From Haloarcula limicola (GTDB lineage Archaea > Halobacteriota > Halobacteria > Halobacteriales > Haloarculaceae): a stretch of DNA of 64,000 bases. The first letter of the stretch is position 1; every line of letters starts with the position of its first letter. The translations under genes were made by a program, and so were the position numbers. This document shows, piece after piece, positions 1-64,000 of this stretch. Location: positions 1-64,000 of the forward strand of contig NZ_WRXM01000006.1 of NCBI RefSeq assembly GCF_010119205.1, in the 5' to 3' direction. The notes under the pieces were generated by a model. The model had not been told where the DNA came from. It did no database searches and saw nothing but the letters and a program-made list of their open reading frames with translations.

Positions 1-82
1 CTCCTTTCATAGGTAGTCACCTTGGTGTTTCGTGCACATACTTATAAATTTTTTGACAGTTCTATTACGTGTCTATTAGTTT
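1..82. other. Intergenic edge with TATA-like element
   Basis: No gene is seen. An AT-rich stretch around 39-52 reads as a TATA-like element on either strand and could serve a gene lying left of the window. It also lies directly downstream of the ABC ATPase stop codon, so it may instead form part of that operon's terminator region. Confidence 0.3.
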
Positions 83-841
83 TCAGTCGGCCGACTGACG
101 GGCGCGTCCCATCATCATCCCGACAAGTTCGTCCTCGGTTACATCGGTCAGATCTTCGACGCCGACGAGCCGACCGGATGCGAGAATTGCAGCTCGGTCA
201 GCCACGTCGAACACCGCCTCTAGATTGTGGCTGATGAAGATTATCGTCACGTCCTGCTCGTTGAGCCGTTTGATGAGATCCAGCACGCGCTGGGTCGCGT
301 CCAGCGAGAGCGCGCTGGTCGGTTCATCGAGGATGACGATGTTTGGGTCCGACTGGAGCGCCCGCGCGATGGCGACGCTCTGTTGCTCTCCACCAGAGAA
401 GTTCTTGACCGCGGCGCTAGGATCCAAGTCCAATTCTAGGCGTGAGAGCAGTTTCGAGGCCTCTTGTTCCATTGCGTCGTCGTCAACGAACCTGAGGAGC
501 TGGCCCAGCGGGCCACCTTCCAGAATTTCGTTACCCAAGAAGATATTTTGAGCGACCGTCCGATTCGGCGCAATAGCGAGGTCCTGATAAACGGTCTCGA
601 TACCACGATCCTCGGCGTCATTGTAGTCTCCGATTTCTACTTCCTCGCCGCGGATATGGATGGTTCCACTGGTCTGTTGCAGGACGCCACTGATTATCTT
701 AATCAGAGTTGACTTGCCAGCACCGTTGTCGCCGACCAGCGCGAGAACCTCGTTCTCCTCGATACCGAATGAGACGTCCTCTAGCGCCTGAATCTGCCCG
801 AACTGCTTCGAGATACCATTTAGTTCGATAACACTGCTCAT
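83..841 (-). CDS. CUT2-type sugar ABC transporter ATP-binding protein
   Basis: This 252-residue protein is the ATP-hydrolysing subunit of a ribose/fructose-type importer, acting at the inner face of the membrane. Visible motifs are Walker A GDNGAGKST (about residues 37-45), the signature NFSGGEQQ, Walker B IVILDEPTSAL and the H-loop in FISHNLE. RbsA-type ATPases usually carry two fused ATPase domains (about 500 residues); this one has a single domain, as in the FrcA type, so it probably works as a homodimer. Its start overlaps the end of the permease gene by four bases, and the binding-protein gene lies just upstream, giving a three-gene operon read leftwards. The sugar cannot be told from the sequence. 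Confidence 0.93.
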   Translation of the reverse strand: MSSVIELNGISKQFGQIQALEDVSFGIEENEVLALVGDNGAGKSTLIKIISGVLQQTSGTIHIRGEEVEIGDYNDAEDRGIETVYQDLAIAPNRTVAQNIFLGNEILEGGPLGQLLRFVDDDAMEQEASKLLSRLELDLDPSAAVKNFSGGEQQSVAIARALQSDPNIVILDEPTSALSLDATQRVLDLIKRLNEQDVTIIFISHNLEAVFDVADRAAILASGRLVGVEDLTDVTEDELVGMMMGRARQSAD

Positions 842-1815
842 AGGAAGCTTCCCTCCTCATCTCTGTCACGGAGCGCAACGGCTGCGATGATAACAACGCC
901 ACGGATGAGCTGCTGCCAGCTAGATCCAAAGCCTAGCAGCGTGAGACCGTTGTCAATGACGCTGATTAGCAACGCGCCGAGTATCGTCCCCGCAATGCTT
1001 CCGCGTCCACCGAACAACGAGGTCCCACCGATGATGACGGCGGCAATGACCGCGAGTTCGATTCCTGAGGCCATATCCGCACGGGCTGCACCGAGTCGGC
1101 CGATAAACAGCAGGCCAGCGATACCAGCGGCTAGTCCAGCCAGCGCCAGTGTCATAATCTTCACGCGGTCAGTGTTGATACCCGAGTAGCGGGCTGCCTG
1201 TTCAGAGTCACCGGTAGCGTAAACATGGCGGCCAAACCGTGTCCGCCAGAGTGCGACACCCGCGACGATTGCCAGCCCCAGCGCCCACAGAATGAGCGTT
1301 GGAACTGGGCCGACTGTCCCACCAAACACCGTCTCGAAAGCAGGATTTCGGACAATAATTGGTTCCTGCTGGGAAACGATAAACGCGGCCCCGCGTGCGA
1401 TGCCTAGCGTACCGATAGTCACGATAAACGACGGAATCCCGAACCGAATGGTCACGAGCCCATTCATAACCCCGAAGCCGAATCCGACTGCTAGCCCGAC
1501 GACTGCGCCGGCAAACGGGCCGACAGCGTTGATCACCAGCCCGGCCGAAACAGCGCTCAGCGCCATCACGCCGCCAATAGAGACGTCTATCTCCGCGCTG
1601 ATGATGACATAGGTCATCCCTAGTCCGAGGACGATAACGATAGCCGTCTGTCTGATGATATTCACGAAGTTCCCGACAGAGAAGAAAACAGGACTAGCTA
1701 CGCCAAAGATGGCACCAAGGAGCACGATGGCGCCGACCAAGAGTCCGAGTTCACCGAACCGTCCCAGTCGCTCGCTGACGACTTGACTGATCTCTGAAGT
1801 TGAGGTAGCTGCCAT
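838..1815 (-). CDS. CUT2-type sugar ABC transporter permease
   Basis: The product is a 325-residue integral membrane protein with eight to ten hydrophobic segments, matching the RbsC/AraH/XylH permease family (BPD_transp_2). The conserved loop region with ITIGTLGIARG and the glycine-rich stretch GGTSLFGGRGSIAGT are typical of RbsC proteins. It lies between the ATPase gene, which it overlaps by four bases, and the binding-protein gene eight bases upstream, so the three are translated together. It would form the sugar path across the membrane with the downstream ATPase. Family assignment is secure; substrate is unknown. Confidence 0.93.
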   Translation of the reverse strand: MAATSTSEISQVVSERLGRFGELGLLVGAIVLLGAIFGVASPVFFSVGNFVNIIRQTAIVIVLGLGMTYVIISAEIDVSIGGVMALSAVSAGLVINAVGPFAGAVVGLAVGFGFGVMNGLVTIRFGIPSFIVTIGTLGIARGAAFIVSQQEPIIVRNPAFETVFGGTVGPVPTLILWALGLAIVAGVALWRTRFGRHVYATGDSEQAARYSGINTDRVKIMTLALAGLAAGIAGLLFIGRLGAARADMASGIELAVIAAVIIGGTSLFGGRGSIAGTILGALLISVIDNGLTLLGFGSSWQQLIRGVVIIAAVALRDRDEEGSFL

Positions 1816-1822
1816 CAGTATG

Positions 1823-3007
1823 TTACTCGAAGTGTTTTGTGACCTTTTCAGGTGGTTCTTCCTTCAAGATTTTCGGGTACATCTCCAGCAGATTCTGTCG
1901 TGCCACCGGCGGCGATGGCAGGCCGATGTACGGTGGGGTTTCCTTCCCAAGGAACGCCTTCGCCATCATGTCGACTTCGGTTAGTCCCTGCGCGTACGGT
2001 TGTTGTGATCCTACACCCTTGAGTGGGGACCGTTCGGCCATTAATACGGCGCTTCGGGTCCCCAAGTCACATGATGTGACTGGGATGTCTGCGCTCTGCT
2101 GGCGGATAGCTTGGATTGCCTGTGCGCCGGGTGCATCAACCCATGGCGCCCAGAGACCCGCGGCGTCGGGGTTGGCCGTCAGTGCGTCCTGTGCAACTTG
2201 TAGGACTTTGCCAGTGTCGGTGAATCCGTACTGCTCCAATTGATAGTTGCCGCTCTCTTCAAGGACCTGCTTTGCTCCCGTTTCCCGTTCATCGACGACA
2301 TAGAACGGGACATCATACGTGAGGAAGATGATTTTCCCGGAATCGACGAGTTCGGTCATCATTCGGCCGCCGATAGTCCCCATTCCACGGTTGTCAGCCG
2401 CTACGAGGCCCGCATAATCCGAGGGATGTTGAAATCCCTCCGGGACATTATCCATGAAGACGAGCTCCTTGCCAGCGTCAAGAACGGCCTGATAGGCGTC
2501 AGTCGTCGCCGCTGTGTCAGTTGGAATAGAGAATACACCGTCAACGTTGTCCTTCTCTGCAACCGTCTGTAGGACGTTGCTTTGCTTTTCTGGTGAAAAG
2601 TCGGGATAGTGGATACCCGTAATGTTCATCCCCAGTTCACCGGCGCGCTTCTTGATAGCCTCGCGTTGGAGCCTGACCCAGGTATCACCTTTGTAATGGA
2701 ATACAATCTCAACGTTGAATTCTTGGTTTTTAACTTCCGAAACCTCGGAGTCGGAAAGCGCGACCGATTTCGGCGGACTTGCCTCCGTTCCGTTTGGACC
2801 TTGGCCGACTAGCCCTTTGGGATCTATCGCGTCGAGATCGAATAGTGGCCCGTCACTGGCGGTGCTACCACTCGTGCTGCCGCCACCACTATCAGTTGTT
2901 CCGTCACCACCATCACTACCATCTCCAGAACAGCCAGCAATCCCGATACCAACACCGGTGGCACCAATACGTTGCAAGAATTTGCGACGATTGTATCTAC
3001 TTGTCAT
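1823..3007 (-). CDS. CUT2-type sugar-binding lipoprotein (periplasmic-binding fold)
   Basis: This 394-residue protein is the substrate-binding lipoprotein of the importer encoded downstream. The N-terminus has a twin-arginine-like stretch (NRRKFLQRIG) followed by a hydrophobic run and a lipobox ending in AGC, then a Gly/Ser/Asp-rich linker, as usual for haloarchaeal lipoproteins. The rest fits the Peripla_BP_4 (ribose-binding) fold: a segment with VEIVFHYKGDTWVRLQ starts domain 1, and AADNRGMGTIGGRMM resembles the ligand-contact region. It is the first gene of the operon. A TATA-like stretch lies at 3041-3055 on this strand. It shares obvious similarity along its length with the divergent gene at 3218. 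Confidence 0.92.
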   Translation of the reverse strand: MTSRYNRRKFLQRIGATGVGIGIAGCSGDGSDGGDGTTDSGGGSTSGSTASDGPLFDLDAIDPKGLVGQGPNGTEASPPKSVALSDSEVSEVKNQEFNVEIVFHYKGDTWVRLQREAIKKRAGELGMNITGIHYPDFSPEKQSNVLQTVAEKDNVDGVFSIPTDTAATTDAYQAVLDAGKELVFMDNVPEGFQHPSDYAGLVAADNRGMGTIGGRMMTELVDSGKIIFLTYDVPFYVVDERETGAKQVLEESGNYQLEQYGFTDTGKVLQVAQDALTANPDAAGLWAPWVDAPGAQAIQAIRQQSADIPVTSCDLGTRSAVLMAERSPLKGVGSQQPYAQGLTEVDMMAKAFLGKETPPYIGLPSPPVARQNLLEMYPKILKEEPPEKVTKHFE

Positions 3008-3040
3008 ATTCTCGCCTCAAGAGTCGTGTTTGAGATAACC

Positions 3041-3055
3041 GTATTTATAATTTTT
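3041..3055 (-). promoter_or_regulatory. TATA-like promoter of the CUT2 operon
   Basis: AT-rich stretch reading AATTATAAATAC on the minus strand, 35-45 bases before the binding-protein start codon, consistent with a short-leader haloarchaeal promoter. The spacing is somewhat longer than for the leaderless genes elsewhere in the window. Confidence 0.45.
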
Positions 3056-3217
3056 GTTATTGCAGGTAGTTCGGGTTCCGGTAAGCGAGAATTCTGCACA
3101 CAAGAACAAGGCGTATCCTTTTGTCGTCTGTCACTCTAGGATCGTCGTTATTCAGTCGTCTACGTAGGTCCATCACGTCCAAAAAATCTATTAGCTGACC
3201 GTGACAACCACGAGCCA

Positions 3218-4237
3218 ATGAAAACAGTACTCTCTGGAAACCCAGTCGGTAAAGGACCCAACGGAGCATCCCCGATGTCAGCCGAACAGGTAGCTCTTTC
3301 AGGGGATGACATTGAGAGGCTTCGCCGCGGCGACTACACGGTCGCTATTGTCTTTCATTATCTCAAAACAGATTACGTACGACTGCAGCGGGAGGGACTC
3401 GAAGAGCGATTCGAGGAACTCGGGATTACTGTTGAAGGTGTCTACGGGGCGGACTTCGATGCGACCAAACAGACCGAGGTTCTCAACACGCTCGCGGAGC
3501 GCGACATTGACGCGCTCGTCTCGATCCCAATAGACGAGATTGCGACGGCTGACGCCTACCGAAACGTCGCGGAATCAGGAACGGATATCGTCTTTATAGA
3601 CAACGTTCCACAGGGGTTCGAACACCCCACAGACTACGCCGGGACCGTCTCGTCGGACAACCGGGGATTAGGCATCTTTGCTGGTCGTTTTCTCCGTGAC
3701 ACTGTCGTCAGGGGGGAGGTCGGCATAATCAAACTGGATGCCCCGTTCTATGTGACTTCGGCGCGAGAAGGTGGGGCACGCGAGATCCTTGAAGCGGCGG
3801 AAGACATCGAACTCGTCGCCGAAGCTGGATTCACCGATCCCGACGATGTCTACGAACTTACCGAAGAGATGCTGGTTTCAAATCCCGACATTGAGGGCCT
3901 GTTCGTGAGTTGGGGTGATCCACCGGGAATGCAGGCGGCTGCCGCCGTCTCTGACCTCGGGATGGACCACGTCTCTATTACGACGACAGACCTGAGTGTG
4001 GAAACGACGAAGAGTATCGCTAGCGACGGGCCAATAATTGCCACTGGCGGTCAGTTCCCATACCAACAAGGGCAGATCGAGGCCAATATGATCGGAAATT
4101 CGCTACTGGCGAACAGCACCCCTCCGTTCATCGCCTCAGGTGTCCTCCCGATTCACCGCGGGAACCTCCTCGACCTGTATCCAAAGTACTTCCAGACTGA
4201 CCCCCCAGAAGAGATTACGGCCTACTTCAACCAGTAA
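3218..4237 (+). CDS. Sugar-binding-protein paralog without a signal peptide
   Basis: This 339-residue protein is homologous along nearly its whole length to the binding lipoprotein encoded divergently at 1823-3007: both share the GPNG start, (V/I)AIVFHY..., FIDNVPQGF/FMDNVPEGF, SDNRG and the ending NLLDLYPK...PPEEIT. Unlike that protein it begins directly at the mature domain (MKTVLSGNPVGKGPNGAS) with no twin-arginine motif, hydrophobic segment or lipobox. No earlier in-frame start that would add a signal was found. It is therefore predicted to stay in the cytoplasm, where it could act as a sugar sensor or be a decayed, truncated duplicate. The reading frame is intact, which favours function. 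A TATA-like stretch lies at about 3184-3195. Confidence 0.85.
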   Translation: MKTVLSGNPVGKGPNGASPMSAEQVALSGDDIERLRRGDYTVAIVFHYLKTDYVRLQREGLEERFEELGITVEGVYGADFDATKQTEVLNTLAERDIDALVSIPIDEIATADAYRNVAESGTDIVFIDNVPQGFEHPTDYAGTVSSDNRGLGIFAGRFLRDTVVRGEVGIIKLDAPFYVTSAREGGAREILEAAEDIELVAEAGFTDPDDVYELTEEMLVSNPDIEGLFVSWGDPPGMQAAAAVSDLGMDHVSITTTDLSVETTKSIASDGPIIATGGQFPYQQGQIEANMIGNSLLANSTPPFIASGVLPIHRGNLLDLYPKYFQTDPPEEITAYFNQ

Positions 4238-4736
4238 CGCTCTGGAATCTGTCTGTCACCGTGTTTCCTCCTAGCGAACGTCGCTGATTTCCCTATATTC
4301 GTAACATCGGTACGTTCGTTATCCGACCTCAAGCGGGTTCGGCAGCGTAATAACACATGTACCTACATTATTTCTAACTTCTAAGCACGACAGCGACACT
4401 CACTACCCTCCTTCGACTTGTCCCCCAGCTCGGAGCGAATGACACGACAGTGTTCTCTGCGAGGAAACGACTAGCACTGTTCGTCGAGCATAGTTTCACC
4501 GTACCAATATGCGATCACGGAGGTATCTATCCGTGTCACCTGTTCCCGCGGCTGTATGGTACCATACAGTTATTCGCTGCTCGCGAACCCCTGCTGTATC
4601 AGGTTCTACGGTTCGACTGTTCCTTCTCAGCAGTAGCTACGGCACACATTTCTCGTGTAATCCGTGAGGACGAACTCCGCAAGCGTCGGGAATCTATGTC
4701 GTTTCGGAACGAGTTGGCGTAAAAGACCGGTGCGGG
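4238..4736. other. 500-bp intergenic region between convergent genes
   Basis: Lies between the stop of the signal-less binding protein and the stop of the MalK-like gene. A 90-codon frame (4450-4722, +) has no recognisable content and is not called. The only clear structure is a perfect palindrome at 4552-4569. Confidence 0.5.
4552..4569. repeat. 18-bp perfect palindrome
   Basis: The bases CTGTATGGT are followed directly by ACCATACAG, their exact reverse complement, with no loop. A loop-free palindrome suits a dimeric DNA-binding protein better than an RNA terminator. No gene start is obviously under its control. Confidence 0.6.
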
Positions 4737-5879
4737 TCAGCCTGCGATTCCGCCACCCTGGACCGATCTGTCCTCGGGGACGGTCCGCGTCCGCACCGCC
4801 TCACCTGTCTCCGTCTCGAAGAGATGGAGTCGGTCGTCAGGGAACCGCATTACGACAGTTTCTCCAGCGGTGAACACCCGCTCGCCCTCAACTGTCGCGG
4901 TGATTTCCGTCGTGCCGACGGTCAGGTAGACGTACGAAAGGTCGCCCATCGGTTCTACGACATCGACTGTCGCCTCGATAGCGTCGGCTTCCTCGGTTGC
5001 CCCCTTTTCCAGTATGACGTCTTCGGGCCTGATACCAAGTGTGACTGACTGCATCCCACCGATCGTGTCGGTGAGCGATGGCATAACTGGGAGGGTGAAC
5101 GAATCGTGTCGGAGTGTCTCGCCGTCCACGGACATGTCGAGGAAGTTCATCGACGGCGATCCGATGAACCCTGCGACAAATCGGTTCGCCGGTGCGTAGT
5201 AACACTCTAGCGGTGACCCTATCTGCTGCAGTTCGCCATCGTTGAGGATAGCGATTCGGTCCGCCATCGTCATCGCCTCTGTCTGGTCGTGGGTCACGTA
5301 GACTGTCGTCGTCCCCAGTTCCGACTGGAGACTCTGGAGTTCGGTCCGCATCTGCGTCCGGAGCTTCGCGTCCAGGTTTGACAACGGCTCGTCCATGAGG
5401 AACACCGCCGGGTCGCGGACGATCGCCCGTCCGAGCGCAACTCGCTGTTGCTGGCCGCCGGAGAGTTCCCCGGGCCGCTTCTCCAGTAGCGGTTCGATGC
5501 CCATCAACTCGGCCGCGGACTCGACGCGGTCTTCGATTTCGGAGTCAGTGTACTCGCCGGACATCTTCAGTCCGAACGACATGTTTTCCCGAGCGGTCAT
5601 GTGGGGGTACAGTGCGTAGTTCTGGAACACCATCGCGATGTTGCGCTCACGAGGATTCTTGTCCGTGACTATGTCGTCGCCGATAGCGATAGTCCCTTCA
5701 CTCACAGATTCGAGGCCGGCGATACACCGCAGGGTCGTGGATTTCCCACAGCCCGACGGGCCGACGAGGACGAGGAACTCGCCGTCACGTATCTCGATGT
5801 CGAGGTCAGAGACAGCGACGATGTCTCCACCGTCGTCATCGTACACCTTCCTCATCCGATCGATAGTAACAGACGCCAT
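4737..5879 (-). CDS. CUT1-type sugar ABC transporter ATPase (MalK/UgpC family)
   Basis: This 380-residue protein energises the carbohydrate importer whose binding protein and permeases lie at 6804-10059. It has Walker A GPSGCGKSTT, Q-loop region MVFQNYALYPH, signature LSGGQQQRVALGRA, Walker B FLMDEPLSNLDAKLR and H-loop YVTHDQTEA. The C-terminal 140 residues are the TOBE-type regulatory domain of MalK/UgpC proteins (ESVTLGIRPEDV-like segment present as QSVTLGIRPEDVILE). Length is normal for the family. It follows the TIM-barrel isomerase gene by three bases, so the two form an operon divergent from the transporter genes. Confidence 0.95.
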   Translation of the reverse strand: MASVTIDRMRKVYDDDGGDIVAVSDLDIEIRDGEFLVLVGPSGCGKSTTLRCIAGLESVSEGTIAIGDDIVTDKNPRERNIAMVFQNYALYPHMTARENMSFGLKMSGEYTDSEIEDRVESAAELMGIEPLLEKRPGELSGGQQQRVALGRAIVRDPAVFLMDEPLSNLDAKLRTQMRTELQSLQSELGTTTVYVTHDQTEAMTMADRIAILNDGELQQIGSPLECYYAPANRFVAGFIGSPSMNFLDMSVDGETLRHDSFTLPVMPSLTDTIGGMQSVTLGIRPEDVILEKGATEEADAIEATVDVVEPMGDLSYVYLTVGTTEITATVEGERVFTAGETVVMRFPDDRLHLFETETGEAVRTRTVPEDRSVQGGGIAG

Positions 5880-5882
5880 GGG

Positions 5883-6707
5883 TTATTCCAGCATTGCGGA
5901 GAGGTTCTCGCGAGTGGTGTATGCCGCTTCGTCGGGGTCGAGATGGCCACCGAATATCTCTGCGGTATAGTGACCATCGTAGCCGATGTCGTCCAACTTG
6001 TCGAACATCGCGCGGAAGGAAAGGTCGCCCTCACCCGGCGGGAGTCGGTCGGTGTCAGCAAGGTGCAGGTGGGCGAGGTCCTCGCCCAGTTCCTCGATGT
6101 ACGCGGCTGGGGACTCCCCCCGGTGAGTGGCGTGTGCGGTGTCCATCATCGCCGCCGCGCTGGGGGAGTCGACCTCTTCCAGCAGTCGCAGCTGCTGTTG
6201 GGTCGTCTCGATGAGGTTGACGTCGGCAGCGTTGGCCTCGATAGCGATCGTCTTACCGCTTTTCTCAGCGGCGTCGAGAACGTCCTCGAGAATATTACGC
6301 TGATTGGCCCACGCATCTTCGAAGCGTTGCCCCTGTAATCGCCACCCGCCGACCCAGATGACCGTATCGCTATCGAAGGCTTCGGCGACGTCGAGACAGC
6401 CCATGTAATGCTCGCGAGCTGCCGCCCGTTCTTCTTCGAGCGGGCTTGCCGGGTTGGGACCGGGCCCACCGCCCAGTGCTGGACAAATGCTCGAAACCGT
6501 CAGATCGCTCGCGTCCAATCGTTCCTGAATCGATGCCTGACGGTCGTCATTCATGTACTGTGGCCACGCGTGTGGCGATGCGGCGCCGAACTCGATAGAG
6601 TCGAACCCCGCGTCGTCAACGTGGTCGATCGTGTCTTCCAGCGTGTAACTCGGTGTCCATACTGGGAAACTAGCGTACAGCCAAGTGTTGATGCCTAGTC
6701 GAACCAT
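5883..6707 (-). CDS. Sugar phosphate isomerase/epimerase family TIM-barrel protein
   Basis: The 274-residue product belongs to the xylose isomerase-like TIM-barrel family (AP endonuclease 2 fold). Visible family features are the N-terminal strand GINTWLYASFP, FDSIEFGA, the metal-ligand region IAIEANAADVNLI, MMDTAHATHRGE, LAHLHLADTD and the final AEIFGG. Such enzymes isomerise or epimerise sugars or inositols with a divalent metal. The start at MVRLGINTW was preferred to an upstream in-frame codon at 6770 because a TATA box at 6734-6741 sits 30 bases ahead, which gives a leaderless transcript. It precedes the MalK-like gene by three bases. The exact substrate is unknown. Confidence 0.88.
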   Translation of the reverse strand: MVRLGINTWLYASFPVWTPSYTLEDTIDHVDDAGFDSIEFGAASPHAWPQYMNDDRQASIQERLDASDLTVSSICPALGGGPGPNPASPLEEERAAAREHYMGCLDVAEAFDSDTVIWVGGWRLQGQRFEDAWANQRNILEDVLDAAEKSGKTIAIEANAADVNLIETTQQQLRLLEEVDSPSAAAMMDTAHATHRGESPAAYIEELGEDLAHLHLADTDRLPPGEGDLSFRAMFDKLDDIGYDGHYTAEIFGGHLDPDEAAYTTRENLSAMLE

Positions 6708-6733
6708 CGCACGTATGAGATGCTGACCCATCG

Positions 6734-6741
6734 TATATAAA
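6734..6741 (-). promoter_or_regulatory. TATA box of the isomerase-MalK operon
   Basis: Reads TTTATATA on the minus strand, centred 30 bases before the chosen start codon at 6707. The spacing predicts a leaderless mRNA and decides the start. Confidence 0.65.
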
Positions 6742-6772
6742 TATTTTCCAGTAAGGTGGATTGTACCCAAAC

Positions 6773-6784
6773 AATTATATACTA
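6773..6784 (+). promoter_or_regulatory. TATA box of the CUT1 binding-protein operon
   Basis: Reads AATTATATACTA, centred about 26 bases before the start codon at 6804. It is only some 30 bases from the divergent TATA box at 6734-6741, so the two operons share one compact control region. Confidence 0.6.
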
Positions 6785-6803
6785 ATATTGGTATCGCTTA
6801 GGT

Positions 6804-8294
6804 ATGCGTCGCAGTGACAGCCAGCGCACAGTAGAGAGTACAACGAAGACTACCGCCAGCCACCGCCGGACGTTCTTGAAAGGCAGCGCCGCCGGTGCGG
6901 CCGCACTCCTCTCGGGGTGTATCGGTTGGGGAGACAATGGGAATGGTAGTGGCGATGGAGGGACGGGGACGGGCGGAACCGTGACCGACGGCAGCGGTGA
7001 CGAAGACCTCGCGGGGACGACCATCAACATGCTGGAGTACGCCGCCGCGCAGGCGGAGGCGACCCAGCAGGTCCTGCCGCAGTTCGAGGAGGAGACAGGT
7101 ATCACTGTCAACTTAGAGACGGCGCCCTACGGCGACCTCATCTCTAAACAGTTCACGTCACTCGAAGGCTCCTCCGGGAGCTACGACGTCATCGACGTCG
7201 ACGTCCCGTACTGGCCCGCATTCGTCAGTAACGACTGGATCCAGCCACTGAACAACCGCCTCGCCCAGAGTGACTTACCACAGTCAGACTTTCTCCAGCG
7301 CGTTTGGGACGATACCGTCGTCTGGGGAACCCCTGATGACTACCTGAACCTCGAAGCGGGCAACATCATGGGCATCCCGTATCAGCCCAACGTCCTCACG
7401 CTGTACTACCGGAAAGACCTGTACAACGAGGCCGGACTCTCGCCGCCACAGACCCTCGCAGACTACCAGCGGGTCGCACGAGAACTGACTGACCCCGACC
7501 AGAACCGCTACGGCATGGCGATGATGGCCAAAGAACACGAATCGCTCCTCGTTGAGTGGAAGAGCATGCTGTATGCCCGCGGCGGTCGGTTTTTCGAGGG
7601 CGAGACTATCGAGGACGCACCATTCGGTATCAGTGAGTCGTGGAATCCCGTCTTCGACAACCAGACTGCCATAGATACGCTGAAGTACTACAAAGAACTC
7701 GTCGAGGCGGACTACACGCCTGACGGCGTCACAAGCTGGGACTGGACGGACGTCACGCAGAACTTCATCCAGGGACGCCTCGCCACCGGGCAAGCGTTCT
7801 CCAGTACGGCCCGCGTCGCAAACGACCCCGAACAGTCAGAAGTTGCAGGTAAGGTCGGCTACGCCCCCTACCCCGGCTCTGACATCTCTGGAACCATGCT
7901 TCGACGTCCACACTACGGGACGTGGTCGCTCGCCATCCCAAAGAATTCACAGAAGAAACGCGCCGCGTGGCGGTTCATCGAGTGGCTCTCCAGTACGGAC
8001 GTGCAGATTGAGCGCGCTCGCTACGGGGCTCAGCCGAGTCGTCAGTCCGCGTACGACCACCTCACCCAGTCGGGCAACGAAGTGTTCCAGACCTCGCCCG
8101 CATTCTTCCAAGCATTGTACGAGGGACTCACGGAGTACGGTATCGGCCGACCAAAAATCAAAGGTTACTTCGAGTGGTCCAGCACGATGCAGAAGTGGCT
8201 GACCCGTTCGATTACCCAGGGCATGGATCCACAGAAGGCTCTGTCGAACGCCGCCGACGATACCCGCCAGCTCTTGGAAGAACAAGGCTACTGA
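6804..8294 (+). CDS. CUT1-type sugar-binding lipoprotein (family 1 solute-binding)
   Basis: This 496-residue lipoprotein captures the sugar for the importer encoded just downstream. The signal has a twin-arginine motif (HRRTFLKGS), an alanine-rich hydrophobic run and the lipobox LLSGC, followed by a Gly/Asp/Thr linker. The mature part matches SBP_bac_1: LEYAAAQAEATQQVLPQFEEE, ETGITVNLETAPYGDL, a YYRKDLYNEAGL segment and WSLAIPKNSQ near the C-terminal lobe. It is the first gene of a three-gene operon; the permease starts six bases after its stop. The matching ATPase lies in the divergent operon. Confidence 0.94.
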   Translation: MRRSDSQRTVESTTKTTASHRRTFLKGSAAGAAALLSGCIGWGDNGNGSGDGGTGTGGTVTDGSGDEDLAGTTINMLEYAAAQAEATQQVLPQFEEETGITVNLETAPYGDLISKQFTSLEGSSGSYDVIDVDVPYWPAFVSNDWIQPLNNRLAQSDLPQSDFLQRVWDDTVVWGTPDDYLNLEAGNIMGIPYQPNVLTLYYRKDLYNEAGLSPPQTLADYQRVARELTDPDQNRYGMAMMAKEHESLLVEWKSMLYARGGRFFEGETIEDAPFGISESWNPVFDNQTAIDTLKYYKELVEADYTPDGVTSWDWTDVTQNFIQGRLATGQAFSSTARVANDPEQSEVAGKVGYAPYPGSDISGTMLRRPHYGTWSLAIPKNSQKKRAAWRFIEWLSSTDVQIERARYGAQPSRQSAYDHLTQSGNEVFQTSPAFFQALYEGLTEYGIGRPKIKGYFEWSSTMQKWLTRSITQGMDPQKALSNAADDTRQLLEEQGY

Positions 8295-8299
8295 AACCG

Positions 8300-9205
8300 A
8301 TGTCGATAGACACATTCCCGTCGCTCCGCGGGGTCACGTGGCAGTCTGCTGACCGTCGGACTGTATTCAAGTATGGGATGGTCCTCCCGGCATTCCTCTA
8401 CGCTGTCGCGTGGATCGTCTATCCGATGGTGTTTCTCCTCAGGCTGAGTCTCTCAGAGGGCGTTGGCGGTGCGTTCGTCGGGATAGAGAACTATGTCGAT
8501 GTGATTCTTAGCCCCTCGTTCCACGACGCTGTCGTCGCAACCCTGCTGTTCGCGGTGCCGTCGGTCGGTCTCGAAATCCTCTTTGGGACCGCACTCGCGA
8601 TGGCGTACAACTCTGTTAACCGGTTCGAGCGGTCGATCCAGACCGTCCTTCTATTGCCGATGGTGCTGAGTACGTTCGCTGTCGGGCTGATGTTCCGGTG
8701 GTTCTTCAGTTCGAACCTCGGTATCATCAACCACTTGTTCGGCACTGTCGGTTTGCCGGAACCGGTGTGGCTCAGTGATCCGCAACTAGCGATGGTCACC
8801 GTCATTGTTGCTGATGTCTGGCAGTGGACGCCGTTCGTGTTCGTGCTGGTGTACGCCGGCCTCCAAACAATTCCGGTGAGCCTCATCGAGGCGGCCAAGA
8901 TAGACGGTGCAACCCGACTCCAGCGGTTTCGGTACATTATCCTTCCACAGCTGTATCCCGTGTTGCTAGTGACTGCGCTCATCCGTCTCATCATGGCGTT
9001 CAAGGGAGGTGACAAGATATTCGCGATGACCGGTGGCGGCCCCGGCGGGTCGACGAAGACGCTCACGATGCTCATCTACGAGAACGCTTTTTCATTCCTC
9101 AACACTGCGAACGCGGCCGCGATGTCGTTCCTGTTCCTGGTGTTCATCATCCTCGTGAGCAACGTATTCATCGCCGCACTCTCACGAGTTAACGAGGCGA
9201 GATAA
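8300..9205 (+). CDS. CUT1-type sugar ABC transporter permease (MalF-like)
   Basis: The 301-residue product has six hydrophobic segments and the permease EAA motif (EAAKIDGATRLQRFRYIILP) that contacts the ATPase. The MSIDTFPSL start at 8300, six bases after the binding-protein stop, was chosen; an in-frame start at 8174 would run inside the binding-protein gene. It pairs with the following permease to form the heterodimeric channel. The N-terminal part fits MalF/UgpA proteins of about 290-310 residues. The sugar is unknown. Confidence 0.93.
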   Translation: MSIDTFPSLRGVTWQSADRRTVFKYGMVLPAFLYAVAWIVYPMVFLLRLSLSEGVGGAFVGIENYVDVILSPSFHDAVVATLLFAVPSVGLEILFGTALAMAYNSVNRFERSIQTVLLLPMVLSTFAVGLMFRWFFSSNLGIINHLFGTVGLPEPVWLSDPQLAMVTVIVADVWQWTPFVFVLVYAGLQTIPVSLIEAAKIDGATRLQRFRYIILPQLYPVLLVTALIRLIMAFKGGDKIFAMTGGGPGGSTKTLTMLIYENAFSFLNTANAAAMSFLFLVFIILVSNVFIAALSRVNEAR

Positions 9206-9207
9206 CT

Positions 9208-10059
9208 ATGAGTACGACATCCCCACTCGATACGGACGCACTGCTCGATAGAATCGGAACGCTATTCGTCGCACTCGCGGCGCTCGTGGCGCTGTTCCCC
9301 ATCTACTGGATACTCACCCGCTCAGTGATGACGACACGTACCTCGTTCCGACTGCCACCCATCTGGATTCCGAAGACGGTCACGCTCGACGCGTATGAGT
9401 CCATTCTGATTCAGGGTGCGTACTTCGACTACGTTGTCAACAGTCTCGTCGCGACGCTCATCGCCGTCGTCGTCGGCTTGCTACTGGGAATCCCTGCGAC
9501 ATACGTCATCGTTCGGTACGATTTCGGACTGAATCTCGACCACCATCTGGGATTTTTCTTCCTCTCTATCTTCATGCTCCCGCCTATCGTCGCGACTATT
9601 CCGTATTTCAACATCTTCCGCGCCCTCGGATCACTGGACAGCAGTCTCTGGCTCGGTCTCGTGTACGCTGTGTTTACGCTTCCACTCATCGTCTGGTTCA
9701 CCCGTGGGTTCATCGATGATATCCCCGACAGCCTCGGTGAAGCCGCCGAAGTCGACGGCGCGACTCATCTTCAGACGTTCTATCACATCTATCTCCCGCT
9801 CATTAAGCCGGGTGTCGGTGCCGCCGCCATCATCAGCTTCATCCTTACTTGGAACGAGTATTTCTTCGCTCTCGTACTGACCCGGACGGAGGCGAAAACA
9901 CTCCCCGTCGCCACTACCGAATTTGTCGGCCAGTACAACATCGCGTGGAACGAACTCTCGGCCGGTATTGTCATCACGATCGCACCCGTTGCGGTGTTCC
10001 TGCTGGTGACGCAGCGGTACATTATCTCTGGATTGACCAAAGGAGCAGTCAAGGAATGA
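9208..10059 (+). CDS. CUT1-type sugar ABC transporter permease (MalG-like)
   Basis: This 283-residue protein has six predicted membrane segments and a clear EAA loop (LGEAAEVDGATHLQTFYHIY). The segment FFLSIFMLPPIVATIPYF and the tail QRYIISGLTKGAVKE are typical of MalG/UgpE permeases. It starts two bases after the upstream permease stop, so the pair is co-translated. The final glycine-rich residues probably contact the ATPase encoded at 4737-5879. Confidence 0.94.
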   Translation: MSTTSPLDTDALLDRIGTLFVALAALVALFPIYWILTRSVMTTRTSFRLPPIWIPKTVTLDAYESILIQGAYFDYVVNSLVATLIAVVVGLLLGIPATYVIVRYDFGLNLDHHLGFFFLSIFMLPPIVATIPYFNIFRALGSLDSSLWLGLVYAVFTLPLIVWFTRGFIDDIPDSLGEAAEVDGATHLQTFYHIYLPLIKPGVGAAAIISFILTWNEYFFALVLTRTEAKTLPVATTEFVGQYNIAWNELSAGIVITIAPVAVFLLVTQRYIISGLTKGAVKE

Positions 10060-10375
10060 CTGCCTACGACAGTTGATTTGATAGCGTTGGCCGATAACCC
10101 GTACGGTATTACCGTTTCTCTAACGTGCTCGTTGGAACGGGCCTTCAATATCACCCTTTGGGGACTTCGAACCAGGTAGCAGTGTCTCCTATTGGAATCC
10201 GCTGCAAACAGTGGGGGAAGTGGTGGGGAGTGGTGGTGGTGACGACGGTGGACTGATATCACCGAACCCATGACTGACATGTCGGGGAGACCGTCACCGT
10301 GGACACTCATTCCGAGTATCCACTTCTCTCTCGAGAGCCCAACTATTAATAAGTTGCTAATGGCTCCTTTTTCGC
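10060..10375. other. Intergenic region between convergent genes
   Basis: Separates the MalG-like permease from the convergent Gfo/Idh/MocA gene. It contains a G-rich tract at about 10209-10253 with many GG and GGG runs on the plus strand. No gene or clear terminator hairpin is seen. Confidence 0.5.
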
Positions 10376-11485
10376 CTACGACACGCCGACCCACTCGCGG
10401 CCGTCGTCGCTGCGTTCGACGGCGTCAAGGGCTCGCTGAACCGCCAGTCCGTCGGCGAAACTCGGTTCATACGCGCCGCCGTCGGCCACCGCCGAGAGGA
10501 ACTCGTAGTTCTCGTGGACGAACGTGTGCTCCCAGCCGATGATGTGCCCCGGTGGCCACCAGTGGTCGAGGTAGGGGTCCTCGGGGTCGGTCATCAGGAT
10601 CGTCTCGTAGCCGCGACCGTCCTCCCGCAGCAGTTCGAGTTCGTTCAGCCGTTCGAGCGAGAACCGCAGGCTTCCCTGCGTCCCCTCGATCTCGATGGTG
10701 TGGTTGTTCTTGTTCCCGTTGGCCGTCCGAGTGGCCTCCAGAGTACCCATCACGCCGTTCTCGAAGGCAACCTGCGCGGAGTAGGCGTCGTCCACCGTGA
10801 CCGGACGCGTCTCGTCTTCTCCCTCGACGGGACGCTCGTTCACGAACGTCCGCAGGTGTCCGCTCAATTCCTCGATATCGCCGACGAGGAACCGCGCGAG
10901 GTCGATAGTGTGTGCGCCCAGGTCGCCGAGCGCGCCGCTGCCGGCCATCTCCTCGTCGTTGCGCCACGACCACGGCGCGTCGGGGTCGGTCAGCCAGTCC
11001 TGCAGATAGCGCCCGCGGAAGTGCCGAATCTCTCCGAGTTCGTCGTTCTCCAGCAGCCGCTTCGCGTACTGGATCGCCGGGATGAACCGGTAGTTGAAGG
11101 CGATGCCCGCGGGCACGTCCGCGTCGGCCGCGGCGTCGGCCATCGATTGCGCGTCGTCGAGGGTCGGTGCCAGCGGCTTCTCGCAGAACACGGGCGTTCC
11201 GGCTTCCAGCGCCGCGATGGAGGGGTCGGCGTGGACGTGGTTCGGTCCGAGGTTGTAGAAGACGTCCACCTCTTCGACCACGTCCCGCCAGTCGGTCGCC
11301 GTCCGCGAGAAGCCGAGGCTATCCGCCGCCTCGGCGAGCGCTTCCTCGTCGCGGCCGACGATAACCTCGCGGTTGAGTTCGGGCGCGTCGTCGAAGAACA
11401 TGGGCAACCGCGCGAACGCGTTCGCGTGCGCCTTGCCCATGAAGCGATACCCCAGTACGCCGATGTCGAGTGGTTCGTCAGTCAT
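10376..11485 (-). CDS. Gfo/Idh/MocA family oxidoreductase
   Basis: This 369-residue protein is a predicted NAD(P)-dependent sugar or inositol dehydrogenase. The N-terminal Rossmann fold starts with IGVLGYRFMGKAHANAF, the family EKP motif is present in FCEKPLAPT, and the following segment GIAFNYRFIPAIQYAKRL leads into the C-terminal alpha/beta domain. DLGAHTIDLARFL matches the conserved GxHxxD motif of the active site. It lies 19 bases after the upstream isomerase-family gene and shares an operon with it. Together with the importers it suggests an inducible pathway for a sugar or sugar-like compound. GC content is visibly higher than in the transporter genes next to it. Confidence 0.93.
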   Translation of the reverse strand: MTDEPLDIGVLGYRFMGKAHANAFARLPMFFDDAPELNREVIVGRDEEALAEAADSLGFSRTATDWRDVVEEVDVFYNLGPNHVHADPSIAALEAGTPVFCEKPLAPTLDDAQSMADAAADADVPAGIAFNYRFIPAIQYAKRLLENDELGEIRHFRGRYLQDWLTDPDAPWSWRNDEEMAGSGALGDLGAHTIDLARFLVGDIEELSGHLRTFVNERPVEGEDETRPVTVDDAYSAQVAFENGVMGTLEATRTANGNKNNHTIEIEGTQGSLRFSLERLNELELLREDGRGYETILMTDPEDPYLDHWWPPGHIIGWEHTFVHENYEFLSAVADGGAYEPSFADGLAVQRALDAVERSDDGREWVGVS

Positions 11486-11504
11486 TGCTGAAATCCTGCA
11501 GTCG

Positions 11505-12473
11505 TTACTCCGCCCAGTACGCGTCGCCCGGCGTCGTTTCGAAGACGGCCCGAGAGAGGACGTCGACGGCCTTCTCCAGTCCCTCGCGGCCGCTGGTCAG
11601 GGAGTCCTCGTGTTCGATGGAGAGCGTGCCGTCGTAGCCGACCATTCGAAGCGTCGAGACGACGTCCTTCCAGTGTTCCTCGCCGTGACCGTAGCCGATG
11701 GAGCGGAACAGCCACGAGCGGTCGGCCTCCTCGGTGTAGCCCGTCGTATCGAGGACGCCCTTCTCGCGGGCGTTCTCCTCGTATACCTTCGTGTCCTTGG
11801 CGTGGAAGTGGTGGATGGCGTCCTCCTCGCCGAGCAGTCGGATGGCGGCGGTCACGTCGATACCCTGCCAGTACAGGTGGGAGGGGTCGAAGTTCGCGCC
11901 GATGTACTCGTTGGTGGCCTCGCGGAGTTTCAGCATGCCGTGTGGCTCGTAGACGAGCATGTTCGGGTGCATCTCGATAGCCACGTTCACGCCGTGGTCG
12001 GCGGCGTGGTCGGCGACGTCCGACCAGTACTCCGTGGCGACGTCCCACTGGTACTCGTGGGCATCAGCGTGTTCGGTCGGCCACGGCGCAGTGATCCAGT
12101 TGGGGACCTCGTCGTTCGGGCCGCCGGCGGGCAGCCCCGAGAAGGTCGTGACCGCGTCGACGCCGAGCTGATCGGCCAGTTCGATGGCCTCCCGCAGTTC
12201 CGTGTCGGCCTCGCTGGCCCGGTCGTCATCGGGGTGGAGCGGGTTGTTGTGGGTCGCCAGCGCACTCACCTCCGTCCCGTGTTCGTCGAGCGAGTCTCGG
12301 AGTTCGGCTTGCGCATCATTGTCGTCGAGGTACTCATCGCGCGGGAGGTGATCGTCGCCTGGATAACCACCGCAGCCCAACTCTACGGCAGCGACGTCAA
12401 TCTTGTCCAGATACGACAGAGCATCTGAAAGCGGTTCACTAGCTAACGGGACCGTTAATACGCCTACTTGCAT
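11505..12473 (-). CDS. Sugar phosphate isomerase/epimerase family TIM-barrel protein
   Basis: The 322-residue product is a second xylose isomerase-like TIM-barrel protein. Visible segments are AAVELGCGGYPGDDHLP, SALATHNNPLHPDD, the metal-binding region VAIEMHPNMLVYEP, NFDPSHLYWQG, IHHFHAKDTKV and LSIEHEDSL, which carry the expected Glu, His and Asp ligands. The start MQVGVLTVPLA at 12473 was chosen because a TATA element at 12501-12507 lies 30 bases upstream; an earlier in-frame start at 12521 would run through the promoter. It precedes the dehydrogenase gene by 19 bases, and both probably act on the same imported compound. Confidence 0.92.
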   Translation of the reverse strand: MQVGVLTVPLASEPLSDALSYLDKIDVAAVELGCGGYPGDDHLPRDEYLDDNDAQAELRDSLDEHGTEVSALATHNNPLHPDDDRASEADTELREAIELADQLGVDAVTTFSGLPAGGPNDEVPNWITAPWPTEHADAHEYQWDVATEYWSDVADHAADHGVNVAIEMHPNMLVYEPHGMLKLREATNEYIGANFDPSHLYWQGIDVTAAIRLLGEEDAIHHFHAKDTKVYEENAREKGVLDTTGYTEEADRSWLFRSIGYGHGEEHWKDVVSTLRMVGYDGTLSIEHEDSLTSGREGLEKAVDVLSRAVFETTPGDAYWAE

Positions 12474-12500
12474 AGCGGATAAAGCTGTGTGTGACGACGT

Positions 12501-12507
12501 ATTAAAA
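12501..12507 (-). promoter_or_regulatory. TATA box of the isomerase-dehydrogenase operon
   Basis: Reads TTTTAAT on the minus strand, about 30 bases before the start codon at 12473, predicting a leaderless transcript. Remnant transposase sequence begins almost directly beyond it. Confidence 0.55.
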
Positions 12508-12509
12508 CC

Positions 12510-13029
12510 ATTGCTGGCCACTCTGTGGTTGCTGAACTACGACCCCGACGGACCAGTCGAACTTGACGAAGTATACGTCTCGACTGGGGGAAGGCCTCAA
12601 GCGCCACCTACCGTCGCGCTCATGTGGCCTATCCACGCGTGAGCGTAGTTCATATAGCGGCGACAAGCCGCCGATTTTCATTATTGTTGACCGGGGCACC
12701 GAACAGCGGTATGTGATTCTGGCGAAAGCTGGAGAGGAATTGATGATTCGACGCCTGCTGACGGTCCGCCAGCAGGCGTCGCTCTCCGCCTATACCGACA
12801 GACTTCGAGCGTACGAACCGCTCGAAGAGGAGACGCACTTGACCGTAAATACATCGTCCACGGCGAGGGCGTATACGCCGATGACGGGGTACATGTCAAC
12901 ACCTGCGAGAGCCACGCGTCGCTGACGCGACGCTGGCTCTCACCCCATCGTGGCATCTCAAAAGATAAGCTGACACAGTATCTCAGAGCATTCCAACTAC
13001 GTCGGGAGCAGTATCGAAAACCCACATGA
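12510..13029 (+). pseudogene. Degenerate IS1595-type transposase remnant
   Basis: Transposase-like peptides can be read in order but in different frames: VELDEVYVSTG (about 12555), then VDRGTEQRYVILAKAG and LLTVRQQASLSAYTDRLRAYEPLEE (about 12690-12835), then YVHVNTCESHASLTRRW-like sequence with HRGISKDKLTQYLRAFQLRR up to the stop at about 13029. This is the DDE catalytic core of IS1595/ISH-type elements as known from haloarchaea. The N-terminal third is missing and at least two frameshifts are needed, so no active enzyme is made. I saw no terminal inverted repeats. Confidence 0.75.
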
Positions 13030-13132
13030 ATAGCTCCCAAACACGCTGTTCGACCGACGCTGTAAAATCAACAATGTGCTACACAAGAGCGTTGTTTGAT
13101 ATACGATCAGAATAGATTCAGCTCTTAGTCTA

Positions 13133-13166
13133 TTCAGCGGACAATGACTAACCGGTCGCCGCTGAA
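13133..13166. promoter_or_regulatory. 8-bp inverted repeat ahead of the SMC-like gene
   Basis: TTCAGCGG at 13133-13140 and its exact reverse complement CCGCTGAA at 13159-13166 are separated by 18 bases. The right arm ends five bases before the TATA element at 13171, the usual place for an activator or repressor site in haloarchaea. Confidence 0.4.
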
Positions 13167-13170
13167 ATGG

Positions 13171-13180
13171 ATTTTAATAG
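13171..13180 (+). promoter_or_regulatory. TATA box of the SMC-like gene
   Basis: Reads ATTTTAATAG, about 27-31 bases before the ATG at 13202. This supports starting at MNQPEQVSE rather than at the earlier in-frame codon at 13181. Confidence 0.5.
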
Positions 13181-13201
13181 TTGGAGCTTCTCTTTTGGAA
13201 C

Positions 13202-15163
13202 ATGAACCAACCTGAACAGGTATCTGAAAGGGCGGAATTTTCGGTCGAAAACATTGGCGGCATCGACAGCACCCAGGTGTCGATTCCGCCCGGCGTAACC
13301 GTCTTGACCGGCAAGAATGCGACCAACCGAACATCGTTCCTCCAGTCGATTATGGCTGCGATGGGAAGCGACCAGGCGACACTCAAAGGCGACGCTGAAG
13401 ACGGGCGTGTTCAGTTGAACCTTCAGGGCAAGACCTACGAACGGACGCTCACTCGAGCAGGTGACTCAGTCGCGTTCGATGGTGATGGCTACCTCGACGA
13501 TCCTGAGGTAGCCGACCTCTTCGCATTCCTGCTGGAGACTAACGAAGCGCGCCAGTCTGTCGCTCGTGGTGACGACCTTCGGGAAATCATCATGCGCCCC
13601 GTCGATATCAAGGATATCAAAAACCGAATCCGCGAACTAGAAGATCAAAAAGACGATATAAACGACGAATTAGCCACTATTGAAGATAGAAAAACGGACA
13701 TACCTGAACTAGAGCAGCGCCGGCAGCGTATACAGGATCAGATACAAAAGAAAGAAGACGAACTTGAAGATAAGGAAGCAGAGATAGACGAAAGTAACCA
13801 AGATGTCGAGTCGAGTCGGGAAGAACAGGAAGAGTTAGAGGAGAAACTTGACGAACTTCGCTCGACGCGCTCGGAGCTCGAATCAACGCGTCGCCAAATC
13901 GAGACACAAAATGAGAGTGTCACCTCGCTCAAACAGGAGCAGAGTGACCTCGAAGACGAGCTTGAGGAACTGCCCGAGACGCCGATGGGCGACCACCAGC
14001 ACCTCGAAACCGAGATCGAACAACTCCGCGAGAAACGCCAGGCACTGAACTCCCAGGTTTCCGACCTTCAGAGTCTTATCCAGTACAACGAGGAACGGTT
14101 GGAGGATGAGGACTACGAGGTTCTCGAAACGCTCGACGAAACTAATCAGTCTAAATCGAATGGCTCGCCGACCGACGAACTGCTCGGTAACGGCGATGAG
14201 TCGGTCACCTGTTGGACGTGCGGGTCAACGGTCGAACGTGAGCAGATCGAGGACACTGTTGAGCGTCTTCAAGAACGCCGGCAAGACTTAGTAGAGGAAC
14301 TGAATGACATCAAGTCCGAACTCGAAGACCTGAAGGCCACCCAGCGCGAGGCCAAACAGCAGCAAAACGAGCGTGAGCAAATCGAACGAAAGCTCTCGGA
14401 CATCGAAGACGAACTTGAGAGCCGCGATGCACAGCTAGACTCGCTCAAATCCCAACGCGAAGAGCTGACCGGCGATGTCGAAACGCTTGAAGCCGACGTC
14501 GACGACCTCGAATCAGACGACTTCGAAGAGGTGCTCTCGCTTCACAAAGAAGCTAATCAGCTCGAATTCGAGATTGACAGTCTCGAATCTGATTTGGAGG
14601 AAGTCTCTGAGGAGATTGAGGAGATTGAGGACATGCTCGACCGAGCTGACGACCTCCGAGAAGAACGCGACAAGTTACTCGAGCAGCTGACCGACGAACG
14701 GACGAAGATCGACCAGATTGAAGCTGATGCTGTTGAGGAGTTCAATGAGCACATGGACGCGATGCTCGAGATTCTGGACTACGAGAACCTTGACCGCATC
14801 TGGATCGAGCGTGTCGAACAGACCGTGCGCGAGGGCCGACAGAAAGTGGATAAGACTGTGTTTGACCTCCATATTGTCCGGACCACAGAGAATGGCGCAG
14901 CCTACGAAGATACAGTTGAGCATCTCAGCGAGAGTGAGCGTGAGGTCACGGGACTAATCTTCGCGCTCGCGGGCTATCTCGTCCACGATCTGTACGAGAC
15001 AGTGCCGTTCATGCTCGTGGACTCGCTGGAAGCGATCGACTCGGACCGGATCGCCCAGCTCGTTGAGTACTTCGAAGACTACGCGGAGTATCTCGTTGTC
15101 GCCCTGCTGCCGGAAGACGCGCAAGCACTGGACGACGATGTGAACCGAGTTACTGCGATCTGA
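13202..15163 (+). CDS. Archaea-specific SMC-related protein with zinc hook
   Basis: This 653-residue protein has SMC/Rad50 architecture: an N-terminal ATPase half, two long coiled-coil arms very rich in Glu, Asp, Lys, Arg and Gln, a central CWTCG (CxxC) zinc-hook motif near residue 338, and a C-terminal ATPase half. Walker A is atypical (TGKNATNRTSF), with Arg where Lys normally stands; as I recall the family, this is normal for archaea-specific SMC-related proteins. The C-terminal part has a signature-like LSESEREVTG and Walker B-like FMLVDSLEAID. It probably organises or tethers DNA. The next two genes encode a histone-fold protein and a TBP, so the region is rich in chromatin and transcription functions. 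Confidence 0.85.
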   Translation: MNQPEQVSERAEFSVENIGGIDSTQVSIPPGVTVLTGKNATNRTSFLQSIMAAMGSDQATLKGDAEDGRVQLNLQGKTYERTLTRAGDSVAFDGDGYLDDPEVADLFAFLLETNEARQSVARGDDLREIIMRPVDIKDIKNRIRELEDQKDDINDELATIEDRKTDIPELEQRRQRIQDQIQKKEDELEDKEAEIDESNQDVESSREEQEELEEKLDELRSTRSELESTRRQIETQNESVTSLKQEQSDLEDELEELPETPMGDHQHLETEIEQLREKRQALNSQVSDLQSLIQYNEERLEDEDYEVLETLDETNQSKSNGSPTDELLGNGDESVTCWTCGSTVEREQIEDTVERLQERRQDLVEELNDIKSELEDLKATQREAKQQQNEREQIERKLSDIEDELESRDAQLDSLKSQREELTGDVETLEADVDDLESDDFEEVLSLHKEANQLEFEIDSLESDLEEVSEEIEEIEDMLDRADDLREERDKLLEQLTDERTKIDQIEADAVEEFNEHMDAMLEILDYENLDRIWIERVEQTVREGRQKVDKTVFDLHIVRTTENGAAYEDTVEHLSESEREVTGLIFALAGYLVHDLYETVPFMLVDSLEAIDSDRIAQLVEYFEDYAEYLVVALLPEDAQALDDDVNRVTAI

Positions 15164-15185
15164 GCGGCACTCACTAGCTCAAACC

Positions 15186-15192
15186 CTTATAT
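15186..15192 (+). promoter_or_regulatory. TATA box of the histone-fold mini-gene
   Basis: Reads CTTATAT, 27-33 bases before the ATG at 15219, giving a leaderless transcript and supporting a gene too short for usual length cut-offs. Confidence 0.55.
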
Positions 15193-15218
15193 GGGAGACG
15201 CGAATAGGCCCCACTGGA

Positions 15219-15383
15219 ATGTCTCTCATTGTCAAAGCAGCTGTGAAAGATGCGCTGTCGGAGCACAACGTCTCAGCGGATTTCTACGAAGCACTGGATG
15301 AAGAAGTCGCGGACCGGGTTGAAGACGCTGCCCAGCGTGCTGAAGCCAACGACCGCAAGACGGTCCAAGCGCGAGACCTCTAA
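15219..15383 (+). CDS. Small histone-fold protein (DUF1931-like), 54 aa
   Basis: The 54-residue product begins MSLIVKAAVKDALSEHNV and ends DRKTVQARDL. It matches the short haloarchaeal proteins of the DUF1931 type, which resemble part of a histone fold: a helix with AAVKDALS, a longer helix with ADFYEALDEEVADRVEDAA, and the final (K/R)TVQARDL strand typical of histone-fold C-termini. It may bind DNA or act as a small partner protein. It has its own TATA box and stands alone between the SMC-like and TBP genes. Assignment rests on remembered family sequences and was not searched. Confidence 0.75.
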   Translation: MSLIVKAAVKDALSEHNVSADFYEALDEEVADRVEDAAQRAEANDRKTVQARDL

Positions 15384-15427
15384 GACACGGCTGAGTAGTT
15401 TTTCTCTGACTACTCTGAGTCACGCCC

Positions 15428-15436
15428 TATTTTAAG
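15428..15436 (+). promoter_or_regulatory. TATA box of the TBP gene
   Basis: Reads TATTTTAAG, about 30 bases ahead of the ATG at 15462. It decides the start in favour of MSISAESIQ over the in-frame codon at 15447. Confidence 0.55.
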
Positions 15437-15461
15437 AGGGCTGTGGGTGCACAGTGTCAGT

Positions 15462-16022
15462 ATGAGTATCTCAGCGGAGTCAATTCAAGTCGAAAATGTC
15501 GTCGCGTCGAGCGACATTGGTCAGGAACTGGCTCTCGAATCACTCGCCATGGACCTCGAAGGGAGTGACTATGATCCAGAGAATTTCCCCGGCTTGGTCT
15601 ATCGGATGCACGATCCAAAGGCGGCGACGCTGATTTTCCGCTCAGGAAAAGTGGTGTGTACCGGAGCGAAAAGCGTAGACGCTGTCGAGGCTGCCCTCGG
15701 ACAGGTCTTTGACGAACTCCGGAGCTTGGGAGTTGAAGTCGACGATGCACCAGCGATCGATATCCAGAATATCGTTTCGAGCGCTGATTTGGAGGCGAAT
15801 CTAAATTTGAATGCGATTGCGATCGGACTCGGTCTCGAACATATCGAGTACGAACCAGAGCAGTTCCCGGGCCTTGTTTATCGACTCGACGACCCAGATG
15901 TCGTAGCACTACTGTTCGGCAGCGGGAAACTCGTCATCACAGGTGGCAAGCGATTGAGCGATGTCGAAGACGCGCTCACCGTAATCGGAGATCGGCTCAC
16001 TGATCTTGGACTACTAGAGTGA
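15462..16022 (+). CDS. tbp: TATA-box-binding protein paralog
   Basis: The 186-residue protein is an archaeal TBP made of two direct repeats of about 90 residues. Repeat 1 has IQVENVVASSDIGQEL, FPGLVYRMHDPKAATLIF and GKVVCTGAKS; repeat 2 has IDIQNIVSSADLEANLNLN, FPGLVYRLDDPDVVALLF and GKLVITGGK. These include the strands that contact TATA DNA. It recruits TFB and RNA polymerase to promoters. Haloarchaea commonly have several TBPs, some on plasmids; this copy ends soon after the second repeat and lacks a long acidic tail. It has its own TATA box. Confidence 0.95.
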   Translation: MSISAESIQVENVVASSDIGQELALESLAMDLEGSDYDPENFPGLVYRMHDPKAATLIFRSGKVVCTGAKSVDAVEAALGQVFDELRSLGVEVDDAPAIDIQNIVSSADLEANLNLNAIAIGLGLEHIEYEPEQFPGLVYRLDDPDVVALLFGSGKLVITGGKRLSDVEDALTVIGDRLTDLGLLE

Positions 16023-16149
16023 GTTTGTGCAAGTAATTATCGGCGCCGTTGACAGCGAATAAATAGAGCTTCTTGGACCCCGCTTGAGAATTCCTACTAC
16101 TTCCTTTGTCCCATACTGTTCGTGACTCGGAGTTCCATTATCTACTAGT

Positions 16150-17256
16150 TCAGCTACTCACAACTTCTGGAGCCTGCTCCGCCTTGCGGTGAGCCTGTTC
16201 CCAGTATGTGTTGTAGAGTTCAATGCCCCAGTCGACAACTGTCTGGTTGGTACTGATAAGCATCGCAATGTGATCCGCAGCACCGGTTTGATTATAGGCT
16301 CCAATGGCGACTTTCCGATCATCGTACACTCCGATGCCGAGCGTTAATTCCTCTTCAAGCCAGCCAATATCGAAATCCGCAAACTCTGAATCGTCGAGAA
16401 AGTGCTGGAGTCCCTCTTCATGGAGTTCCCGATAGACGGACTGGTCAACGATTGCCTCCCCTGGAAGTCCCCTCTCAAGCAACTCGTTGTAGGCATCGAA
16501 TAGCGGTGGATTGTAAATTGACGTCAGCGCCCGAAATTGGCTGAACTGGCGGTCACAGAGGCTCAGTGCAGCCAAGACGACAAGCCCAGGTGAATCTGGA
16601 CTCGAAACGACGACCTTTGCGTCAGCAAGTGCCTGCACCGGGAGATCCGACCGACATTGGTCGAGTCGCTGCAGCCACGGAGCTTTCTCCACTACTTGCT
16701 CAATCGAGAGCGCGAGGTCGTTGTATGCATCTAACACTGTCTGGCCTGCAGGTGTGAGCCGGTGGGTTCCGCCAGTAGTACTGCTCCAGCTCTGCGCTTC
16801 ACACATGCTGAGCATCCGTTGAACAGTCGAGCGAGAGGGGGCATCTGCTCCAGCCCTAGCGAGTTCATGTGGCCGAGCTGATCCGGCAGCGAGACTGTTT
16901 AACACGTCGAGTGCATGCGTAGAGCGGGTGAGACAGGCCAGCTGATCACTGTCGAGTACATCAAGGCACGTTTCAATGGCTTCAAGCGTGATTTTTCCAC
17001 CAGCAGTGAGTTCATATCCGCACTGCTCAGCAACTGGTTTCGTGAGTCCGCGTTCTGTAAACCGGGCCAGATGGTCCGACGCAGTTTGACGTGTGACCAC
17101 CCCTTGAGCGTTGATAGCCGATGGTGTCTGTGTTTGTTCCGCAAGTGCGCGGAGGACATCTAGTCGGGCCGAATCAACCAGATTGTTGATGGTCTCACGA
17201 ATAACTACTTGCTCGTCCGTTAGTGGATTCGTCGCCACACGATCATCGCGTGTCAC
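16150..17256 (-). CDS. Two-HTH transcriptional regulator (FilR1/COG4742-like)
   Basis: This 368-residue protein has two winged helix-turn-helix regions followed by a C-terminal sensor-like domain. The first HTH lies near residues 28-85 (SARLDVLRALAEQTQTPSAI, VVTRQTASDHLARFTERGL), the second near 110-175 (LNSLAAGSARPHELARAGA, STVQRMLSMCEAQSW). The C-terminal half, with LGIGVYDDRKVAIGAYN, fits the FilR1-type domain found in archaeal regulators. It starts with GTG. It is divergent from the cytochrome P450 gene and is the obvious candidate to control it through the inverted repeat at 17407-17434. Confidence 0.78.
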   Translation of the reverse strand: MTRDDRVATNPLTDEQVVIRETINNLVDSARLDVLRALAEQTQTPSAINAQGVVTRQTASDHLARFTERGLTKPVAEQCGYELTAGGKITLEAIETCLDVLDSDQLACLTRSTHALDVLNSLAAGSARPHELARAGADAPSRSTVQRMLSMCEAQSWSSTTGGTHRLTPAGQTVLDAYNDLALSIEQVVEKAPWLQRLDQCRSDLPVQALADAKVVVSSPDSPGLVVLAALSLCDRQFSQFRALTSIYNPPLFDAYNELLERGLPGEAIVDQSVYRELHEEGLQHFLDDSEFADFDIGWLEEELTLGIGVYDDRKVAIGAYNQTGAADHIAMLISTNQTVVDWGIELYNTYWEQAHRKAEQAPEVVSS

Positions 17257-17406
17257 ACTTTCGCACCTATAATCAATTATTATCCCTACCCCTATGAATT
17301 TATCGAGAAGTTGACTCTAGAGTTCAAATTTATCTGCCATGTTAGTGGACGGAGTTGCTATCGATTGATAATCTCCTTGTGTAAGTATAGTAACTGTATA
17401 GCTACA

Positions 17407-17434
17407 GGCCGGTAGTATTTACAGGGGACCGGCC
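17407..17434. promoter_or_regulatory. Inverted repeat straddling the P450 TATA box
   Basis: GGCCGGT (17407-17413) and its exact reverse complement ACCGGCC (17428-17434) flank a 14-base spacer that holds the TATA-like AGTATTTA at 17414-17421. The TATA element is about 30 bases before the GTG start at 17448. A protein bound here would block TBP, so this is a likely repressor operator. Confidence 0.6.
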
Positions 17435-17447
17435 GAGAGCGATAGAT

Positions 17448-18791
17448 GTGAGCGGTCAGCTACCACCAGCACCATCCAAACATCCAGTCCTCCAGCACTC
17501 ACTTCGTTACGCACGTGATCCGTTCGAGTTCGTAGAAGAAGCTACGACAGAGTGTGGAGATCTCTATCGGATGGAGCTGCCGAGCGTTGATGACGTATTC
17601 GTGCTCGCCCACCCAGATTATCTTGCTCAGGTTCTTGTCGACGACGTTGAGAAATTTGGGAAAACAGATGATTTTCGCCGAGCGTTCGGAAGTGGATTAC
17701 TTTCAGTTGAGGGACAGCAATGGCGACAGCAACGCGATATTTTGCAGCCGCTGTTTTTCCGTGACCGAATCACCGGCTACGTCGATGAGATGGTCGCCTG
17801 CATCGAACAGCGACTGGCGACATGGGAGGATGGTGAAACCCGAGACGTCGAGGAGGAGATGAGTGCGCTCACACTCGAAATTCTCTTTGCGACATTGTTC
17901 GGTCGGGAATTGTCCCCGGGCGAGGATGCAGACATCCGCGAAGCTGCTGATGGACTCAACGAGTGGTTCGCGCCGACCTCGTGGATTCTCCCCCACTGGA
18001 TGCCAACACCGGCTCGTCGACGCTTCAAGGAGTCCACTAACCGGCTTCAGGAAGAAGTGAGAACGCTATTAGCAGATGGGATGTCGGCTGCCCCGCCACA
18101 GCAGTCCGGCGGTTCAGACACCATGGATCTCCTCTCGCGACTCGAACAGACTCGCGACAGCGGAGAGGGAAAGCAGCTGACTACCGAGGAGATCGAGGAT
18201 CAACTTGTCACGATGGTCTTTGCCGGGCATGAAACTACAGCCACTGCGCTCGCGTTCACGTGGTATCTGCTTGCCACGCATCCGACCATCCGTGATGAGT
18301 TCCACAACGAACTCGATACAGTCCTCGATGGTGCTTCGCCTTCTCTCGAGGATATTGAGAAACTGGAAGTGACCGATCGTATCCTCACTGAGGCGCTGCG
18401 ACTCTATCCCCCGATTCATACGATTCCACGCAAGACGACAACCGATGTCGAGATGAATGGTCATCACCTCCCGGAGGGGCACGAACTCCATCTCTCGCTA
18501 ATCCATATTCATCGAGACGAGCAGTTCTACGATGATCCGCTCGAATTCCGTCCTAACCGATGGACAGATGGGTTCAGAGAGAGCTTGCCGGACTTTGCGT
18601 ACGCGCCGTTTGGTGGTGGGCGACGGACCTGTATTGGCCGCGAGTTCGCATTACTCGAAGCGAAGATTGCGCTCGCAATGATCGGACAGCGGTTCCAGCT
18701 AGACTGGGAAGCAAATCGAGAGCCCACACTCGAACCACGGATTACGATTCGCACCGAGAATGGGATGCCAATGCGGCTAAACCACCGGTAA
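17448..18791 (+). CDS. Cytochrome P450
   Basis: The 447-residue product is a heme-thiolate monooxygenase that would hydroxylate or epoxidise a small lipophilic substrate. Key motifs are the I-helix oxygen-binding stretch FAGHETTATAL (about residue 257), the K-helix ExxR in EALRLYPP (about 315), the PERF-like region FRPNRWTD, and the heme loop FGGGRRTCIGREFA with the thiolate Cys near residue 395. Length is normal and no membrane anchor is present, so it is soluble. The GTG start is preferred because the TATA box lies 30 bases upstream and ATG at 17446 runs straight into a stop. No ferredoxin or reductase gene lies alongside. Confidence 0.95.
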   Translation: MSGQLPPAPSKHPVLQHSLRYARDPFEFVEEATTECGDLYRMELPSVDDVFVLAHPDYLAQVLVDDVEKFGKTDDFRRAFGSGLLSVEGQQWRQQRDILQPLFFRDRITGYVDEMVACIEQRLATWEDGETRDVEEEMSALTLEILFATLFGRELSPGEDADIREAADGLNEWFAPTSWILPHWMPTPARRRFKESTNRLQEEVRTLLADGMSAAPPQQSGGSDTMDLLSRLEQTRDSGEGKQLTTEEIEDQLVTMVFAGHETTATALAFTWYLLATHPTIRDEFHNELDTVLDGASPSLEDIEKLEVTDRILTEALRLYPPIHTIPRKTTTDVEMNGHHLPEGHELHLSLIHIHRDEQFYDDPLEFRPNRWTDGFRESLPDFAYAPFGGGRRTCIGREFALLEAKIALAMIGQRFQLDWEANREPTLEPRITIRTENGMPMRLNHR

Positions 18792-18842
18792 TACGGTTTC
18801 TACTTTTTGTCGTCGCTTGCTGCCTTTTTACTTGTTCACGCC

Positions 18843-18859
18843 CGGTGACACTGTCACCG
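18843..18859. repeat. Hairpin after the P450 gene
   Basis: CGGTGAC, a three-base loop ACT, and GTCACCG form a perfect 7-bp stem about 50 bases after the P450 stop and 220 bases before the conjugation operon. It may be a terminator or an operator. Apart from this, the 290-base gap 18792-19081 shows nothing. Confidence 0.45.
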
Positions 18860-19081
18860 TGGGTGAGTATATCCGACAACCCCCGGAAAGGGAGGAGTGT
18901 ATGAACTCGGAGTTGATTACACCACGATTCCAACGGTAGATTTCAAATATATCTGACACCGTCGTCAGACGAAACAGCCTGTATCTCGGCTGGGTGCGTG
19001 TGATGGCGTCCACCCGGTGTCGCTGAACAGGGCCATCTGCAGTATCGCCAGCTAACCAGAGCAATCAGTATCTAGGTTCAC

Positions 19082-19555
19082 ATGAGTGCAACATCGAACG
19101 CATCGGACGACTCGCCATCCAACCAAACTCGCCGTACGACCATTCGTGAGCGTGCCCAGCAGGGCCTGCTCACTGCAATGAGCAATCCTCGGTTTCGATC
19201 ACTCCTCCAACTGTCGCTTATTGTCGTCCTCTTTAGCGGATCGGCGATGGCACAGACCAGCATTGGTTCAGTGTACTGTGGGACGCCTGTCGAGAGGGCG
19301 ATTGGTCTCGTCTTTGGTGCGATAGCAGCACTAGGAATGCCAGCAGCGATGTTCTTCACGGGCCGAAGTGGGCTTTCCTACATGCGGGCGACAGGGAACC
19401 CAAACCAGCAGAATCAGGCTCGCCAGGATTTGATTCTCTCGGTGACCGGGCTAGCTATCATATTCTTGGCCTTGATTGCCCCGGAAATCATTTCGAAGCT
19501 AGGCAGCGAGCTCGGCTTCTCCTTTTCGAGTTGCGTCAATCCCTTCGGCGGCTAA
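19082..19555 (+). CDS. VirB2-like conjugative pilin candidate
   Basis: The 157-residue protein has the layout of a type IV secretion pilin: a basic N-terminus, a signal-like hydrophobic stretch ending AMAQ (a plausible cleavage site after SAMA), and two further membrane segments (AIGLVFGAIAALGMPAAMFF and LILSVTGLAIIFLALIAPEI) separated by a short charged loop. Two cysteines (VYCGTP and SSCVNP) could form a disulfide. It opens the nine-gene conjugation operon, where VirB2/TrbC genes usually stand. Sequence match to a named pilin family was not tested, so the call rests on topology and context. Confidence 0.6.
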   Translation: MSATSNASDDSPSNQTRRTTIRERAQQGLLTAMSNPRFRSLLQLSLIVVLFSGSAMAQTSIGSVYCGTPVERAIGLVFGAIAALGMPAAMFFTGRSGLSYMRATGNPNQQNQARQDLILSVTGLAIIFLALIAPEIISKLGSELGFSFSSCVNPFGG

Positions 19556-19582
19556 CGACGTCTCCGCACCTCTACATTACTG

Positions 19583-21421
19583 ATGTCACTCATAGGCCGA
19601 CTCGTCGTAATCGTGCTTGTCGCCAGTAGTCTGGTGACGCCAGCGGTAGCTGTCTCACCTTCGGATAGCACTGCAGCGTCGCCGCAGGTATCCAGTAAGA
19701 CTAGCACCCAGACAGTCGGCGGAACAGGACATCAGTGCGTTGCGAACCGCTCGGCCCGGTCTGAGCGGCCGGGAACTACTCCCCCGAACTACACGCATAC
19801 GTTCAATGCGTCGTCGTTCCGGGCGTATTGGTCGGGTGACGCGGACTACGCTCGTGTTAACACCACGTCGTCGTTGAGTCCACTGGGCCGTCTGTCCTGC
19901 TCTGGAGACATCATGTTCCGCGCACCGCCAAATGTCGAAGCGTGGAACGACCGCGAATTTGACCGCTATAACAACAGTAGCGGGTCACAGTATCCAGCAC
20001 GGGTCGCATCGACCGAGAGCCTCGTGGCAAACACGTCGTATGTCGAGATCTTCGCGATTAATCCCTCGACGGTTGTCCACGACGGGTCACAGACGACACA
20101 GTACGTCCGCTCGAATGGGACGGTTCGAACGATTGGCAGCTACAATGGCTCGGCCCTTGGCTGTGCGAACAAGACGACGAACGACTCCTGTATCGTCGAG
20201 TCGGCGAGCGTCAACACGGTCGGGTTGTACGCCAACGGAACGCGACAGGACACGGCGACGTCGCCGACGGCAGAACTCCAGTATCGGAATCTCACTGGGC
20301 CGACGATGTTGTCTGTGCGGCTGTCGCTCTCGGTGACGGTAAACCAGACGGCCGACAACGGTGAGAGTAACACGACAACGTACAATCGGACGCTACGCGA
20401 TTCACGGCAGGTCACTGCCTACGAGGTGACGGCATCGGATGCAACGGTATCGTTAGCCAATCACCGCAACAGTACGGGCGTCAGCCTCTCGATGCCGAGA
20501 CTGTGGCGTAGTGTAGCGTTTGAAACGGGTGACGTAGTCTACAGTCGCTGGCGATTCTATACCCGGAGTCCGCCGGGCTGGGTACAGTGGAATACATCCG
20601 CTGGAACGAACGTCTCGTCGACACAGCGGGTTCGTCCGTTACAGGTCCATGCGATACCCGCTCGGCGAGGCCCACTGGCGAACCTTGATCAGCACTCGCT
20701 GGCGACAGACGCACAGTTCTTCGAGGTCGGCGACGACTACGAGCGCATCCAGCGAGATTTCGTCGTCTCCTACCGAAAGGGACCGGAGGCGAACAAGGCC
20801 GGGCTCCCAGTCGACGTGCGACTGAATCAGTCTGCGACCCACACCAGAACGGAGCGCTTCACACTCCGGGCAAACGACAGCCATCCGCAGAGCGCTTATC
20901 GGTCGCCGACGGTGCGTAGTATCGTTCGTGGAGACACCACGGAGAGTCGGCTCTCGGCGTCAACGGTCGTCGATGCCTATCCGGCCAACATGAGTGCGAC
21001 GGTGGTCAACAGGACCACGAATGGAACGACGCTGTCAGTGACAGTTCGCTCGACGCGTGGATATCCCGTCGACTTCGGGAACGTGACCGCGACTGCTGGC
21101 AATAGTACGCGGACACACACGCTCGGTCCCGGTGAACGCGGAACGTTCACTATCACGATGCCGGAGCGGGGTCTTGACCAGGTGATCCTGACCTATCAGC
21201 CGAAGTATTACTGGTGGGAACAAGGGAACCCGGCTGTTAGTGGCATTGTCGCGACCGAGCGGACGACGACGGTGGAGTGGCTCGGGTCCAGTATTCCACA
21301 GTTCACCGACATCGTGGACCTCGTGGTCGTGACGGTCCTGTGGTTTCTCCCACTCGGGCTGTTGCTGTACGGATTCGACGTTTGGACGAACGGACGATTG
21401 CTTGGCATCTATTCAGCATGA
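19583..21421 (+). CDS. Secreted, membrane-anchored glycoprotein of the conjugation operon
   Basis: The 612-residue product has a Sec-type signal (MSLIGRLVVIVLVASSLVT, then AVAVS), a long extracellular part and one C-terminal membrane segment (IVDLVVVTVLWFLPLGLLLYG). The extracellular part is packed with Asn-X-Ser/Thr sequons, for example NYT, NAS, NNSS, NRT and NGT, so heavy N-glycosylation is expected. I recognise no domain. By position after the pilin gene it may form a surface part of the mating apparatus, such as an adhesin or channel collar. Its stop overlaps the following ATG. Confidence 0.75.
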   Translation: MSLIGRLVVIVLVASSLVTPAVAVSPSDSTAASPQVSSKTSTQTVGGTGHQCVANRSARSERPGTTPPNYTHTFNASSFRAYWSGDADYARVNTTSSLSPLGRLSCSGDIMFRAPPNVEAWNDREFDRYNNSSGSQYPARVASTESLVANTSYVEIFAINPSTVVHDGSQTTQYVRSNGTVRTIGSYNGSALGCANKTTNDSCIVESASVNTVGLYANGTRQDTATSPTAELQYRNLTGPTMLSVRLSLSVTVNQTADNGESNTTTYNRTLRDSRQVTAYEVTASDATVSLANHRNSTGVSLSMPRLWRSVAFETGDVVYSRWRFYTRSPPGWVQWNTSAGTNVSSTQRVRPLQVHAIPARRGPLANLDQHSLATDAQFFEVGDDYERIQRDFVVSYRKGPEANKAGLPVDVRLNQSATHTRTERFTLRANDSHPQSAYRSPTVRSIVRGDTTESRLSASTVVDAYPANMSATVVNRTTNGTTLSVTVRSTRGYPVDFGNVTATAGNSTRTHTLGPGERGTFTITMPERGLDQVILTYQPKYYWWEQGNPAVSGIVATERTTTVEWLGSSIPQFTDIVDLVVVTVLWFLPLGLLLYGFDVWTNGRLLGIYSA

Positions 21422-22308
21422 CAGACGAGACTTCACAATCGACGGAATCGAGTTGTATCGACCGACGAACACTCCTTGGTGCGATGGGCGGTGGTCTGGC
21501 GGCCCTCGCCGGGTGTAGCAACATCGGCGGGTCATCGAATGGCACCGCTGCAGGACCGACTGCAACGCAGAGTCCAAGTTCGAAGTCAGATGTCCTGAAG
21601 TCGCTGACCTTCGAGCCAAAAGCTGGTGTCAGTCCCCAAGTCACGGCACATTTCAAACTAGCAGAGGACTCGATGATTACCCGGATCGCGTTGATAAACG
21701 GGATGGGAAATGAGGTAAACCAAGCGTTGATATCTGCCCGCGAGACTGTCGCTAGCTTCGTTGTTGCGCGCCTTACTGACGAGCCGTCCGAACGGATTAC
21801 ACAAGGACAGAACACGCTCGTCCTCATCGGCGAACAGACAGAAGTTGAGATCCCGGTGACCTATTCGGCATCGCTTGAACTCCGCGATGTCATCGGTCCG
21901 GATGACTCCACTGAACTCCCACCTCCAGAGCGTGATGGGCGAAGACCGATCGGTCTCCTCGTCGAGAACACTGGACAACACGCGGACATTGCCCGGCAAG
22001 TCATTTCGAAAGATGGACCGCATCTAGAAGCGTTCGACAGTAAGACGTCGGACTATACAATCGATATGATGGTCAAGCCGGGATCGACAAAGCTGCTACC
22101 GGTGCGTACCTACCTCGCAGAAATTTTCGGCTGTCCGGAAAATCACACACGAGAAGCTACATTGACACTGAAACCGGCGTTCAGTGAGCCAATCACCTTC
22201 ACTCAGACATTCAGCTACAGTTCTGATGGAGAGAATTCGTGTGAGCTCTCACTGAACGGGGAACAGAGTATCGTTGAACGAACGAAGACCGGGACACAGA
22301 CGGAGTAA
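21418..22308 (+). CDS. Lipoprotein of the conjugation operon
   Basis: The 296-residue protein carries a twin-arginine signal (DRRTLLGAMGGGLAAL) and the lipobox LAGC, then a Ser/Gly/Thr linker and a beta-rich extracellular domain of unknown family. The ATG overlaps the upstream stop (ATGA), which decides the start over an in-frame codon at 21277 and shows translational coupling. A surface lipoprotein here recalls the VirB7-type stabilising subunits of bacterial systems, but that parallel is by position only. Confidence 0.75.
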   Translation: MTDETSQSTESSCIDRRTLLGAMGGGLAALAGCSNIGGSSNGTAAGPTATQSPSSKSDVLKSLTFEPKAGVSPQVTAHFKLAEDSMITRIALINGMGNEVNQALISARETVASFVVARLTDEPSERITQGQNTLVLIGEQTEVEIPVTYSASLELRDVIGPDDSTELPPPERDGRRPIGLLVENTGQHADIARQVISKDGPHLEAFDSKTSDYTIDMMVKPGSTKLLPVRTYLAEIFGCPENHTREATLTLKPAFSEPITFTQTFSYSSDGENSCELSLNGEQSIVERTKTGTQTE

Positions 22309-22311
22309 CCG

Positions 22312-23919
22312 ATGCCGAGTCAGACTCCGACTCCGGCACCAACTGCGGGTCAAGGCGACGGGCTGGGAACTCTCAGAGACACGTTCTTCCAGTCACTCCT
22401 TGATCTCCTCAATTTGTTTCCAGAGGAATTCGAGAGCTGGTTCCGCAAGTACGTGCTGGATGTACTCGTTGAGCCGCTCGTCGGCACTCCAGCGCCAGAG
22501 GGAGCCAGCGCGAGCGGGCTGAATATCGCATTCAAAAGCGCTGTAAACAGTCCGTGGAATACGCTCATAGATACCCTGTATTTCGACTACGTCGTCGGGT
22601 TGGCGTTCGGACTTCAGCTTATTGTCCTCGCGGCAGTGGGGGTTCGCTACCAAGCGATCAACCCAGCAGTCCGAAAAAAGATAGGCCGACGGATGGTATT
22701 AGCGTTCTTTGCGCTTTTCTTCTGGCTCCCGGTTGCGTCCATATCACTGCAATTTTTTGATGTCCTTGGACAAAGCATCTCGACATTTACCACGGCGGAA
22801 AAAGGAACGATAGCTAAGGAACTGTTTGTCTTCGGAAAGTTGTCTCTCTTTTCGCCAACAGTCTCATTCCTTCTGCTACTTGGCTTGCTCTATATTTATG
22901 CGAAGGTGCTTGTGGTGTCGATCACCCGGTGGATGGCGGTGATTCTCATCACGTTAGCGATGCCATTGGTAGCGACCTTCTGGGCACTGGAAGTGTGGCC
23001 GTTCCAGAGCTTCAGTGGTCTCTCAAAGCAGATTGCAGGGACGTATCCCGGCGCTATCGCAGCGAGTATCCCAACAGCATTGCTCATTCGCATCTCCATC
23101 GAGATTAACAACTGGGGAGTACCCGGAATGGGGCTGTTCATCAGCCCGCTGGTGCTGTTGCTTTGTGCGAAATTACAGAAGGCGATGCTCCAGAAGAGCA
23201 GCCCGACACTCGTCAAACTCAGCGACAAAGCAGTCGCAGCGGGAAAGAAACCTGCTGGCGTTGCGGGGACAATTGGTGGAGCAGGCCTGACGGCTGGGGC
23301 ATACCTCGCAGGTGGGCCTGCTGCTGGCGGGACCGTCCAAGCCGCCCAGGGTGTGCTGAAAGGTAATTCACGGGATGCCGCCACTGGCGCGCGGATGGTT
23401 CACCGCGAGATGTCCGGTGCATCGTCTCCTCCTTCGGGAAGTGGACCGTCCGGAGGCGGGCCATCTTCGTCACCATCGTCTGGTAGCGGTGGTGGTGGGA
23501 GTACAGGCAGCGTTGGAAGTACGGTCACCCCGCCAGCTGGTTCAACTAGTGGTACATCCGGGCGTGCCCCTCCGACGAGTAGCAGCGCCGGCGCCTCACG
23601 CAGCAGTAGTGGAGCGGCAGCCTCGTCCTCCACAGCAGGCCATTCCTCCTCGTCACCATCAACTGGGCAGTCAGCACACAGCGGCGCTGCTGGTCGTCCC
23701 ACGCAGGCTATGCAGAGCGGAGAGCCCGTGCCGAATCACACTGATACCGAAGTGTATCACCACGAGGAAGACGCTACGACAGACACCGAGCAAGAGTTCG
23801 ACTCCGTAGGTGACCGACTGCGTGCAGAGTTGAAGACTGACGCCGACGTGCTCGGTCCTGACGCCTACCGCTTCGACGATCAACCAATGAATTCTCCGCA
23901 GGAGACTACCGATGAGTAA
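22312..23919 (+). CDS. VirB6/TrbL-like polytopic membrane protein
   Basis: The 535-residue product has five or six membrane segments between about residues 90 and 300 (for example GLAFGLQLIVLAAVGV, MVLAFFALFFWLPVASI, FLLLLGLLYIYAKVLVV, WMAVILITLAMPLVATF). It then has a long low-complexity tail of Ser, Gly, Pro and Thr (about residues 370-470) and an acidic C-terminus. This is the layout of VirB6/TrbL inner-membrane channel proteins. It starts three bases after the lipoprotein stop and overlaps the VirB4-like gene by eight bases. The fold is inferred from topology and operon position. Confidence 0.65.
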   Translation: MPSQTPTPAPTAGQGDGLGTLRDTFFQSLLDLLNLFPEEFESWFRKYVLDVLVEPLVGTPAPEGASASGLNIAFKSAVNSPWNTLIDTLYFDYVVGLAFGLQLIVLAAVGVRYQAINPAVRKKIGRRMVLAFFALFFWLPVASISLQFFDVLGQSISTFTTAEKGTIAKELFVFGKLSLFSPTVSFLLLLGLLYIYAKVLVVSITRWMAVILITLAMPLVATFWALEVWPFQSFSGLSKQIAGTYPGAIAASIPTALLIRISIEINNWGVPGMGLFISPLVLLLCAKLQKAMLQKSSPTLVKLSDKAVAAGKKPAGVAGTIGGAGLTAGAYLAGGPAAGGTVQAAQGVLKGNSRDAATGARMVHREMSGASSPPSGSGPSGGGPSSSPSSGSGGGGSTGSVGSTVTPPAGSTSGTSGRAPPTSSSAGASRSSSGAAASSSTAGHSSSSPSTGQSAHSGAAGRPTQAMQSGEPVPNHTDTEVYHHEEDATTDTEQEFDSVGDRLRAELKTDADVLGPDAYRFDDQPMNSPQETTDE

Positions 23920-26900
23920 CTCGTCCAGCGAATTCAACACGAACATCATCCACGACGATCTGGGTGGCACCACCGAGTTTTGGGGGCAGTACACCTTCGG
24001 CGAACTGGTCCTATTCATCTGTCCCGTCTTCGGCTACTTCGCCCTCCTGGGCCTGCCGTTCGTCCCGGCTAGCTTCCTCTTGCCAGCGACGGGACTGCTG
24101 CTCGCGACCGAACTGCTGTTGTTCGGCTTGCATCGCGCCCGGCCCCGCTACTACCGACTGACCGAGTGGCTGGAGGTCCGTCTCCGATGGGCCCTCAAGA
24201 AACCGGAGTATCTGTTCGGCGATGGCGCACAGGATACGCGAACTGTCACGCGGCTCGACCGCGTCCTCCCCCACGGCGTCAAGCGCATCGATGGGGCACA
24301 TTGTGGCGCTGTGCAGGTCACGCCCGCCAACATGGCGCTCAAAGATGACGGTCAATGGGAGAAGGCCGTTCGATCACTCACCGACTTAGCGAACTCTCTA
24401 GAGGGCGAGACGAACCTGTACGTGACCACCCGAGAAATCGACCGCGACGCTCACGTCACGGCCCACCAGGAGCGCCTTGACGACGCCGACACGCAACGGC
24501 TGCCGATGCTCCGCGGGCTCTTGATGGAGTGGCTCAACCGCCATACAGACGACGACAGCCAGCCCGTCGACGGGACCGAGATGGAACGGGAGTACTACAT
24601 CATCGTCTCGGTCACCGACGCCGATATCGACGACATCGACCACGAGTCCGCCTCACTGCTCGGGTCGCTAGAGTCGCTTCCCGTTGTCGGCCGTGTCGCC
24701 GAGATAGTCTCCTCGGATGGTCTCACCGAAAGCGAGCGGGACACGTACAAGGCAAAGAAGTTGAAAGACAGAGTCGGCACGACCGCGCGGGCGGTCAACA
24801 GCCTCTATCGCTGTAGTGGGGACCCCGTCTCACCGCTGCAACTAGCGACACTCACGAAGGAATACTGGGCGTGTGAATCACAATCCTTCGGCGACCTTGA
24901 CGAAACCACGGGCCTCTCACCGGTCCACTACTCTCGGTCCCAAGACGCCGACGCACTGAACCTCGATATCGAAGACCTCGAAGAAAACGAGGTGCCCGAC
25001 TTCGATGACGACGGTGTCGGGGAAGTGCCGTCAACATTCAGACGGCCGGGTGAAGAGCAACGGTCGTGGCTCGCTCCCTCCGCGATTGACTGGGAAGAGG
25101 ACTACACGGTCATCGAGAGTGAGACGTACGCTCGGACGTTCTGGGTCGAAACGTTTCCGGAGCATCCGACCAGCGGGATGCTCGAACGACTCCTGCTGGA
25201 CACGGAGCTGAAGGCTGACGTCTCGATTCACATCAACCCGTACGATGCACAAGACGCGGTCTCGGCAATCTCCGAGTGGGTCTCCTCGCTGCGTGTGTTG
25301 CAGGAGGACGTCGGCGAACTAGATACGGAAGATCTCCAGCAGGACATTGAGCGAGCGAAGTACATCCGGCAGGCCGTCCGACGGAATCACGCCTCGCTCT
25401 ACAGAGCCGGCGTGTTTATTCGCGTCACTGCTGACAGCAAAGAGGAGCTACGCGAACAGACGAATCATCTGGAGACGCTAATGCGAGACTCGCCAGCGAA
25501 CTGTTCGATTAAGCGGGCGACCCGTCGTCAAGAACAGGGATTGGTTACAGTCTCACCGCTGGGCGGGAACGAACTCGGCCATGATCGGCTATCGTCGATG
25601 ACCGGCGAAGCCCTCGGCGCGTTGTTCCCGTTTTCCTCGAACTACCTCCGGATGGCCGACGGGATTCGCTACGGCACCCACGACCACAACGACTCGACGG
25701 TGCTAATTGACCCGTGGGAGTTAGAGACCGGTCATTCAGAGCTGGTGACTGGAATGCCCGGCGGCGGGAAGACCCACGGGACACAGGCTCGGGGACTGCG
25801 GATGATGAAGAAGCGCTCGGACGTCAAGCAGGTCTTCATTGATCCGGTCGGTGACATGCGTGGCAGCGCCGAAGTGCTGGATGCAAAGCGTATCACAGTC
25901 AGCGGGGAGACGCCGCTGAACCCGTGTGAGATGCATCCGACGCCACAACACGTCCTCGATGCGTCACCGGACATGGAACCAGTTCGGGCGAAGATGGACG
26001 AAGTCTACGGGGTCATCATGAACTTCCTGACCTCCCGGGATATCGACCTTGAGATGCACAGTGGGCTGATCACATTCCTGATTCAGACCATCTTCGAGCG
26101 CTCAGATATCGACCCCGACGACCCCTCGACGCATACGCCAGAGAATTCACCGACGATGCAAGATCTGCTGGGCCTCATTGACGAGATTCAAGCCGAGCCG
26201 GGCATGTTCCCCGGCGCTGAAACGGAGAGTGCAAAGACGACGATTCGGGCGTACGCCGATGAACTCTCGGTGGCGCTACAGCCGTTCCGCCGAGGGAGTA
26301 CCTACGGCAACCTTGCCGAAGAATCGAACCTGAACCTCATCGACAATGATAGCAAGGCCGTCTATCTGGATCTTCAGCAAGTCGAGGGCTCCGGGGATGG
26401 ACTGGGCAAGCAGTCGTTCATCATGCAACTGCTGCTCTCGACGCTGTATCAGCAGGCCAAGAACATGGAGACGAAGGTGGAGGTGATCATCGACGAGGCA
26501 CACTATCTCTTTGCCGACGATGCGAATCTCGCCTTCCTCAACCAGATCGCTCGCCACCAGCGCCACGCCGGGATTCGGCTGGTGATGCTCTCCCAGACGC
26601 TCCAAGAGTTCTATGATGGTGACGCCGCCGAGGAAATCGCAGGGATGTGCCCGATTATGGTCCATCACCGAGAGCCCGAACTGGACAGTGAGACTGCCAA
26701 GCGAGCCGGGATGACCAGCGAACAGCAACACTTCGTGAACAACGCGGAAGCCGGGAAAGAATCGGTCGGAACCGAGCAGGGCTACAGCGAAGCGCTGGTT
26801 CGAATCGACGAACACGGCGATTACCCGGTGCAGGTCCGGACGTCGTGGGAGGAGAAACAGGTCATCGATCTCGATACCCACGAGAAAAATCCGCTGGATA

Positions 26901-27256
26901 TCCTCATCGAGGAGCAGCCCGAGCGGGTCGACGCGTTCGAGGAATTCCTCAGTACCGAGGCGATGAAAGGCGTACTGGCCCACCACGGGCTAACGGTTGA
27001 CCAGGCCGAACACGTCCTCGCAGGACTCTCCGAGGAAGAACTAGTCGAAGCAGTGTCGGTGGCCCTCAGCCGAGCAACTGTCGACGAGAACGAAGAAACG
27101 CAGGAGCAGCGTTCGCCAACCGACGACGGAACCCTTCCAGATTCGATGATAGACACTGAGTCACAACTCCAGATGCAGCGCCAGACAGATACACCGTTTA
27201 CCGGCAACGGCACAGACGGAGCACCCCACGAGAACGGAGGTGAGTCGAATGAGTGA
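23912..27256 (+). CDS. virB4: VirB4-like conjugation ATPase (HerA/FtsK superfamily)
   Basis: This 1114-residue protein is the main energy-supplying ATPase of the DNA transfer channel. Two membrane segments near residues 28-70 anchor it. A long N-terminal domain is followed by Walker A GMPGGGKTHG (about 614-622) and Walker B VEVIIDEAHYLF (about 856-866), then the sensor-like RLVMLSQTLQEF. The C-terminal 150 residues are acidic and repetitive in character. Size is larger than bacterial VirB4 (about 800) because of the N-terminal membrane part and tail, as is usual for haloarchaeal versions. It overlaps both neighbours, so its expression is coupled to the VirB6-like and ribbon-helix-helix genes. 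Confidence 0.88.
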   Translation: MSNSSSEFNTNIIHDDLGGTTEFWGQYTFGELVLFICPVFGYFALLGLPFVPASFLLPATGLLLATELLLFGLHRARPRYYRLTEWLEVRLRWALKKPEYLFGDGAQDTRTVTRLDRVLPHGVKRIDGAHCGAVQVTPANMALKDDGQWEKAVRSLTDLANSLEGETNLYVTTREIDRDAHVTAHQERLDDADTQRLPMLRGLLMEWLNRHTDDDSQPVDGTEMEREYYIIVSVTDADIDDIDHESASLLGSLESLPVVGRVAEIVSSDGLTESERDTYKAKKLKDRVGTTARAVNSLYRCSGDPVSPLQLATLTKEYWACESQSFGDLDETTGLSPVHYSRSQDADALNLDIEDLEENEVPDFDDDGVGEVPSTFRRPGEEQRSWLAPSAIDWEEDYTVIESETYARTFWVETFPEHPTSGMLERLLLDTELKADVSIHINPYDAQDAVSAISEWVSSLRVLQEDVGELDTEDLQQDIERAKYIRQAVRRNHASLYRAGVFIRVTADSKEELREQTNHLETLMRDSPANCSIKRATRRQEQGLVTVSPLGGNELGHDRLSSMTGEALGALFPFSSNYLRMADGIRYGTHDHNDSTVLIDPWELETGHSELVTGMPGGGKTHGTQARGLRMMKKRSDVKQVFIDPVGDMRGSAEVLDAKRITVSGETPLNPCEMHPTPQHVLDASPDMEPVRAKMDEVYGVIMNFLTSRDIDLEMHSGLITFLIQTIFERSDIDPDDPSTHTPENSPTMQDLLGLIDEIQAEPGMFPGAETESAKTTIRAYADELSVALQPFRRGSTYGNLAEESNLNLIDNDSKAVYLDLQQVEGSGDGLGKQSFIMQLLLSTLYQQAKNMETKVEVIIDEAHYLFADDANLAFLNQIARHQRHAGIRLVMLSQTLQEFYDGDAAEEIAGMCPIMVHHREPELDSETAKRAGMTSEQQHFVNNAEAGKESVGTEQGYSEALVRIDEHGDYPVQVRTSWEEKQVIDLDTHEKNPLDILIEEQPERVDAFEEFLSTEAMKGVLAHHGLTVDQAEHVLAGLSEEELVEAVSVALSRATVDENEETQEQRSPTDDGTLPDSMIDTESQLQMQRQTDTPFTGNGTDGAPHENGGESNE

Positions 27257-27626
27257 GCGTGTCGCGTTCTATCCGCCTGAGGCCCAAAAGGAGATGATCG
27301 AGCGAATGGCCGACAGACAGGGAATGACTGTCTCCGAGTACTGTGTGGCAGCGCTCGATACGCAGGTAGCGCGGGATATCCGCTCCGAACGAGTGGCCGA
27401 AACGGCACTGGAACGACAGCTCGATGAGATGCAACAGGCTCTCCAGGACGAGATAGCGAGCGCACTCTCGCCATCGACTGACGACAGCGAACTCCATGGA
27501 GTGGCGCTCTGGAACTTGCTTGGAACGGAGCGGCCCAGCGATGCACAGGCCGATGCATTGGAGGAAGCATCGACCCGACTCGAAACGGGTGTAGAGAAAC
27601 TGCGACAACAGGAGGAGGATGCATAA
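27249..27626 (+). CDS. Ribbon-helix-helix protein 1 (relaxosome accessory candidate)
   Basis: The 125-residue protein starts with a ribbon-helix-helix-like segment: strand RVAFYPPEA, helix KEMIERMADRQG, turn, and helix VSEYCVAALDTQ. The rest is helical and acidic. Such proteins bind DNA as dimers and in conjugative systems often mark oriT next to the relaxase (TraY/MobC-type roles). The ATG at 27249 lies inside the VirB4 gene end; GTG at 27240 is an in-frame alternative. The next gene encodes a similar protein, and the relaxase candidate follows. Confidence 0.65.
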   Translation: MSERVAFYPPEAQKEMIERMADRQGMTVSEYCVAALDTQVARDIRSERVAETALERQLDEMQQALQDEIASALSPSTDDSELHGVALWNLLGTERPSDAQADALEEASTRLETGVEKLRQQEEDA

Positions 27627-28087
27627 TGCCAGAGCAAGCTCGCCTGCAGATCTATACGACCGAAGACGTCAACGAGAAAGTCGAACAGCGTGCCGACCAG
27701 GCCGATCTCTCGAAATCGAAATACTGCGAGATGGTGTTGAAAAAGCACCACGGGATGGAGCTGCGCGGGCGCCTTGCTCGGCACTCAGCTGACGAAGATA
27801 TTATAGCGACCATCGACGACGCTGCCGACGATATCTCCACCTCGATTGAGGAGGTGCAAGTTGAGGCGACGCCGGATCTCGAACACATTCAATCGCTGGA
27901 GACAATGTACGTCATCGCGCTGTGGGAACTACTCAAAGAAGACTACAGCCCAGCCGAACGTGAAGCAGCCATCAAACGGGCGGCGCTGCAGATGAACGAT
28001 GCTGCGGCGGACGCGAGCGCCATCGCCCAGACTGATGATGAGGAACAGCTATCGCCCCTTGATCCGCTGCTGGCCTCGGATTCATGA
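27626..28087 (+). CDS. Ribbon-helix-helix protein 2 (relaxosome accessory candidate)
   Basis: The 153-residue product has a similar N-terminal layout: strand RLQIYTTED, helix VNEKVEQRADQAD, turn LSKSKY, helix CEMVLKKHHG. The C-terminal part is a long acidic helical region. TAATG joins it to the upstream gene, and ATGA joins it to the relaxase candidate. Having two adjacent RHH proteins suggests a heterodimer or two binding sites at oriT. Conserved sequence between the pair beyond the fold is weak, so the duplication is old or the likeness is structural. Confidence 0.62.
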   Translation: MPEQARLQIYTTEDVNEKVEQRADQADLSKSKYCEMVLKKHHGMELRGRLARHSADEDIIATIDDAADDISTSIEEVQVEATPDLEHIQSLETMYVIALWELLKEDYSPAEREAAIKRAALQMNDAAADASAIAQTDDEEQLSPLDPLLASDS

Positions 28088-28674
28088 TTCTGAAAACGGA
28101 CTTCCAGCGGAGTGGTGCGGGCAAGCTCCTGAAATACATTCGCCGAGACCGGGAGGCAGACCAAGAAAAAGTGCCATTACGGGATCGGCTTGGGCGGGAG
28201 GCCGACGAACAACGTATCGAGCAGTTCCTCGAGCGAAGCAGCTGGTTCAACTTCCAGCGCCACCTCATCGTCTCTCCGGATCCCAGCGCCGAGTTCACGC
28301 CTGACGAAGTCAGCTCCAACACCCGCGAACTGCTGGAAAACGAGTTCGGGGGGCAACCGACGACCGACTACGTTTACGCCGTACACGACGACAGCGACAT
28401 CGTGCATTCACATGTCGCGGCAACCGGGAACGAGCCGGAATTACGGATGGATGCCGAAGAGTTAGAGCGTCTCCGAGGGTGTGCCAAAGAGGTATTTCGT
28501 GAACCAGAGCGGCTCAAAGGGCGGACACCAGAACGAGACTCGACGCCCCTTCCTGACGATGCAACGCGTGACCAAGCACAGACTCACGAAACAGCGGAGT
28601 CCACCACGCGGGACCCTGACAGAGACCCAGAAACCACCCGGGAGCGTGACTTCGACTTCGGTGGCGGTCGGTAA
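28084..28674 (+). CDS. Minimal relaxase candidate (MobA/VirD2-like)
   Basis: This 196-residue protein lies exactly where a relaxase is expected, between accessory DNA-binding proteins and the coupling protein. Near the N-terminus, SGAGKLLKYIRRD gives a candidate nicking tyrosine (Tyr18). Residues 101-112 read HDDSDIVHSHVA, which fits the relaxase motif III with His108 and His110 as metal ligands and His101/Asp105 ahead. FQRHLIVSPDP precedes it, as in MobA-type folds. The last 60 residues are charged and low-complexity. Most relaxases are over 300 residues, so this is among the smallest I would expect. It would nick and carry the transferred strand. The call rests on motif and context. Confidence 0.6.
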   Translation: MILKTDFQRSGAGKLLKYIRRDREADQEKVPLRDRLGREADEQRIEQFLERSSWFNFQRHLIVSPDPSAEFTPDEVSSNTRELLENEFGGQPTTDYVYAVHDDSDIVHSHVAATGNEPELRMDAEELERLRGCAKEVFREPERLKGRTPERDSTPLPDDATRDQAQTHETAESTTRDPDRDPETTRERDFDFGGGR

Positions 28675-31196
28675 TGCCCCAAGACTCGCAGTCCTCAACA
28701 ACACCGCCGGGACAGAAGCCCACCGAGTTACCGTCGAGTTTGAAATACGACGAACCGGCGATGATTCTCTGGAGTGTGTTCATGCTGTTGGTCCCGCCGA
28801 TGTGGGTAGATAGCGACAAGGCACTCCACAGACGCTTCTGGGCGTGGCGATACATCTACGCCGGGTTCGCCATCGTGACGGGCCTGCTTTTCGCTGAGGC
28901 CCTGCTCAGCGGCAGCTGGCTGGTGGCCATGGTATTCCCCTTCGCCCACATCATTGCGGCGGCTTCAGTTATCGGATTGTTTGCCGGCGTGCAGATTCCG
29001 GGTGTCGCCCCGCCCATCGTTTCCTACGAGGTGGGCATCGGAATCTATGCCATCTCGGTGGTGTTGATTGGCGTCATCGATATTGGCCGCCGTACCTCGC
29101 CTCGGTCACTAACGCGAAATCCGTGGGATTGTGACGACGACGAATTGGCTGTTCCGTACGAGAGTATCGAGTCCAAACACGACGATGCGCCCTCGTCGCC
29201 GACGCTCAAACAGGACGTCTCGACTGCCGTCCTCGGTGAGACCGGGAGCGGAAAATCCTCAGCGATGCAGCTACTTGCTTACCAGCTTCCCTACAACCGA
29301 GATACAGCGATCATTGCCCACGACGCCGGCGAAGAGTTCCAGCAGTTCTACGCTGATCTCGGCTTCGACGTCAAGCGCGTGGGACTGAATGGGGATGTTA
29401 CCTGGAATCTCTTCCAGGACGTCGACTCGACACAGGATTTCCGAGAGATTGCAGCGGCTATCTTCGGCAATCCATCTGGACACAACCCGTTCCACACGCC
29501 AGCCAAGCAGGTATTCGAGGATATGCTGCGCTACCTGCATCTGGAAGCCCAGAAGAATAACCGCCGGGAGAATCTCTCGCATCTGGACATCGTCTCGCTG
29601 CTCAAAGAGGGGCGAGTTGGAATCTACGAGGCACTCGACAGCTACGACCAACTCGAAGCCGGACACATAGACACTGACCAGGGGAAAGCTGCACAGAACG
29701 TCTATCAGACGCTCATCGAGTATACGCGGCCGGTTTTCGTCGAAGACTTCGCCGAGCATGGCTCGTTCTCGTTGCGGGAGTATATCCACAATCCTGATGG
29801 GCGAGTCCTCATCGTTGATTCGACGCCATCCCGAATGGCGACGCTCGGTCCAATGTTCCAGCTGCTGTTGGACTGGTCGATTCGCTTCGCGATGGAATCA
29901 CCGAATCCGACGGTCCATGTTCTCGACGAAATCGACCAGCTCCCGCCACTCAACCAGATTACGAACCTCACGGCGCGTGGTCGCAAAGAGAAAGCACGGG
30001 CGCTGGTCGGCGTTCAGACCATCGGCCAACTATCGGACACCTACAGCGACATCTCCGGTATCTTGGGTAACTGCCCGCAAGGCCTGTACTTCGGCCCGGG
30101 TGATGCACAGTCGACAGAGTTCATCCGCAACGAAATCGGCGAGCGACGAGTGCTGGACCGAACGGAGACTCACTCAATGTCTCGAAGTACCGGGTCGAAA
30201 ACTCAGCGCTCACAGTCACGAGAGAGCTTTCGAGAGACTGAGAAAGCGCCCATCACGCCGGGACAACTGCGGGACTTCGAACCCGGCGAGTGCGTGACCG
30301 TCACGCGAACGAACTGGTGGTATGGCCAGACACACGAACTGCACGAGGTTCGCTCTGGGCTGCCCGAGCGGGGAGCCGAGGCGCCTACGACGCCAAGGCG
30401 GGAAGACCCCGACGGTGACGTCACCGAGACGGATAGCTGGCTGACTATGCTCACACAGTTCATCGAGCACACGGGGGGTTCTACGGAAAGTGAGGACACT
30501 CAACCGGCCACTACTGAGAGTGACCCAGACGTCTGGGCTGCCGACGTTGAGGAGACGCCTTCGATTACGTATAGCGACCGACGATGGGGGGATGCACTCT
30601 CTCGGCTTGATGTCGATAGTGCCCCAGTCACACGAGGCCAGAACGTCGACGCTCTCTCAGATCTCTGCGAGATGCTGGACCGGCGTATTCTGGACTTGCC
30701 TGAAGGGGAAGGGACAACTCTTGAGATCCGCGAAATGCTCGTCGAACTTGATGCGGAAACTGGGCTGACACCAACCGAGACGCTTGACGCAATCGAAAAA
30801 CGGACAACAGTGCTCCAGCTGAGCGACTCGTTCCGCGAGACCTATCGATCTGCTGCGGTGGAAAGTGGCTCGGTCGCTAGCACGCCGGCGGGTGGCGAGA
30901 CGAATAATTCCGAGACTCACTTCGAACCACAACTAGATTCGCCACGACCGCCTGAGAAAGAGGAGACTCCCTCGTCAGCTGAAAGTGATGGAAGCGAAAA
31001 ACATCAGTCTTCAGATACATCAGCAACTGGTGCAGCGGCCCCGTCTGTAGCCAGCGGTGAGACCGAGGAGATAGACTCGAAGAGTGATGGTGACGACCAG
31101 TCCGCAGAGCCTGATTCAGGGACTTCATCTGCAGCCGAAGCTGACGCTGAGTCCGACGCTTCGGGCGACGATTTCGACGCGGCCGACTTCATGTAG
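28674..31196 (+). CDS. virD4: VirD4/TraD-like type IV coupling protein
   Basis: The 840-residue protein links relaxosome to channel and pumps DNA. It has N-terminal membrane segments (ILWSVFMLLVPPMWV; FAIVTGLLFAEALLSGSWLV; IISYEVGIGIY-like region), Walker A GETGSGKSSAM (about residues 188-196) and Walker B VHVLDEIDQLPPL (about 414-424), followed by RALVGVQTIGQL as a sensor motif. The last 250 residues are acidic, Ser/Thr/Glu-rich and probably disordered. TAATG couples it to the relaxase candidate. With the VirB4-like protein it gives this operon both expected ATPases. Confidence 0.85.
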   Translation: MPQDSQSSTTPPGQKPTELPSSLKYDEPAMILWSVFMLLVPPMWVDSDKALHRRFWAWRYIYAGFAIVTGLLFAEALLSGSWLVAMVFPFAHIIAAASVIGLFAGVQIPGVAPPIVSYEVGIGIYAISVVLIGVIDIGRRTSPRSLTRNPWDCDDDELAVPYESIESKHDDAPSSPTLKQDVSTAVLGETGSGKSSAMQLLAYQLPYNRDTAIIAHDAGEEFQQFYADLGFDVKRVGLNGDVTWNLFQDVDSTQDFREIAAAIFGNPSGHNPFHTPAKQVFEDMLRYLHLEAQKNNRRENLSHLDIVSLLKEGRVGIYEALDSYDQLEAGHIDTDQGKAAQNVYQTLIEYTRPVFVEDFAEHGSFSLREYIHNPDGRVLIVDSTPSRMATLGPMFQLLLDWSIRFAMESPNPTVHVLDEIDQLPPLNQITNLTARGRKEKARALVGVQTIGQLSDTYSDISGILGNCPQGLYFGPGDAQSTEFIRNEIGERRVLDRTETHSMSRSTGSKTQRSQSRESFRETEKAPITPGQLRDFEPGECVTVTRTNWWYGQTHELHEVRSGLPERGAEAPTTPRREDPDGDVTETDSWLTMLTQFIEHTGGSTESEDTQPATTESDPDVWAADVEETPSITYSDRRWGDALSRLDVDSAPVTRGQNVDALSDLCEMLDRRILDLPEGEGTTLEIREMLVELDAETGLTPTETLDAIEKRTTVLQLSDSFRETYRSAAVESGSVASTPAGGETNNSETHFEPQLDSPRPPEKEETPSSAESDGSEKHQSSDTSATGAAAPSVASGETEEIDSKSDGDDQSAEPDSGTSSAAEADAESDASGDDFDAADFM

Positions 31197-32343
31197 CGTC
31201 CCTGTTCCTTGGTCGGCTGCGTTCTCGCTGCACTCTAATTTTGTGGCCAGCTTTGTCTCGCTGCCCGGTTCGCAATTTGTGGTTCCTCTATTCTAGCTAG
31301 CTTACTATTCTCCGTACGTTGACGCTGGCACCGATCTCCAGTGACCAGTGTACGTTCCCCACATCGAGATAGCTACCTCCAGATTAGTCATCTTCTCAGT
31401 AAAATCATTTCTTCGAATACTTGTTGGTCTGAAATCGCAAGACGTCGCCGTTGGTAGTTACATCTATACAAGAAAATATTGCCTGTGACTTGCCCTAATC
31501 GCCCGACGGCAGCCGGATAAGTCACAAGTAGCATGACCGTTTATCTTGCCCCACAAATTCGGGGTAGTTTCGAGATAGTAGCCGAGCAAACATATCGAGC
31601 ACTCGAGTGTTCTGTCGAGGGCTGTCGCCAGACGATTCACCCCCCGTCATCGAGTTGTATTTCGGTGGCTACTGAATCCTTCATATTCCAGACATGTACT
31701 AGCCACACGCCGATGCACCCGGCCGGGAAGCTCCTCGCCAAATGGCTGCGCTCACTCACATCGATACTACAAGCCACCCCCTGCTTCGGCTGGCTGGCAG
31801 ACCCACGCGTGTCCCACTTCAATCGGTTCCAGGACAATGCCGAATACCACTCTGTAACCGAGTGCATTGTGCAGCGAAAAATCAATCTCATACCCCCGCC
31901 TTAGAGATGTCATCAGCACGCTCGTAGAGGATTCCAATACCGATCTCGCCGACCCTTCTCGGCATCGAATTGCCTGAATCCCAACACTTCATTTCGGACC
32001 GACTGGAGAGTTCTCATGGTCGTGATATTCAAAGACCTCTCGTTCAGCTATGCACTTCGCCACGATGTGAAGCACCGGCCTATGAGGTAACTCCATTTTC
32101 CCTCTTCACCACCAGATGTGGACTATGTCAGCAGCCCATCAGTGCGAGTCTACCACTAACCAACATCGTCCGGCAAGAGACAATTTTGTTGGTTAGCGGT
32201 GAGCTCCCTTTCCTTAGCGAACTAGAGATCGTCGCTTTCGCTGTCGATACACAGTCTAGCAACCGCCCATTCGGGTGCCCAATTTGCCAGTGGCCAAAAT
32301 ACGTAAGCCCATTCATATACTAGGCGGCCATTGAACTGAATTA
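31197..32343. other. 1.1-kb stretch with only weak coding signal
   Basis: Follows the conjugation operon. It is AT-richer than the genes around it. Two frames (31533-31904 and 31970-32323, +) carry cysteine pairs; the second is listed separately as a weak call. No repeats, promoter or RNA structure stood out. Confidence 0.45.
31970..32323 (+). CDS. Possible cysteine-rich small protein
   Basis: A 117-residue frame contains CTSPRC, CGLC and CPIC, which could build zinc sites. It matches no family I know, and codon use does not strongly look haloarchaeal. It may be a real zinc-binding protein or a decayed gene. The frame at 31533-31904 has a similar scattered Cys/His pattern but is even weaker. 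Confidence 0.25.
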   Translation: MPESQHFISDRLESSHGRDIQRPLVQLCTSPRCEAPAYEVTPFSLFTTRCGLCQQPISASLPLTNIVRQETILLVSGELPFLSELEIVAFAVDTQSSNRPFGCPICQWPKYVSPFIY

Positions 32344-32601
32344 ATGTCGAGCGAGACAGTCTGGATCAAGAAACGTGGACCAGTCGGTGTCGGGACAGCT
32401 ATCCATATTCACACGGACCCTGACTGCCAGCCGCTTCAACAGGCCACAGAAATCCGGGAAACGACGCGTGAGAACCTTCCCAATCACTGGCCTGACTGCT
32501 CGCTCTGTGCCGGCACCGCTAAGACGGGTGGTGTCCCGGAAGGTGAAAGCACGCACACTCGCCGAAACCGGCTAGAAGCACTTGACCCGGACGACCTCTA
32601 A
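32344..32601 (+). CDS. Small haloarchaeal Cys/His protein, 85 aa
   Basis: The product has AIHIHTDPDCQPLQQ and HWPDCSLCAG, giving His and Cys residues placed as in small zinc-binding proteins, and an acidic C-terminus ending LDPDDL. The composition is typical of real haloarchaeal proteins. No function is recognised. It stands alone after the long weak region and before another zinc mini-protein. Confidence 0.6.
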   Translation: MSSETVWIKKRGPVGVGTAIHIHTDPDCQPLQQATEIRETTRENLPNHWPDCSLCAGTAKTGGVPEGESTHTRRNRLEALDPDDL

Positions 32602-32714
32602 GCCAGCGGGACTCGGCTACTCACGGCTTGAACTATTGTCCACCCAACACTTACTATGGAAGCCACCACAACACGAGATAGAGCAACGACCGAGATCTCG
32701 GTACTTTCCTGTGC

Positions 32715-32867
32715 ATGACTCGTGATACGTCGATACTTGGTCTGTGTCCGGATTGTGATGAAGAGATTACCCCAGCATGGCTGTTAGTCGAGTACGAGCA
32801 AGACGATGGGACGACGGGCATCTGGGCGGAGTGCCCAGCCTGTGAAGACGTCGTGAAACCCGAATAG
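32715..32867 (+). CDS. CxxC zinc mini-protein, 50 aa
   Basis: The 50-residue product has two CxxC pairs (GLCPDCDEE and AECPACEDV) separated by about 27 residues, the pattern of a single zinc ribbon. Such mini-proteins are abundant in haloarchaea and several affect motility or biofilm in Haloferax, but no specific role can be given here. The protein is acidic, and the frame is complete from ATG to TAG. Confidence 0.65.
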   Translation: MTRDTSILGLCPDCDEEITPAWLLVEYEQDDGTTGIWAECPACEDVVKPE

Positions 32868-33002
32868 CGGCCAGTCTCCGAACAAAGGAACGATTCAGAG
32901 CCTCTTCACTTGAATCAGTCTCATATTCTGCCGATGACAGCGCGTCTTATTCGGAGAGGTACGCGATGCACTCGGAGATTACTCGCTCGGTGAACGCTGT
33001 GG

Positions 33003-33719
33003 TCACATGCCCTTGTGGACTTGGTTCAGTGAGTACCCCTCGGTAACAAGCCGAGTTAAGGGGTAGTATGCGGCCGCAGTAATCCCCAGTAGAGCACCGA
33101 TCGCGTGAATCGCTTGCGTCGGGCCGGTTGGAGACACGGTTGTAGCTTGAATCGTCGAGGCAGCAAATCCGAGCCCAATCACGAACGGGAAGACGTGAGC
33201 AACACCCCGGAGAATCTTCACTCCAGAGTTTACGCTCAAGAGTTCTTCAACGACTCGCACGAATCCCACAATTCCGGCAACTGCTTCCAATCCACTCGTG
33301 ATACTACTCGCCCCGACAGCACCAACACCTCCGATAGTGAGCAATAGTATCCAGCTCGCCCCATATCCCGTGACGACACAGTAAAGATACAGCTTCCTCC
33401 ATCCGACTTGCCATTCGATGTATCCCCCGAAGATTAGGAGAAATACCAGATTCTCAGCGATGTGTGATACCCCGCGATGAACAAACGGGCCTATCGTGAG
33501 TACAAGGAGGCGCTTCTGCTCGACATTCAGCATTTCAAGCATCAGGCGTTCATTCGGAAAGCCCAGCAGAGTAGCAGCAACCCGCTCTACAGCATAGATT
33601 AGGATGAGAAATCCTGCGAGTACGAGGACTCCTCTGAGTTTCCTGAGTGACCCCTTGTACGTCAAGCTTGAAACTCCACGTCCAGTTGGACAATTGCTAC
33701 CTGAATCGTCATGATTCAC
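33003..33719 (-). CDS. Rhomboid family intramembrane serine protease
   Basis: The 238-residue product has six membrane segments and the rhomboid hallmarks: FVHRGVSHIAENLVFLLIFGG (loop 1/TM2, with the usual His and Asn), a GASS stretch in GAVGASSITSG giving the catalytic serine, and AIHAIGALLG in the last helix with the catalytic histidine. It would cleave membrane proteins inside the lipid bilayer. The GTG start at 33719 overlaps the end of the DUF429 gene by 11 bases; a much longer in-frame reading upstream is only a shadow of that gene. The catalytic motif is GxSS rather than GxSG, a mild variation. Confidence 0.8.
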   Translation of the reverse strand: MNHDDSGSNCPTGRGVSSLTYKGSLRKLRGVLVLAGFLILIYAVERVAATLLGFPNERLMLEMLNVEQKRLLVLTIGPFVHRGVSHIAENLVFLLIFGGYIEWQVGWRKLYLYCVVTGYGASWILLLTIGGVGAVGASSITSGLEAVAGIVGFVRVVEELLSVNSGVKILRGVAHVFPFVIGLGFAASTIQATTVSPTGPTQAIHAIGALLGITAAAYYPLTRLVTEGYSLNQVHKGM

Positions 33720-34431
33720 TCCACGGATTGTCTGCAAGCGCGGGTGTGGTCGGGTAGTGGATACGCGGGATCTCCGGTCCTGGGTCTTCCGGGACGCTCT
33801 GTAACTCTTCACTCTGCGCGGCGAGTGCGAGGGCCATCGAATCGAGAATGTCGTCTCGCCGGACATCCTTCCGGAGAGTGTCATCAAGTACCTGCTCGTA
33901 CTCGTCGTCCATGCCAAAGCGCTTCTGTTCAAGGTGGTGCCGACGGAACGCGAGGCCTCGCTTCGAAGACTTTGAGTAAGCAATCGGCTGCCCGTTGAGC
34001 GCGTAGAAACAGAGCTCCGGATGACTCTCATAGATTGGCCCGTCGTAGGTCTCGTCAACGACCGATCGTACCTCGTTGATTTTGTCGCTGATAGCGTGGG
34101 CTTGTTGGGAGAGACCGTGCTCCATATCCTCTCGATGCCTCGCGTTCGCCTCGTCGTAATCCTTAATGGAGGCTGCAGACTCGCACGGCGGAAAGAACAC
34201 GGAGTTACCACGACAGCCGAGTAGTTCACGCGCCTCAATGTCGCAGCGGCGCCTGCTCCCCTTGGGGAGCCCGACTGGGATATCGACGAACACTCGAAAT
34301 TCTTGGTAATCTGAATGTAGTTCGGTGAAGTGCTCGTATAGCTCCGTTTCGATGCTTCCCCCGGTAAGGACTGTCGCAAACCACCCGTATGGGCAGGCAT
34401 CGACACCTACCGTACCCTCAACTCTTGGCAT
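33709..34431 (-). CDS. DUF429 family predicted nuclease
   Basis: This 240-residue protein fits DUF429, a family with an RNase H-like fold. It opens with GVDACPYGWFATVL (strand plus the first acidic residue), then FVDIPVGLPK with an Asp, YESHPELCFYALNG, and RRDDILDSMALALAA near the C-terminus, which carries the last acidic pair. Start MPRVEGTVGVDA at 34431 was chosen over an in-frame codon at 34476 because the fold begins right there. It is translationally coupled to the rhomboid gene. Biological role is not established for the family. Confidence 0.82.
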   Translation of the reverse strand: MPRVEGTVGVDACPYGWFATVLTGGSIETELYEHFTELHSDYQEFRVFVDIPVGLPKGSRRRCDIEARELLGCRGNSVFFPPCESAASIKDYDEANARHREDMEHGLSQQAHAISDKINEVRSVVDETYDGPIYESHPELCFYALNGQPIAYSKSSKRGLAFRRHHLEQKRFGMDDEYEQVLDDTLRKDVRRDDILDSMALALAAQSEELQSVPEDPGPEIPRIHYPTTPALADNPWSES

Positions 34432-34788
34432 ATTTCTCGATGAGTATCCGGATGTGCAGCCCGATGATGTCACCACCGGCGTGGAGTTCCTGTATCGTCG
34501 CCCCCACTTTCGCGGTATCAGTTTCTTTTTCCGTCCTTGACATTCTTTCTCACAAATGGATAGGCGTGAAATGAGTGTTTTGGCGAAGATATGGCAGTCT
34601 CACCTATGGAGTACTACACACTAGTCTTCCGGATTTTTACTAGTTTTCTGGCTCGTAGTAATCAGAATTATACCATCAGTTCGGCGGCTTGAGGGATATC
34701 TTTGAATCCCTTGAGATGCACTTTCTGGACCTTCCTACCTCTAAGTAGGCAAGTGACTTCACAAGGCCCCGCAGAGATATCACTCGAA
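34432..34788. other. Gap of about 360 bases with one weak frame
   Basis: Between the DUF429 gene and the small Cys/His gene on the same strand. The minus-strand frame ending at 34668 (tail VTCLLRGRKVQKVHLKGF) reads like protein and overlaps the next gene in another frame. It may be a separate small gene, or the original C-terminus of the 34789-35175 gene after a frameshift. Confidence 0.35.
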
Positions 34789-35175
34789 TCATCCTTCGGC
34801 TTCGGGACTGTATACCAGAACTTCAGCGTCAATAAGACGAACCGCGTCATCATAGAATTCCCCCTCAACAGTTCCCTCAAAGTGCTCTAGAAGCCCCTCG
34901 ACTACTGCTTGTTCTTTGCCTTCCTGTCGACCCTTCTGTGGAAGGCGCCGGGCATCGTCGCAGTTATCACAGAATCGGAATCGTTGGTACCACTCTTCAT
35001 CACCTTGGTCGTGGTCCTTCACGTAGTAGATGATGACGCCATCACCTGCCTCTATACTTTCCTTGCAGCTGTGAGGACCATAGTCGACTTTCCCCATCTG
35101 TGGGTGCCCTTGACAGTGGACGACGCCTCCCTTTGTATGCCGAACTACATCCCCAATGAATTCCTCTCGATCCAT
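34789..35175 (-). CDS. Hypothetical Cys/His-rich protein, 128 aa
   Basis: The product has HCQGHPQMGK, HSCKES and FCDNCDD, which could form one zinc site, followed by an acidic helical stretch. I know no family for it. It is divergent from the STAND-type NTPase gene, with about 100 bases between the starts, so both may share a control region. Its C-terminus may be altered, since protein-like sequence continues in another frame to 34668. Confidence 0.55.
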   Translation of the reverse strand: MDREEFIGDVVRHTKGGVVHCQGHPQMGKVDYGPHSCKESIEAGDGVIIYYVKDHDQGDEEWYQRFRFCDNCDDARRLPQKGRQEGKEQAVVEGLLEHFEGTVEGEFYDDAVRLIDAEVLVYSPEAEG

Positions 35176-35274
35176 TTGCTCAGAATGTTGTCTTTACACC
35201 CATTAACCTATCGAGCAGCAAGGCTACTGTCTCCGAAGATTCTTTCTTGTCAGAACAAGACTGTATTCTAAGAA

Positions 35275-37401
35275 ATGCCTCGAATGCGTGAAGACGAGCT
35301 CTACTCGGTACTTCAAGCTGTGGATGACGGTGTCCAGACTATTCACATCTCGGGGCAACCGGGTGTCGGGAAGAGTACGTTTCTGGAAGACTTGGAAAAT
35401 GAACTCTCAGAGTGGTATCGAACCCGAGTACTCTACGTCCGTGAAGGCAACACCCCTACGACACTCTCTCAAGATCTCCTCTACGAAGCCCGAGACGCAG
35501 TCTGGACTCTCAGTGCGCTTATTAACAAAGCGACTGGAGTGAGCGGAGGACTCAGTCCTGTGAGTGGTGGAGTCTCCACCGATGACCGCGCACGCCATCT
35601 CCGAAAGTTAGCCAGTCTCTCGGAGTCCGTCAACGGATACAAACGGCTCATATTCTTCGTTGACGACGTACACAAACTCGACGAACCAGATGTCACGCGG
35701 GATTTCCTCCGTGAACTATCTTCCACTCTCGGAGAGAATGTCCATCTCATCACGGCAGGACGCCTGTCATTCGATGACGCGGACTACATCGCTCATCTGG
35801 AAACATTCTCACGCGAGGAGACTGCGAACTATCTCCAAGAGGAGTACCCAGACGTCGACGACGAAACAATAGACGGCGTCTACGAGAAGTTGGACGGCCA
35901 TCCCTATTATCTCGGTCTACTCAGAGAGGCCGCAGGTGACGACAGTACATTCGAGATTCCTCAAGAGGACACACGGGACTTCATCGAGAGAGCGTACCTG
36001 GACTCGATGTCGGAGGCCGAGGAGGAGTTCATTCGGAAGACCGCAGGACTTGCTGAGTTGGACGAAGACATCTGTTCGGCAGTATTGGATGACGTGAGTC
36101 GTACACAGGCACGGCGCACTCTTGACTCTCTGAGCACCAAAGCGGTCGTTCAGGAACTAGGTCGCTCAGAAGATACCGGAGATAGATTGTTCAAAGTCCA
36201 CGACCTATTCCAAGAATTCCTCTACGAGCAACTCGATAACCCAGAAAAGCTCCACCAAGCAGCATTCCAATACTACGCAGAGAGGCTCTACGAGGAGGTT
36301 GACGGAAGTGAAGCACCCATGCTGGAGGGATTCGTGTACGGATTGCTTGGGAATGCCCACTTGCAAGAGATCTACGACGGAGATCCGGAGGTCGAACAAC
36401 TTCGTGAGGAAGTCGACCTGTTGGAGTTTGAGCCTCACGAACGCCTCCAGTTCATGTTCGGGTACGCTCCATACGCACCGACACCTGAGGACCAATCCGC
36501 TACACTGCTCGCTCTGGAGTTAGATGACTATACGGAATGGATTCGTAGCCTTGAACCAGAAGATGGCGGGGAAGAGCTAAAATTTGAGTTCGTCGGAGTG
36601 CTGTTCGATTTGATGCGGGCCACAGTCCGACCCAATACCGATGTCGAATTCGAGGATTCGTCTGTGGAGATATATGAGTCCACGTTACAGCGGGTCGAGA
36701 ACTTCGAGTTCGTCGCGTTCTTCGATGAAGATGAGCAAGACACGGCTCAGATTATCCCAGACATGCTCCTCCTATGTGTACACGTCTCCGCCCACCGAGA
36801 CCTTGAGGAGGACGAACGAGATGGTGAGCATCTATCTGCAGCCTATGACGTACTTGAGAAGTATGGGTTGAACCAAGTTGCAGTCGAGGGAGTGGTTGAC
36901 AACTGCCAAGAATTGGCTGAGGAGTACGATGCAGGCGAACAGGCGGAGGAGATGATTGAGAGTCAGATGGATGAGTTCTTAGGACAGTTTGATCAGGACG
37001 ACACAACTCGGAACACCCTCATCCGAATACAGTCAGATCTCTACAGCGAGATGATAGAGGTTGCTAACTCGGCCTTCGCTGCGATGATCTCAGAGTCAGA
37101 CCGACTGCTGGATTTCATCCACAAGTGCGGCGACAGTCTGGAACAAGCAGATAACCCATTCTTCGTTGCTGCATGGTACTCATTTGCTGCACACATTTAT
37201 CGGATGTTTGCCCCGAATTCGGACGCCGCAAAGGAACTAGAAGAAGCCGCTAAGCACTATGCAGAAGTTCGTAAGGAGTACGAGGAGGAGCTCGATAACC
37301 CAATTTACGACATAGAGGATTTCGAGGTGCATGACGTAGATTTCCCGGATTTAGTGAACGAAATCGCCGAAAGCGATGGAGACCACCAGTTGACGGAATA
37401 A
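35275..37401 (+). CDS. STAND-type NTPase with helical-repeat C-terminus
   Basis: The 708-residue protein starts with an AAA/STAND-type NTPase: Walker A GQPGVGKSTF (about residues 26-35), Walker B RLIFFVDDVHKL (about 124-135) and a winged-helix-like region after residue 235 (TAGLAELDEDICSAVLDD). Residues from about 310 onward are acidic and helical, as in TPR-like arrays. STAND proteins are signal-sensing switches, and many in prokaryotes detect phage proteins and trigger cell suicide. No nuclease, TIR or protease effector domain is visible at either end. It is a single gene. A defence role is inference from architecture and the surrounding accessory DNA. Confidence 0.7.
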   Translation: MPRMREDELYSVLQAVDDGVQTIHISGQPGVGKSTFLEDLENELSEWYRTRVLYVREGNTPTTLSQDLLYEARDAVWTLSALINKATGVSGGLSPVSGGVSTDDRARHLRKLASLSESVNGYKRLIFFVDDVHKLDEPDVTRDFLRELSSTLGENVHLITAGRLSFDDADYIAHLETFSREETANYLQEEYPDVDDETIDGVYEKLDGHPYYLGLLREAAGDDSTFEIPQEDTRDFIERAYLDSMSEAEEEFIRKTAGLAELDEDICSAVLDDVSRTQARRTLDSLSTKAVVQELGRSEDTGDRLFKVHDLFQEFLYEQLDNPEKLHQAAFQYYAERLYEEVDGSEAPMLEGFVYGLLGNAHLQEIYDGDPEVEQLREEVDLLEFEPHERLQFMFGYAPYAPTPEDQSATLLALELDDYTEWIRSLEPEDGGEELKFEFVGVLFDLMRATVRPNTDVEFEDSSVEIYESTLQRVENFEFVAFFDEDEQDTAQIIPDMLLLCVHVSAHRDLEEDERDGEHLSAAYDVLEKYGLNQVAVEGVVDNCQELAEEYDAGEQAEEMIESQMDEFLGQFDQDDTTRNTLIRIQSDLYSEMIEVANSAFAAMISESDRLLDFIHKCGDSLEQADNPFFVAAWYSFAAHIYRMFAPNSDAAKELEEAAKHYAEVRKEYEEELDNPIYDIEDFEVHDVDFPDLVNEIAESDGDHQLTE

Positions 37402-37530
37402 ATTGAGGACCACCAACATCCTGACGGATTCAAAAAGGGCGAGACCGCCTCGGCCGGCCCCTGACCCCACAGCACTGCAGGGTTGAGGGCTTTTCTTGTT
37501 GTAGGTGGTCTACCGCTCCCCAGTAGCCCA

Positions 37531-38040
37531 TTAGTGACCGGTCAAACGCAGATCTTCAATGAATTGGAAGCCGTTCACGAAAGTCACCGAATCACCGTAG
37601 CCCTCGCTCGCGAGCACGGTTTCGGCCCCCTCGCCGGCCGCGATATCCGTCGTGTAGATGTAGACCTCAGTCGCGGTCCCCGCACTGAGATGCTGGGCAG
37701 CCAGGGCGGCGAGGGCGGCGTCGGCACGCTCTACCTCGTCGGCGGGCCGGTCGTCGGCGTTCGCGATGTACCGCTGGACACCGTCCATCACCCGCGAGAC
37801 GACAGGCTCGGAGAACTCGAGCGGCGCCGCAACCGTCGCCCAGTCCTCGTCGATCGCGGCGTCAACGGGCGGCGCCTCGACGTCGGGATCGTCGATGGTC
37901 AGCTCCTGGTACACTTGTTCAGGGAGGACGAAGGTGATGACGTTCCGGCGAGCGAACCGGCGAACAGCCTGGTACCGGCTGTTCGAGGGCTACCCCATCG
38001 CGACGAACAGGCCGGTGTCGGAGATGTGGAGCGCGCTCAC
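37531..38040 (-). pseudogene. PIN-domain toxin gene broken by an internal stop
   Basis: Reading from GTG at 38040 gives a start SALHISDTGLFVAMG, then a TAG at 37990-37992 (codon 17), and then an open frame of about 150 codons in the same frame: FVLPEQVYQEL, ADAALAALAAQ and YTTDIAAGEGAE. These place the usual PIN-fold acidic residues (Asp in SDTG, Glu in PEQVY, Asp in ADAAL and TTDIAAG). PIN toxins cleave RNA. The GTG overlaps the TGA of the winged-helix gene, the classic coupling of a toxin to its partner. One base change (CAG to TAG) would explain the break; an internal ATG at 37914 yields only a headless protein. Confidence 0.7.
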
Positions 38041-38636
38041 GCGTCGTCAGCGGTGCCGCCGTCGCCGACGTTCACCTCATCCAGAGATGCCCCTGCCACC
38101 TCGATGTCGTAGTGCTCGTGGACGACAGGCCTGAGCGCCTGCAAGATCATCTCCGCAGCCAGCGGCGAGACGTCCAGATCCTCCGCCATCAGCCGGTGGG
38201 TCACCTCGCCGCGTTCACGGGCGACCGCGTAGGTGAGTGCCGTCGCGAGCCCGGCGACGCCGTGGCGGTCGATGTACGTGTCGATGTCGGCGTCCGTCTC
38301 GTGGCGGCCAACGGCGTCGATCAGCGCCGGCGTAATCGTGTACTCGCGGTCGCCGGTGGCCGTCGTCACGGTCAGGTCAATCTGGTGGGCGGCGTACCGC
38401 CGAGGCTGCTCGTCCTGCGTCACTTCGACGACGCCGGCGTCAACGAGCCGGTTCACGTAGCTATAGGCGGTCCCTTGGGCGAGTTCGAGGTAGTCCATCA
38501 CGTCTTGGACAGTCGCTTCCCCCTCCCGGGCAAGATACGCGTACAACTGGGCCAGCTGTGGTTCCTCCAGCAAGTCCGCAACCGAGAGGAAATCTCGGAC
38601 GATGTCGCCGTCAGCGCGATTTGAGGTGCGTGACAC
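38037..38636 (-). CDS. Winged-helix protein upstream of the PIN pseudogene (antitoxin candidate)
   Basis: The 199-residue protein has an N-terminal winged helix: LLEEPQLAQLYAYLAREGEA, VQDVMDYLELAQGTAYSYVNRLVDAG. The middle and C-terminal parts are acidic and partly helical. It starts with GTG at 38636; in-frame sequence further upstream is a shadow. Its TGA overlaps the GTG of the PIN pseudogene, which suggests it was the antitoxin or regulator of that pair. With the toxin broken it may now be an orphan. A near-palindromic TTACTGTTTCACTGTAA lies about 25 bases before the start and could be its autoregulatory site. Confidence 0.75.
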   Translation of the reverse strand: MSRTSNRADGDIVRDFLSVADLLEEPQLAQLYAYLAREGEATVQDVMDYLELAQGTAYSYVNRLVDAGVVEVTQDEQPRRYAAHQIDLTVTTATGDREYTITPALIDAVGRHETDADIDTYIDRHGVAGLATALTYAVARERGEVTHRLMAEDLDVSPLAAEMILQALRPVVHEHYDIEVAGASLDEVNVGDGGTADDA

Positions 38637-38685
38637 GGGTCGATCTTGATTACAGATTACAGTGAAACAGTAAAGAGTGTTTGGG

Positions 38686-38829
38686 TCACTCCGCGGGCGT
38701 TGTGATGAGGTGTTCCTCAAGGTCGCGCGTCCAGTACGTCGCCAAGCTACCTGGGTTACACCGCTCGCACAGCCGTAACTGGCTTTTGAGATGTGCAACA
38801 GGTGGGACCGCGCGCAACGGCGTGAGCAC
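38686..38829 (-). CDS. Possible 47-aa mini-protein
   Basis: From GTG at 38829 a frame reads LTPLRAVPPVAHLKSQLRL, then CERCNPGS, and ends LEEHLITTPAE. The C-terminal half has the composition of a true protein, with one CxxC. It lies 50 bases upstream of the winged-helix gene on the same strand. The start is uncertain because the GC-rich upstream sequence stays open in frame. Confidence 0.35.
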   Translation of the reverse strand: MLTPLRAVPPVAHLKSQLRLCERCNPGSLATYWTRDLEEHLITTPAE

Positions 38830-39258
38830 GGTGGACCGCCGCGAGGCGCGCGTTGCGCCGAGCGCAGCGCTCCGTCGTCCTCGTGAGCGTCAGCGAACAA
38901 GGGCTCGGAAGACGAACAGAGTGAGTCTTCCGGTGGCGCCGCGCGCTGTCGAAAACACCAGCTATACAGTTCTCACTGCCCCACCGGCTGGCCCACGTGG
39001 ATATCCCACCAGAGGCCCAATCGCTCTGGATACCCGGCCCGACTGACCCACGTTGACGCCGTCTGTGGATTTAGCCCCAATCCGTGGCGTGGTTGGCTCG
39101 TCGCCGTCCCGTGGTGCCGGTGGGCGGCGACGAGGCCGCGTGCACGAGGTAGCTCTGCACCGCCCGGACGGCCCACCTCGACGGAGGAGCCGCCGACCGA
39201 ATCGGGGTTAGTCGGCCAGCGTCACCTCGACGGCTTTGTTCATGTCCATCCGGTTGAC
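38830..39258. other. GC-rich stretch without a convincing gene
   Basis: Frames here are open only because of high GC content. A short peptide frame (MDMNKAVEVTLAD, minus strand, around 39205-39246) lies just after the OB-fold gene and may be the start of a lost downstream gene. Nothing else is supported. Confidence 0.4.
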
Positions 39259-40254
39259 CTACGCATGAGTGTCTGATTCCACGTCCCACGGAGCCAGCCG
39301 GGGACTCTCACCGGCACACCCGAACGAGGCGCGACAGTCGCCGGTCGGGGCGGGACCGTCGCCGCGTTCGAGGATGCACATGGTCGTCTTGCTCGTCACG
39401 GCCAGCGTCTTCAGCCCGTTGTACTCGCCGGGCTTGCCCCCACAGAGACGCACCCGGTCGCCTTCGTGAAGGGTTCGAACCATCGCGCCGCCGTGAACGG
39501 ATTTCACCCAGACCGTCACCTTCGCCGTGTCGCCGTTGTCATCCTCGACGTAGGCGACCTGATACTGATTCGGCGCGGCGGGGTCGTCGATAAGATGCGT
39601 GACCGTCCCCTCGATGGTGGCTTCGTAGCCATGGGGGTTCATGTCTGCAACGGGCACCGGTGCGTTCATCCCGGCACGGGCGGCCGTGAGCGCACCGAAG
39701 ACGCCGTCGAAGCGTGAGTCGGTGTCGGTCGTGTGAGTTGCGACGAGGCGGCTTGCTGCGGCGTGGCTGATGCCAGTCTGGTCGCTGACGGTGGTAGCGT
39801 CTCGATTCACGTCGGCCAGCGCGTCGGCGTCCATCTCAGCGCGGGGGTCTGGCTCTGCCTCGAAGGTTTCCGGTCGCTCTTGCTCGCTGGTGGTGAGCTG
39901 GCGGGCCGAGGTTTCGCGGTCGATCTCGTCGTGAGCATCGCGGGCCTGCTTGGAGTGCCGGGCCTGCTCGGCTTGCTCGCCGTGGCGTTGTTCCTGAGCG
40001 GCCAGCGTTTCGCCGTGGCGGCGATCCGGCGCGACATCGGTCGAACGGGTCCAGTCGTAGTCGTTCTGGCGAGCGTAGTAGTTGCCCCGCGAGTCACTGC
40101 CGCGATTGGGCCGGTAGTCGAGTTCGTCGCCGTTCGCCGTCTCGGCGACTGCTTCGAGGAGTTGCTCGGGGCCGCCGTCGACGTGGGCACCGAGTTGCAG
40201 CTGCTGGTCAATATCGGACGATGCTTTCTTACTGCCGGAGTCGTTAGCGTACAT
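39259..40254 (-). CDS. OB-fold single-stranded-DNA-binding-like protein
   Basis: The 331-residue protein has a charged, Gln/Arg/Glu-rich N-terminal half that is probably disordered or coiled (AAQEQRHGEQAEQARHSKQA), a short helical segment with VSDQTGISHAAASRL, and then an OB fold of about 100 residues: ATIEGTVTHLIDD, YQVAYVEDDNGDTAKVTVWV, VRTLHEGDRVRLCGGKPGEY. This is the RPA/ssDNA-binding type of OB fold. Similar proteins are common on haloarchaeal plasmids and integrated elements. The start at MYANDSGSK was chosen over an in-frame codon nine residues upstream. Two Cys near the end (GDCRASFGCAG) might bind metal. Confidence 0.75.
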   Translation of the reverse strand: MYANDSGSKKASSDIDQQLQLGAHVDGGPEQLLEAVAETANGDELDYRPNRGSDSRGNYYARQNDYDWTRSTDVAPDRRHGETLAAQEQRHGEQAEQARHSKQARDAHDEIDRETSARQLTTSEQERPETFEAEPDPRAEMDADALADVNRDATTVSDQTGISHAAASRLVATHTTDTDSRFDGVFGALTAARAGMNAPVPVADMNPHGYEATIEGTVTHLIDDPAAPNQYQVAYVEDDNGDTAKVTVWVKSVHGGAMVRTLHEGDRVRLCGGKPGEYNGLKTLAVTSKTTMCILERGDGPAPTGDCRASFGCAGESPRLAPWDVESDTHA

Positions 40255-40591
40255 TGTCTTCTTGCGCCTACGGGAAGACACTTATCGGGTGTTCCAGCAC
40301 CCGATTTCCTGCGGCGTGAAACGGCCTTCGTGAGCGCCGCGTGTCGTGCCTTTCCGTACATAAGGCCACGGGTGCATGGTACTTAAAACCAACGACCGAA
40401 GTAGGTTGCTTCAAGTGGAATAGAATAACGATAGAGTGGCCCAGAAGGCGTATTTCTGATTTCGAATTTTTGCGAGATTAGTATATAAATGCGAGTTGAT
40501 GGGATACCCTCGACGGCGGGGGACATCTTGTGCGGTTGCGGTGTCGTGAGCATCCCGTGGGGCCGCCCGAGTGCCGGATGGGTGAAAGCCC

Positions 40592-40612
40592 GGCACGGCC
40601 CTAGGCCGTGCC
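40592..40612. repeat. 9-bp stem, 3-base loop hairpin
   Basis: GGCACGGCC (40592-40600), loop CTA, and GGCCGTGCC (40604-40612) pair perfectly. It lies 85 bases before the larger structured element and may belong to the same unit. Confidence 0.6.
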
Positions 40613-40695
40613 CGGAACACAGTGAGCGAAGCGAACGTCCTCGTTCCGGCGAGGGAGGGCGGCCCAAGGGTTCTGCTGTTGTGGTCGGGTGGGAC

Positions 40696-40799
40696 TGAAA
40701 GGGGCACGGCGCTGGCGCTCGTGTAGTCGTGTCAGCGACCCCTCTCCGAGCGTAGCGAGGAGATGTCGCTGAGCGACCGCCAGCGTCGTGGGGCTTTCA
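40696..40799. ncRNA. Candidate structured RNA with nested stems
   Basis: Four helices nest within about 104 bases. TGAAAG (40696-40701) pairs with CTTTCA (40794-40799). After a symmetric GGG/GGG internal loop, 40705-40717 pairs with 40778-40790 over 13 base pairs with one G-T. TCAGCGAC (40732-40739) pairs with GTCGCTGA (40765-40772), and an apical hairpin forms around CTCCGAGC and GCGAGGAG. Strand cannot be fixed because the helices fold on both. GACTGAAAGGGGC and GGGGCTTTCAA ends recur, as I recall, in other haloarchaeal genomes, so this may be a dispersed element. Function unknown. Confidence 0.5.
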
Positions 40800-41425
40800 A
40801 GGAATGCTGGTTCCTCACCGTCACCGCTGCCGACAATACGAGCGTAGTGAATTCGGTTCGCTATCTCTGACAGATTTCAGCGGTACGCGTGTTAGCGCCG
40901 TCAATTATCACGGGGATCGCGCTGCTCGTTTTTCGTCGAGTAATCTCTATCGATCTGTAGCGATTTGGATTTCCAAAGCAGAATCTAGATAGAGCCCCGT
41001 CGCTTTTCTTGTCCAGAAATTTGGTACACGCTCAGAGACGGTTTCTCGTGCTCGCATCACCATTGGTGCACCAATCGAAACTACCGTTCCCGGCATCTAT
41101 CCATTTCTCACAGCCGCCCAGCGGCGGCTGCTGCCGCTGCATTCGATAACACGGGGAACCACATATCCAGCCAGTCCGTCAGTCCCACACCGCTTACACA
41201 CCAGTCTTTCAGCGCTTGCTCCTAGCCGCCAGCCCCTCGCTGTCATTCACCGAAAGTCCGGTGTCACTAGGCTGGTATCCAATCTCGAGACCAGAGGTGC
41301 TCGAGCGCCCCGAAGCCGTGAGGATGTTAACAAACGTAAATATCTTAGCTAGATAACCTGATTCCGACCACTTCCGATCATCATTCGCCGGAGGATATTT
41401 ATCGCAAACATGATGATAATACCGA

Positions 41426-44400
41426 GTGGACGAGATCGCCGATCAAAGATACCGGACCTGGTTCGAACAGCGATTCAAAGATACACTTGATGACCTTACG
41501 GACGCCGCTGATCCGGGTAATGATAGGAACCTCCAAGACGAGTTCGACAAATCCCTCACGAGCCATGGGAACAGCGAGGAGAAAATCGCCCGCAGCCATG
41601 AGGGACGTGAACTCATCGAACTAATTCAGAACGCTCGTGACGCGATCGAATTAGACGGAGCTGGCCAGGTATACGTCGGTATTCTGGATGATGGAATCCT
41701 CGTCGCGAACACTGGGGAGGCGTTCGATCTCTTCGAACGCAGTACGGAGCGGGCAGTGAAGATGATCGGGGAGTCGAACAAGACAGTAGAGGGTGAGAGT
41801 GGCGTGGATCTCGAGTCAGATTCAATCGGGCATATCGGTGTTGGCCTCAAGTCGACTGTTGCGGTCGGTGATGATTTCGAGGTGTGGTCGAAGCGAACAC
41901 CGGATGCATCACCCCTTCGAGTTCGGTATAGTCGTGCCTACATCACTGCAGCAGTCCTCGGCGTGTTCGGGAACACATTTCCTTCGGACCTCGACATCAC
42001 CACAGGGTCAGTCGGCCCGTTCGCAGACCGATCGGATGAGTTGTTTACACCAGCTGAGGCTTTTCAAACCGAGAACCAACGCCCCCTCGATGATCTCGGG
42101 AAGGTGCCACAGTTCTGGTTTCCCTGGCCGCTCGACCCCAACAAGCCGGGGCCGTCAAATCCGACGCTGTCGAAACGAGCGAAAGACCTACTCACGGATC
42201 CAAGCGAGTCGTTCAGCGGGTTCGAGACCACCCCCTCCGAGCCGTTCACTACGGCTGTATTTATCGAGTACCGGGATGAGAATTGGCGGGCACTACTTGA
42301 GGAGTTTGAAATCCCAACACCGATTGACACCCCGGAGACACCGGCCACTCGGGCAGATGAGCTCTGGGCGAGGCTTTCCTATTACGGGGATCAGGCCGCC
42401 GGATTCGACCCGGAGACGCTGATCAACCTGGGCAAAATCGATAACTTGTATATCGAGCGGCTCTCGGCTGGAGAGACTGTCGAGGCCGAACACTGGGAGC
42501 GAACTTCGAAGGAGCCCCCACATTCCCTTCCGGTAGAGAAAGTCTCCCATCGTTGCTTCGACGTGACGATATCGGATAACCAGGGTGACAAGCAGACACT
42601 CCATTACGACAGTTTCGAAGCAGAATGGGAGGAAGCAGACGCCACACGACCACGTGTCATCGTTGAGCAGCCGAGGGCCGATGCAGAGGGTATGGCACGG
42701 TCGAGTTATCCACTGCACCTCTACTATCCGATTTCCTCGACAGTCGGTTCGCTCCCGGTCAGTGTCCATGGCCGATTTCGCGTAACGACCGAGCGAAAGG
42801 ACCTGAGTCGAAGTGAGGCCCAACACAACTTGGACGTCCTGGGGGATGCGGTCAGACTGCTTGGTCACGTTGGAGGCGGGGCCGCAACGTTAGCGAACCA
42901 TCCAGAGACCGCATCCCATTGGAATCGATATCCGTGGCTCTTGCTGCCAACAAGCAATGACGCATCGGCGAGCAGCGGAGCCGAGCCAAAGGACACACCT
43001 GAGTTGCTTGACTGGTTTCGAAGTCGGATCGTCGAGGAACTCACACAGGTGGATGCGATAGCTACCCGATCCGAGACAGTATCGGTAACAGAGGCTATTC
43101 TCTATCCGACGACGACCTCACTCGCCGCACTCGCCGCGAGCACTGAAATCCTCAAGGAACCAGCTCCGCTCGAAGAAGGACCAGCGCTTCCGGTGTCAGG
43201 CACGCTCCGGGCAGCGCACGATCGGTTTACTGACACTGACGGAAATCCAGTCGACACTGATCGACTCAAAGAATTCATCGGCCGTGACCGGTCAGAGGCG
43301 ACGTTGCGGGCTTGGACGACGTGGTTGAACGGTGCCCTGACAAGGTCACCGGGAGACACCAAGGGCGGCTCCGAAACAGTGTGGACCGTCAACCAAACAC
43401 ACGGACGAGAACTGTTCCGGGGGCTCGTCGAGCTCATCGATGCCTCAGTTACAGCGATAGATACTGATATGAAGGCCCTATTAGAGAAAGACTGGCTCAC
43501 GGATGAAGAGGACGGACTCACCGGCGTTCATATCCTCCCATGTCAACGGACCAGAGACGATGAGAAACTCGACTTAGTCCCGATCAGGCCTGCACCTACG
43601 GGGAACCTCGACCGAGGGGAACAAGCTGCTAGGACGGTTTTCTGGGGTCTCGACCCTGAAGATCTTTCGGTACAGTACCCACCCAAACACGGCACGTTCG
43701 ATGTGTTCTTTCTCGATCGGATGGTTGAGGGAGGGACGACTACAGACGTACTTGAAGCAGCGGGTGGAAAGGCGCGAACGTGGGGCGTGCGTAAATACAA
43801 CGATTTCCCAGACCTGTTCGAGGCGTTCCTGCAGACGTTCAAACCGGTTGACCGTAATCTCGGTTTCGATAGCCTCGCCGGCTTGAGCCAGTACATGCCA
43901 GAGATTGCAACTGGGTCGACATCCTTGAGTCAGACCGAGCTGTCGATCGCTGGGCGAAAGACGTTCCTGGATGCGGCATCGGATTCGAATGCGCGACACC
44001 GTTTACGGGTGCGACTGGCGGTGCGTCGTTCAAAGCTTGATGCGCCTGAGATTCCCAACGTACCGCTCTCGGATTTAACGCTATCACGAACTTGGCAGAG
44101 TCTCCGATACCGGGCACTCCACCCGGATGAAAAGGGTGAGTCAGACGTTGACGAAACTGAACGGGAATCTATTGAGACGGTTGATACTGATTGGGATATG
44201 AACCAGGTTCCGGACCCTGAGTCCGGTTGGGGTTCGTTCCCACTTGATACGACAGATCCCGGGGTCCAATCAAATCTTGCCAGAACGCTCTCATTGCTTG
44301 GGGTCAGTAGCATCCCGGGAGTCCGGTATCTTCCGTTACACGGGGATGCCCACCCAGAACTCAGTGGTGTCCCCGGTTGGGAGCCCGGTATGTGGGATGA

Positions 44401-47400
44401 GGCCGGACAGACAGAGTGGATTATCCACCACCGGCGGAGCCTGCAACAGGCAATAGAAGTAACAGAATATCGTGAAGTGGTGACCAGCGAGCAGTATCAC
44501 CCGAGGTCTGTATTCAGCCACGGGTCCTGTGCTAAGGCACCGACGAAACCGTCTCACTCACATCAGCAGTCGTATCTCATCGGCTGGACCTGGTTCGAGC
44601 CCAATCAGCTCGCGACGCTCATCGACAATGCGGAGACGGTGCGACAGGTCTTAGGAAGGTATAGTACGAGCTATCAGAATCAGCTTCTCACGACGAGATG
44701 GGATTGTCGTCGCTTCAGCACCACCTGTTCAAGTCGCGAAGAAGACATTCCAACTGTCGCGAACCTCCAGCTCCGACAGCTCCCGATTTGGGATGGTGTA
44801 GTGAACATCACTAAGACGCTGCAAGACAAAGATGTATGGGAGACAGAGGAGGACCGACTCGACTGTGCTGTCATCGAGACTGGGAGCGGGGGTCGGTCCG
44901 GGTGGCGGCTGTTCCCTTATGTCGATCCTGACAGCTCAGCGTTGCACGTCGACACGGAGTTGCTTGAGACGCTCGGTGTCGTCTCCCTGAAGGAGATTGA
45001 GTTGACGGGCGCGGAGTATCGACTTCAGCGGGTTCAGGCAGAGCTTGTAGAAGGGTCCGACCCACTTGCAGAAAGCGATGAACCCAGACCGTTGTCGATA
45101 CCGCGGTCACAGGAAGGGAATTGGAAACGGGCGTACTCGCTTTTGCTTGATCCAATCCTTGATGCCTGGAATGGGGCCGACACCGAGTCGGGAGACGACA
45201 CACTCAATCAGATCCTCTCACGAGCAACCCATCTACCGATACGCAAAGATGGCAAGTGGCACGCCGCGCCGATATCGTGGATCCGGGCGCATGGTGGCGA
45301 CTCTGTTTGGCGATATCCCGAACGCAATCCACCACGGTGGGTCACCTCAAAGCTGGAGCGTGCCAACGCTGGCGAACCAGGGTACCGAGTCGAGTGGCCA
45401 GCTACTGCAACTGGCTTTGCCAAATTCGTCGAGGAGGCGCTCGGGGTCCCGGAAATTACCGCAACAGAACCGAACCTCTCGTTCGAGGCATTTACCGAGC
45501 AAGAAGAACCGATTGAGACTCGCATTGCCCCGAACTTACTGACGGAGTGGACGGATACGCTCGAGAACCGGCTCCCATTATTGCTGGCGGTTATTTCGAC
45601 GGAGAGCGATGAGCGATTGGCATCAGCGACCGAACAACTCCGGACGGCAATCGACAACATCGGGCTGGTTCGTACACTCTCAGAGGGGGTCAAGAACAAC
45701 CTTTCAAATCCGAAGTCAATCACGTATGACATCGGCGAGACTGGGGATCAGCAGGGAATCGCTCTGGTGAAAGATGAAATCAAAGCGATGGAGCTATCGG
45801 CGCTTTCCCAAGGCCTTGCACTCCTCTTGGGCCAGTTTACCCATCTCTCGCGCTTCCGGCAGATTCTGGAGGCAGAAGAGTATGGAGACGCGAAGCGTTG
45901 GTTTGAAGGAACCCTCCCGGTCGATACCGCGGAAGAGTTCCTTGACCGACGACGACGCACTAATATCCGGTCCCGATTGGAGCTGGGGGCCTCGCTACTC
46001 GATGCGTTCAGTGATACCCGCCCGCAGGTCGAGGAGGCCACGCTAGAGTTGGAGACCCTCTCAGAAGAAGAGGATACCCGGTTCCATCTACTGGCAGACG
46101 AAATCCGAGGAGATGAACGCAGTGCAGACCTCCCAGAGGGTCTCAGCGAGTACATCAGCGCTTGTCGAGATGTCGACCCGTGGCTCCGAGAGGCTGTCGC
46201 GTTAGTCATCGATCCCGTCACCGATACTAGCGCCACAGAGGGCGTTGAACCGCTTCGCGATCACTTCACCGAGCACACACCCGGAGAACACAGAGGACGG
46301 CTCATTGAGTGGCTCGTGAGTCACCGAACCCAGTTCCCTGGAGCGCTGACCACCGATAGAACGCACGGACAGTACCGCCGGCTCGCCGCCGCCGATAGCC
46401 TCTGGGGGAAACACGAGAGCGCGTTCCTTGAAACGGGCACGGACTGGCAACAGGCTCTCGACGCACAATCGCACACGCACTCATTGGCTGACGCGCTGCC
46501 CGAGTATGCCGATCCAGCTGAGCACGGCATGTACTGGATCGAGCTAACCAAAGGCGAGCGTTTGCTGTCGCTGACCGATGCGTTCATTGACCAGCTTGCA
46601 TCGGAACTGCCGGACGCGACCGCAAGTGCAGTTCGGTCATATATCATCGACGATACGGCGCTACCCGCCGAAACCGAGTCGACACAGAATCATAAGGCAC
46701 GGGCGTTCGCCGCGGCTAGTAGTGAACTGAGTGATACCGAGCTTTCAGGGTTCGAAATAATGTCTGGCCCTGGCGGGATCGTTCAGCCCGGTACAACCCA
46801 TAGTAACACTCCTGGTCGAAGGAACGACACCGGCGCGAGTACATTTACCGGCCGCGGCGAGATTGCCGAGGTTGCGGTGACACTCGAGATTCTCGAACGA
46901 ACCGCACGCTGGTTGTCTAATGGTGAAGGACGGATGGATGCGCTAATCAAGCGATTCAACCGTCTCTATGAGACACAGACGAGTGGCCGGGTCAGCTATC
47001 AATGGCACACGAAGCGCCAGTGGAACCGGGAGCTGTTATCCCTACTCAACGAGGACGCCGATCTCCTCGCAACGGAATTCAGGAACTGGCGGAGTCACGT
47101 CAGAGATGGGAAGTCACTCATGGCTCTAACGCCGGTCTCCTTGCTTGATGTCTCCGGAGAGCGTGGACCTGGTTTCGATGTCATTGATCCCCTCAAGAGT
47201 AGTTCGGGGGGTCAAGAGCTTTACCCACAGCCGCTCGAGATCAAATCAGTCACGAGCGTGGAGCCGCCGTTCGGCATCAGGCTCACAACTAACGAGTACC
47301 AACAGTGTAAACGGCACATCAAGGAGTCTAATCACCCGTACGTCATCCAACTAGTCTACGTACCGACCGAGGAACCAAGCGTCGCAGCGTCAGAGGGTGT

Positions 47401-47512
47401 GGGGCGATACCCCATAGAGAGCGTTGAAGATCTCGAGCAGCTGCTCGGAGGGGCTACCTTCGATATGCAGATCCGGGGCGGGTACCTCACTTCAACCTTC
47501 GGCCAACGGTAA
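41426..47512 (+). CDS. Giant GHKL (HSP90-like/sacsin-type) ATPase with C-terminal DUF3883
   Basis: The 2028-residue protein starts with a GHKL ATP-binding domain as in sacsin: N-box ELIELIQNARDAIE (residues 62-75), G1 box LDDGILVANTG (87-97) and G2 box GHIGVGLKS (135-143). A middle of about 1700 residues has no domain I can name. The C-terminus is DUF3883, a PD-(D/E)XK-like domain: RGEIAEVAVTLEIL, GFDVIDP (about 1916), PLEIKSV (about 1937-1942) and RLTTNEYQQC (about 1952). Glu, Lys and Asp of a nuclease core are in place. Proteins of this build are frequent in prokaryotic defence islands. It starts with GTG and stands alone. Role in defence is inferred. Confidence 0.82.
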   Translation: MDEIADQRYRTWFEQRFKDTLDDLTDAADPGNDRNLQDEFDKSLTSHGNSEEKIARSHEGRELIELIQNARDAIELDGAGQVYVGILDDGILVANTGEAFDLFERSTERAVKMIGESNKTVEGESGVDLESDSIGHIGVGLKSTVAVGDDFEVWSKRTPDASPLRVRYSRAYITAAVLGVFGNTFPSDLDITTGSVGPFADRSDELFTPAEAFQTENQRPLDDLGKVPQFWFPWPLDPNKPGPSNPTLSKRAKDLLTDPSESFSGFETTPSEPFTTAVFIEYRDENWRALLEEFEIPTPIDTPETPATRADELWARLSYYGDQAAGFDPETLINLGKIDNLYIERLSAGETVEAEHWERTSKEPPHSLPVEKVSHRCFDVTISDNQGDKQTLHYDSFEAEWEEADATRPRVIVEQPRADAEGMARSSYPLHLYYPISSTVGSLPVSVHGRFRVTTERKDLSRSEAQHNLDVLGDAVRLLGHVGGGAATLANHPETASHWNRYPWLLLPTSNDASASSGAEPKDTPELLDWFRSRIVEELTQVDAIATRSETVSVTEAILYPTTTSLAALAASTEILKEPAPLEEGPALPVSGTLRAAHDRFTDTDGNPVDTDRLKEFIGRDRSEATLRAWTTWLNGALTRSPGDTKGGSETVWTVNQTHGRELFRGLVELIDASVTAIDTDMKALLEKDWLTDEEDGLTGVHILPCQRTRDDEKLDLVPIRPAPTGNLDRGEQAARTVFWGLDPEDLSVQYPPKHGTFDVFFLDRMVEGGTTTDVLEAAGGKARTWGVRKYNDFPDLFEAFLQTFKPVDRNLGFDSLAGLSQYMPEIATGSTSLSQTELSIAGRKTFLDAASDSNARHRLRVRLAVRRSKLDAPEIPNVPLSDLTLSRTWQSLRYRALHPDEKGESDVDETERESIETVDTDWDMNQVPDPESGWGSFPLDTTDPGVQSNLARTLSLLGVSSIPGVRYLPLHGDAHPELSGVPGWEPGMWDEAGQTEWIIHHRRSLQQAIEVTEYREVVTSEQYHPRSVFSHGSCAKAPTKPSHSHQQSYLIGWTWFEPNQLATLIDNAETVRQVLGRYSTSYQNQLLTTRWDCRRFSTTCSSREEDIPTVANLQLRQLPIWDGVVNITKTLQDKDVWETEEDRLDCAVIETGSGGRSGWRLFPYVDPDSSALHVDTELLETLGVVSLKEIELTGAEYRLQRVQAELVEGSDPLAESDEPRPLSIPRSQEGNWKRAYSLLLDPILDAWNGADTESGDDTLNQILSRATHLPIRKDGKWHAAPISWIRAHGGDSVWRYPERNPPRWVTSKLERANAGEPGYRVEWPATATGFAKFVEEALGVPEITATEPNLSFEAFTEQEEPIETRIAPNLLTEWTDTLENRLPLLLAVISTESDERLASATEQLRTAIDNIGLVRTLSEGVKNNLSNPKSITYDIGETGDQQGIALVKDEIKAMELSALSQGLALLLGQFTHLSRFRQILEAEEYGDAKRWFEGTLPVDTAEEFLDRRRRTNIRSRLELGASLLDAFSDTRPQVEEATLELETLSEEEDTRFHLLADEIRGDERSADLPEGLSEYISACRDVDPWLREAVALVIDPVTDTSATEGVEPLRDHFTEHTPGEHRGRLIEWLVSHRTQFPGALTTDRTHGQYRRLAAADSLWGKHESAFLETGTDWQQALDAQSHTHSLADALPEYADPAEHGMYWIELTKGERLLSLTDAFIDQLASELPDATASAVRSYIIDDTALPAETESTQNHKARAFAAASSELSDTELSGFEIMSGPGGIVQPGTTHSNTPGRRNDTGASTFTGRGEIAEVAVTLEILERTARWLSNGEGRMDALIKRFNRLYETQTSGRVSYQWHTKRQWNRELLSLLNEDADLLATEFRNWRSHVRDGKSLMALTPVSLLDVSGERGPGFDVIDPLKSSSGGQELYPQPLEIKSVTSVEPPFGIRLTTNEYQQCKRHIKESNHPYVIQLVYVPTEEPSVAASEGVGRYPIESVEDLEQLLGGATFDMQIRGGYLTSTFGQR

Positions 47513-48059
47513 ATCGAACGGCCCGGTGATTGGTAGATGAGCTTCTTGATGGAACCAGTACATTCAGACATCCCGACGATTCCGAACAGGTTGTTCTGTA
47601 CTGGTTGTAGCAATTCTCGATAGATAATTCGAAGCTAGTCCCTTCTGCGCCTTATTCCATAGGTGGGCTGGAAAAACTGCTAGCAGCACGTAATATTGTC
47701 TCTTCGACTGTGTAGCGATAGTTCACTCGAGTCACCAGAATATCGGTTTTCTATGTATTGCTTATTACACAAAGCAGGAGATAGCTGGCTAACCAACAGT
47801 TGCAGGAAGTACCGGGGATTCTGTTGGTTAGTATAGTGGATTAGATACTGAATTTGAGTCGTGGCCACAATTAGTCTGTCACACCTGTTGTGACGCCGTC
47901 GAACGCTGCTACCGCCTCGCTCGTGTTACGAACACTCACTATACCACTGATACAGAGGGCCGCCCGCCCAGTCCTGCAGCTAGCGAACAGCGGCGTCGAC
48001 GACAGCAGGGCACGTGCCGTCGCGTCCCACCAAGCAGTTCGTCGCTCAGTTCGCCGGCG
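47513..48059. other. 550-bp intergenic region with a long inverted repeat
   Basis: AT-rich DNA after the GHKL gene, holding an 11-bp perfect inverted repeat at 47789-47831 and otherwise nothing that codes convincingly. The short frames on both strands have no family-like content. Confidence 0.5.
47789..47831. repeat. 11-bp perfect inverted repeat
   Basis: CTAACCAACAG (47789-47799) and CTGTTGGTTAG (47821-47831) are exact reverse complements with a 21-base spacer. It lies about 230 bases beyond the end of the coiled-coil/winged-helix gene. It could be a protein-binding site, a plasmid-type recognition site, or the ends of a tiny element. Confidence 0.6.
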
Positions 48060-48938
48060 TCACGCGGAGGCCCCGCTCTTCCCCGTCACAACGGGCGTGA
48101 CACCACCCGTTGTCGCTTTGCCTGCACTCCCATTCAAGAGATCCAGACCAACGTAGCGCTGGTCCAGCAAGCGCTCAGCAGTATCCATGTTCATCACTAG
48201 TATTTCCATCTTGTCCTGTCGCCGTCCGACTTGCCGAGTCTTGGCGACAAGATCCGTCCCACCCAACTCCTGTAGCTTATCCCAAACACGAGCGATGGTC
48301 TGACGATGCGGCGTCGTCCCGAGTTCGGCGAGTAACGCGTCCTCCACGTCGGCCTTGGTGAAGAAGACGCCACTCCCGTCAGTCCGTTCGGTGGCGAACT
48401 CGGGCCAGCGCGTGGCGACGCTAATCGCTCGATAGGTGTTCTGGCGGTTCGACTCCTCGACGAATAGCGTCTTAATCTTCTGGTGGCGACAGTTCGCGAA
48501 GAAATCCAGTGGCGAGGAACTGGGTTCGATACCCGCTGGGAGCTGCTCGGCGTCTTCCTGCTGGTCGGCGTCGGCTTCGAGTTGCTGGGCTTTCGCGATG
48601 GCACTCTTGGCGACCTCGTGCGTCTCTTCCTGTTGGGCTTCGATGTCGTCTAGTTGAGTGGCATTCTGTTCACTCGCGGCGCTCGCTGTGGTTGCGATGT
48701 CGTGGGTGCGCTCCTGGTCGGCTTCCAGATCGTCGATGGTATCCTGCAGGTCGGTGACGGTCTCGACAAGCGTTTCGAGAAGCTGTTCGACGAGCGGGTT
48801 GATCTCGCAGTCGGCTAGCTGTGCGACGAGGTCGTCGAGGGTCGATTCATCTTGGCCGATGGCCATGTCAAGGGCGTCGGCGACGGCGGCGTCACGGTCA
48901 TCAACGGAACTGTCGTCGGCAGTAGTTGGGTCGGACAT
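48060..48938 (-). CDS. Coiled-coil and winged-helix protein of mobile-element type
   Basis: The 292-residue protein has an acidic N-terminus, a coiled coil (about residues 55-120: LVETVTDLQDTIDDLEADQE and following heptads rich in Gln and Glu) and a C-terminal domain that looks like a winged helix: ALLAELGTTPHRQTIARVWD, KLQELGGTDLVAK, then RRQDKMEILVMNMDTAERLL. Similar proteins occur on haloarchaeal plasmids, but I cannot name the family. It may serve in DNA binding or partition of the element. Sequence upstream of its start includes a tRNA-like fragment. Confidence 0.65.
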   Translation of the reverse strand: MSDPTTADDSSVDDRDAAVADALDMAIGQDESTLDDLVAQLADCEINPLVEQLLETLVETVTDLQDTIDDLEADQERTHDIATTASAASEQNATQLDDIEAQQEETHEVAKSAIAKAQQLEADADQQEDAEQLPAGIEPSSSPLDFFANCRHQKIKTLFVEESNRQNTYRAISVATRWPEFATERTDGSGVFFTKADVEDALLAELGTTPHRQTIARVWDKLQELGGTDLVAKTRQVGRRQDKMEILVMNMDTAERLLDQRYVGLDLLNGSAGKATTGGVTPVVTGKSGASA

Positions 48939-48954
48939 TGTGGCTGCAGTGCCC

Positions 48955-49002
48955 GTCCCGGAATCGAACCGGAATGACCGACCACGGTACGGGCGAGCGA
49001 GT
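48955..49002 (-). other. tRNA-like 3' fragment (acceptor and T arm only)
   Basis: On the minus strand the sequence gives a T arm, TCCGG-TTCGATT-CCGGG, with a canonical T-loop, followed by ACGGGC, which pairs with GCCCGT only about 16 bases ahead of the T arm. The D and anticodon arms are absent. This looks like a tRNA gene remnant, or a tRNA 3' end of the sort used as an attachment site by integrative elements. A chance likeness is possible. Confidence 0.35.
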
Positions 49003-49290
49003 TGGCCAGCGCTGCCGCTCTCGCGGTGAGGCTGGTATAGTTCGTTCGAGGGTGGGGTCGCAGCGGAACGGCGGTGTTACCGGCCCAGCTCAGCGAAACG
49101 GTAGCGAGCAATGCGACTCACCATCGTATCGTCTCTCCAACATCGGTTCGTACGACGAGTGAGACACGTATCGCCCACCCCCCGACTCAGCTGCGTTTGA
49201 TGCTTACCTGTCAGCCACTACTGCTGGACCCCATTAATAATTTCCGGCTAGCAACTAATTTCCAAGTGCATATTAAAACCAGACCATTGA

Positions 49291-49299
49291 TATTTTCTA
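49291..49299 (+). promoter_or_regulatory. TATA box of the small winged-helix gene
   Basis: Reads TATTTTCTA, 24-32 bases before the ATG at 49323, which gives a leaderless transcript and decides the start. Confidence 0.5.
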
Positions 49300-49322
49300 A
49301 GTTCGGTGCAACTCCAGAGATA

Positions 49323-49568
49323 ATGCCGGATCCGGGTCGCAAGCCAACCATTTCTGACGTGGAGATACTCAAAGAGTTTGCCCTGTGCTCAGACCCATTT
49401 ATGCATGCAACAGAATTGGCCGAATCTCTAGATATGTCTCGACAGGGAGTCCACAAGCGGTTAGAACAACTCGAGGAGAATAGCTACTTAGCCAGCAAGA
49501 TCACTGGTGGGACGCGAAATTGGTGGCTCACTGACGATGGGCGAAACTATCTCTCTGAACACTCCTGA
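49323..49568 (+). CDS. Small winged-helix regulator, 81 aa
   Basis: The 81-residue product is one winged helix: VEILKEFALCSDPFMHATEL, helix LAESLDMSRQGVHKRLEQLE, then a beta wing ending RNWWLTDDGRNYL. It has no sensor domain and would act as a DNA-binding repressor. Its 3' end overlaps by 22 bases the 3' end of a similar convergent gene. Confidence 0.75.
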   Translation: MPDPGRKPTISDVEILKEFALCSDPFMHATELAESLDMSRQGVHKRLEQLEENSYLASKITGGTRNWWLTDDGRNYLSEHS

Positions 49569-49786
49569 CTTTCTGGAAGCCACCAACCAATCATAGTCGA
49601 TGTTGGCTTCTTCCGATTGATTCTATCCGCCTCCCAGAGCTGTTTGAGTCGCTTGTTTATCGCTGCCCGGCTGATTGGTAAGTGATTCGAAAGCTCACTA
49701 GCTGTCACAAAAGGCCCCTCAATCTTTTCGAATGTCTCAATGAGTTCTTTATCTGAAACCCGTTCGTTTCCATGGGTAGTACTCAT
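49547..49786 (-). CDS. Small winged-helix regulator, 79 aa, convergent partner
   Basis: The 79-residue product has the same build as the 81-residue protein facing it: LIETFEKIEGPFVTASELSN, HLPISRAAINKRLKQLWEAD, and a wing with MIGWWLPES. The two genes are distant paralogs whose stop ends overlap, so their transcripts can anneal. A regulatory switch is possible but unproved. Confidence 0.72.
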   Translation of the reverse strand: MSTTHGNERVSDKELIETFEKIEGPFVTASELSNHLPISRAAINKRLKQLWEADRINRKKPTSTMIGWWLPESQECSER

Positions 49787-49938
49787 GTCTTCGTATGGGA
49801 TATTAGTTTCCGCATGGAAAGAATTTATGGTGGCTGCGTACTATTACGATAGATAGGGATACACGCGCTACTGGGCCATATCAGCCGAAGTCTCCCCGGT
49901 GTAAGAGCACCGAGACGCGTGGTTCCTCCAGAGAACCA

Positions 49939-50205
49939 ATGGCAACTACGCAAGCCAATCCCCAAGAACGTATCGCCCGTAATCGACTGAACCAACATAC
50001 GCATTTCCTAGGCGTTGATGGCGACGAAGCTGCTGTCGTCGTTGTCGGCGGAGATCTGAGCGCTGGAAAGTTTGATCGCGCTGAGACGTCCTCCCAATCC
50101 CTCCGAGACTGGTGTGAGCACACGCGGCGAAAGCGTAGCTTGGACGTCGGCCCACATGTCGGTGGCTCGCTGGTCGGTGACTTTGTGCGAGGTGTCGAGA
50201 CATGA
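49939..50205 (+). CDS. Hypothetical protein, first gene of a coupled pair
   Basis: The 88-residue product has a basic N-terminal stretch (NPQERIARNRLNQH), then FLGVDGDEAAVVVVGGDL and a charged C-terminus. I recognise no family. It shares an ATGA overlap with the next gene, so the two are made together. GGTTC-N7-GAACC, an inverted repeat at 49921-49937, lies immediately before its start and could be an autoregulatory site. A toxin-antitoxin pair is one possibility with no motif to support it. Confidence 0.55.
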   Translation: MATTQANPQERIARNRLNQHTHFLGVDGDEAAVVVVGGDLSAGKFDRAETSSQSLRDWCEHTRRKRSLDVGPHVGGSLVGDFVRGVET

Positions 50206-50453
50206 GATGTATCGTTGACGACCGCAAACAAGTCCGGCGGGCTGCTCAGGCAATTCGTGAGTCGGTGCCGACCATCGCTGTTGACGTAGTCGCGCCGAAC
50301 GCGAGTCGGCACGACACGTGGACGCTCGACGCGGTATTGCCTGACCGTAAGAGTGTGCCACCTGAAGTGCTGCGGGAGTTAGCGTTGGCCGAACTGACGC
50401 TACAGCCAGTGCCGTCGCAGGCTGGGAATCAGCATGCTGTAGCGACAATATAG
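50202..50453 (+). CDS. Hypothetical protein, second gene of a coupled pair
   Basis: The 83-residue product reads MRCIVDDRKQVRRAAQAIRE followed by a VDVVAPNASRHDTWTLDAVL segment and a hydrophobic C-terminus. No family is recognised. Its start overlaps the upstream stop (ATGA). The composition is convincing for haloarchaea. Confidence 0.55.
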   Translation: MRCIVDDRKQVRRAAQAIRESVPTIAVDVVAPNASRHDTWTLDAVLPDRKSVPPEVLRELALAELTLQPVPSQAGNQHAVATI

Positions 50454-50908
50454 ACGGTTTGAGTTAATTGGTAACAAGTAATTTTAAACGCCCTAATCTC
50501 ATTCTAGAAACCTCTCTCACCACGACCGAGATCTGGAGGCGATTCATTAGGATCCGATCAATGCAGATGCCTTACCAAGACTAGGAGGACACGCCCGCAC
50601 GTCAGTCATGAATCTGATGAACAAGATAATCACGGCTACTCCGAAAGTATTAGCCGCTCTCATCAAACGTCTCTTTGCGGAGGTTGGCGGTTTGCATGAG
50701 CACTTCTCACCTTTCCAACTCGCTCAACCCGATAGTGTCGAAAGTACGGCACGGTCTATAGTAGAATCTGAAAGTCTTTGCAGGGCCTCTTGGCATACAG
50801 GGCCGCTACACGTTAGTTTTCAGGCTCACGCTGGGCGCTGTGAGTAGACACTTCTGGAGATTACTATAGTTGAGGAGTTTAGAGAGCAGGTCGTAGCGAG
50901 AAGTGCTC
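50454..50908. other. Gap before the IS6 transposase
   Basis: A frame at 50608-50847 starts MNLMNKIITATPKVLAALIK and may be the 5' end of a gene cut by the IS element, since the likely left end of the element lies near 50744. No downstream half of such a gene was found after the element. Confidence 0.4.
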
Positions 50909-51602
50909 ATGCAACTCGCAGACCTGCTCAAGGAGACATTAGATGTGGACAGCCAAGACATTTGGGAGAATGAGCGCACCCCGACACTCGTCCGGCGATT
51001 TGGGGTGCATCTCCACACGGCGGGGCTGTCGATCAGGGAGACGGTCGCAATCTTAGATATCTTGGGTTTCCAACGTTCTCACGGCGCAGTTTGGCAGTGG
51101 GTTCATCGGCTGGCCGACAGCGAGACGGACCCGCCGACGACGAAGCCGTCGCGGGTCGCGGTCGACGAGACCGCTGTCCAGATTGACACCGACTGGTATT
51201 GGCTGTATGCGGCGGTCGATCTCGATTCGTTGTACCTGCTAGACATCGACGTTTTCAGCCGCCACGGCACCAATCCGGCGGCGGCATTTCTGCATCGGCT
51301 CACCGAGAAGTACAATGTCTCCGAGACAGACTTCTTGGTTGATGGCTATGGCTATCGGACTGCCCTCTCACGATTAGAGTTGAGCGGTCAGGTCGAATAC
51401 AGCGACCGAAACCACATCGAAAAGTGGTTTCACACCCTCAAACAGCGAACTGACCGCTTTCATACGTGTTGGGTGGACAGTCGGCCGGCCGTCACCGAGT
51501 GGTGTCAGCAGTTCAAACGCTATTACAACCAGCAACGGCCTGATCAAGCGCTCAATGGCAAAACGCCGGCGGAGGTGCTGAACTAGACAGTGCCGAAAGT
51601 AC
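50744..51602 (+). mobile_element. IS6-family insertion sequence
   Basis: The right end (51584-51602), read inwards on the minus strand, is GTACTTTCGGCACTGTCTA. The left-end candidate at 50744-50758 reads GTACGGCACGGTCTA, which matches if four bases (TTTC) were lost and one changed. Between them is a full-length transposase. The damaged left end may mean the copy can no longer move by itself. Target duplications were not identified. Confidence 0.6.
50909..51586 (+). CDS. IS6-family transposase
   Basis: The 225-residue enzyme has the IS6/IS26 DDE layout: an N-terminal helix-turn-helix (FGVHLHTAGLSIRETVAIL), first Asp in RVAVDETAVQID, second Asp in DFLVDGYGYRT, and Glu within RNHIEKWFHTLKQRTDRF. 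The tail FKRYYNQQRPDQALNGKTP is typical of haloarchaeal members. It catalyses cut-and-copy of the element by cointegrate formation. The ORF is intact. A GTG two codons upstream is an alternative start. Confidence 0.92.
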   Translation: MQLADLLKETLDVDSQDIWENERTPTLVRRFGVHLHTAGLSIRETVAILDILGFQRSHGAVWQWVHRLADSETDPPTTKPSRVAVDETAVQIDTDWYWLYAAVDLDSLYLLDIDVFSRHGTNPAAAFLHRLTEKYNVSETDFLVDGYGYRTALSRLELSGQVEYSDRNHIEKWFHTLKQRTDRFHTCWVDSRPAVTEWCQQFKRYYNQQRPDQALNGKTPAEVLN

Positions 51603-51605
51603 CAT

Positions 51606-52106
51606 TCAATCACGCAATTGGTAGATCCACTTACGACGAATAAAATCATCAACTGAGGAACGTCCATCGCGTGACTGCCAACTATCTCCTTGAGCTTTTT
51701 CTTCTCGAACCAATTTGAAACCCGCTGCTGAATAAATTGTTCCCTTGTTACCTGCAACTCCAGCATGAGCGGAGATTCGTTGATACCCCTCTAAGAACGC
51801 CCACTTTCGGGCCCGAGCAATAAGCCAAGAACCCGTATTTGGTGGTCTTTCAGGTTTCGAGCCATACCGCGTAATCGAGAGTTCTTCATCTTCATCAACC
51901 ATTCGAGCCACAGGACGGCCAAGAACGCAGACAGCAATTAGATTAGATTTATAACGAGCACCGAAAGCAGCCTTCCAGCCCGGGATGCCCCCTAATTTGT
52001 GGTTCACCTCCTCTGATTCGAGAAATTCGTTAATCTCGTTTCGACTTCGCTCTCTGGTTAGTTTGAGATCCGATACAGAACCAGGTACTGTTATTAGATT
52101 TCCCAT
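51606..52106 (-). CDS. Mom-like GNAT-fold protein
   Basis: The 166-residue product resembles the GNAT-fold Mom family of phage Mu, which modifies adenine in DNA to block restriction. Matching features are LIAVCVLGRPVARMV, ELSITRYGSK, SWLIARARKWAFLEGY, and a C-terminal GNKGTIYSAAGFKLV followed by W and RDGR. Relatives occur in viruses and mobile elements. It lies directly between an IS element and the Druantia-like operon, on the same strand as that operon. It could mark the element's own DNA as self or guard against restriction. Enzyme activity is not established for this branch; a general acetyltransferase is the alternative. Confidence 0.65.
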   Translation of the reverse strand: MGNLITVPGSVSDLKLTRERSRNEINEFLESEEVNHKLGGIPGWKAAFGARYKSNLIAVCVLGRPVARMVDEDEELSITRYGSKPERPPNTGSWLIARARKWAFLEGYQRISAHAGVAGNKGTIYSAAGFKLVREEKAQGDSWQSRDGRSSVDDFIRRKWIYQLRD

Positions 52107-52262
52107 CGTTTGCCTGAGGCAATTTGCGCCTCACCGAATCAGGCGCACAAAAAACCAGAACGGAACCACTAACAGGAATCTCTACACCTGGTGTCATGTG
52201 ATTGAAATAGACTTTTTCGATATTGGATGAGGTGCAAGATGAGCTAACTCGCACTTCACTAC
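52107..52262. terminator. Gap with hairpin, possible terminator of the Druantia-like operon
   Basis: GCGCCT and AGGCGC (about 52127-52146) form a 6-bp stem with a nine-base loop, and a short TGCCTGAGGCA repeat lies just before it. The region lies downstream of the nuclease stop for minus-strand transcription. Confidence 0.3.
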
Positions 52263-53126
52263 TTACTTTGGTTCCGGGTCTTCACCTACGACGGTTTGTC
52301 CATCTGTACACCGGTGAAGGTACGAACAATGGCTACATTTCTGGACGGCTGGATCTGTCTCGTAGAATTCTATATCCCCTTGGCTGGTCCAGAAGGCCCT
52401 ATTATTCGTAATTCGCTCTTGTACCCGTCTGATGTCTTCTGTGGTCGGCACCATTCGATCGAATTCCCCACTTCCTGTATGTGCTAATTGGACCCGAATC
52501 CGACTGAGTTCGGGTTCATACGCTTCGTGAGCATAGAGCGCATATGCTTGCATCTGTATCGTCGGGTTACTGAACCGGTCATACGCACCTGTCTTCCAGT
52601 CAGTGACGACAAAGTCCCCCTTTGGGCTCCGCGTACAGAGATCTGGTTGGACGGTAACGGGCTCTTCGGCAATATTGAACGTCTGGCGCGTTTCGTGGGC
52701 GATGTAACGGTGGTCCTCAAAATGGGGCCAAATCACCCGGAAGAACCGCCTGATGTGGTTACGGGCTGTACGAACTAATGACCGCGTGAAGGAATCGCTA
52801 TCAAAGGTTTCTATATCCGTATCATTAATCCGATCTGCGATCGTCTCAGCATTCGCTTCGGTATACCTCTCAAGTTCATCTTTCGCATAATCAGTTGCAG
52901 TCTGGAGATGGATGTTCTCACTGCGAGCCCACCGTGCAACTTGCCCCGCGAGAGATTTGTGTACGACTGTTCCCAGGTAGGCTCCGGGTGACGGTGTATA
53001 CTCACTATAGTCACCAGTAGACTCGGTCTGTTGGTACCGATAAAAGAACCGCCGTGGACACTCTTCAAACACCCGCGCTGCCGACGCCGACCAGTTTACG
53101 TGTGCAAACTGTTCTGAGTCATTCAT
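52263..53126 (-). CDS. PD-(D/E)XK nuclease with Fe-S cluster motif (AddB/Cas4-like)
   Basis: The 287-residue protein is the last gene of the Druantia-like operon, starting four bases after the DruE stop. RecB-family features are the start NWSASAARVFEECPRRFFYR, an H in GTVVHKSLAG, motif PDLCTRSPKG...DFVVTDWKTG (Asp, Asp and Lys of the nuclease core) and QMQAYALYAH (the QxxxY motif). Cys23 plus the C-terminal CSHCSYLHRC give four cysteines placed as in AddB- and Cas4-type Fe-S nucleases. It would cut DNA, perhaps guided by the helicase. The start at 53126 was chosen because a longer in-frame reading runs back into DruE. I know of no nuclease gene in the published Druantia types. Confidence 0.85.
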   Translation of the reverse strand: MNDSEQFAHVNWSASAARVFEECPRRFFYRYQQTESTGDYSEYTPSPGAYLGTVVHKSLAGQVARWARSENIHLQTATDYAKDELERYTEANAETIADRINDTDIETFDSDSFTRSLVRTARNHIRRFFRVIWPHFEDHRYIAHETRQTFNIAEEPVTVQPDLCTRSPKGDFVVTDWKTGAYDRFSNPTIQMQAYALYAHEAYEPELSRIRVQLAHTGSGEFDRMVPTTEDIRRVQERITNNRAFWTSQGDIEFYETDPAVQKCSHCSYLHRCTDGQTVVGEDPEPK

Positions 53127-53130
53127 TCCG

Positions 53131-56100
53131 CTATTGGAGTTGATCGACGATTGAGTGAGCCACCTCTGGCAACCGTTGGGACAATTCGTAGTCTGAGTAG
53201 TCTTCGTCATACGTCGCCGACGTCGAGGCACGTGAACGCCGCAGACTTGAACGAACACCGAACGTCATTGTCGCCCCGTCAATCTCGATTTCCCATTTAT
53301 CATCGTCAATCGCCCCGAGTGCAACATCTTCTTCCTTCAATTTCAAGGTACGTTCGAGCTGCTTTATCAGGCTTTGTGTCTTTTCAGGACGAAGTGTTGG
53401 TGGAATCCCCGTCTGTGCGTAATCGAGCAGGGCCAGGCCCTCGTGGCGATTCAACGAATCGTGGAGATGGCGGTTCTGATACCGGCGCAAGCAGTTGTGA
53501 CATGCCGTATCGCATGAGCAACTCTCGAGGATTGAACGGGCTTCTGCACATACGGCGTGGAATTCTTCCCAGACGCGCGATGAGAAGCCAGCACCGCCAG
53601 CGGTTGTGTCGAAGAGGAAGACCTCGATAACGCCCCGTGCGTCGATGTCGGCGTGCTCTGCCGAACGAGTACGGAATCCACCTTCGAGTTCGTCATCTTC
53701 GATACCCAGCGCACGAGATGCACCCATGACTAATGCTTCAGCTAACGACTGCCCTGGTGTCTCGAACCATGCTTCGGAGGGAACGAACTCCATCTCATCA
53801 CCTAACGGGATTTGGAGGACAGTCAAATCACTAGGGAAGCGGTGGCTGAAACTCGTCGTGACTGTTGAGCCGGTACACTGATCATCCCAGTCATATTCCT
53901 CAACAAATCGGAGATCCTGGGGGTATGGACGGGCGTGTGGGTTCGGGAGCGGGCCTTCGCGGCTAACGGCCCCACAATCGGTGCAGACCTCGAATCCATC
54001 CTCATCAGCCCCAAAGTTGGCCACAAGAAGCTGTTCGTCATTCATCTTCCCCACTATCGAATGGCCAATGGATTTCTCCTCTGCCATCTCGCTAGCGTTC
54101 TCACTCTCGTGAGAAGTCGACGTCAGCGGGTATTTAGGCTGTGTCGCGTAGGCTCGGTTCTCGTTGTAGTCCGATCCTTTCTCAGCTGCACCTGTCTCAT
54201 CGACTTTCGGTGCAAATGCCTCCGGGGTGTACATTTGAAGGGAACTGACGGTCGCTCCCTCACAGACAGGACACTCTATATCCCTGGCTGCCAGACTCTC
54301 ATTATGCTCGTCAAAGACTGTCTTACAGACGTCACACCAGTTCAACCAATCGAGGTCTCCCCAGTCTTCGCCAGCTAGTCGGTTCTTGGGGTTTTCTGGG
54401 AATTTGACATAGATACCGTAGGACTCATAGGTCTTCTTGTCAACGACGATTTCTCGGCCTGGAACGTACGTTGAGAGAGCCTGTTTCAGATCCCGAGACA
54501 TCTGGTACTTGTTCTTCGGCTGTGACGACCCGGGCTCATTTTCGCGCACGACGAAATCGGCCACATCAGTCGGGAACGAGAACGTCGGAAGTAGGGCTGC
54601 ATCGAGAAGGACGGAAAGTAAATCGTCGTCTTCCGTGGATTGCTCTTCCCATTCTGTCTTGGCTTGTAGCTCCTGGAGTTCGCTTAGGAACTCTGTAGCG
54701 GCGTCGCGGACTAATGCGACCTCCCAGTCGGATGAATGTCCCTCTCCTAGTGCATCCGGAAGGAGGGCCCCCAATTGCTCGAGCGTCGACGATGAATCGG
54801 CGAAGATCTCTTCGTCCAGCCAGTCTTCGAACGCGGCGAGGGTTTGATCCCCGTCTCCTTCAAAGAACTCGGCTGTACCTTTGAGCGAGCGGAATACGGC
54901 GGCTTCCGTCTCGACGGCTGATGGATCGAAGAACCGAGCAAGCAGCGAGGCGTTGATGTGCCGTCGGGCAATCTTTTCGTTGCCGGCGTAAATGATCGGT
55001 GCGTTCCCCTCGCTCGTAATCATCTCCTCAGGATTCTCGAAGTAGTGTGACTCGTGAGGGGAGTTGTCCGCGAAGGTGACGATCGTCGAGAGTCCGGCTC
55101 CGCGACGTCCTGCCCGACCAGCACGTTGCTCATAATTCTCTGGTCCTGGCGGGACCGTCCGCATGGCCACGCCAGTGAGGCTCCCAATGTCAATCCCGAC
55201 TTCCATAGTAGTCGTACAGCTTAACACATCGATCGGCTGATCGGTCTCGGAGTCCCCGACGAGGATGTCCTGGAAGAGGAGTTCATACTCTTCGGAGCGT
55301 GCGAATGCCTCAGAGTTGTCCTTTGCACTCAGTTGCGCAGAGTGCTCTTCTGAACGCAGCGTGAGCGGATCCCGTTCGCCATGGAGCACTTCGCGTGGCG
55401 GGTTCCGAAGGAAGTTCTTCCGTGCCTGGAGATGGATGTCATCGTCACTAACCTGACTCAGAGTTCCGCGACATCCATCGTAGGGACATGAATCATTGAG
55501 TGACACTACCGAGAACCGGCGACATCCTTCGCACCGGTACCAATCGTCGTCGAGTCGAAGATCGATTGTCGTTGCTTTTGGATTGACGAAGTAATTACCG
55601 TGGGAGGCCCCAAACAACACAGGCTCTGTCGTCATCAACGCCCGTCTCAGACTATTCCATGCCTCTTCCGGCACTTCGTCGTCGAGTGATTCTACAATAT
55701 ATTCAGGGATTATTTCACTGTGGAGGAGCCCTGTATCGTCCGGGTCAATCCAATTTTGGTAGGGATAGGAGTTCGAACGCCGTCTGGCTTCAATGCTTGA
55801 ATCAAATGCCCGTTCCTCACAGGCATGACGAAGCGCCTCAATGAGGATGCTCTTGAGTTGGTCTGTCTCAATTTCAGGGACGGCTTCATCGATTCTCTCA
55901 AACACCTCCTCGGACGGCGCAATGTACCCGACGAGAGCACCGGTGATGGAGTACTGTTCATCGCCCAACGATCGGAGGAGAAGTTCCTCATACTGGCGGG
56001 GACGCTCCGACAATGCATTGCGTGCGGCTGGCACCTCCGGAATATCATCGATGGACTCAAGGTAGTACTCATCGACAATGTCGGACAGGTTCCCACGAAT

Positions 56101-58554
56101 ATCCTCGAAGTGGGAGCGTGAGCCCTTATACACGACGCCCGACTGATTCGTGTATTGGTCGCTGTCGTCGAAGAATACGATGTTGTTTTTCTCACAGTAG
56201 ATTGCGAACTCGGCGAACAACCGGTCCATCATGATTTCACCGTCCGCGGATCCAATAATGTCGGTTAGGACCTCGCGGAACGAGTCGGATTCAACGTTCG
56301 ATTGGAGATCGCGAGCTAAGCGGGCCGCCTTCTGTCGACCGTCAGAGAAGCACAATACCTTGCGCCCCTCGTTGGGGAACTCCTCTTTATCTGGATCGGT
56401 CGGCTGGATACCGAACATCGAGCGGACGCTATGCGCGAATGGCTCCTCACCTTTGGTGACCAGATCTTCGACCTTCGTGTCGCCATTTGGACGGCGTCGC
56501 TCTTTGATCCCGCACGCCGGACATTGAGTCCAACTCCACGCATCGTCCTCGTCCGGCGGCTCTTCAGTCGGGACCTGAACCTCGATATGAGTGGTCGACC
56601 CTTCGTCGTCCACGTGCCGATCATCAACAAGATGGCCGGAGACAATCGAGAGGTTTCGTGAGGTCGTCGTCTCAGCGAGCGAACGGCCGTGTTCGTGGTC
56701 TGGATTGGGGTCATCCCGAGGTTCTTCAACTAAGAGATGAAGTTCGTCCAAGTCCTCGCTGCTCTCAGGGTCTGACCACAGGAACGTCGGCCCGCGGTCG
56801 TCGTCAGAGCGTCGATACGCGCGCAGATATGCTGCTCCACAGGTGCGGTGGCTAATCAGTTCGAAGACGCGACTGCCACAGGACTCACAGGTCGTGTGCG
56901 GATTACTGTAGATGCGCCCGAGGAGGTTCTCCCCCTCTGTAACCCGGCGGCCGCTGCATTCAGGATTGACACACGCATACTGGGCAGGGAGCCCTTTGAG
57001 GAACATATGCAGGCGCGTCGGAAGCAACGCCTGGTCCTCTCCCTGGCGGGCCTCGGTACAAAGATACAGAAGATTGCCTGTCGCCTCAAGAGCCAACTCC
57101 TGATCGATATCCTCGAACAACTCTTCGGCAAGCGCCGATAGGCGTAGTGGCTCTTCACGAAGGTATTCGTGTGCTAACCTGAAGAGTGGGTCATCGACTA
57201 ACTGGTCAGCAAGGTACGAACGGACCGATTCTACGTCATCACTTTCAAGAGGATCCCAGCCTCGTTCGCTCGCTACGTTGCGAATCTTCGATGAATCATC
57301 GAGTTGGTAGCCAACCCGCTCTAGGAGTTGCGCCGTGCGTTTCTCGCTCGGTTCTCCACCTTCGTACTCCACCTGCTCACCGGTGATTACTGAGAAATCG
57401 TCCGGATTTTCGGTTGTGAGCTGGGCCGCAAAGTCTGGGGCTGCTTCCTCTACGTTTTCGCCCATCGTCGCACTCGTGAGGATGAAGCGCACACGTTCGC
57501 GAGATATCCCGAGCTTCTGAAGCAAGCGGCTCAACAGGAGCGCCACCTCTGCTCCTTGGGCGCCTCGGTAGAGGTGTGCTTCGTCGAGGACGATATTCAA
57601 CTCGTTCTCTTCATCCTCTGCCAGCCATTCTCGGGTATCCTCAAAGAGGGGTTGTTCGATCGGCCGGAGTAGCATGTACTCCAGCATCGAGTAGTTCGTA
57701 ATCAGGAGATCAGGCGTCCCGCCATGGGGGTTGCTTCCATCGCGGGTGTGCATCTCCTGACGCGTAAATAGTTCGGTATCGCCAGGTTGGGTACGGAAAT
57801 GTGTCTCCTTCTTCTTGTCCTTATTCCGGAACCCTTTGAGGTCCTTGGCTGGAATGCGGCCTTTCTCTGCGAGTTGTTCATAGAGGTCCGGCTGTTCTTC
57901 CTTTAGGTCGAGATACCGGTTGATAATCGGTTTGACTAGATTATCGTTCTTGCTGGTATCATACTTCCCGTGATAGGGTGTACGACTCGTGTACATCCCG
58001 AATTGTACCCGCCGACCCATATAGTCCTCAAGTGTATCTGCTCCGTCCTCATCACCGAAAAGCAGGCGCATCCGCGAGAGTTGATCCGCGACGAGGGCGT
58101 TCATTGGATAGAGAACTAATGTCCGTATCCCACGTTGGTCGGCTGTCTCTCCTCGTGCTGCCTCCTGGGCGAGCTGACCTAGAATTGAGTAAAGGAATAT
58201 CTCTGTTTTCCCGGATCCTGTTCCGGTGGATACGATGAGATCGTCCTCGTCGTTGAAGAACGATTGGAGAGCGTCGGCCTGGTGTTTGTACGGCGGATCG
58301 AAGATGTCGAGTTCGTCGCTTTCGAGCTCTTTCAGCAAATCGACGACTTCGCTTGGCAAGCCCAACTCTCTGAGGGAATCCCCCGAAACATAGGTCGGTG
58401 TGGCCTCGACCCACGGTTCGGTGGCCGTCTCTCCCTCGTCCATCAGGGCACGACGTTCCTTGAGAAGCCGTGGGTGATGGAGGTGGTAACGTGATTCGAT
58501 GTACTGTTGAAGGTCGTTCTCGAGCTCTTCCGAGACTTCTTTGATTGATTTCAT
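53131..58554 (-). CDS. druE: DruE-like giant helicase with DUF1998
   Basis: This 1807-residue protein has the DruE layout: a superfamily 2 DEAD/DEAH helicase and a C-terminal DUF1998 region. Motifs are YKHQADALQSFF (89-100), Walker A STGTGSGKTEIF (109-120), the LVLYPMNALVADQLSRMR motif Ia region, VLDEAHLYRGAQGAE (about 321-335), TSATMG, LCFSDGRQKAARLARDL, TTTMEVGIDIGSLTGVAM, and QRAGRAGRRGAG (about 1135-1146). Several CxxC zinc ribbons lie between. DUF1998 has FDTTAGGAGFSSRV and CSCDTACHNCLRRYQN near residues 1646-1690. In Druantia systems DruE is the shared core protein needed to stop phage. It follows the TRAM-repeat gene by one base. DISARM's DrmA/DrmB split these domains, so DruE fits better. 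Confidence 0.88.
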   Translation of the reverse strand: MKSIKEVSEELENDLQQYIESRYHLHHPRLLKERRALMDEGETATEPWVEATPTYVSGDSLRELGLPSEVVDLLKELESDELDIFDPPYKHQADALQSFFNDEDDLIVSTGTGSGKTEIFLYSILGQLAQEAARGETADQRGIRTLVLYPMNALVADQLSRMRLLFGDEDGADTLEDYMGRRVQFGMYTSRTPYHGKYDTSKNDNLVKPIINRYLDLKEEQPDLYEQLAEKGRIPAKDLKGFRNKDKKKETHFRTQPGDTELFTRQEMHTRDGSNPHGGTPDLLITNYSMLEYMLLRPIEQPLFEDTREWLAEDEENELNIVLDEAHLYRGAQGAEVALLLSRLLQKLGISRERVRFILTSATMGENVEEAAPDFAAQLTTENPDDFSVITGEQVEYEGGEPSEKRTAQLLERVGYQLDDSSKIRNVASERGWDPLESDDVESVRSYLADQLVDDPLFRLAHEYLREEPLRLSALAEELFEDIDQELALEATGNLLYLCTEARQGEDQALLPTRLHMFLKGLPAQYACVNPECSGRRVTEGENLLGRIYSNPHTTCESCGSRVFELISHRTCGAAYLRAYRRSDDDRGPTFLWSDPESSEDLDELHLLVEEPRDDPNPDHEHGRSLAETTTSRNLSIVSGHLVDDRHVDDEGSTTHIEVQVPTEEPPDEDDAWSWTQCPACGIKERRRPNGDTKVEDLVTKGEEPFAHSVRSMFGIQPTDPDKEEFPNEGRKVLCFSDGRQKAARLARDLQSNVESDSFREVLTDIIGSADGEIMMDRLFAEFAIYCEKNNIVFFDDSDQYTNQSGVVYKGSRSHFEDIRGNLSDIVDEYYLESIDDIPEVPAARNALSERPRQYEELLLRSLGDEQYSITGALVGYIAPSEEVFERIDEAVPEIETDQLKSILIEALRHACEERAFDSSIEARRRSNSYPYQNWIDPDDTGLLHSEIIPEYIVESLDDEVPEEAWNSLRRALMTTEPVLFGASHGNYFVNPKATTIDLRLDDDWYRCEGCRRFSVVSLNDSCPYDGCRGTLSQVSDDDIHLQARKNFLRNPPREVLHGERDPLTLRSEEHSAQLSAKDNSEAFARSEEYELLFQDILVGDSETDQPIDVLSCTTTMEVGIDIGSLTGVAMRTVPPGPENYEQRAGRAGRRGAGLSTIVTFADNSPHESHYFENPEEMITSEGNAPIIYAGNEKIARRHINASLLARFFDPSAVETEAAVFRSLKGTAEFFEGDGDQTLAAFEDWLDEEIFADSSSTLEQLGALLPDALGEGHSSDWEVALVRDAATEFLSELQELQAKTEWEEQSTEDDDLLSVLLDAALLPTFSFPTDVADFVVRENEPGSSQPKNKYQMSRDLKQALSTYVPGREIVVDKKTYESYGIYVKFPENPKNRLAGEDWGDLDWLNWCDVCKTVFDEHNESLAARDIECPVCEGATVSSLQMYTPEAFAPKVDETGAAEKGSDYNENRAYATQPKYPLTSTSHESENASEMAEEKSIGHSIVGKMNDEQLLVANFGADEDGFEVCTDCGAVSREGPLPNPHARPYPQDLRFVEEYDWDDQCTGSTVTTSFSHRFPSDLTVLQIPLGDEMEFVPSEAWFETPGQSLAEALVMGASRALGIEDDELEGGFRTRSAEHADIDARGVIEVFLFDTTAGGAGFSSRVWEEFHAVCAEARSILESCSCDTACHNCLRRYQNRHLHDSLNRHEGLALLDYAQTGIPPTLRPEKTQSLIKQLERTLKLKEEDVALGAIDDDKWEIEIDGATMTFGVRSSLRRSRASTSATYDEDYSDYELSQRLPEVAHSIVDQLQ

Positions 58555-58555
58555 G

Positions 58556-60382
58556 TTATGTATTATCGATGATGGTCACGGGCAGTTCGTCGAAGACCTC
58601 TCGCACTGAATCAGCATCGGTGTCCGAAATTCGCCATTGAAGTTGATACGACGATGTTTCAACCCACTCTGCTCCGACTGCGTACAGCCAACGCATCTGT
58701 GCCCGCGGTGGTGCAAAGTCACAACTCAATAAGACCTCCTCGTCATATGCGGTGAGTTCAACTGTCTGTGGGTCTTTAGCCATTGAGTCAAGGATTAGGC
58801 ACACATGCTTGCGGTATTTCGGCGAAACAGTGACGGCCCTTGTTTTGCCGTCGCCCGATTGAACCTTTAACTGGTAGGTATCGGCGCCGTATTCGACTGG
58901 AACTCGCCACAAACTGATCGCAGTTCCGTCTGCCTCTTCAATGACGAGCGGTTCACCGTCTACGGTAAATCCATAGTACTGTCCAGTGTATGGTGCCCAA
59001 CCTTCCTCCGGTTCCCACGACTCCTGCGGTCGCTGTTCGATGTACTCACGTAGTGTAGCTGGCGTCGTCATCGGCGCTTCGTCCAGACCTATGTATTCGT
59101 CTTTAGATTGAATGGGGATTTCTCTCGAACGCAATTCTGCTTCACTGGTGTCAGTAAGAATCCGCGTCAACCCCCGAAATTCGATATCAAGACCGGACTC
59201 TATGAATGGACGACTTGGGTCCCCTGAAACGAGCACGGCCTCAGATTCGGAGATCATTACAACCCGCGTCGGTGCTGGAGCATAGTACCCTTGTGAGAGT
59301 TGTATCACATCACCGAGGAACGTGATTGTGGGGCCGGTACGCTCTGTTAATGCTGCCCGGAACCACCCGACATCATTGGATACTTCGTCGGCACCAGCGA
59401 CTGGCTGTCCGAGAACAGACGCCAGCTTATGGACAACCCAGTGACGAATTGCGGTGATGTGTGCTTGTGGATACTGTTGGCCGCCCGATTCAGCTTTCTC
59501 AGCAAGACCGAATCGGATTGCCTCACCGACTATGGCGTCTCGGATACCAATCTCGGTCGATGGCAGTTGGTCGCCACTCACGCCAGTAAACCGCGTAGCA
59601 AATGCACGAAACGGTTCTTGGCCGAATCCCGCTTGCTGAAGTTGCTGCATCCGAGTATCGTGCCTGGGGTCTTCGATATCACCAACCGAATCATAGACCT
59701 TTGTCACTTTGCCAACTCCGCGGTCTCGGTGAAATCTAATGAGTTCTCCTTCGATTTTTTGTCCGATTCGGGCCTTGCCTCCAGAGAAGTGGACAGGCAA
59801 CCCGTCCACATACGCGATGAGATTACTGCCATCGGTGTCATCTATCGTTGCCGTGAATGACTCGCCCTTTTTGATAGGGAGTTTGTCCCAGCGCTCACGG
59901 AGAATATTGAAGCGAATCCTGTAGCGTTTCCCACGTGCTCTTGTGTTCAGAATCTCTGCAGATCCCGGTTCGCGTCCGACAACGTGTACTAAGTCGCCCT
60001 CGTCTGTTTGTACTGGTCCGAGTTCGATGACTTCACCTCCGGCAACTGCGAGTCCGAGGCCGTACTCGTCGATCTTATCCACCTCTATGTAGGTTTGTTC
60101 TCCCTCTTGTGGCGGTTGGTCAGGAAGAAGGCCGCTTACATGGCGTCGAATGTGATCTTTGTAATCGTCCGCGAGAACTTTCTCGGTCAGACAAAGTGCG
60201 AAATGTATCGATGTTCCAGCGACTGAATCTGCCCCGAGATATCGCAATCGAACCGAACGACCGGGTTCGCATGTGACTGGGCCGATATTAATCCCTTCCC
60301 CATCGTATTTGACGGTGCAAGTTCTCCGTTTCGTAATCTTGTCTACTTCCGCTGTAAACTCGTCACCGGGTTCCAGATTCAT
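58556..60382 (-). CDS. TRAM-repeat protein of the Druantia-like operon
   Basis: The 608-residue protein begins with what look like three TRAM-type beta-barrels: PGDEFTAEVDKITKRR (about 5-70), TYIEVDKIDEYGLGLAV (about 96-150) and GESFTATIDDTDGSNLIAYV (about 172-235). TRAM domains bind RNA or DNA. A helical middle (about 240-325) follows, then a beta-rich C-terminal half with GYYAPAPTRVVMI and VLVSGDPSRPF. The C-terminal half resembles no family I can name. It overlaps the upstream zinc-finger gene (ATGA) and precedes DruE by one base, so its product is probably made in balance with DruE. Length is near that of DruC in type I Druantia, but homology was not tested. Confidence 0.7.
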   Translation of the reverse strand: MNLEPGDEFTAEVDKITKRRTCTVKYDGEGINIGPVTCEPGRSVRLRYLGADSVAGTSIHFALCLTEKVLADDYKDHIRRHVSGLLPDQPPQEGEQTYIEVDKIDEYGLGLAVAGGEVIELGPVQTDEGDLVHVVGREPGSAEILNTRARGKRYRIRFNILRERWDKLPIKKGESFTATIDDTDGSNLIAYVDGLPVHFSGGKARIGQKIEGELIRFHRDRGVGKVTKVYDSVGDIEDPRHDTRMQQLQQAGFGQEPFRAFATRFTGVSGDQLPSTEIGIRDAIVGEAIRFGLAEKAESGGQQYPQAHITAIRHWVVHKLASVLGQPVAGADEVSNDVGWFRAALTERTGPTITFLGDVIQLSQGYYAPAPTRVVMISESEAVLVSGDPSRPFIESGLDIEFRGLTRILTDTSEAELRSREIPIQSKDEYIGLDEAPMTTPATLREYIEQRPQESWEPEEGWAPYTGQYYGFTVDGEPLVIEEADGTAISLWRVPVEYGADTYQLKVQSGDGKTRAVTVSPKYRKHVCLILDSMAKDPQTVELTAYDEEVLLSCDFAPPRAQMRWLYAVGAEWVETSSYQLQWRISDTDADSVREVFDELPVTIIDNT

Positions 60383-61833
60383 TGTTCCCCCTGCGGAAAG
60401 CAGATCGATATAGTGCCAATACCATTGAACCGAATCTCGAGTTCATTACAGCCGCTCTCTACCCAGTGGACGACCTCCGAGATAATGTCACTGATTGCTG
60501 TTACGTCTCGGCTGATTGTAGGACCGAACGATGCGGCTTCAGCAAATGTAGCGATTACTTCCAGTTCGAGGTCTTCTGGCCCGACATATTCGAGGTTGGT
60601 ATGTAATAAATGAGGATTGAAACCAACGGGCATACGCTTTGAAGACGGGCCTTCGATAGGTGAGAGAAGTTCACGGTTTTCCTCATCTTGAATTTCAATA
60701 CCAATTCGCCGTGATTCCGGCTCGGTAGCGTCTATGATCGTCGATTCTTCGGATGGGTGGAGGTGGATCAGACGATGCCGATCGGAGTTCCGCTGGTGGA
60801 TACTCACACGGCGCGATCCATCAGAGGGTACCTCAGTTGTGTAGTAACGAGGATTTCCCGCTCCAGTCCGGTCGATTTCGACTGTCTCGTTTGCATCTTT
60901 GGGGATGGAAACGACCTCGAATATTGGATCGACTTCCTCAGAGGGAGTAACTCCGACGAGAACTGGTTCCTCTGGTGGTGCGTATAGGGGGGCCTCAACG
61001 GTTGGGTTTGTGTGCGCGGGTAATACAACGTCAGCATCGAAGCCGTAGTTTTCTGTACTAAGGCCTCCCCCATAGCGGTCGAGAAATGGCTCCGTCTTTT
61101 CGGACGCCCGGAACCCGACTAAGGATACATCTGCGAAGTCGTAGACATCAACGAACGATACTTCGGATTTTGGGGGGTTCTTTGAGACCAGATATACCCA
61201 CATGTCCTTACGCACTTGGTGATCCGAGTTATATCGCTGCGCCCGAGTTTCGTCACCAACAAAGAGATCACCGTGTTGGAGCCCTGAAGTAGTCCAAGTG
61301 CCGGTGATACTTCCCAGGGTATCTGGACCTGAGATTTGAAGTTCGTAACTATCCGCTGTTGGGTCAAGATCAAGCGTGACCTCTGCTTCTGATGGGTGGA
61401 AGTTACTCGGTACAGGGGGATGTGCGATTCCTGTTGTCTCGGTTTCGACCTTTTCTAAGAGTGTGTCGACATCCTCATCTTCTTGGATTTGATCCCAATC
61501 GAGTGATGGAACGATGCCAAATAATTCGATACCCCCGTCATAGCGTTGCCCGAGATAGGTTCGAATTGACCGCTCACGCTCACCCTCTTCGATGTCCGAA
61601 GTACGGAGATCCTCGATCATCTTTTCAACACCCTCGTCGCTGGACAGAGAACAGGAAATGTCCTCCAGAACGCCTTGCTTATGAGCGAAGTACTGGCGCT
61701 GAGTCCCAATACGAGGGGTTAGGAATTCACCACATTCTGGGCATCGGTAGTAGTCTGACTTACCTTGGGCCTCTTCTATTGGAGTTTTCGTTCCCTCCGG
61801 GTCGAGCCCGAAGGGGATAGAAAGTTTACTCAC
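60379..61833 (-). CDS. CoiA-type zinc-finger protein of the Druantia-like operon
   Basis: The 484-residue protein has an N-terminal CoiA-like zinc finger: YRCPECGEFLTPRIGTQR followed by YFAHKQG, matching the CPxCGxxL...FAHK pattern, with Cys in CSLSSDE as another possible ligand. The rest, about 420 residues, is beta-rich and acidic, and I recognise no domain. CoiA-like fingers occur in nuclease and DNA-uptake proteins. It is the first gene of the four-gene operon and starts with GTG at 61833. A 14-bp palindrome lies eight bases before the start. By order it could be the counterpart of DruB in type I Druantia; this is inference. Confidence 0.68.
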   Translation of the reverse strand: MSKLSIPFGLDPEGTKTPIEEAQGKSDYYRCPECGEFLTPRIGTQRQYFAHKQGVLEDISCSLSSDEGVEKMIEDLRTSDIEEGERERSIRTYLGQRYDGGIELFGIVPSLDWDQIQEDEDVDTLLEKVETETTGIAHPPVPSNFHPSEAEVTLDLDPTADSYELQISGPDTLGSITGTWTTSGLQHGDLFVGDETRAQRYNSDHQVRKDMWVYLVSKNPPKSEVSFVDVYDFADVSLVGFRASEKTEPFLDRYGGGLSTENYGFDADVVLPAHTNPTVEAPLYAPPEEPVLVGVTPSEEVDPIFEVVSIPKDANETVEIDRTGAGNPRYYTTEVPSDGSRRVSIHQRNSDRHRLIHLHPSEESTIIDATEPESRRIGIEIQDEENRELLSPIEGPSSKRMPVGFNPHLLHTNLEYVGPEDLELEVIATFAEAASFGPTISRDVTAISDIISEVVHWVESGCNELEIRFNGIGTISICFPQGEQ

Positions 61834-61840
61834 GAGTGGG

Positions 61841-61854
61841 TCGGAGGCCTCCGA
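61841..61854. promoter_or_regulatory. 14-bp palindrome ahead of the Druantia-like operon
   Basis: TCGGAGGCCTCCGA is identical to its reverse complement. It lies eight bases upstream of the GTG start and includes a GGAGG that could serve as ribosome-binding site. A dimeric repressor binding here could block transcription or initiation. Confidence 0.5.
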
Positions 61855-62056
61855 TCCTAGTCCTGATAGTCCCTTTACGCATGTGTTATCAAACCTGGAC
61901 GACAGATAGAATAAATCTATTGAAAAAGCACGAACATATAATTTCCCAGATAATTGTAACAGGATTGCCTGGGTCGTTTAGGGGGTATGGACTGATCTGA
62001 GTCGATACTCTTTTGGATTTCAGCAGAGAACGATTTGCCACATCAACCAGATTACT

Positions 62057-64000
62057 ATGGGAGCGAATTCTGAACGAGAAGTAGATTTTTCGCCTAGTCT
62101 CCCGGACCAGTACCAACGGCGATTTGAGGCTCTGACCGATGAACTAATCGAATTTCAGGAGGACCTCGACAGGGAAGTTGCCATCAAGGACGAGATCCGC
62201 TATGTCGAGAATAAAATTGAGGATGAAGTAACTGAAGGCCAGATTCGATATCTCGCAGCGTTAGAGGTTCTTCTAGATCTCATTGAGATCAACTATGACA
62301 TTCGCAAAAACTCCGAACTACACGTAGTTCGTCCGGATCCTGATCGCTACAAAGACGACCCAGAGGAGTTCAAGAAACAGGAACGCGCTGTCCTTCAGAA
62401 AGAACGACGGGCGCAGTTCCGAGAGGAAAGCGTCCGCGAGTTCGTCCGGAAAATGGAGCGAGACACCCGCGTAAACACGAGCGGCGGGCGCAGTGTTCTT
62501 GAAGTAATAACCGATGGGGAAGAACTCTACCAAGACTTAGCACCGCTTCAGGACCAGAGTCAAGAGGAAATCGCCGAAGATCTAGAAGACGTTGTCCAAC
62601 CCTACATACAGAAAGTAGAGACGGGGGAGAAATGTGATCACACCGAGTTGGACCTGATGGATATCTGGCGGTATTTTCGTTATACTTGGCTAACACCATA
62701 CAACACGGTCCCCGGAAGAAATATCAATTTCCTTATTAGAAACGCAGCGAAGCCAAAAGACCCGGTAATGGGGATTGCGACACTGGCAAGCCCCATGATG
62801 AACCTGTCAGTAAGAGATGGCTATATTGGCTGGACCATTGACGCGGTCGAAGATAAACTGCAGCGGAAGAAACGGGTTCACGAATACCAAGAGCAGCTAC
62901 CAGAAGAGAAGCGGACGCCGGACAAGAAAACTCGGACAGTCACCAATACAGAATGGCTAGAGACCGAAGAAGAATACGAAGAGAGGGTCAGCGAGTTCTG
63001 CTCCGATATACGAGAAGCCCTAGAAGACGCCATTAAGGACGCAATATCCAATATCCGTCACGACGACTTTGCCGAGGAACACCCTAAACTCTCTGAGGAA
63101 AGCTTCGTCAACCCCGACAAACGGGTTATTGAGATTCTTGAGGAGATAGAAGTGGAAGCCGAGCAAACCATTGAAAATGGCGAGGACGAGAACCCGGAGA
63201 AGATGGAGTCTTGGGAGGAAAAAAGTGAGACAGCCCTGTTCCGGAAAAAACGGTCTCGAGCACTTCAAAAGCTTCTCCGCGACCGAAAATACTTCCAAGA
63301 ACACAGCGACGAGGACGACGTCGAGTTCATCAGAACAGGGTTGAATAACGACTCTGGGCGGCGAGCTATCAAAACCGCCCTGAAGGAGATCAAAAAGGAG
63401 CGGGTCGGTGCCGGGATGATGAACATCATGGTCTGTGGCGCTATCCCTCCCTACAACCGTATTCTCGGTGGGAAGCTTGTGGCGATGGCCTTGACGGGCC
63501 CCAAGGTCATCGACATGTACCAAGACAAATACGGCGACTACCAGAGCGAAATCGCCAGCTCGATGAAAGGCGAAACAGTGAGCAAACGGAACGAACTGGT
63601 TTTCCTCGACACCACTGGCCTGTTCGAGATTGGAAGTGCCCAGTACGACCGTATCCGGGTTCCAACCGAAAACGGCGAGATCGAATACGACCAGATCGGG
63701 TACACTGAAGGGTACGGTTCAATCCAGTTCGGTCCTGAAACACGAAAACGGATTAGTCAGGTCACACAGTTAGAGGAAGGTCGCAAGGTGGTCCGAGGTC
63801 GGTTCGGAGAAGGTGTCTCTCCTCGCATCCGGAAAATCCGCCGTGGCCTGAAGAACTGCGGTTTAGAGACGGATCTCTTGAAACACGAGTCTAGACGGAT
63901 TGTGTACGGAATCGATCTGGCAGAGAACTCCCAAGACTATCTGCTAGGAATCGACGATAACCCAGAATACTACTGGAAGTTTGACGACCCACAGAAGGAA
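62057..64000 (+). CDS. druA: DruA-like protein (DUF4338), cut by the window edge
   Basis: At least 648 residues are read from ATG at 62057 to the window end without a stop. The C-terminal part matches DUF4338/DruA: ILGGKLVAMALTGPKV (about 461-476), YQDKYGDYQSEIASSMKG, ELVFLDTTGLFEIGSAQYDR, IGYTEGYGSIQFGPETRKRI, and a run of RGRFGEGVSPRIRKIRRGL. DruA is a component of type I Druantia. The 370-390 residues ahead of that core are acidic and coil-rich, making this protein longer than the roughly 400-residue DruA of E. coli as I recall it. It is divergent from the zinc-finger/TRAM/DruE/nuclease operon, with a 223-base shared control region. Confidence 0.85.
   Translation, partial: MGANSEREVDFSPSLPDQYQRRFEALTDELIEFQEDLDREVAIKDEIRYVENKIEDEVTEGQIRYLAALEVLLDLIEINYDIRKNSELHVVRPDPDRYKDDPEEFKKQERAVLQKERRAQFREESVREFVRKMERDTRVNTSGGRSVLEVITDGEELYQDLAPLQDQSQEEIAEDLEDVVQPYIQKVETGEKCDHTELDLMDIWRYFRYTWLTPYNTVPGRNINFLIRNAAKPKDPVMGIATLASPMMNLSVRDGYIGWTIDAVEDKLQRKKRVHEYQEQLPEEKRTPDKKTRTVTNTEWLETEEEYEERVSEFCSDIREALEDAIKDAISNIRHDDFAEEHPKLSEESFVNPDKRVIEILEEIEVEAEQTIENGEDENPEKMESWEEKSETALFRKKRSRALQKLLRDRKYFQEHSDEDDVEFIRTGLNNDSGRRAIKTALKEIKKERVGAGMMNIMVCGAIPPYNRILGGKLVAMALTGPKVIDMYQDKYGDYQSEIASSMKGETVSKRNELVFLDTTGLFEIGSAQYDRIRVPTENGEIEYDQIGYTEGYGSIQFGPETRKRISQVTQLEEGRKVVRGRFGEGVSPRIRKIRRGLKNCGLETDLLKHESRRIVYGIDLAENSQDYLLGIDDNPEYYWKFDDPQKE

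Follow-up and report, generated by a model that had tools for sequence, protein, structure and literature searches.

The window analysed here is a 64,000-bp stretch from contig NZ_WRXM01000006.1 of Haloarcula limicola. The contig measures 97,872 bp and, because its two termini share a 77-bp direct overlap, is taken to be a circular plasmid of ~97.8 kb. Nine co-directional, mostly overlapping open reading frames were confirmed at 19082-31196, in the following order:

19082-19555, + strand: T4SS pilin, VirB2-like (157 aa, two hydrophobic helices)
19583-21421, + strand: surface glycoprotein (signal peptide, 26 N-glycosylation sequons, C-terminal TM)
21418-22308, + strand: TAT lipoprotein (RR and lipobox LAGC; conserved in relatives)
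22312-23919, + strand: polytopic membrane protein, putatively VirB6-like (5 TM, low-complexity tail)
23912-27256, + strand: VirB4 ATPase (conjugal VirB4 family models)
27249-27626, + strand: RHH accessory protein 1, NikA/MobC-like (PF21983 NikA-like 4e-5, under the curated cut-off)
27626-28087, + strand: RHH accessory protein 2, NikA-like (PF21983 0.007, under the cut-off; position conserved)
28084-28674, + strand: minimal MOBP-type relaxase, 196 aa (Y18 in motif I; H101-x6-H108-x-H110 in motif III)
28674-31196, + strand: VirD4/TraD coupling protein, T4CP (3 N-terminal TM, variable acidic C-terminus)

Since VirD4, VirB4, the pilin and the relaxase all match known families, these genes are not chance reading frames. 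An earlier note on this DNA had described nine overlapping genes; the nine genes are real, and overlaps occur at six of the eight junctions, the other two being gaps of 27 bp (pilin/glycoprotein) and 3 bp (lipoprotein/VirB6-like). Its several ATGA/TAATG junctions were recovered, ATGA twice (glycoprotein/lipoprotein, with the lipoprotein start at 21418 and not 21277, and RHH2/relaxase) and TAATG twice (RHH1/RHH2 and relaxase/VirD4). The VirB6-like/VirB4 and VirB4/RHH1 junctions are 8-bp overlaps, the RHH1 ATG lying at 27249.

Channel, envelope and coupling genes

The pilin matches Pfam T4SS_pilin (PF18895, 8.6e-7) over the cut-off and, weakly, the Mbov_0395 pilin-like conjugal protein. The glycoprotein has a homologue in Natrinema-type systems (28%, 3e-41) and probably serves mating contact or S-layer passage, a role that is inferred only, its function itself being unknown. 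The polytopic protein is inferred to be a VirB6-like channel from its position and 5-TM topology alone; a profile search gave no match, and its AlphaFold model reached a pLDDT of only 38, hence the channel role has no structural confirmation. No VirB8, VirB9, VirB10 or VirB11 was recognised.

VirB4 matches the conjugal NCBIfam models CD1110 VirB4 (8.4e-42) and Mbov_0397 VirB4 (4.3e-27), not HerA, and a search of PDB sequences with its profile returned no match. Its two N-terminal TM helices (33-73), as predicted from the protein sequence, suggest a fused VirB3-like part. VirD4 matches TrwB_AAD_bind (6.7e-34) and TraG-D_C (1.8e-14), as well as TrwB in the PDB (5e-7), and scores far worse as HerA/DUF87 (3.7e-4). 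Grouping of the two ATPases with non-conjugative HerA helicases would, according to the earlier note, have refuted a conjugation operon; by profile scores, without a HerA tree, they fall instead with T4CPs and conjugal VirB4 proteins.

Relaxase and accessory proteins

The 196-aa protein (P0008) matches PF03432 Relaxase (1.7e-7) at 32.0 bits against a curated cut-off of 24.6. Y18, H101 and H108 are invariant in 11 aligned relaxase sequences, down to 30% identity, and H110 is also invariant in the 10 closest; in one relaxase subgroup H110 is replaced by Q (HxH to HxQ). Searching PDB sequences with the relaxase profile gave chance Ras-family matches alone. AlphaFold modelled the protein with moderate confidence (pLDDT 61, core 70-85), and ten solved-relaxase entries top the fold matches of this model ahead of all else (Foldseek probability 1.00), led by R1162 MobA (Z 10.4 over 139 residues), with pKM101 TraI at 9.3; a geminivirus Rep domain ranks next after the relaxases (Z 6.3). 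On the strength of this model, fold comparison settled the identity of the protein as a relaxase. What had been proposed as a relaxase candidate thus passes the family cut-off, keeps its catalytic residues and shares the relaxase fold, with nicking untested. The wider inventory claimed for the operon (pilin, channel, both ATPases, accessory proteins and relaxase) is borne out by family matches, with the reservations that the channel lacks structural confirmation and that the accessory matches lie under the cut-off.

A candidate origin of transfer

A conserved non-coding block lies behind virD4:

31395-31570, + strand: candidate oriT, with direct and inverted repeats
31433-31444 and 31497-31509: oriT direct repeat, AATCGCAAGACG and AATCGCCCGACGG
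31484-31491 and 31519-31526: oriT inverted repeat, TGTGACTT and AAGTCACA
31540-31550, + strand: candidate nick region, reading TTTATCTTG^CC, with the predicted nic at 31548^31549

The nick region is ~350 bp past VirD4, so that the interval of the earlier note, 19082-31196, leaves out the likely oriT. The 18-mer around the nick occurs once in the plasmid, and no second copy with up to two mismatches was found in the 3.9-Mb genome. The sequence TTTATCTTGCC agrees with the bacterial MOBP nick consensus (C/T)ATCCTG(C/T), i.e. YATCCTG^Y (PMC3772185), except for a C-to-T change.

Of 38 non-redundant relaxase loci, 30 carry the motif TTTANCYTGY on the operon strand and one carries it on the opposite strand (shuffled sequences: mean 0.57, maximum 3), and a C stood directly 3' of it in 30/30, though this base was not in the search pattern. 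The motif was derived from the same 38 loci, and these statistics are partly post hoc. Among four new lineages, one carried the strict motif, two departed from it by a single change (TTAAACTTGCC, preceded by a hairpin) and one did not fit. The eight loci without the strict motif include L046 and L048, both with TTTTACTTGC, and the HxQ relaxase group, most of which has TTTGGCTTGCC. The idea that every oriT of this kind has an exact inverted repeat flush with the nick did not hold; the repeat beside the nick is strong in some subgroups alone. No report of an oriT for these systems was found in the open-access literature (subscription journals and preprints were outside the search).

Nick variants follow the relaxase tree, and not the VirB4 or VirD4 trees: the relaxase tree accounts for them with 4 changes (shuffles mean 8.5, minimum 7), whereas the VirB4 tree needs 9 (shuffles 8.6) and the VirD4 tree 7 (shuffles 8.4), although the oriT adjoins virD4. 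This bears on whether the motif is instead a promoter or other regulatory site, which we consider unlikely. Its TTTA resembles a haloarchaeal TATA box, and while in full operons the motif lies directly behind virD4, in most channel-less loci it lies directly before the RHH gene, where a promoter would be expected. However, in full operons no + strand gene follows it at a constant spacing (in pNG500 the next is ~875 bp away), the conserved core runs on through CYTGYC, and the variants go with the relaxase.

Probable exchange of the RHH-RHH-relaxase block

Within 27.4-28.6 kb, identity to L046 falls to 0.61-0.79 from 0.88 outside, and dS rises to 0.9-1.4 from 0.2-0.6; L006/L047 displays the reverse pattern. 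Fast protein evolution was rejected as the source of this signal, given that dS rises in parallel and the pattern is reversed in L006/L047; exchange is therefore favoured. Judged from these sequence comparisons, the RHH-RHH-relaxase block behaves as an exchangeable cassette. Together with VirD4 it was also found alone on other plasmids without channel genes, and these are probably mobilizable; a 17-kb Halomarina plasmid is one example of the channel-less kind.

Distribution and relation to known systems

Of the 391 genomes sampled from the class, 34 have the relaxase, and within the genus 17 of 24 do; most copies are plasmid-borne. The cluster is hence not fixed in all strains, the second outcome that had been named as refuting. 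All 12 plasmids with a VirB4 of at least 60% identity carry the relaxase, VirD4 follows it in nearly all fetched loci, and no relaxase-type loci were found in viral contigs. MOB-suite labels 21 of 22 plasmids with the relaxase non-mobilizable, and plasmid mobility in Haloarchaea is therefore probably under-counted.

Haloarcula marismortui pNG500 (NC_006393) has the same nine-gene order with a nick-like site behind virD4, as do plasmids of JP-L23, H. pelagica and H. hispanica, and further Haloarcula plasmids and contigs preserve this order, a few showing gaps or an insertion sequence within the operon; VirB4 and the relaxase of pNG500 are only 63% and 47% identical to ours. Relatives also retain the following gene, downstream of their operons:

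39259-40281, - strand: OB-fold (SOSS-B/RPA-like) protein

Its product is 60% identical to a protein of pNG500 that is annotated as SOSS complex subunit B and has only a weak OB match (PF16900, 0.004); a role as a leading-region gene is possible and inferred. The earlier note held that few archaeal systems have so full a set. This stands for experiments and reviews, recent ones still describing archaeal conjugation as lacking a bacterial-type relaxase, but not without exception, as a computational screen called pNG500 conjugative in 2011 (PMC3158045). Neither an oriT nor transfer was found described for pNG500-type plasmids in the literature searched. Isolated Haloarcula relaxases have been reported before (PMC3158045, PMC6333295, PMC8563766); what appears to be new is the oriT, the way it is coupled to the relaxase, and the cassette-like behaviour of the block.

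With bacterial MOBP systems (RP4 TraI, VirD2, R1162 MobA) the locus shares the motif I Tyr, the motif III H-x6-HxH, NikA-type RHH partners and, as a candidate, a nick region (Y)ATC(C/T)TG(Y). It differs in that the relaxase is reduced to the HUH domain alone (~150-200 aa), with no long C-terminal part, the site reads TTTANCYTGYC and the envelope proteins are archaeal. The FATA-type T4SS of Gram-positives and Mollicutes (CD1110/CD1115, Mbov_0395-0397 ICE) is the best family for VirB4 and the pilin and shares the minimal set without VirB7-VirB10, but the scores lie far under the curated cut-offs and VirD4 is closer to TrwB/TraD. Crenarchaeal pNOB8, Thermococcus pT33-3 and the Ced/Ted import systems share VirB4/VirD4 ATPases, Ced/Ted also pili, and no relaxase has been identified in them (PMC12857230, PMC9905601). 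Natrinema-type T4SS plasmids (NZ_CP100758, L104) have homologous pilin, glycoprotein, VirB6-like and VirB4 (47%) genes in shared order, with no RHH or relaxase but a 382-aa protein and a 1021-aa T4CP instead.

The Natrinema-type plasmids, with the same channel genes and no relaxase, lend some support to the idea that the HUH protein is a rolling-circle Rep, the motif its double-strand origin, and that the T4SS transfers DNA without this protein, a mode thought to be used by other archaeal conjugative plasmids. The HUH fold is indeed common to relaxases and Reps, as the geminivirus match illustrates. We nevertheless regard this as quite improbable, as the gene sits between RHH and VirD4 genes in full operons, the ten top structural matches are conjugative relaxases, and both motif III and the site belong to the MOBP type. 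Equally improbable in our estimation is that the operon is a decayed relic that has lost transfer: insertion sequences, or relaxase genes broken by in-frame stops, do occur in some relatives, but each of the nine genes here is intact and dN/dS values are low (0.04 for VirB4 and 0.17 for the relaxase, against L046). That the machine imports DNA, like crenarchaeal Ced, or secretes protein, without plasmid export, is less probable still: VirB4 is weakly similar to the CedB/CedD ATPases (0.0025-0.004) and archaeal import systems use VirB2-like pili (PMC9905601), but Ced/Ted membership is not met (CedB model 16.5 bits against a cut-off of 700, CedD 15.8 against 600), conjugal VirB4 models match ~38 orders of magnitude better, and the T4CP, RHH proteins, relaxase and candidate oriT, on a plasmid of patchy distribution, are export features.

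Proposed mechanism and conclusions

VirB4, a T4CP and a relaxase lie together in one cluster, as expected of a conjugative T4SS in the CONJScan sense, neither refuting outcome occurred, and the evidence best supports a conjugation operon that includes a relaxase. We conclude that the locus is a haloarchaeal conjugation system built on a relaxase and an oriT, with nicking and transfer inferred. Reasoning from sequence, we give a probability of roughly 0.8 to the operon being the MOBP-like conjugative transfer module of the ~98-kb circular plasmid and working as follows. Both RHH proteins would attach to repeats of the candidate oriT (31395-31570); Tyr18 of the relaxase would cut the + strand at 31548^31549 and stay on the 5' end; and VirD4 would take the relaxase-DNA complex to a channel made of VirB4 (with its probable VirB3 part), the VirB6-like protein and the VirB2-like pilin, the glycoprotein and lipoprotein forming an archaeal envelope part. 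Transfer would begin at 31549 and proceed onward, with the OB-fold gene entering early and the tra operon last. The RHH-RHH-relaxase genes and their matching oriT would form an exchangeable specificity cassette, carried with VirD4 also by plasmids without channel genes. A broader reading is reasonably likely: relaxase-driven single-strand conjugation in Haloarchaea, a defined oriT family, and a portable RHH-relaxase-oriT cassette that is swapped between operons and travels with VirD4 on hitch-hiking plasmids.

If true, archaeal conjugation has two DNA-processing modes on homologous channels, a relaxase mode (Haloarcula) and another without a recognised relaxase (Natrinema type). Haloarcula is a culturable group with workable genetics, and a relaxase, accessory proteins, coupling protein, channel and nucleotide-resolved candidate nick site make this a directly testable haloarchaeal system. 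A known oriT would offer a route to conjugative DNA delivery in Haloarchaea.

Operon layout and distribution

The operon (window 19082-31196, + strand) encodes, in order, a pilin, a glycoprotein, a TAT lipoprotein, a VirB6-like protein, VirB4, two NikA-like accessory proteins (RHH1 and RHH2), a relaxase (P0008, 28084-28674) and VirD4, the coupling protein (T4CP, 28674-31196). All nine + strand open reading frames of the earlier note were recovered in place. Its description of them as overlapping holds at six of the eight junctions (ATGA, TAATG or 8 bp) and fails at two, where gaps of 27 and 3 bp occur. Start codons were placed at 21418 for the lipoprotein gene and, probably, at 27249 for RHH1. 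Matches to T4SS_pilin, TrwB_AAD_bind and Relaxase were above Pfam cut-offs; NikA-like matches of the RHH proteins were below, as were VirB4's matches to two conjugal VirB4 models (best 8.4e-42) by those models' strict cut-offs. VirD4 is single-copy in the genome. The ends of the 97,872-bp contig (C6) that includes the window overlap by 77 bp, and it is therefore a circular plasmid of ~97.8 kb.

The nine-gene order recurs in pNG500, two JP-L23 plasmids, H. pelagica and contigs of other Haloarcula species, with some copies interrupted by gaps or an insertion sequence. One copy lies within a 3.48-Mb contig (genome G106), and thus integrated forms exist. Fixation in all strains, which the earlier note held would refute its reading, is not seen: the relaxase family is patchy. 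It occurs in 34 of the 391 genomes sampled from the class and in 12 of 86 genera; within the genus, 17 of 24 genomes have it. All 12 PLSDB plasmids with a VirB4 of at least 60% identity are also among the relaxase-bearing plasmids. Natrinema-type plasmids have homologous channel genes (VirB4 47%) but lack RHH and relaxase genes; after VirB4 come a 382-aa protein and another T4CP. In two relaxase-less haloarchaeal T4SS plasmids (L104, 16885-18153; L105, 16651-17874), the T4CP is directly followed by a protein that is conserved between them and has an NrS-1 polymerase HBD domain; this protein is possibly part of those plasmids' DNA processing.

The region directly upstream of the operon (13181-18791) encodes an SMC/SbcC-like protein, an additional TATA-binding protein and a cytochrome P450; JP-L23 plasmids share the SMC-like and P450 neighbourhoods with the window. 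Two further window loci resemble defence genes:

41426-47512, + strand: 2028-aa protein matching the candidate defence protein TmtA (3e-193)
52263-61833, - strand: type I Druantia-like locus; 1807-aa helicase matching DruE1 over its full length (E=0), with weak DruD matches among the neighbouring genes and an adjacent PD-(D/E)XK nuclease

A compact MOBP-like relaxase

P0008 is only 196 aa long, with Y18 within LLKYIRR, and HDDSDIVHSH fits the motif-III pattern of MOBP, a bacterial relaxase class. Y18, H101 and H108 are invariant in 11 aligned sequences (identity down to 30%), as is H110 among the 10 closest. An AlphaFold model from a ten-row alignment was of moderate confidence (mean pLDDT 61, core 70-85). 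Its best PDB match by Foldseek was the R1162 MobA minimal relaxase domain (probability 1.00). With VIA-align, the top ten rows were all conjugative relaxases (MobA, NES, pKM101 TraI, pCU1 TraI, MobM; Z 10.4 to 7.9), followed by an HUH Rep (Z 6.3).

One relaxase subgroup (L009, L013, L056, L057, L059) has HxQ in place of HxH; four of its loci carry TTTGGCTTGCC ahead of the RHH gene and lack the strict site. Another HxQ locus, L091 (G073:C33), apparently fuses relaxase and VirD4 in a single 688-aa open frame, with a nick-like TTTATCTTGCC 1.1 kb upstream.

VirD4 follows the relaxase in nearly all fetched loci. Plasmids of Halorussus, Halomarina, Halobacterium, Haladaptatus, Halalkalicoccus and others carry the relaxase, a small upstream gene in the RHH position and VirD4, without nearby pilin or VirB4. 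Such loci have the anatomy of mobilizable plasmids; actual mobilization is inferred. In a 21-kb Haladaptatus plasmid (L012), a gene series with the RHH-relaxase pair is present twice and looks like a duplicated unit, possibly a dimer or assembly artefact.

A strand-specific candidate nick site

The candidate oriT lies behind virD4:

31395-31570: non-coding block kept among relatives, some 200-370 bp downstream of virD4
31540-31550, + strand: candidate nick region, predicted nic 31548^31549

Two kinds of repeat lie in the block, one direct (AATCGCAAGACG) and one inverted (TGTGACTT/AAGTCACA), and GACCGTTTATCTTGCCCC stands at its end; repeat and site were seen, with variations, across aligned full operons. 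Motif counts were performed on a non-redundant set of 38 relaxase loci, each 6 kb long, and on dinucleotide shuffles (60 runs). TTTANCYTGY occurred on the operon strand in 30 of the 38 and on the opposite strand in one, against 0.57 loci in shuffles (maximum 3); the next base, outside the pattern, was C in 30/30. In full operons the motif lies 3.2-3.8 kb past the relaxase start, directly behind virD4; in cassette-only loci (small RHH-position gene, relaxase and VirD4, without nearby channel genes) it lies mostly 525-695 bp before that start, ahead of the RHH gene, and downstream in a few. Known MOBP nick sites follow the consensus (C/T)ATCCTG(C/T), with CACCTATCCTGCCCGG in RP4 (PMC3772185). 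Among later-fetched new lineages, one had the exact site, two had TTAAACTTGCC directly after a hairpin and one had none; the site is therefore frequent, not universal.

Coupling of site and relaxase

Coupling was assessed in 27 distinct operons with four site states and 200 shuffles. The relaxase tree required 4 site-state changes (shuffle mean 8.5, minimum 7), the VirB4 tree 9 (mean 8.6) and the VirD4 tree 7 (mean 8.4). Since the site adjoins virD4, linkage alone predicts the opposite of this relaxase coupling. L046, the window's sister by VirB4, groups by relaxase with L048, and both carry TTTTACTTGCC at the site. Window and L046 are ~0.88 identical over the operon and 0.61-0.79 at 27.4-28.6 kb (RHH1, RHH2, relaxase), with dS of 0.9-1.4 in these genes and 0.2-0.6 elsewhere. 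The pattern is reversed between L006 and L047 (dS 0.12-0.16 inside the block, 0.34-0.70 outside). We read these contrasts as recombinational exchange of the DNA-processing block.

Proposed mechanism and leading region

Gene content and order, conservation, relaxase fold class, the strand-specific conserved site and its coupling to the relaxase are established on sequence-based evidence. In the mechanism inferred, Tyr18 would nick at 31548^31549, the RHH proteins would bind the repeats of the candidate oriT, VirD4 would perform delivery, and export would proceed via VirB4, VirB6 and the pilin, with envelope roles presumed for the glycoprotein and lipoprotein. Given the predicted nick polarity, DNA after 31549 would enter first. 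Near this region lies:

39259-40281: OB-fold (SOSS-B/RPA-like) protein gene, kept in relatives

By analogy, it may be a counterpart of the ssb genes of bacterial leading regions. A short sequence beside it (38826-38948) matches at two places in several relatives and might act as an element for replication or stability. In relatives L004-L007, most annotated genes (about 46/57) behind the candidate nick site are on the strand opposite the operon; leading-region genes of bacterial conjugative plasmids show such a bias.

Relation to earlier work

Haloarchaeal relaxase matches have already been glimpsed: in pNG500, reported in 2011 as the one conjugative archaeal plasmid (PMC3158045), on a Haloarcula californiae contig, where the trait was called rare (2019; PMC6333295), and as MOBP1 profile matches in the plasmidome of a halobacteria-dominated lake (2021; PMC8563766). 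Papers of 2019, 2023 and 2025, including a review, nevertheless state that archaeal conjugative elements have no known relaxase (PMC6563490, PMC9905601, PMC12857230). A search limited to the open literature turned up no account of an archaeal oriT or of the cassette behaviour. The relaxase and its candidate oriT provide a strong, testable core.
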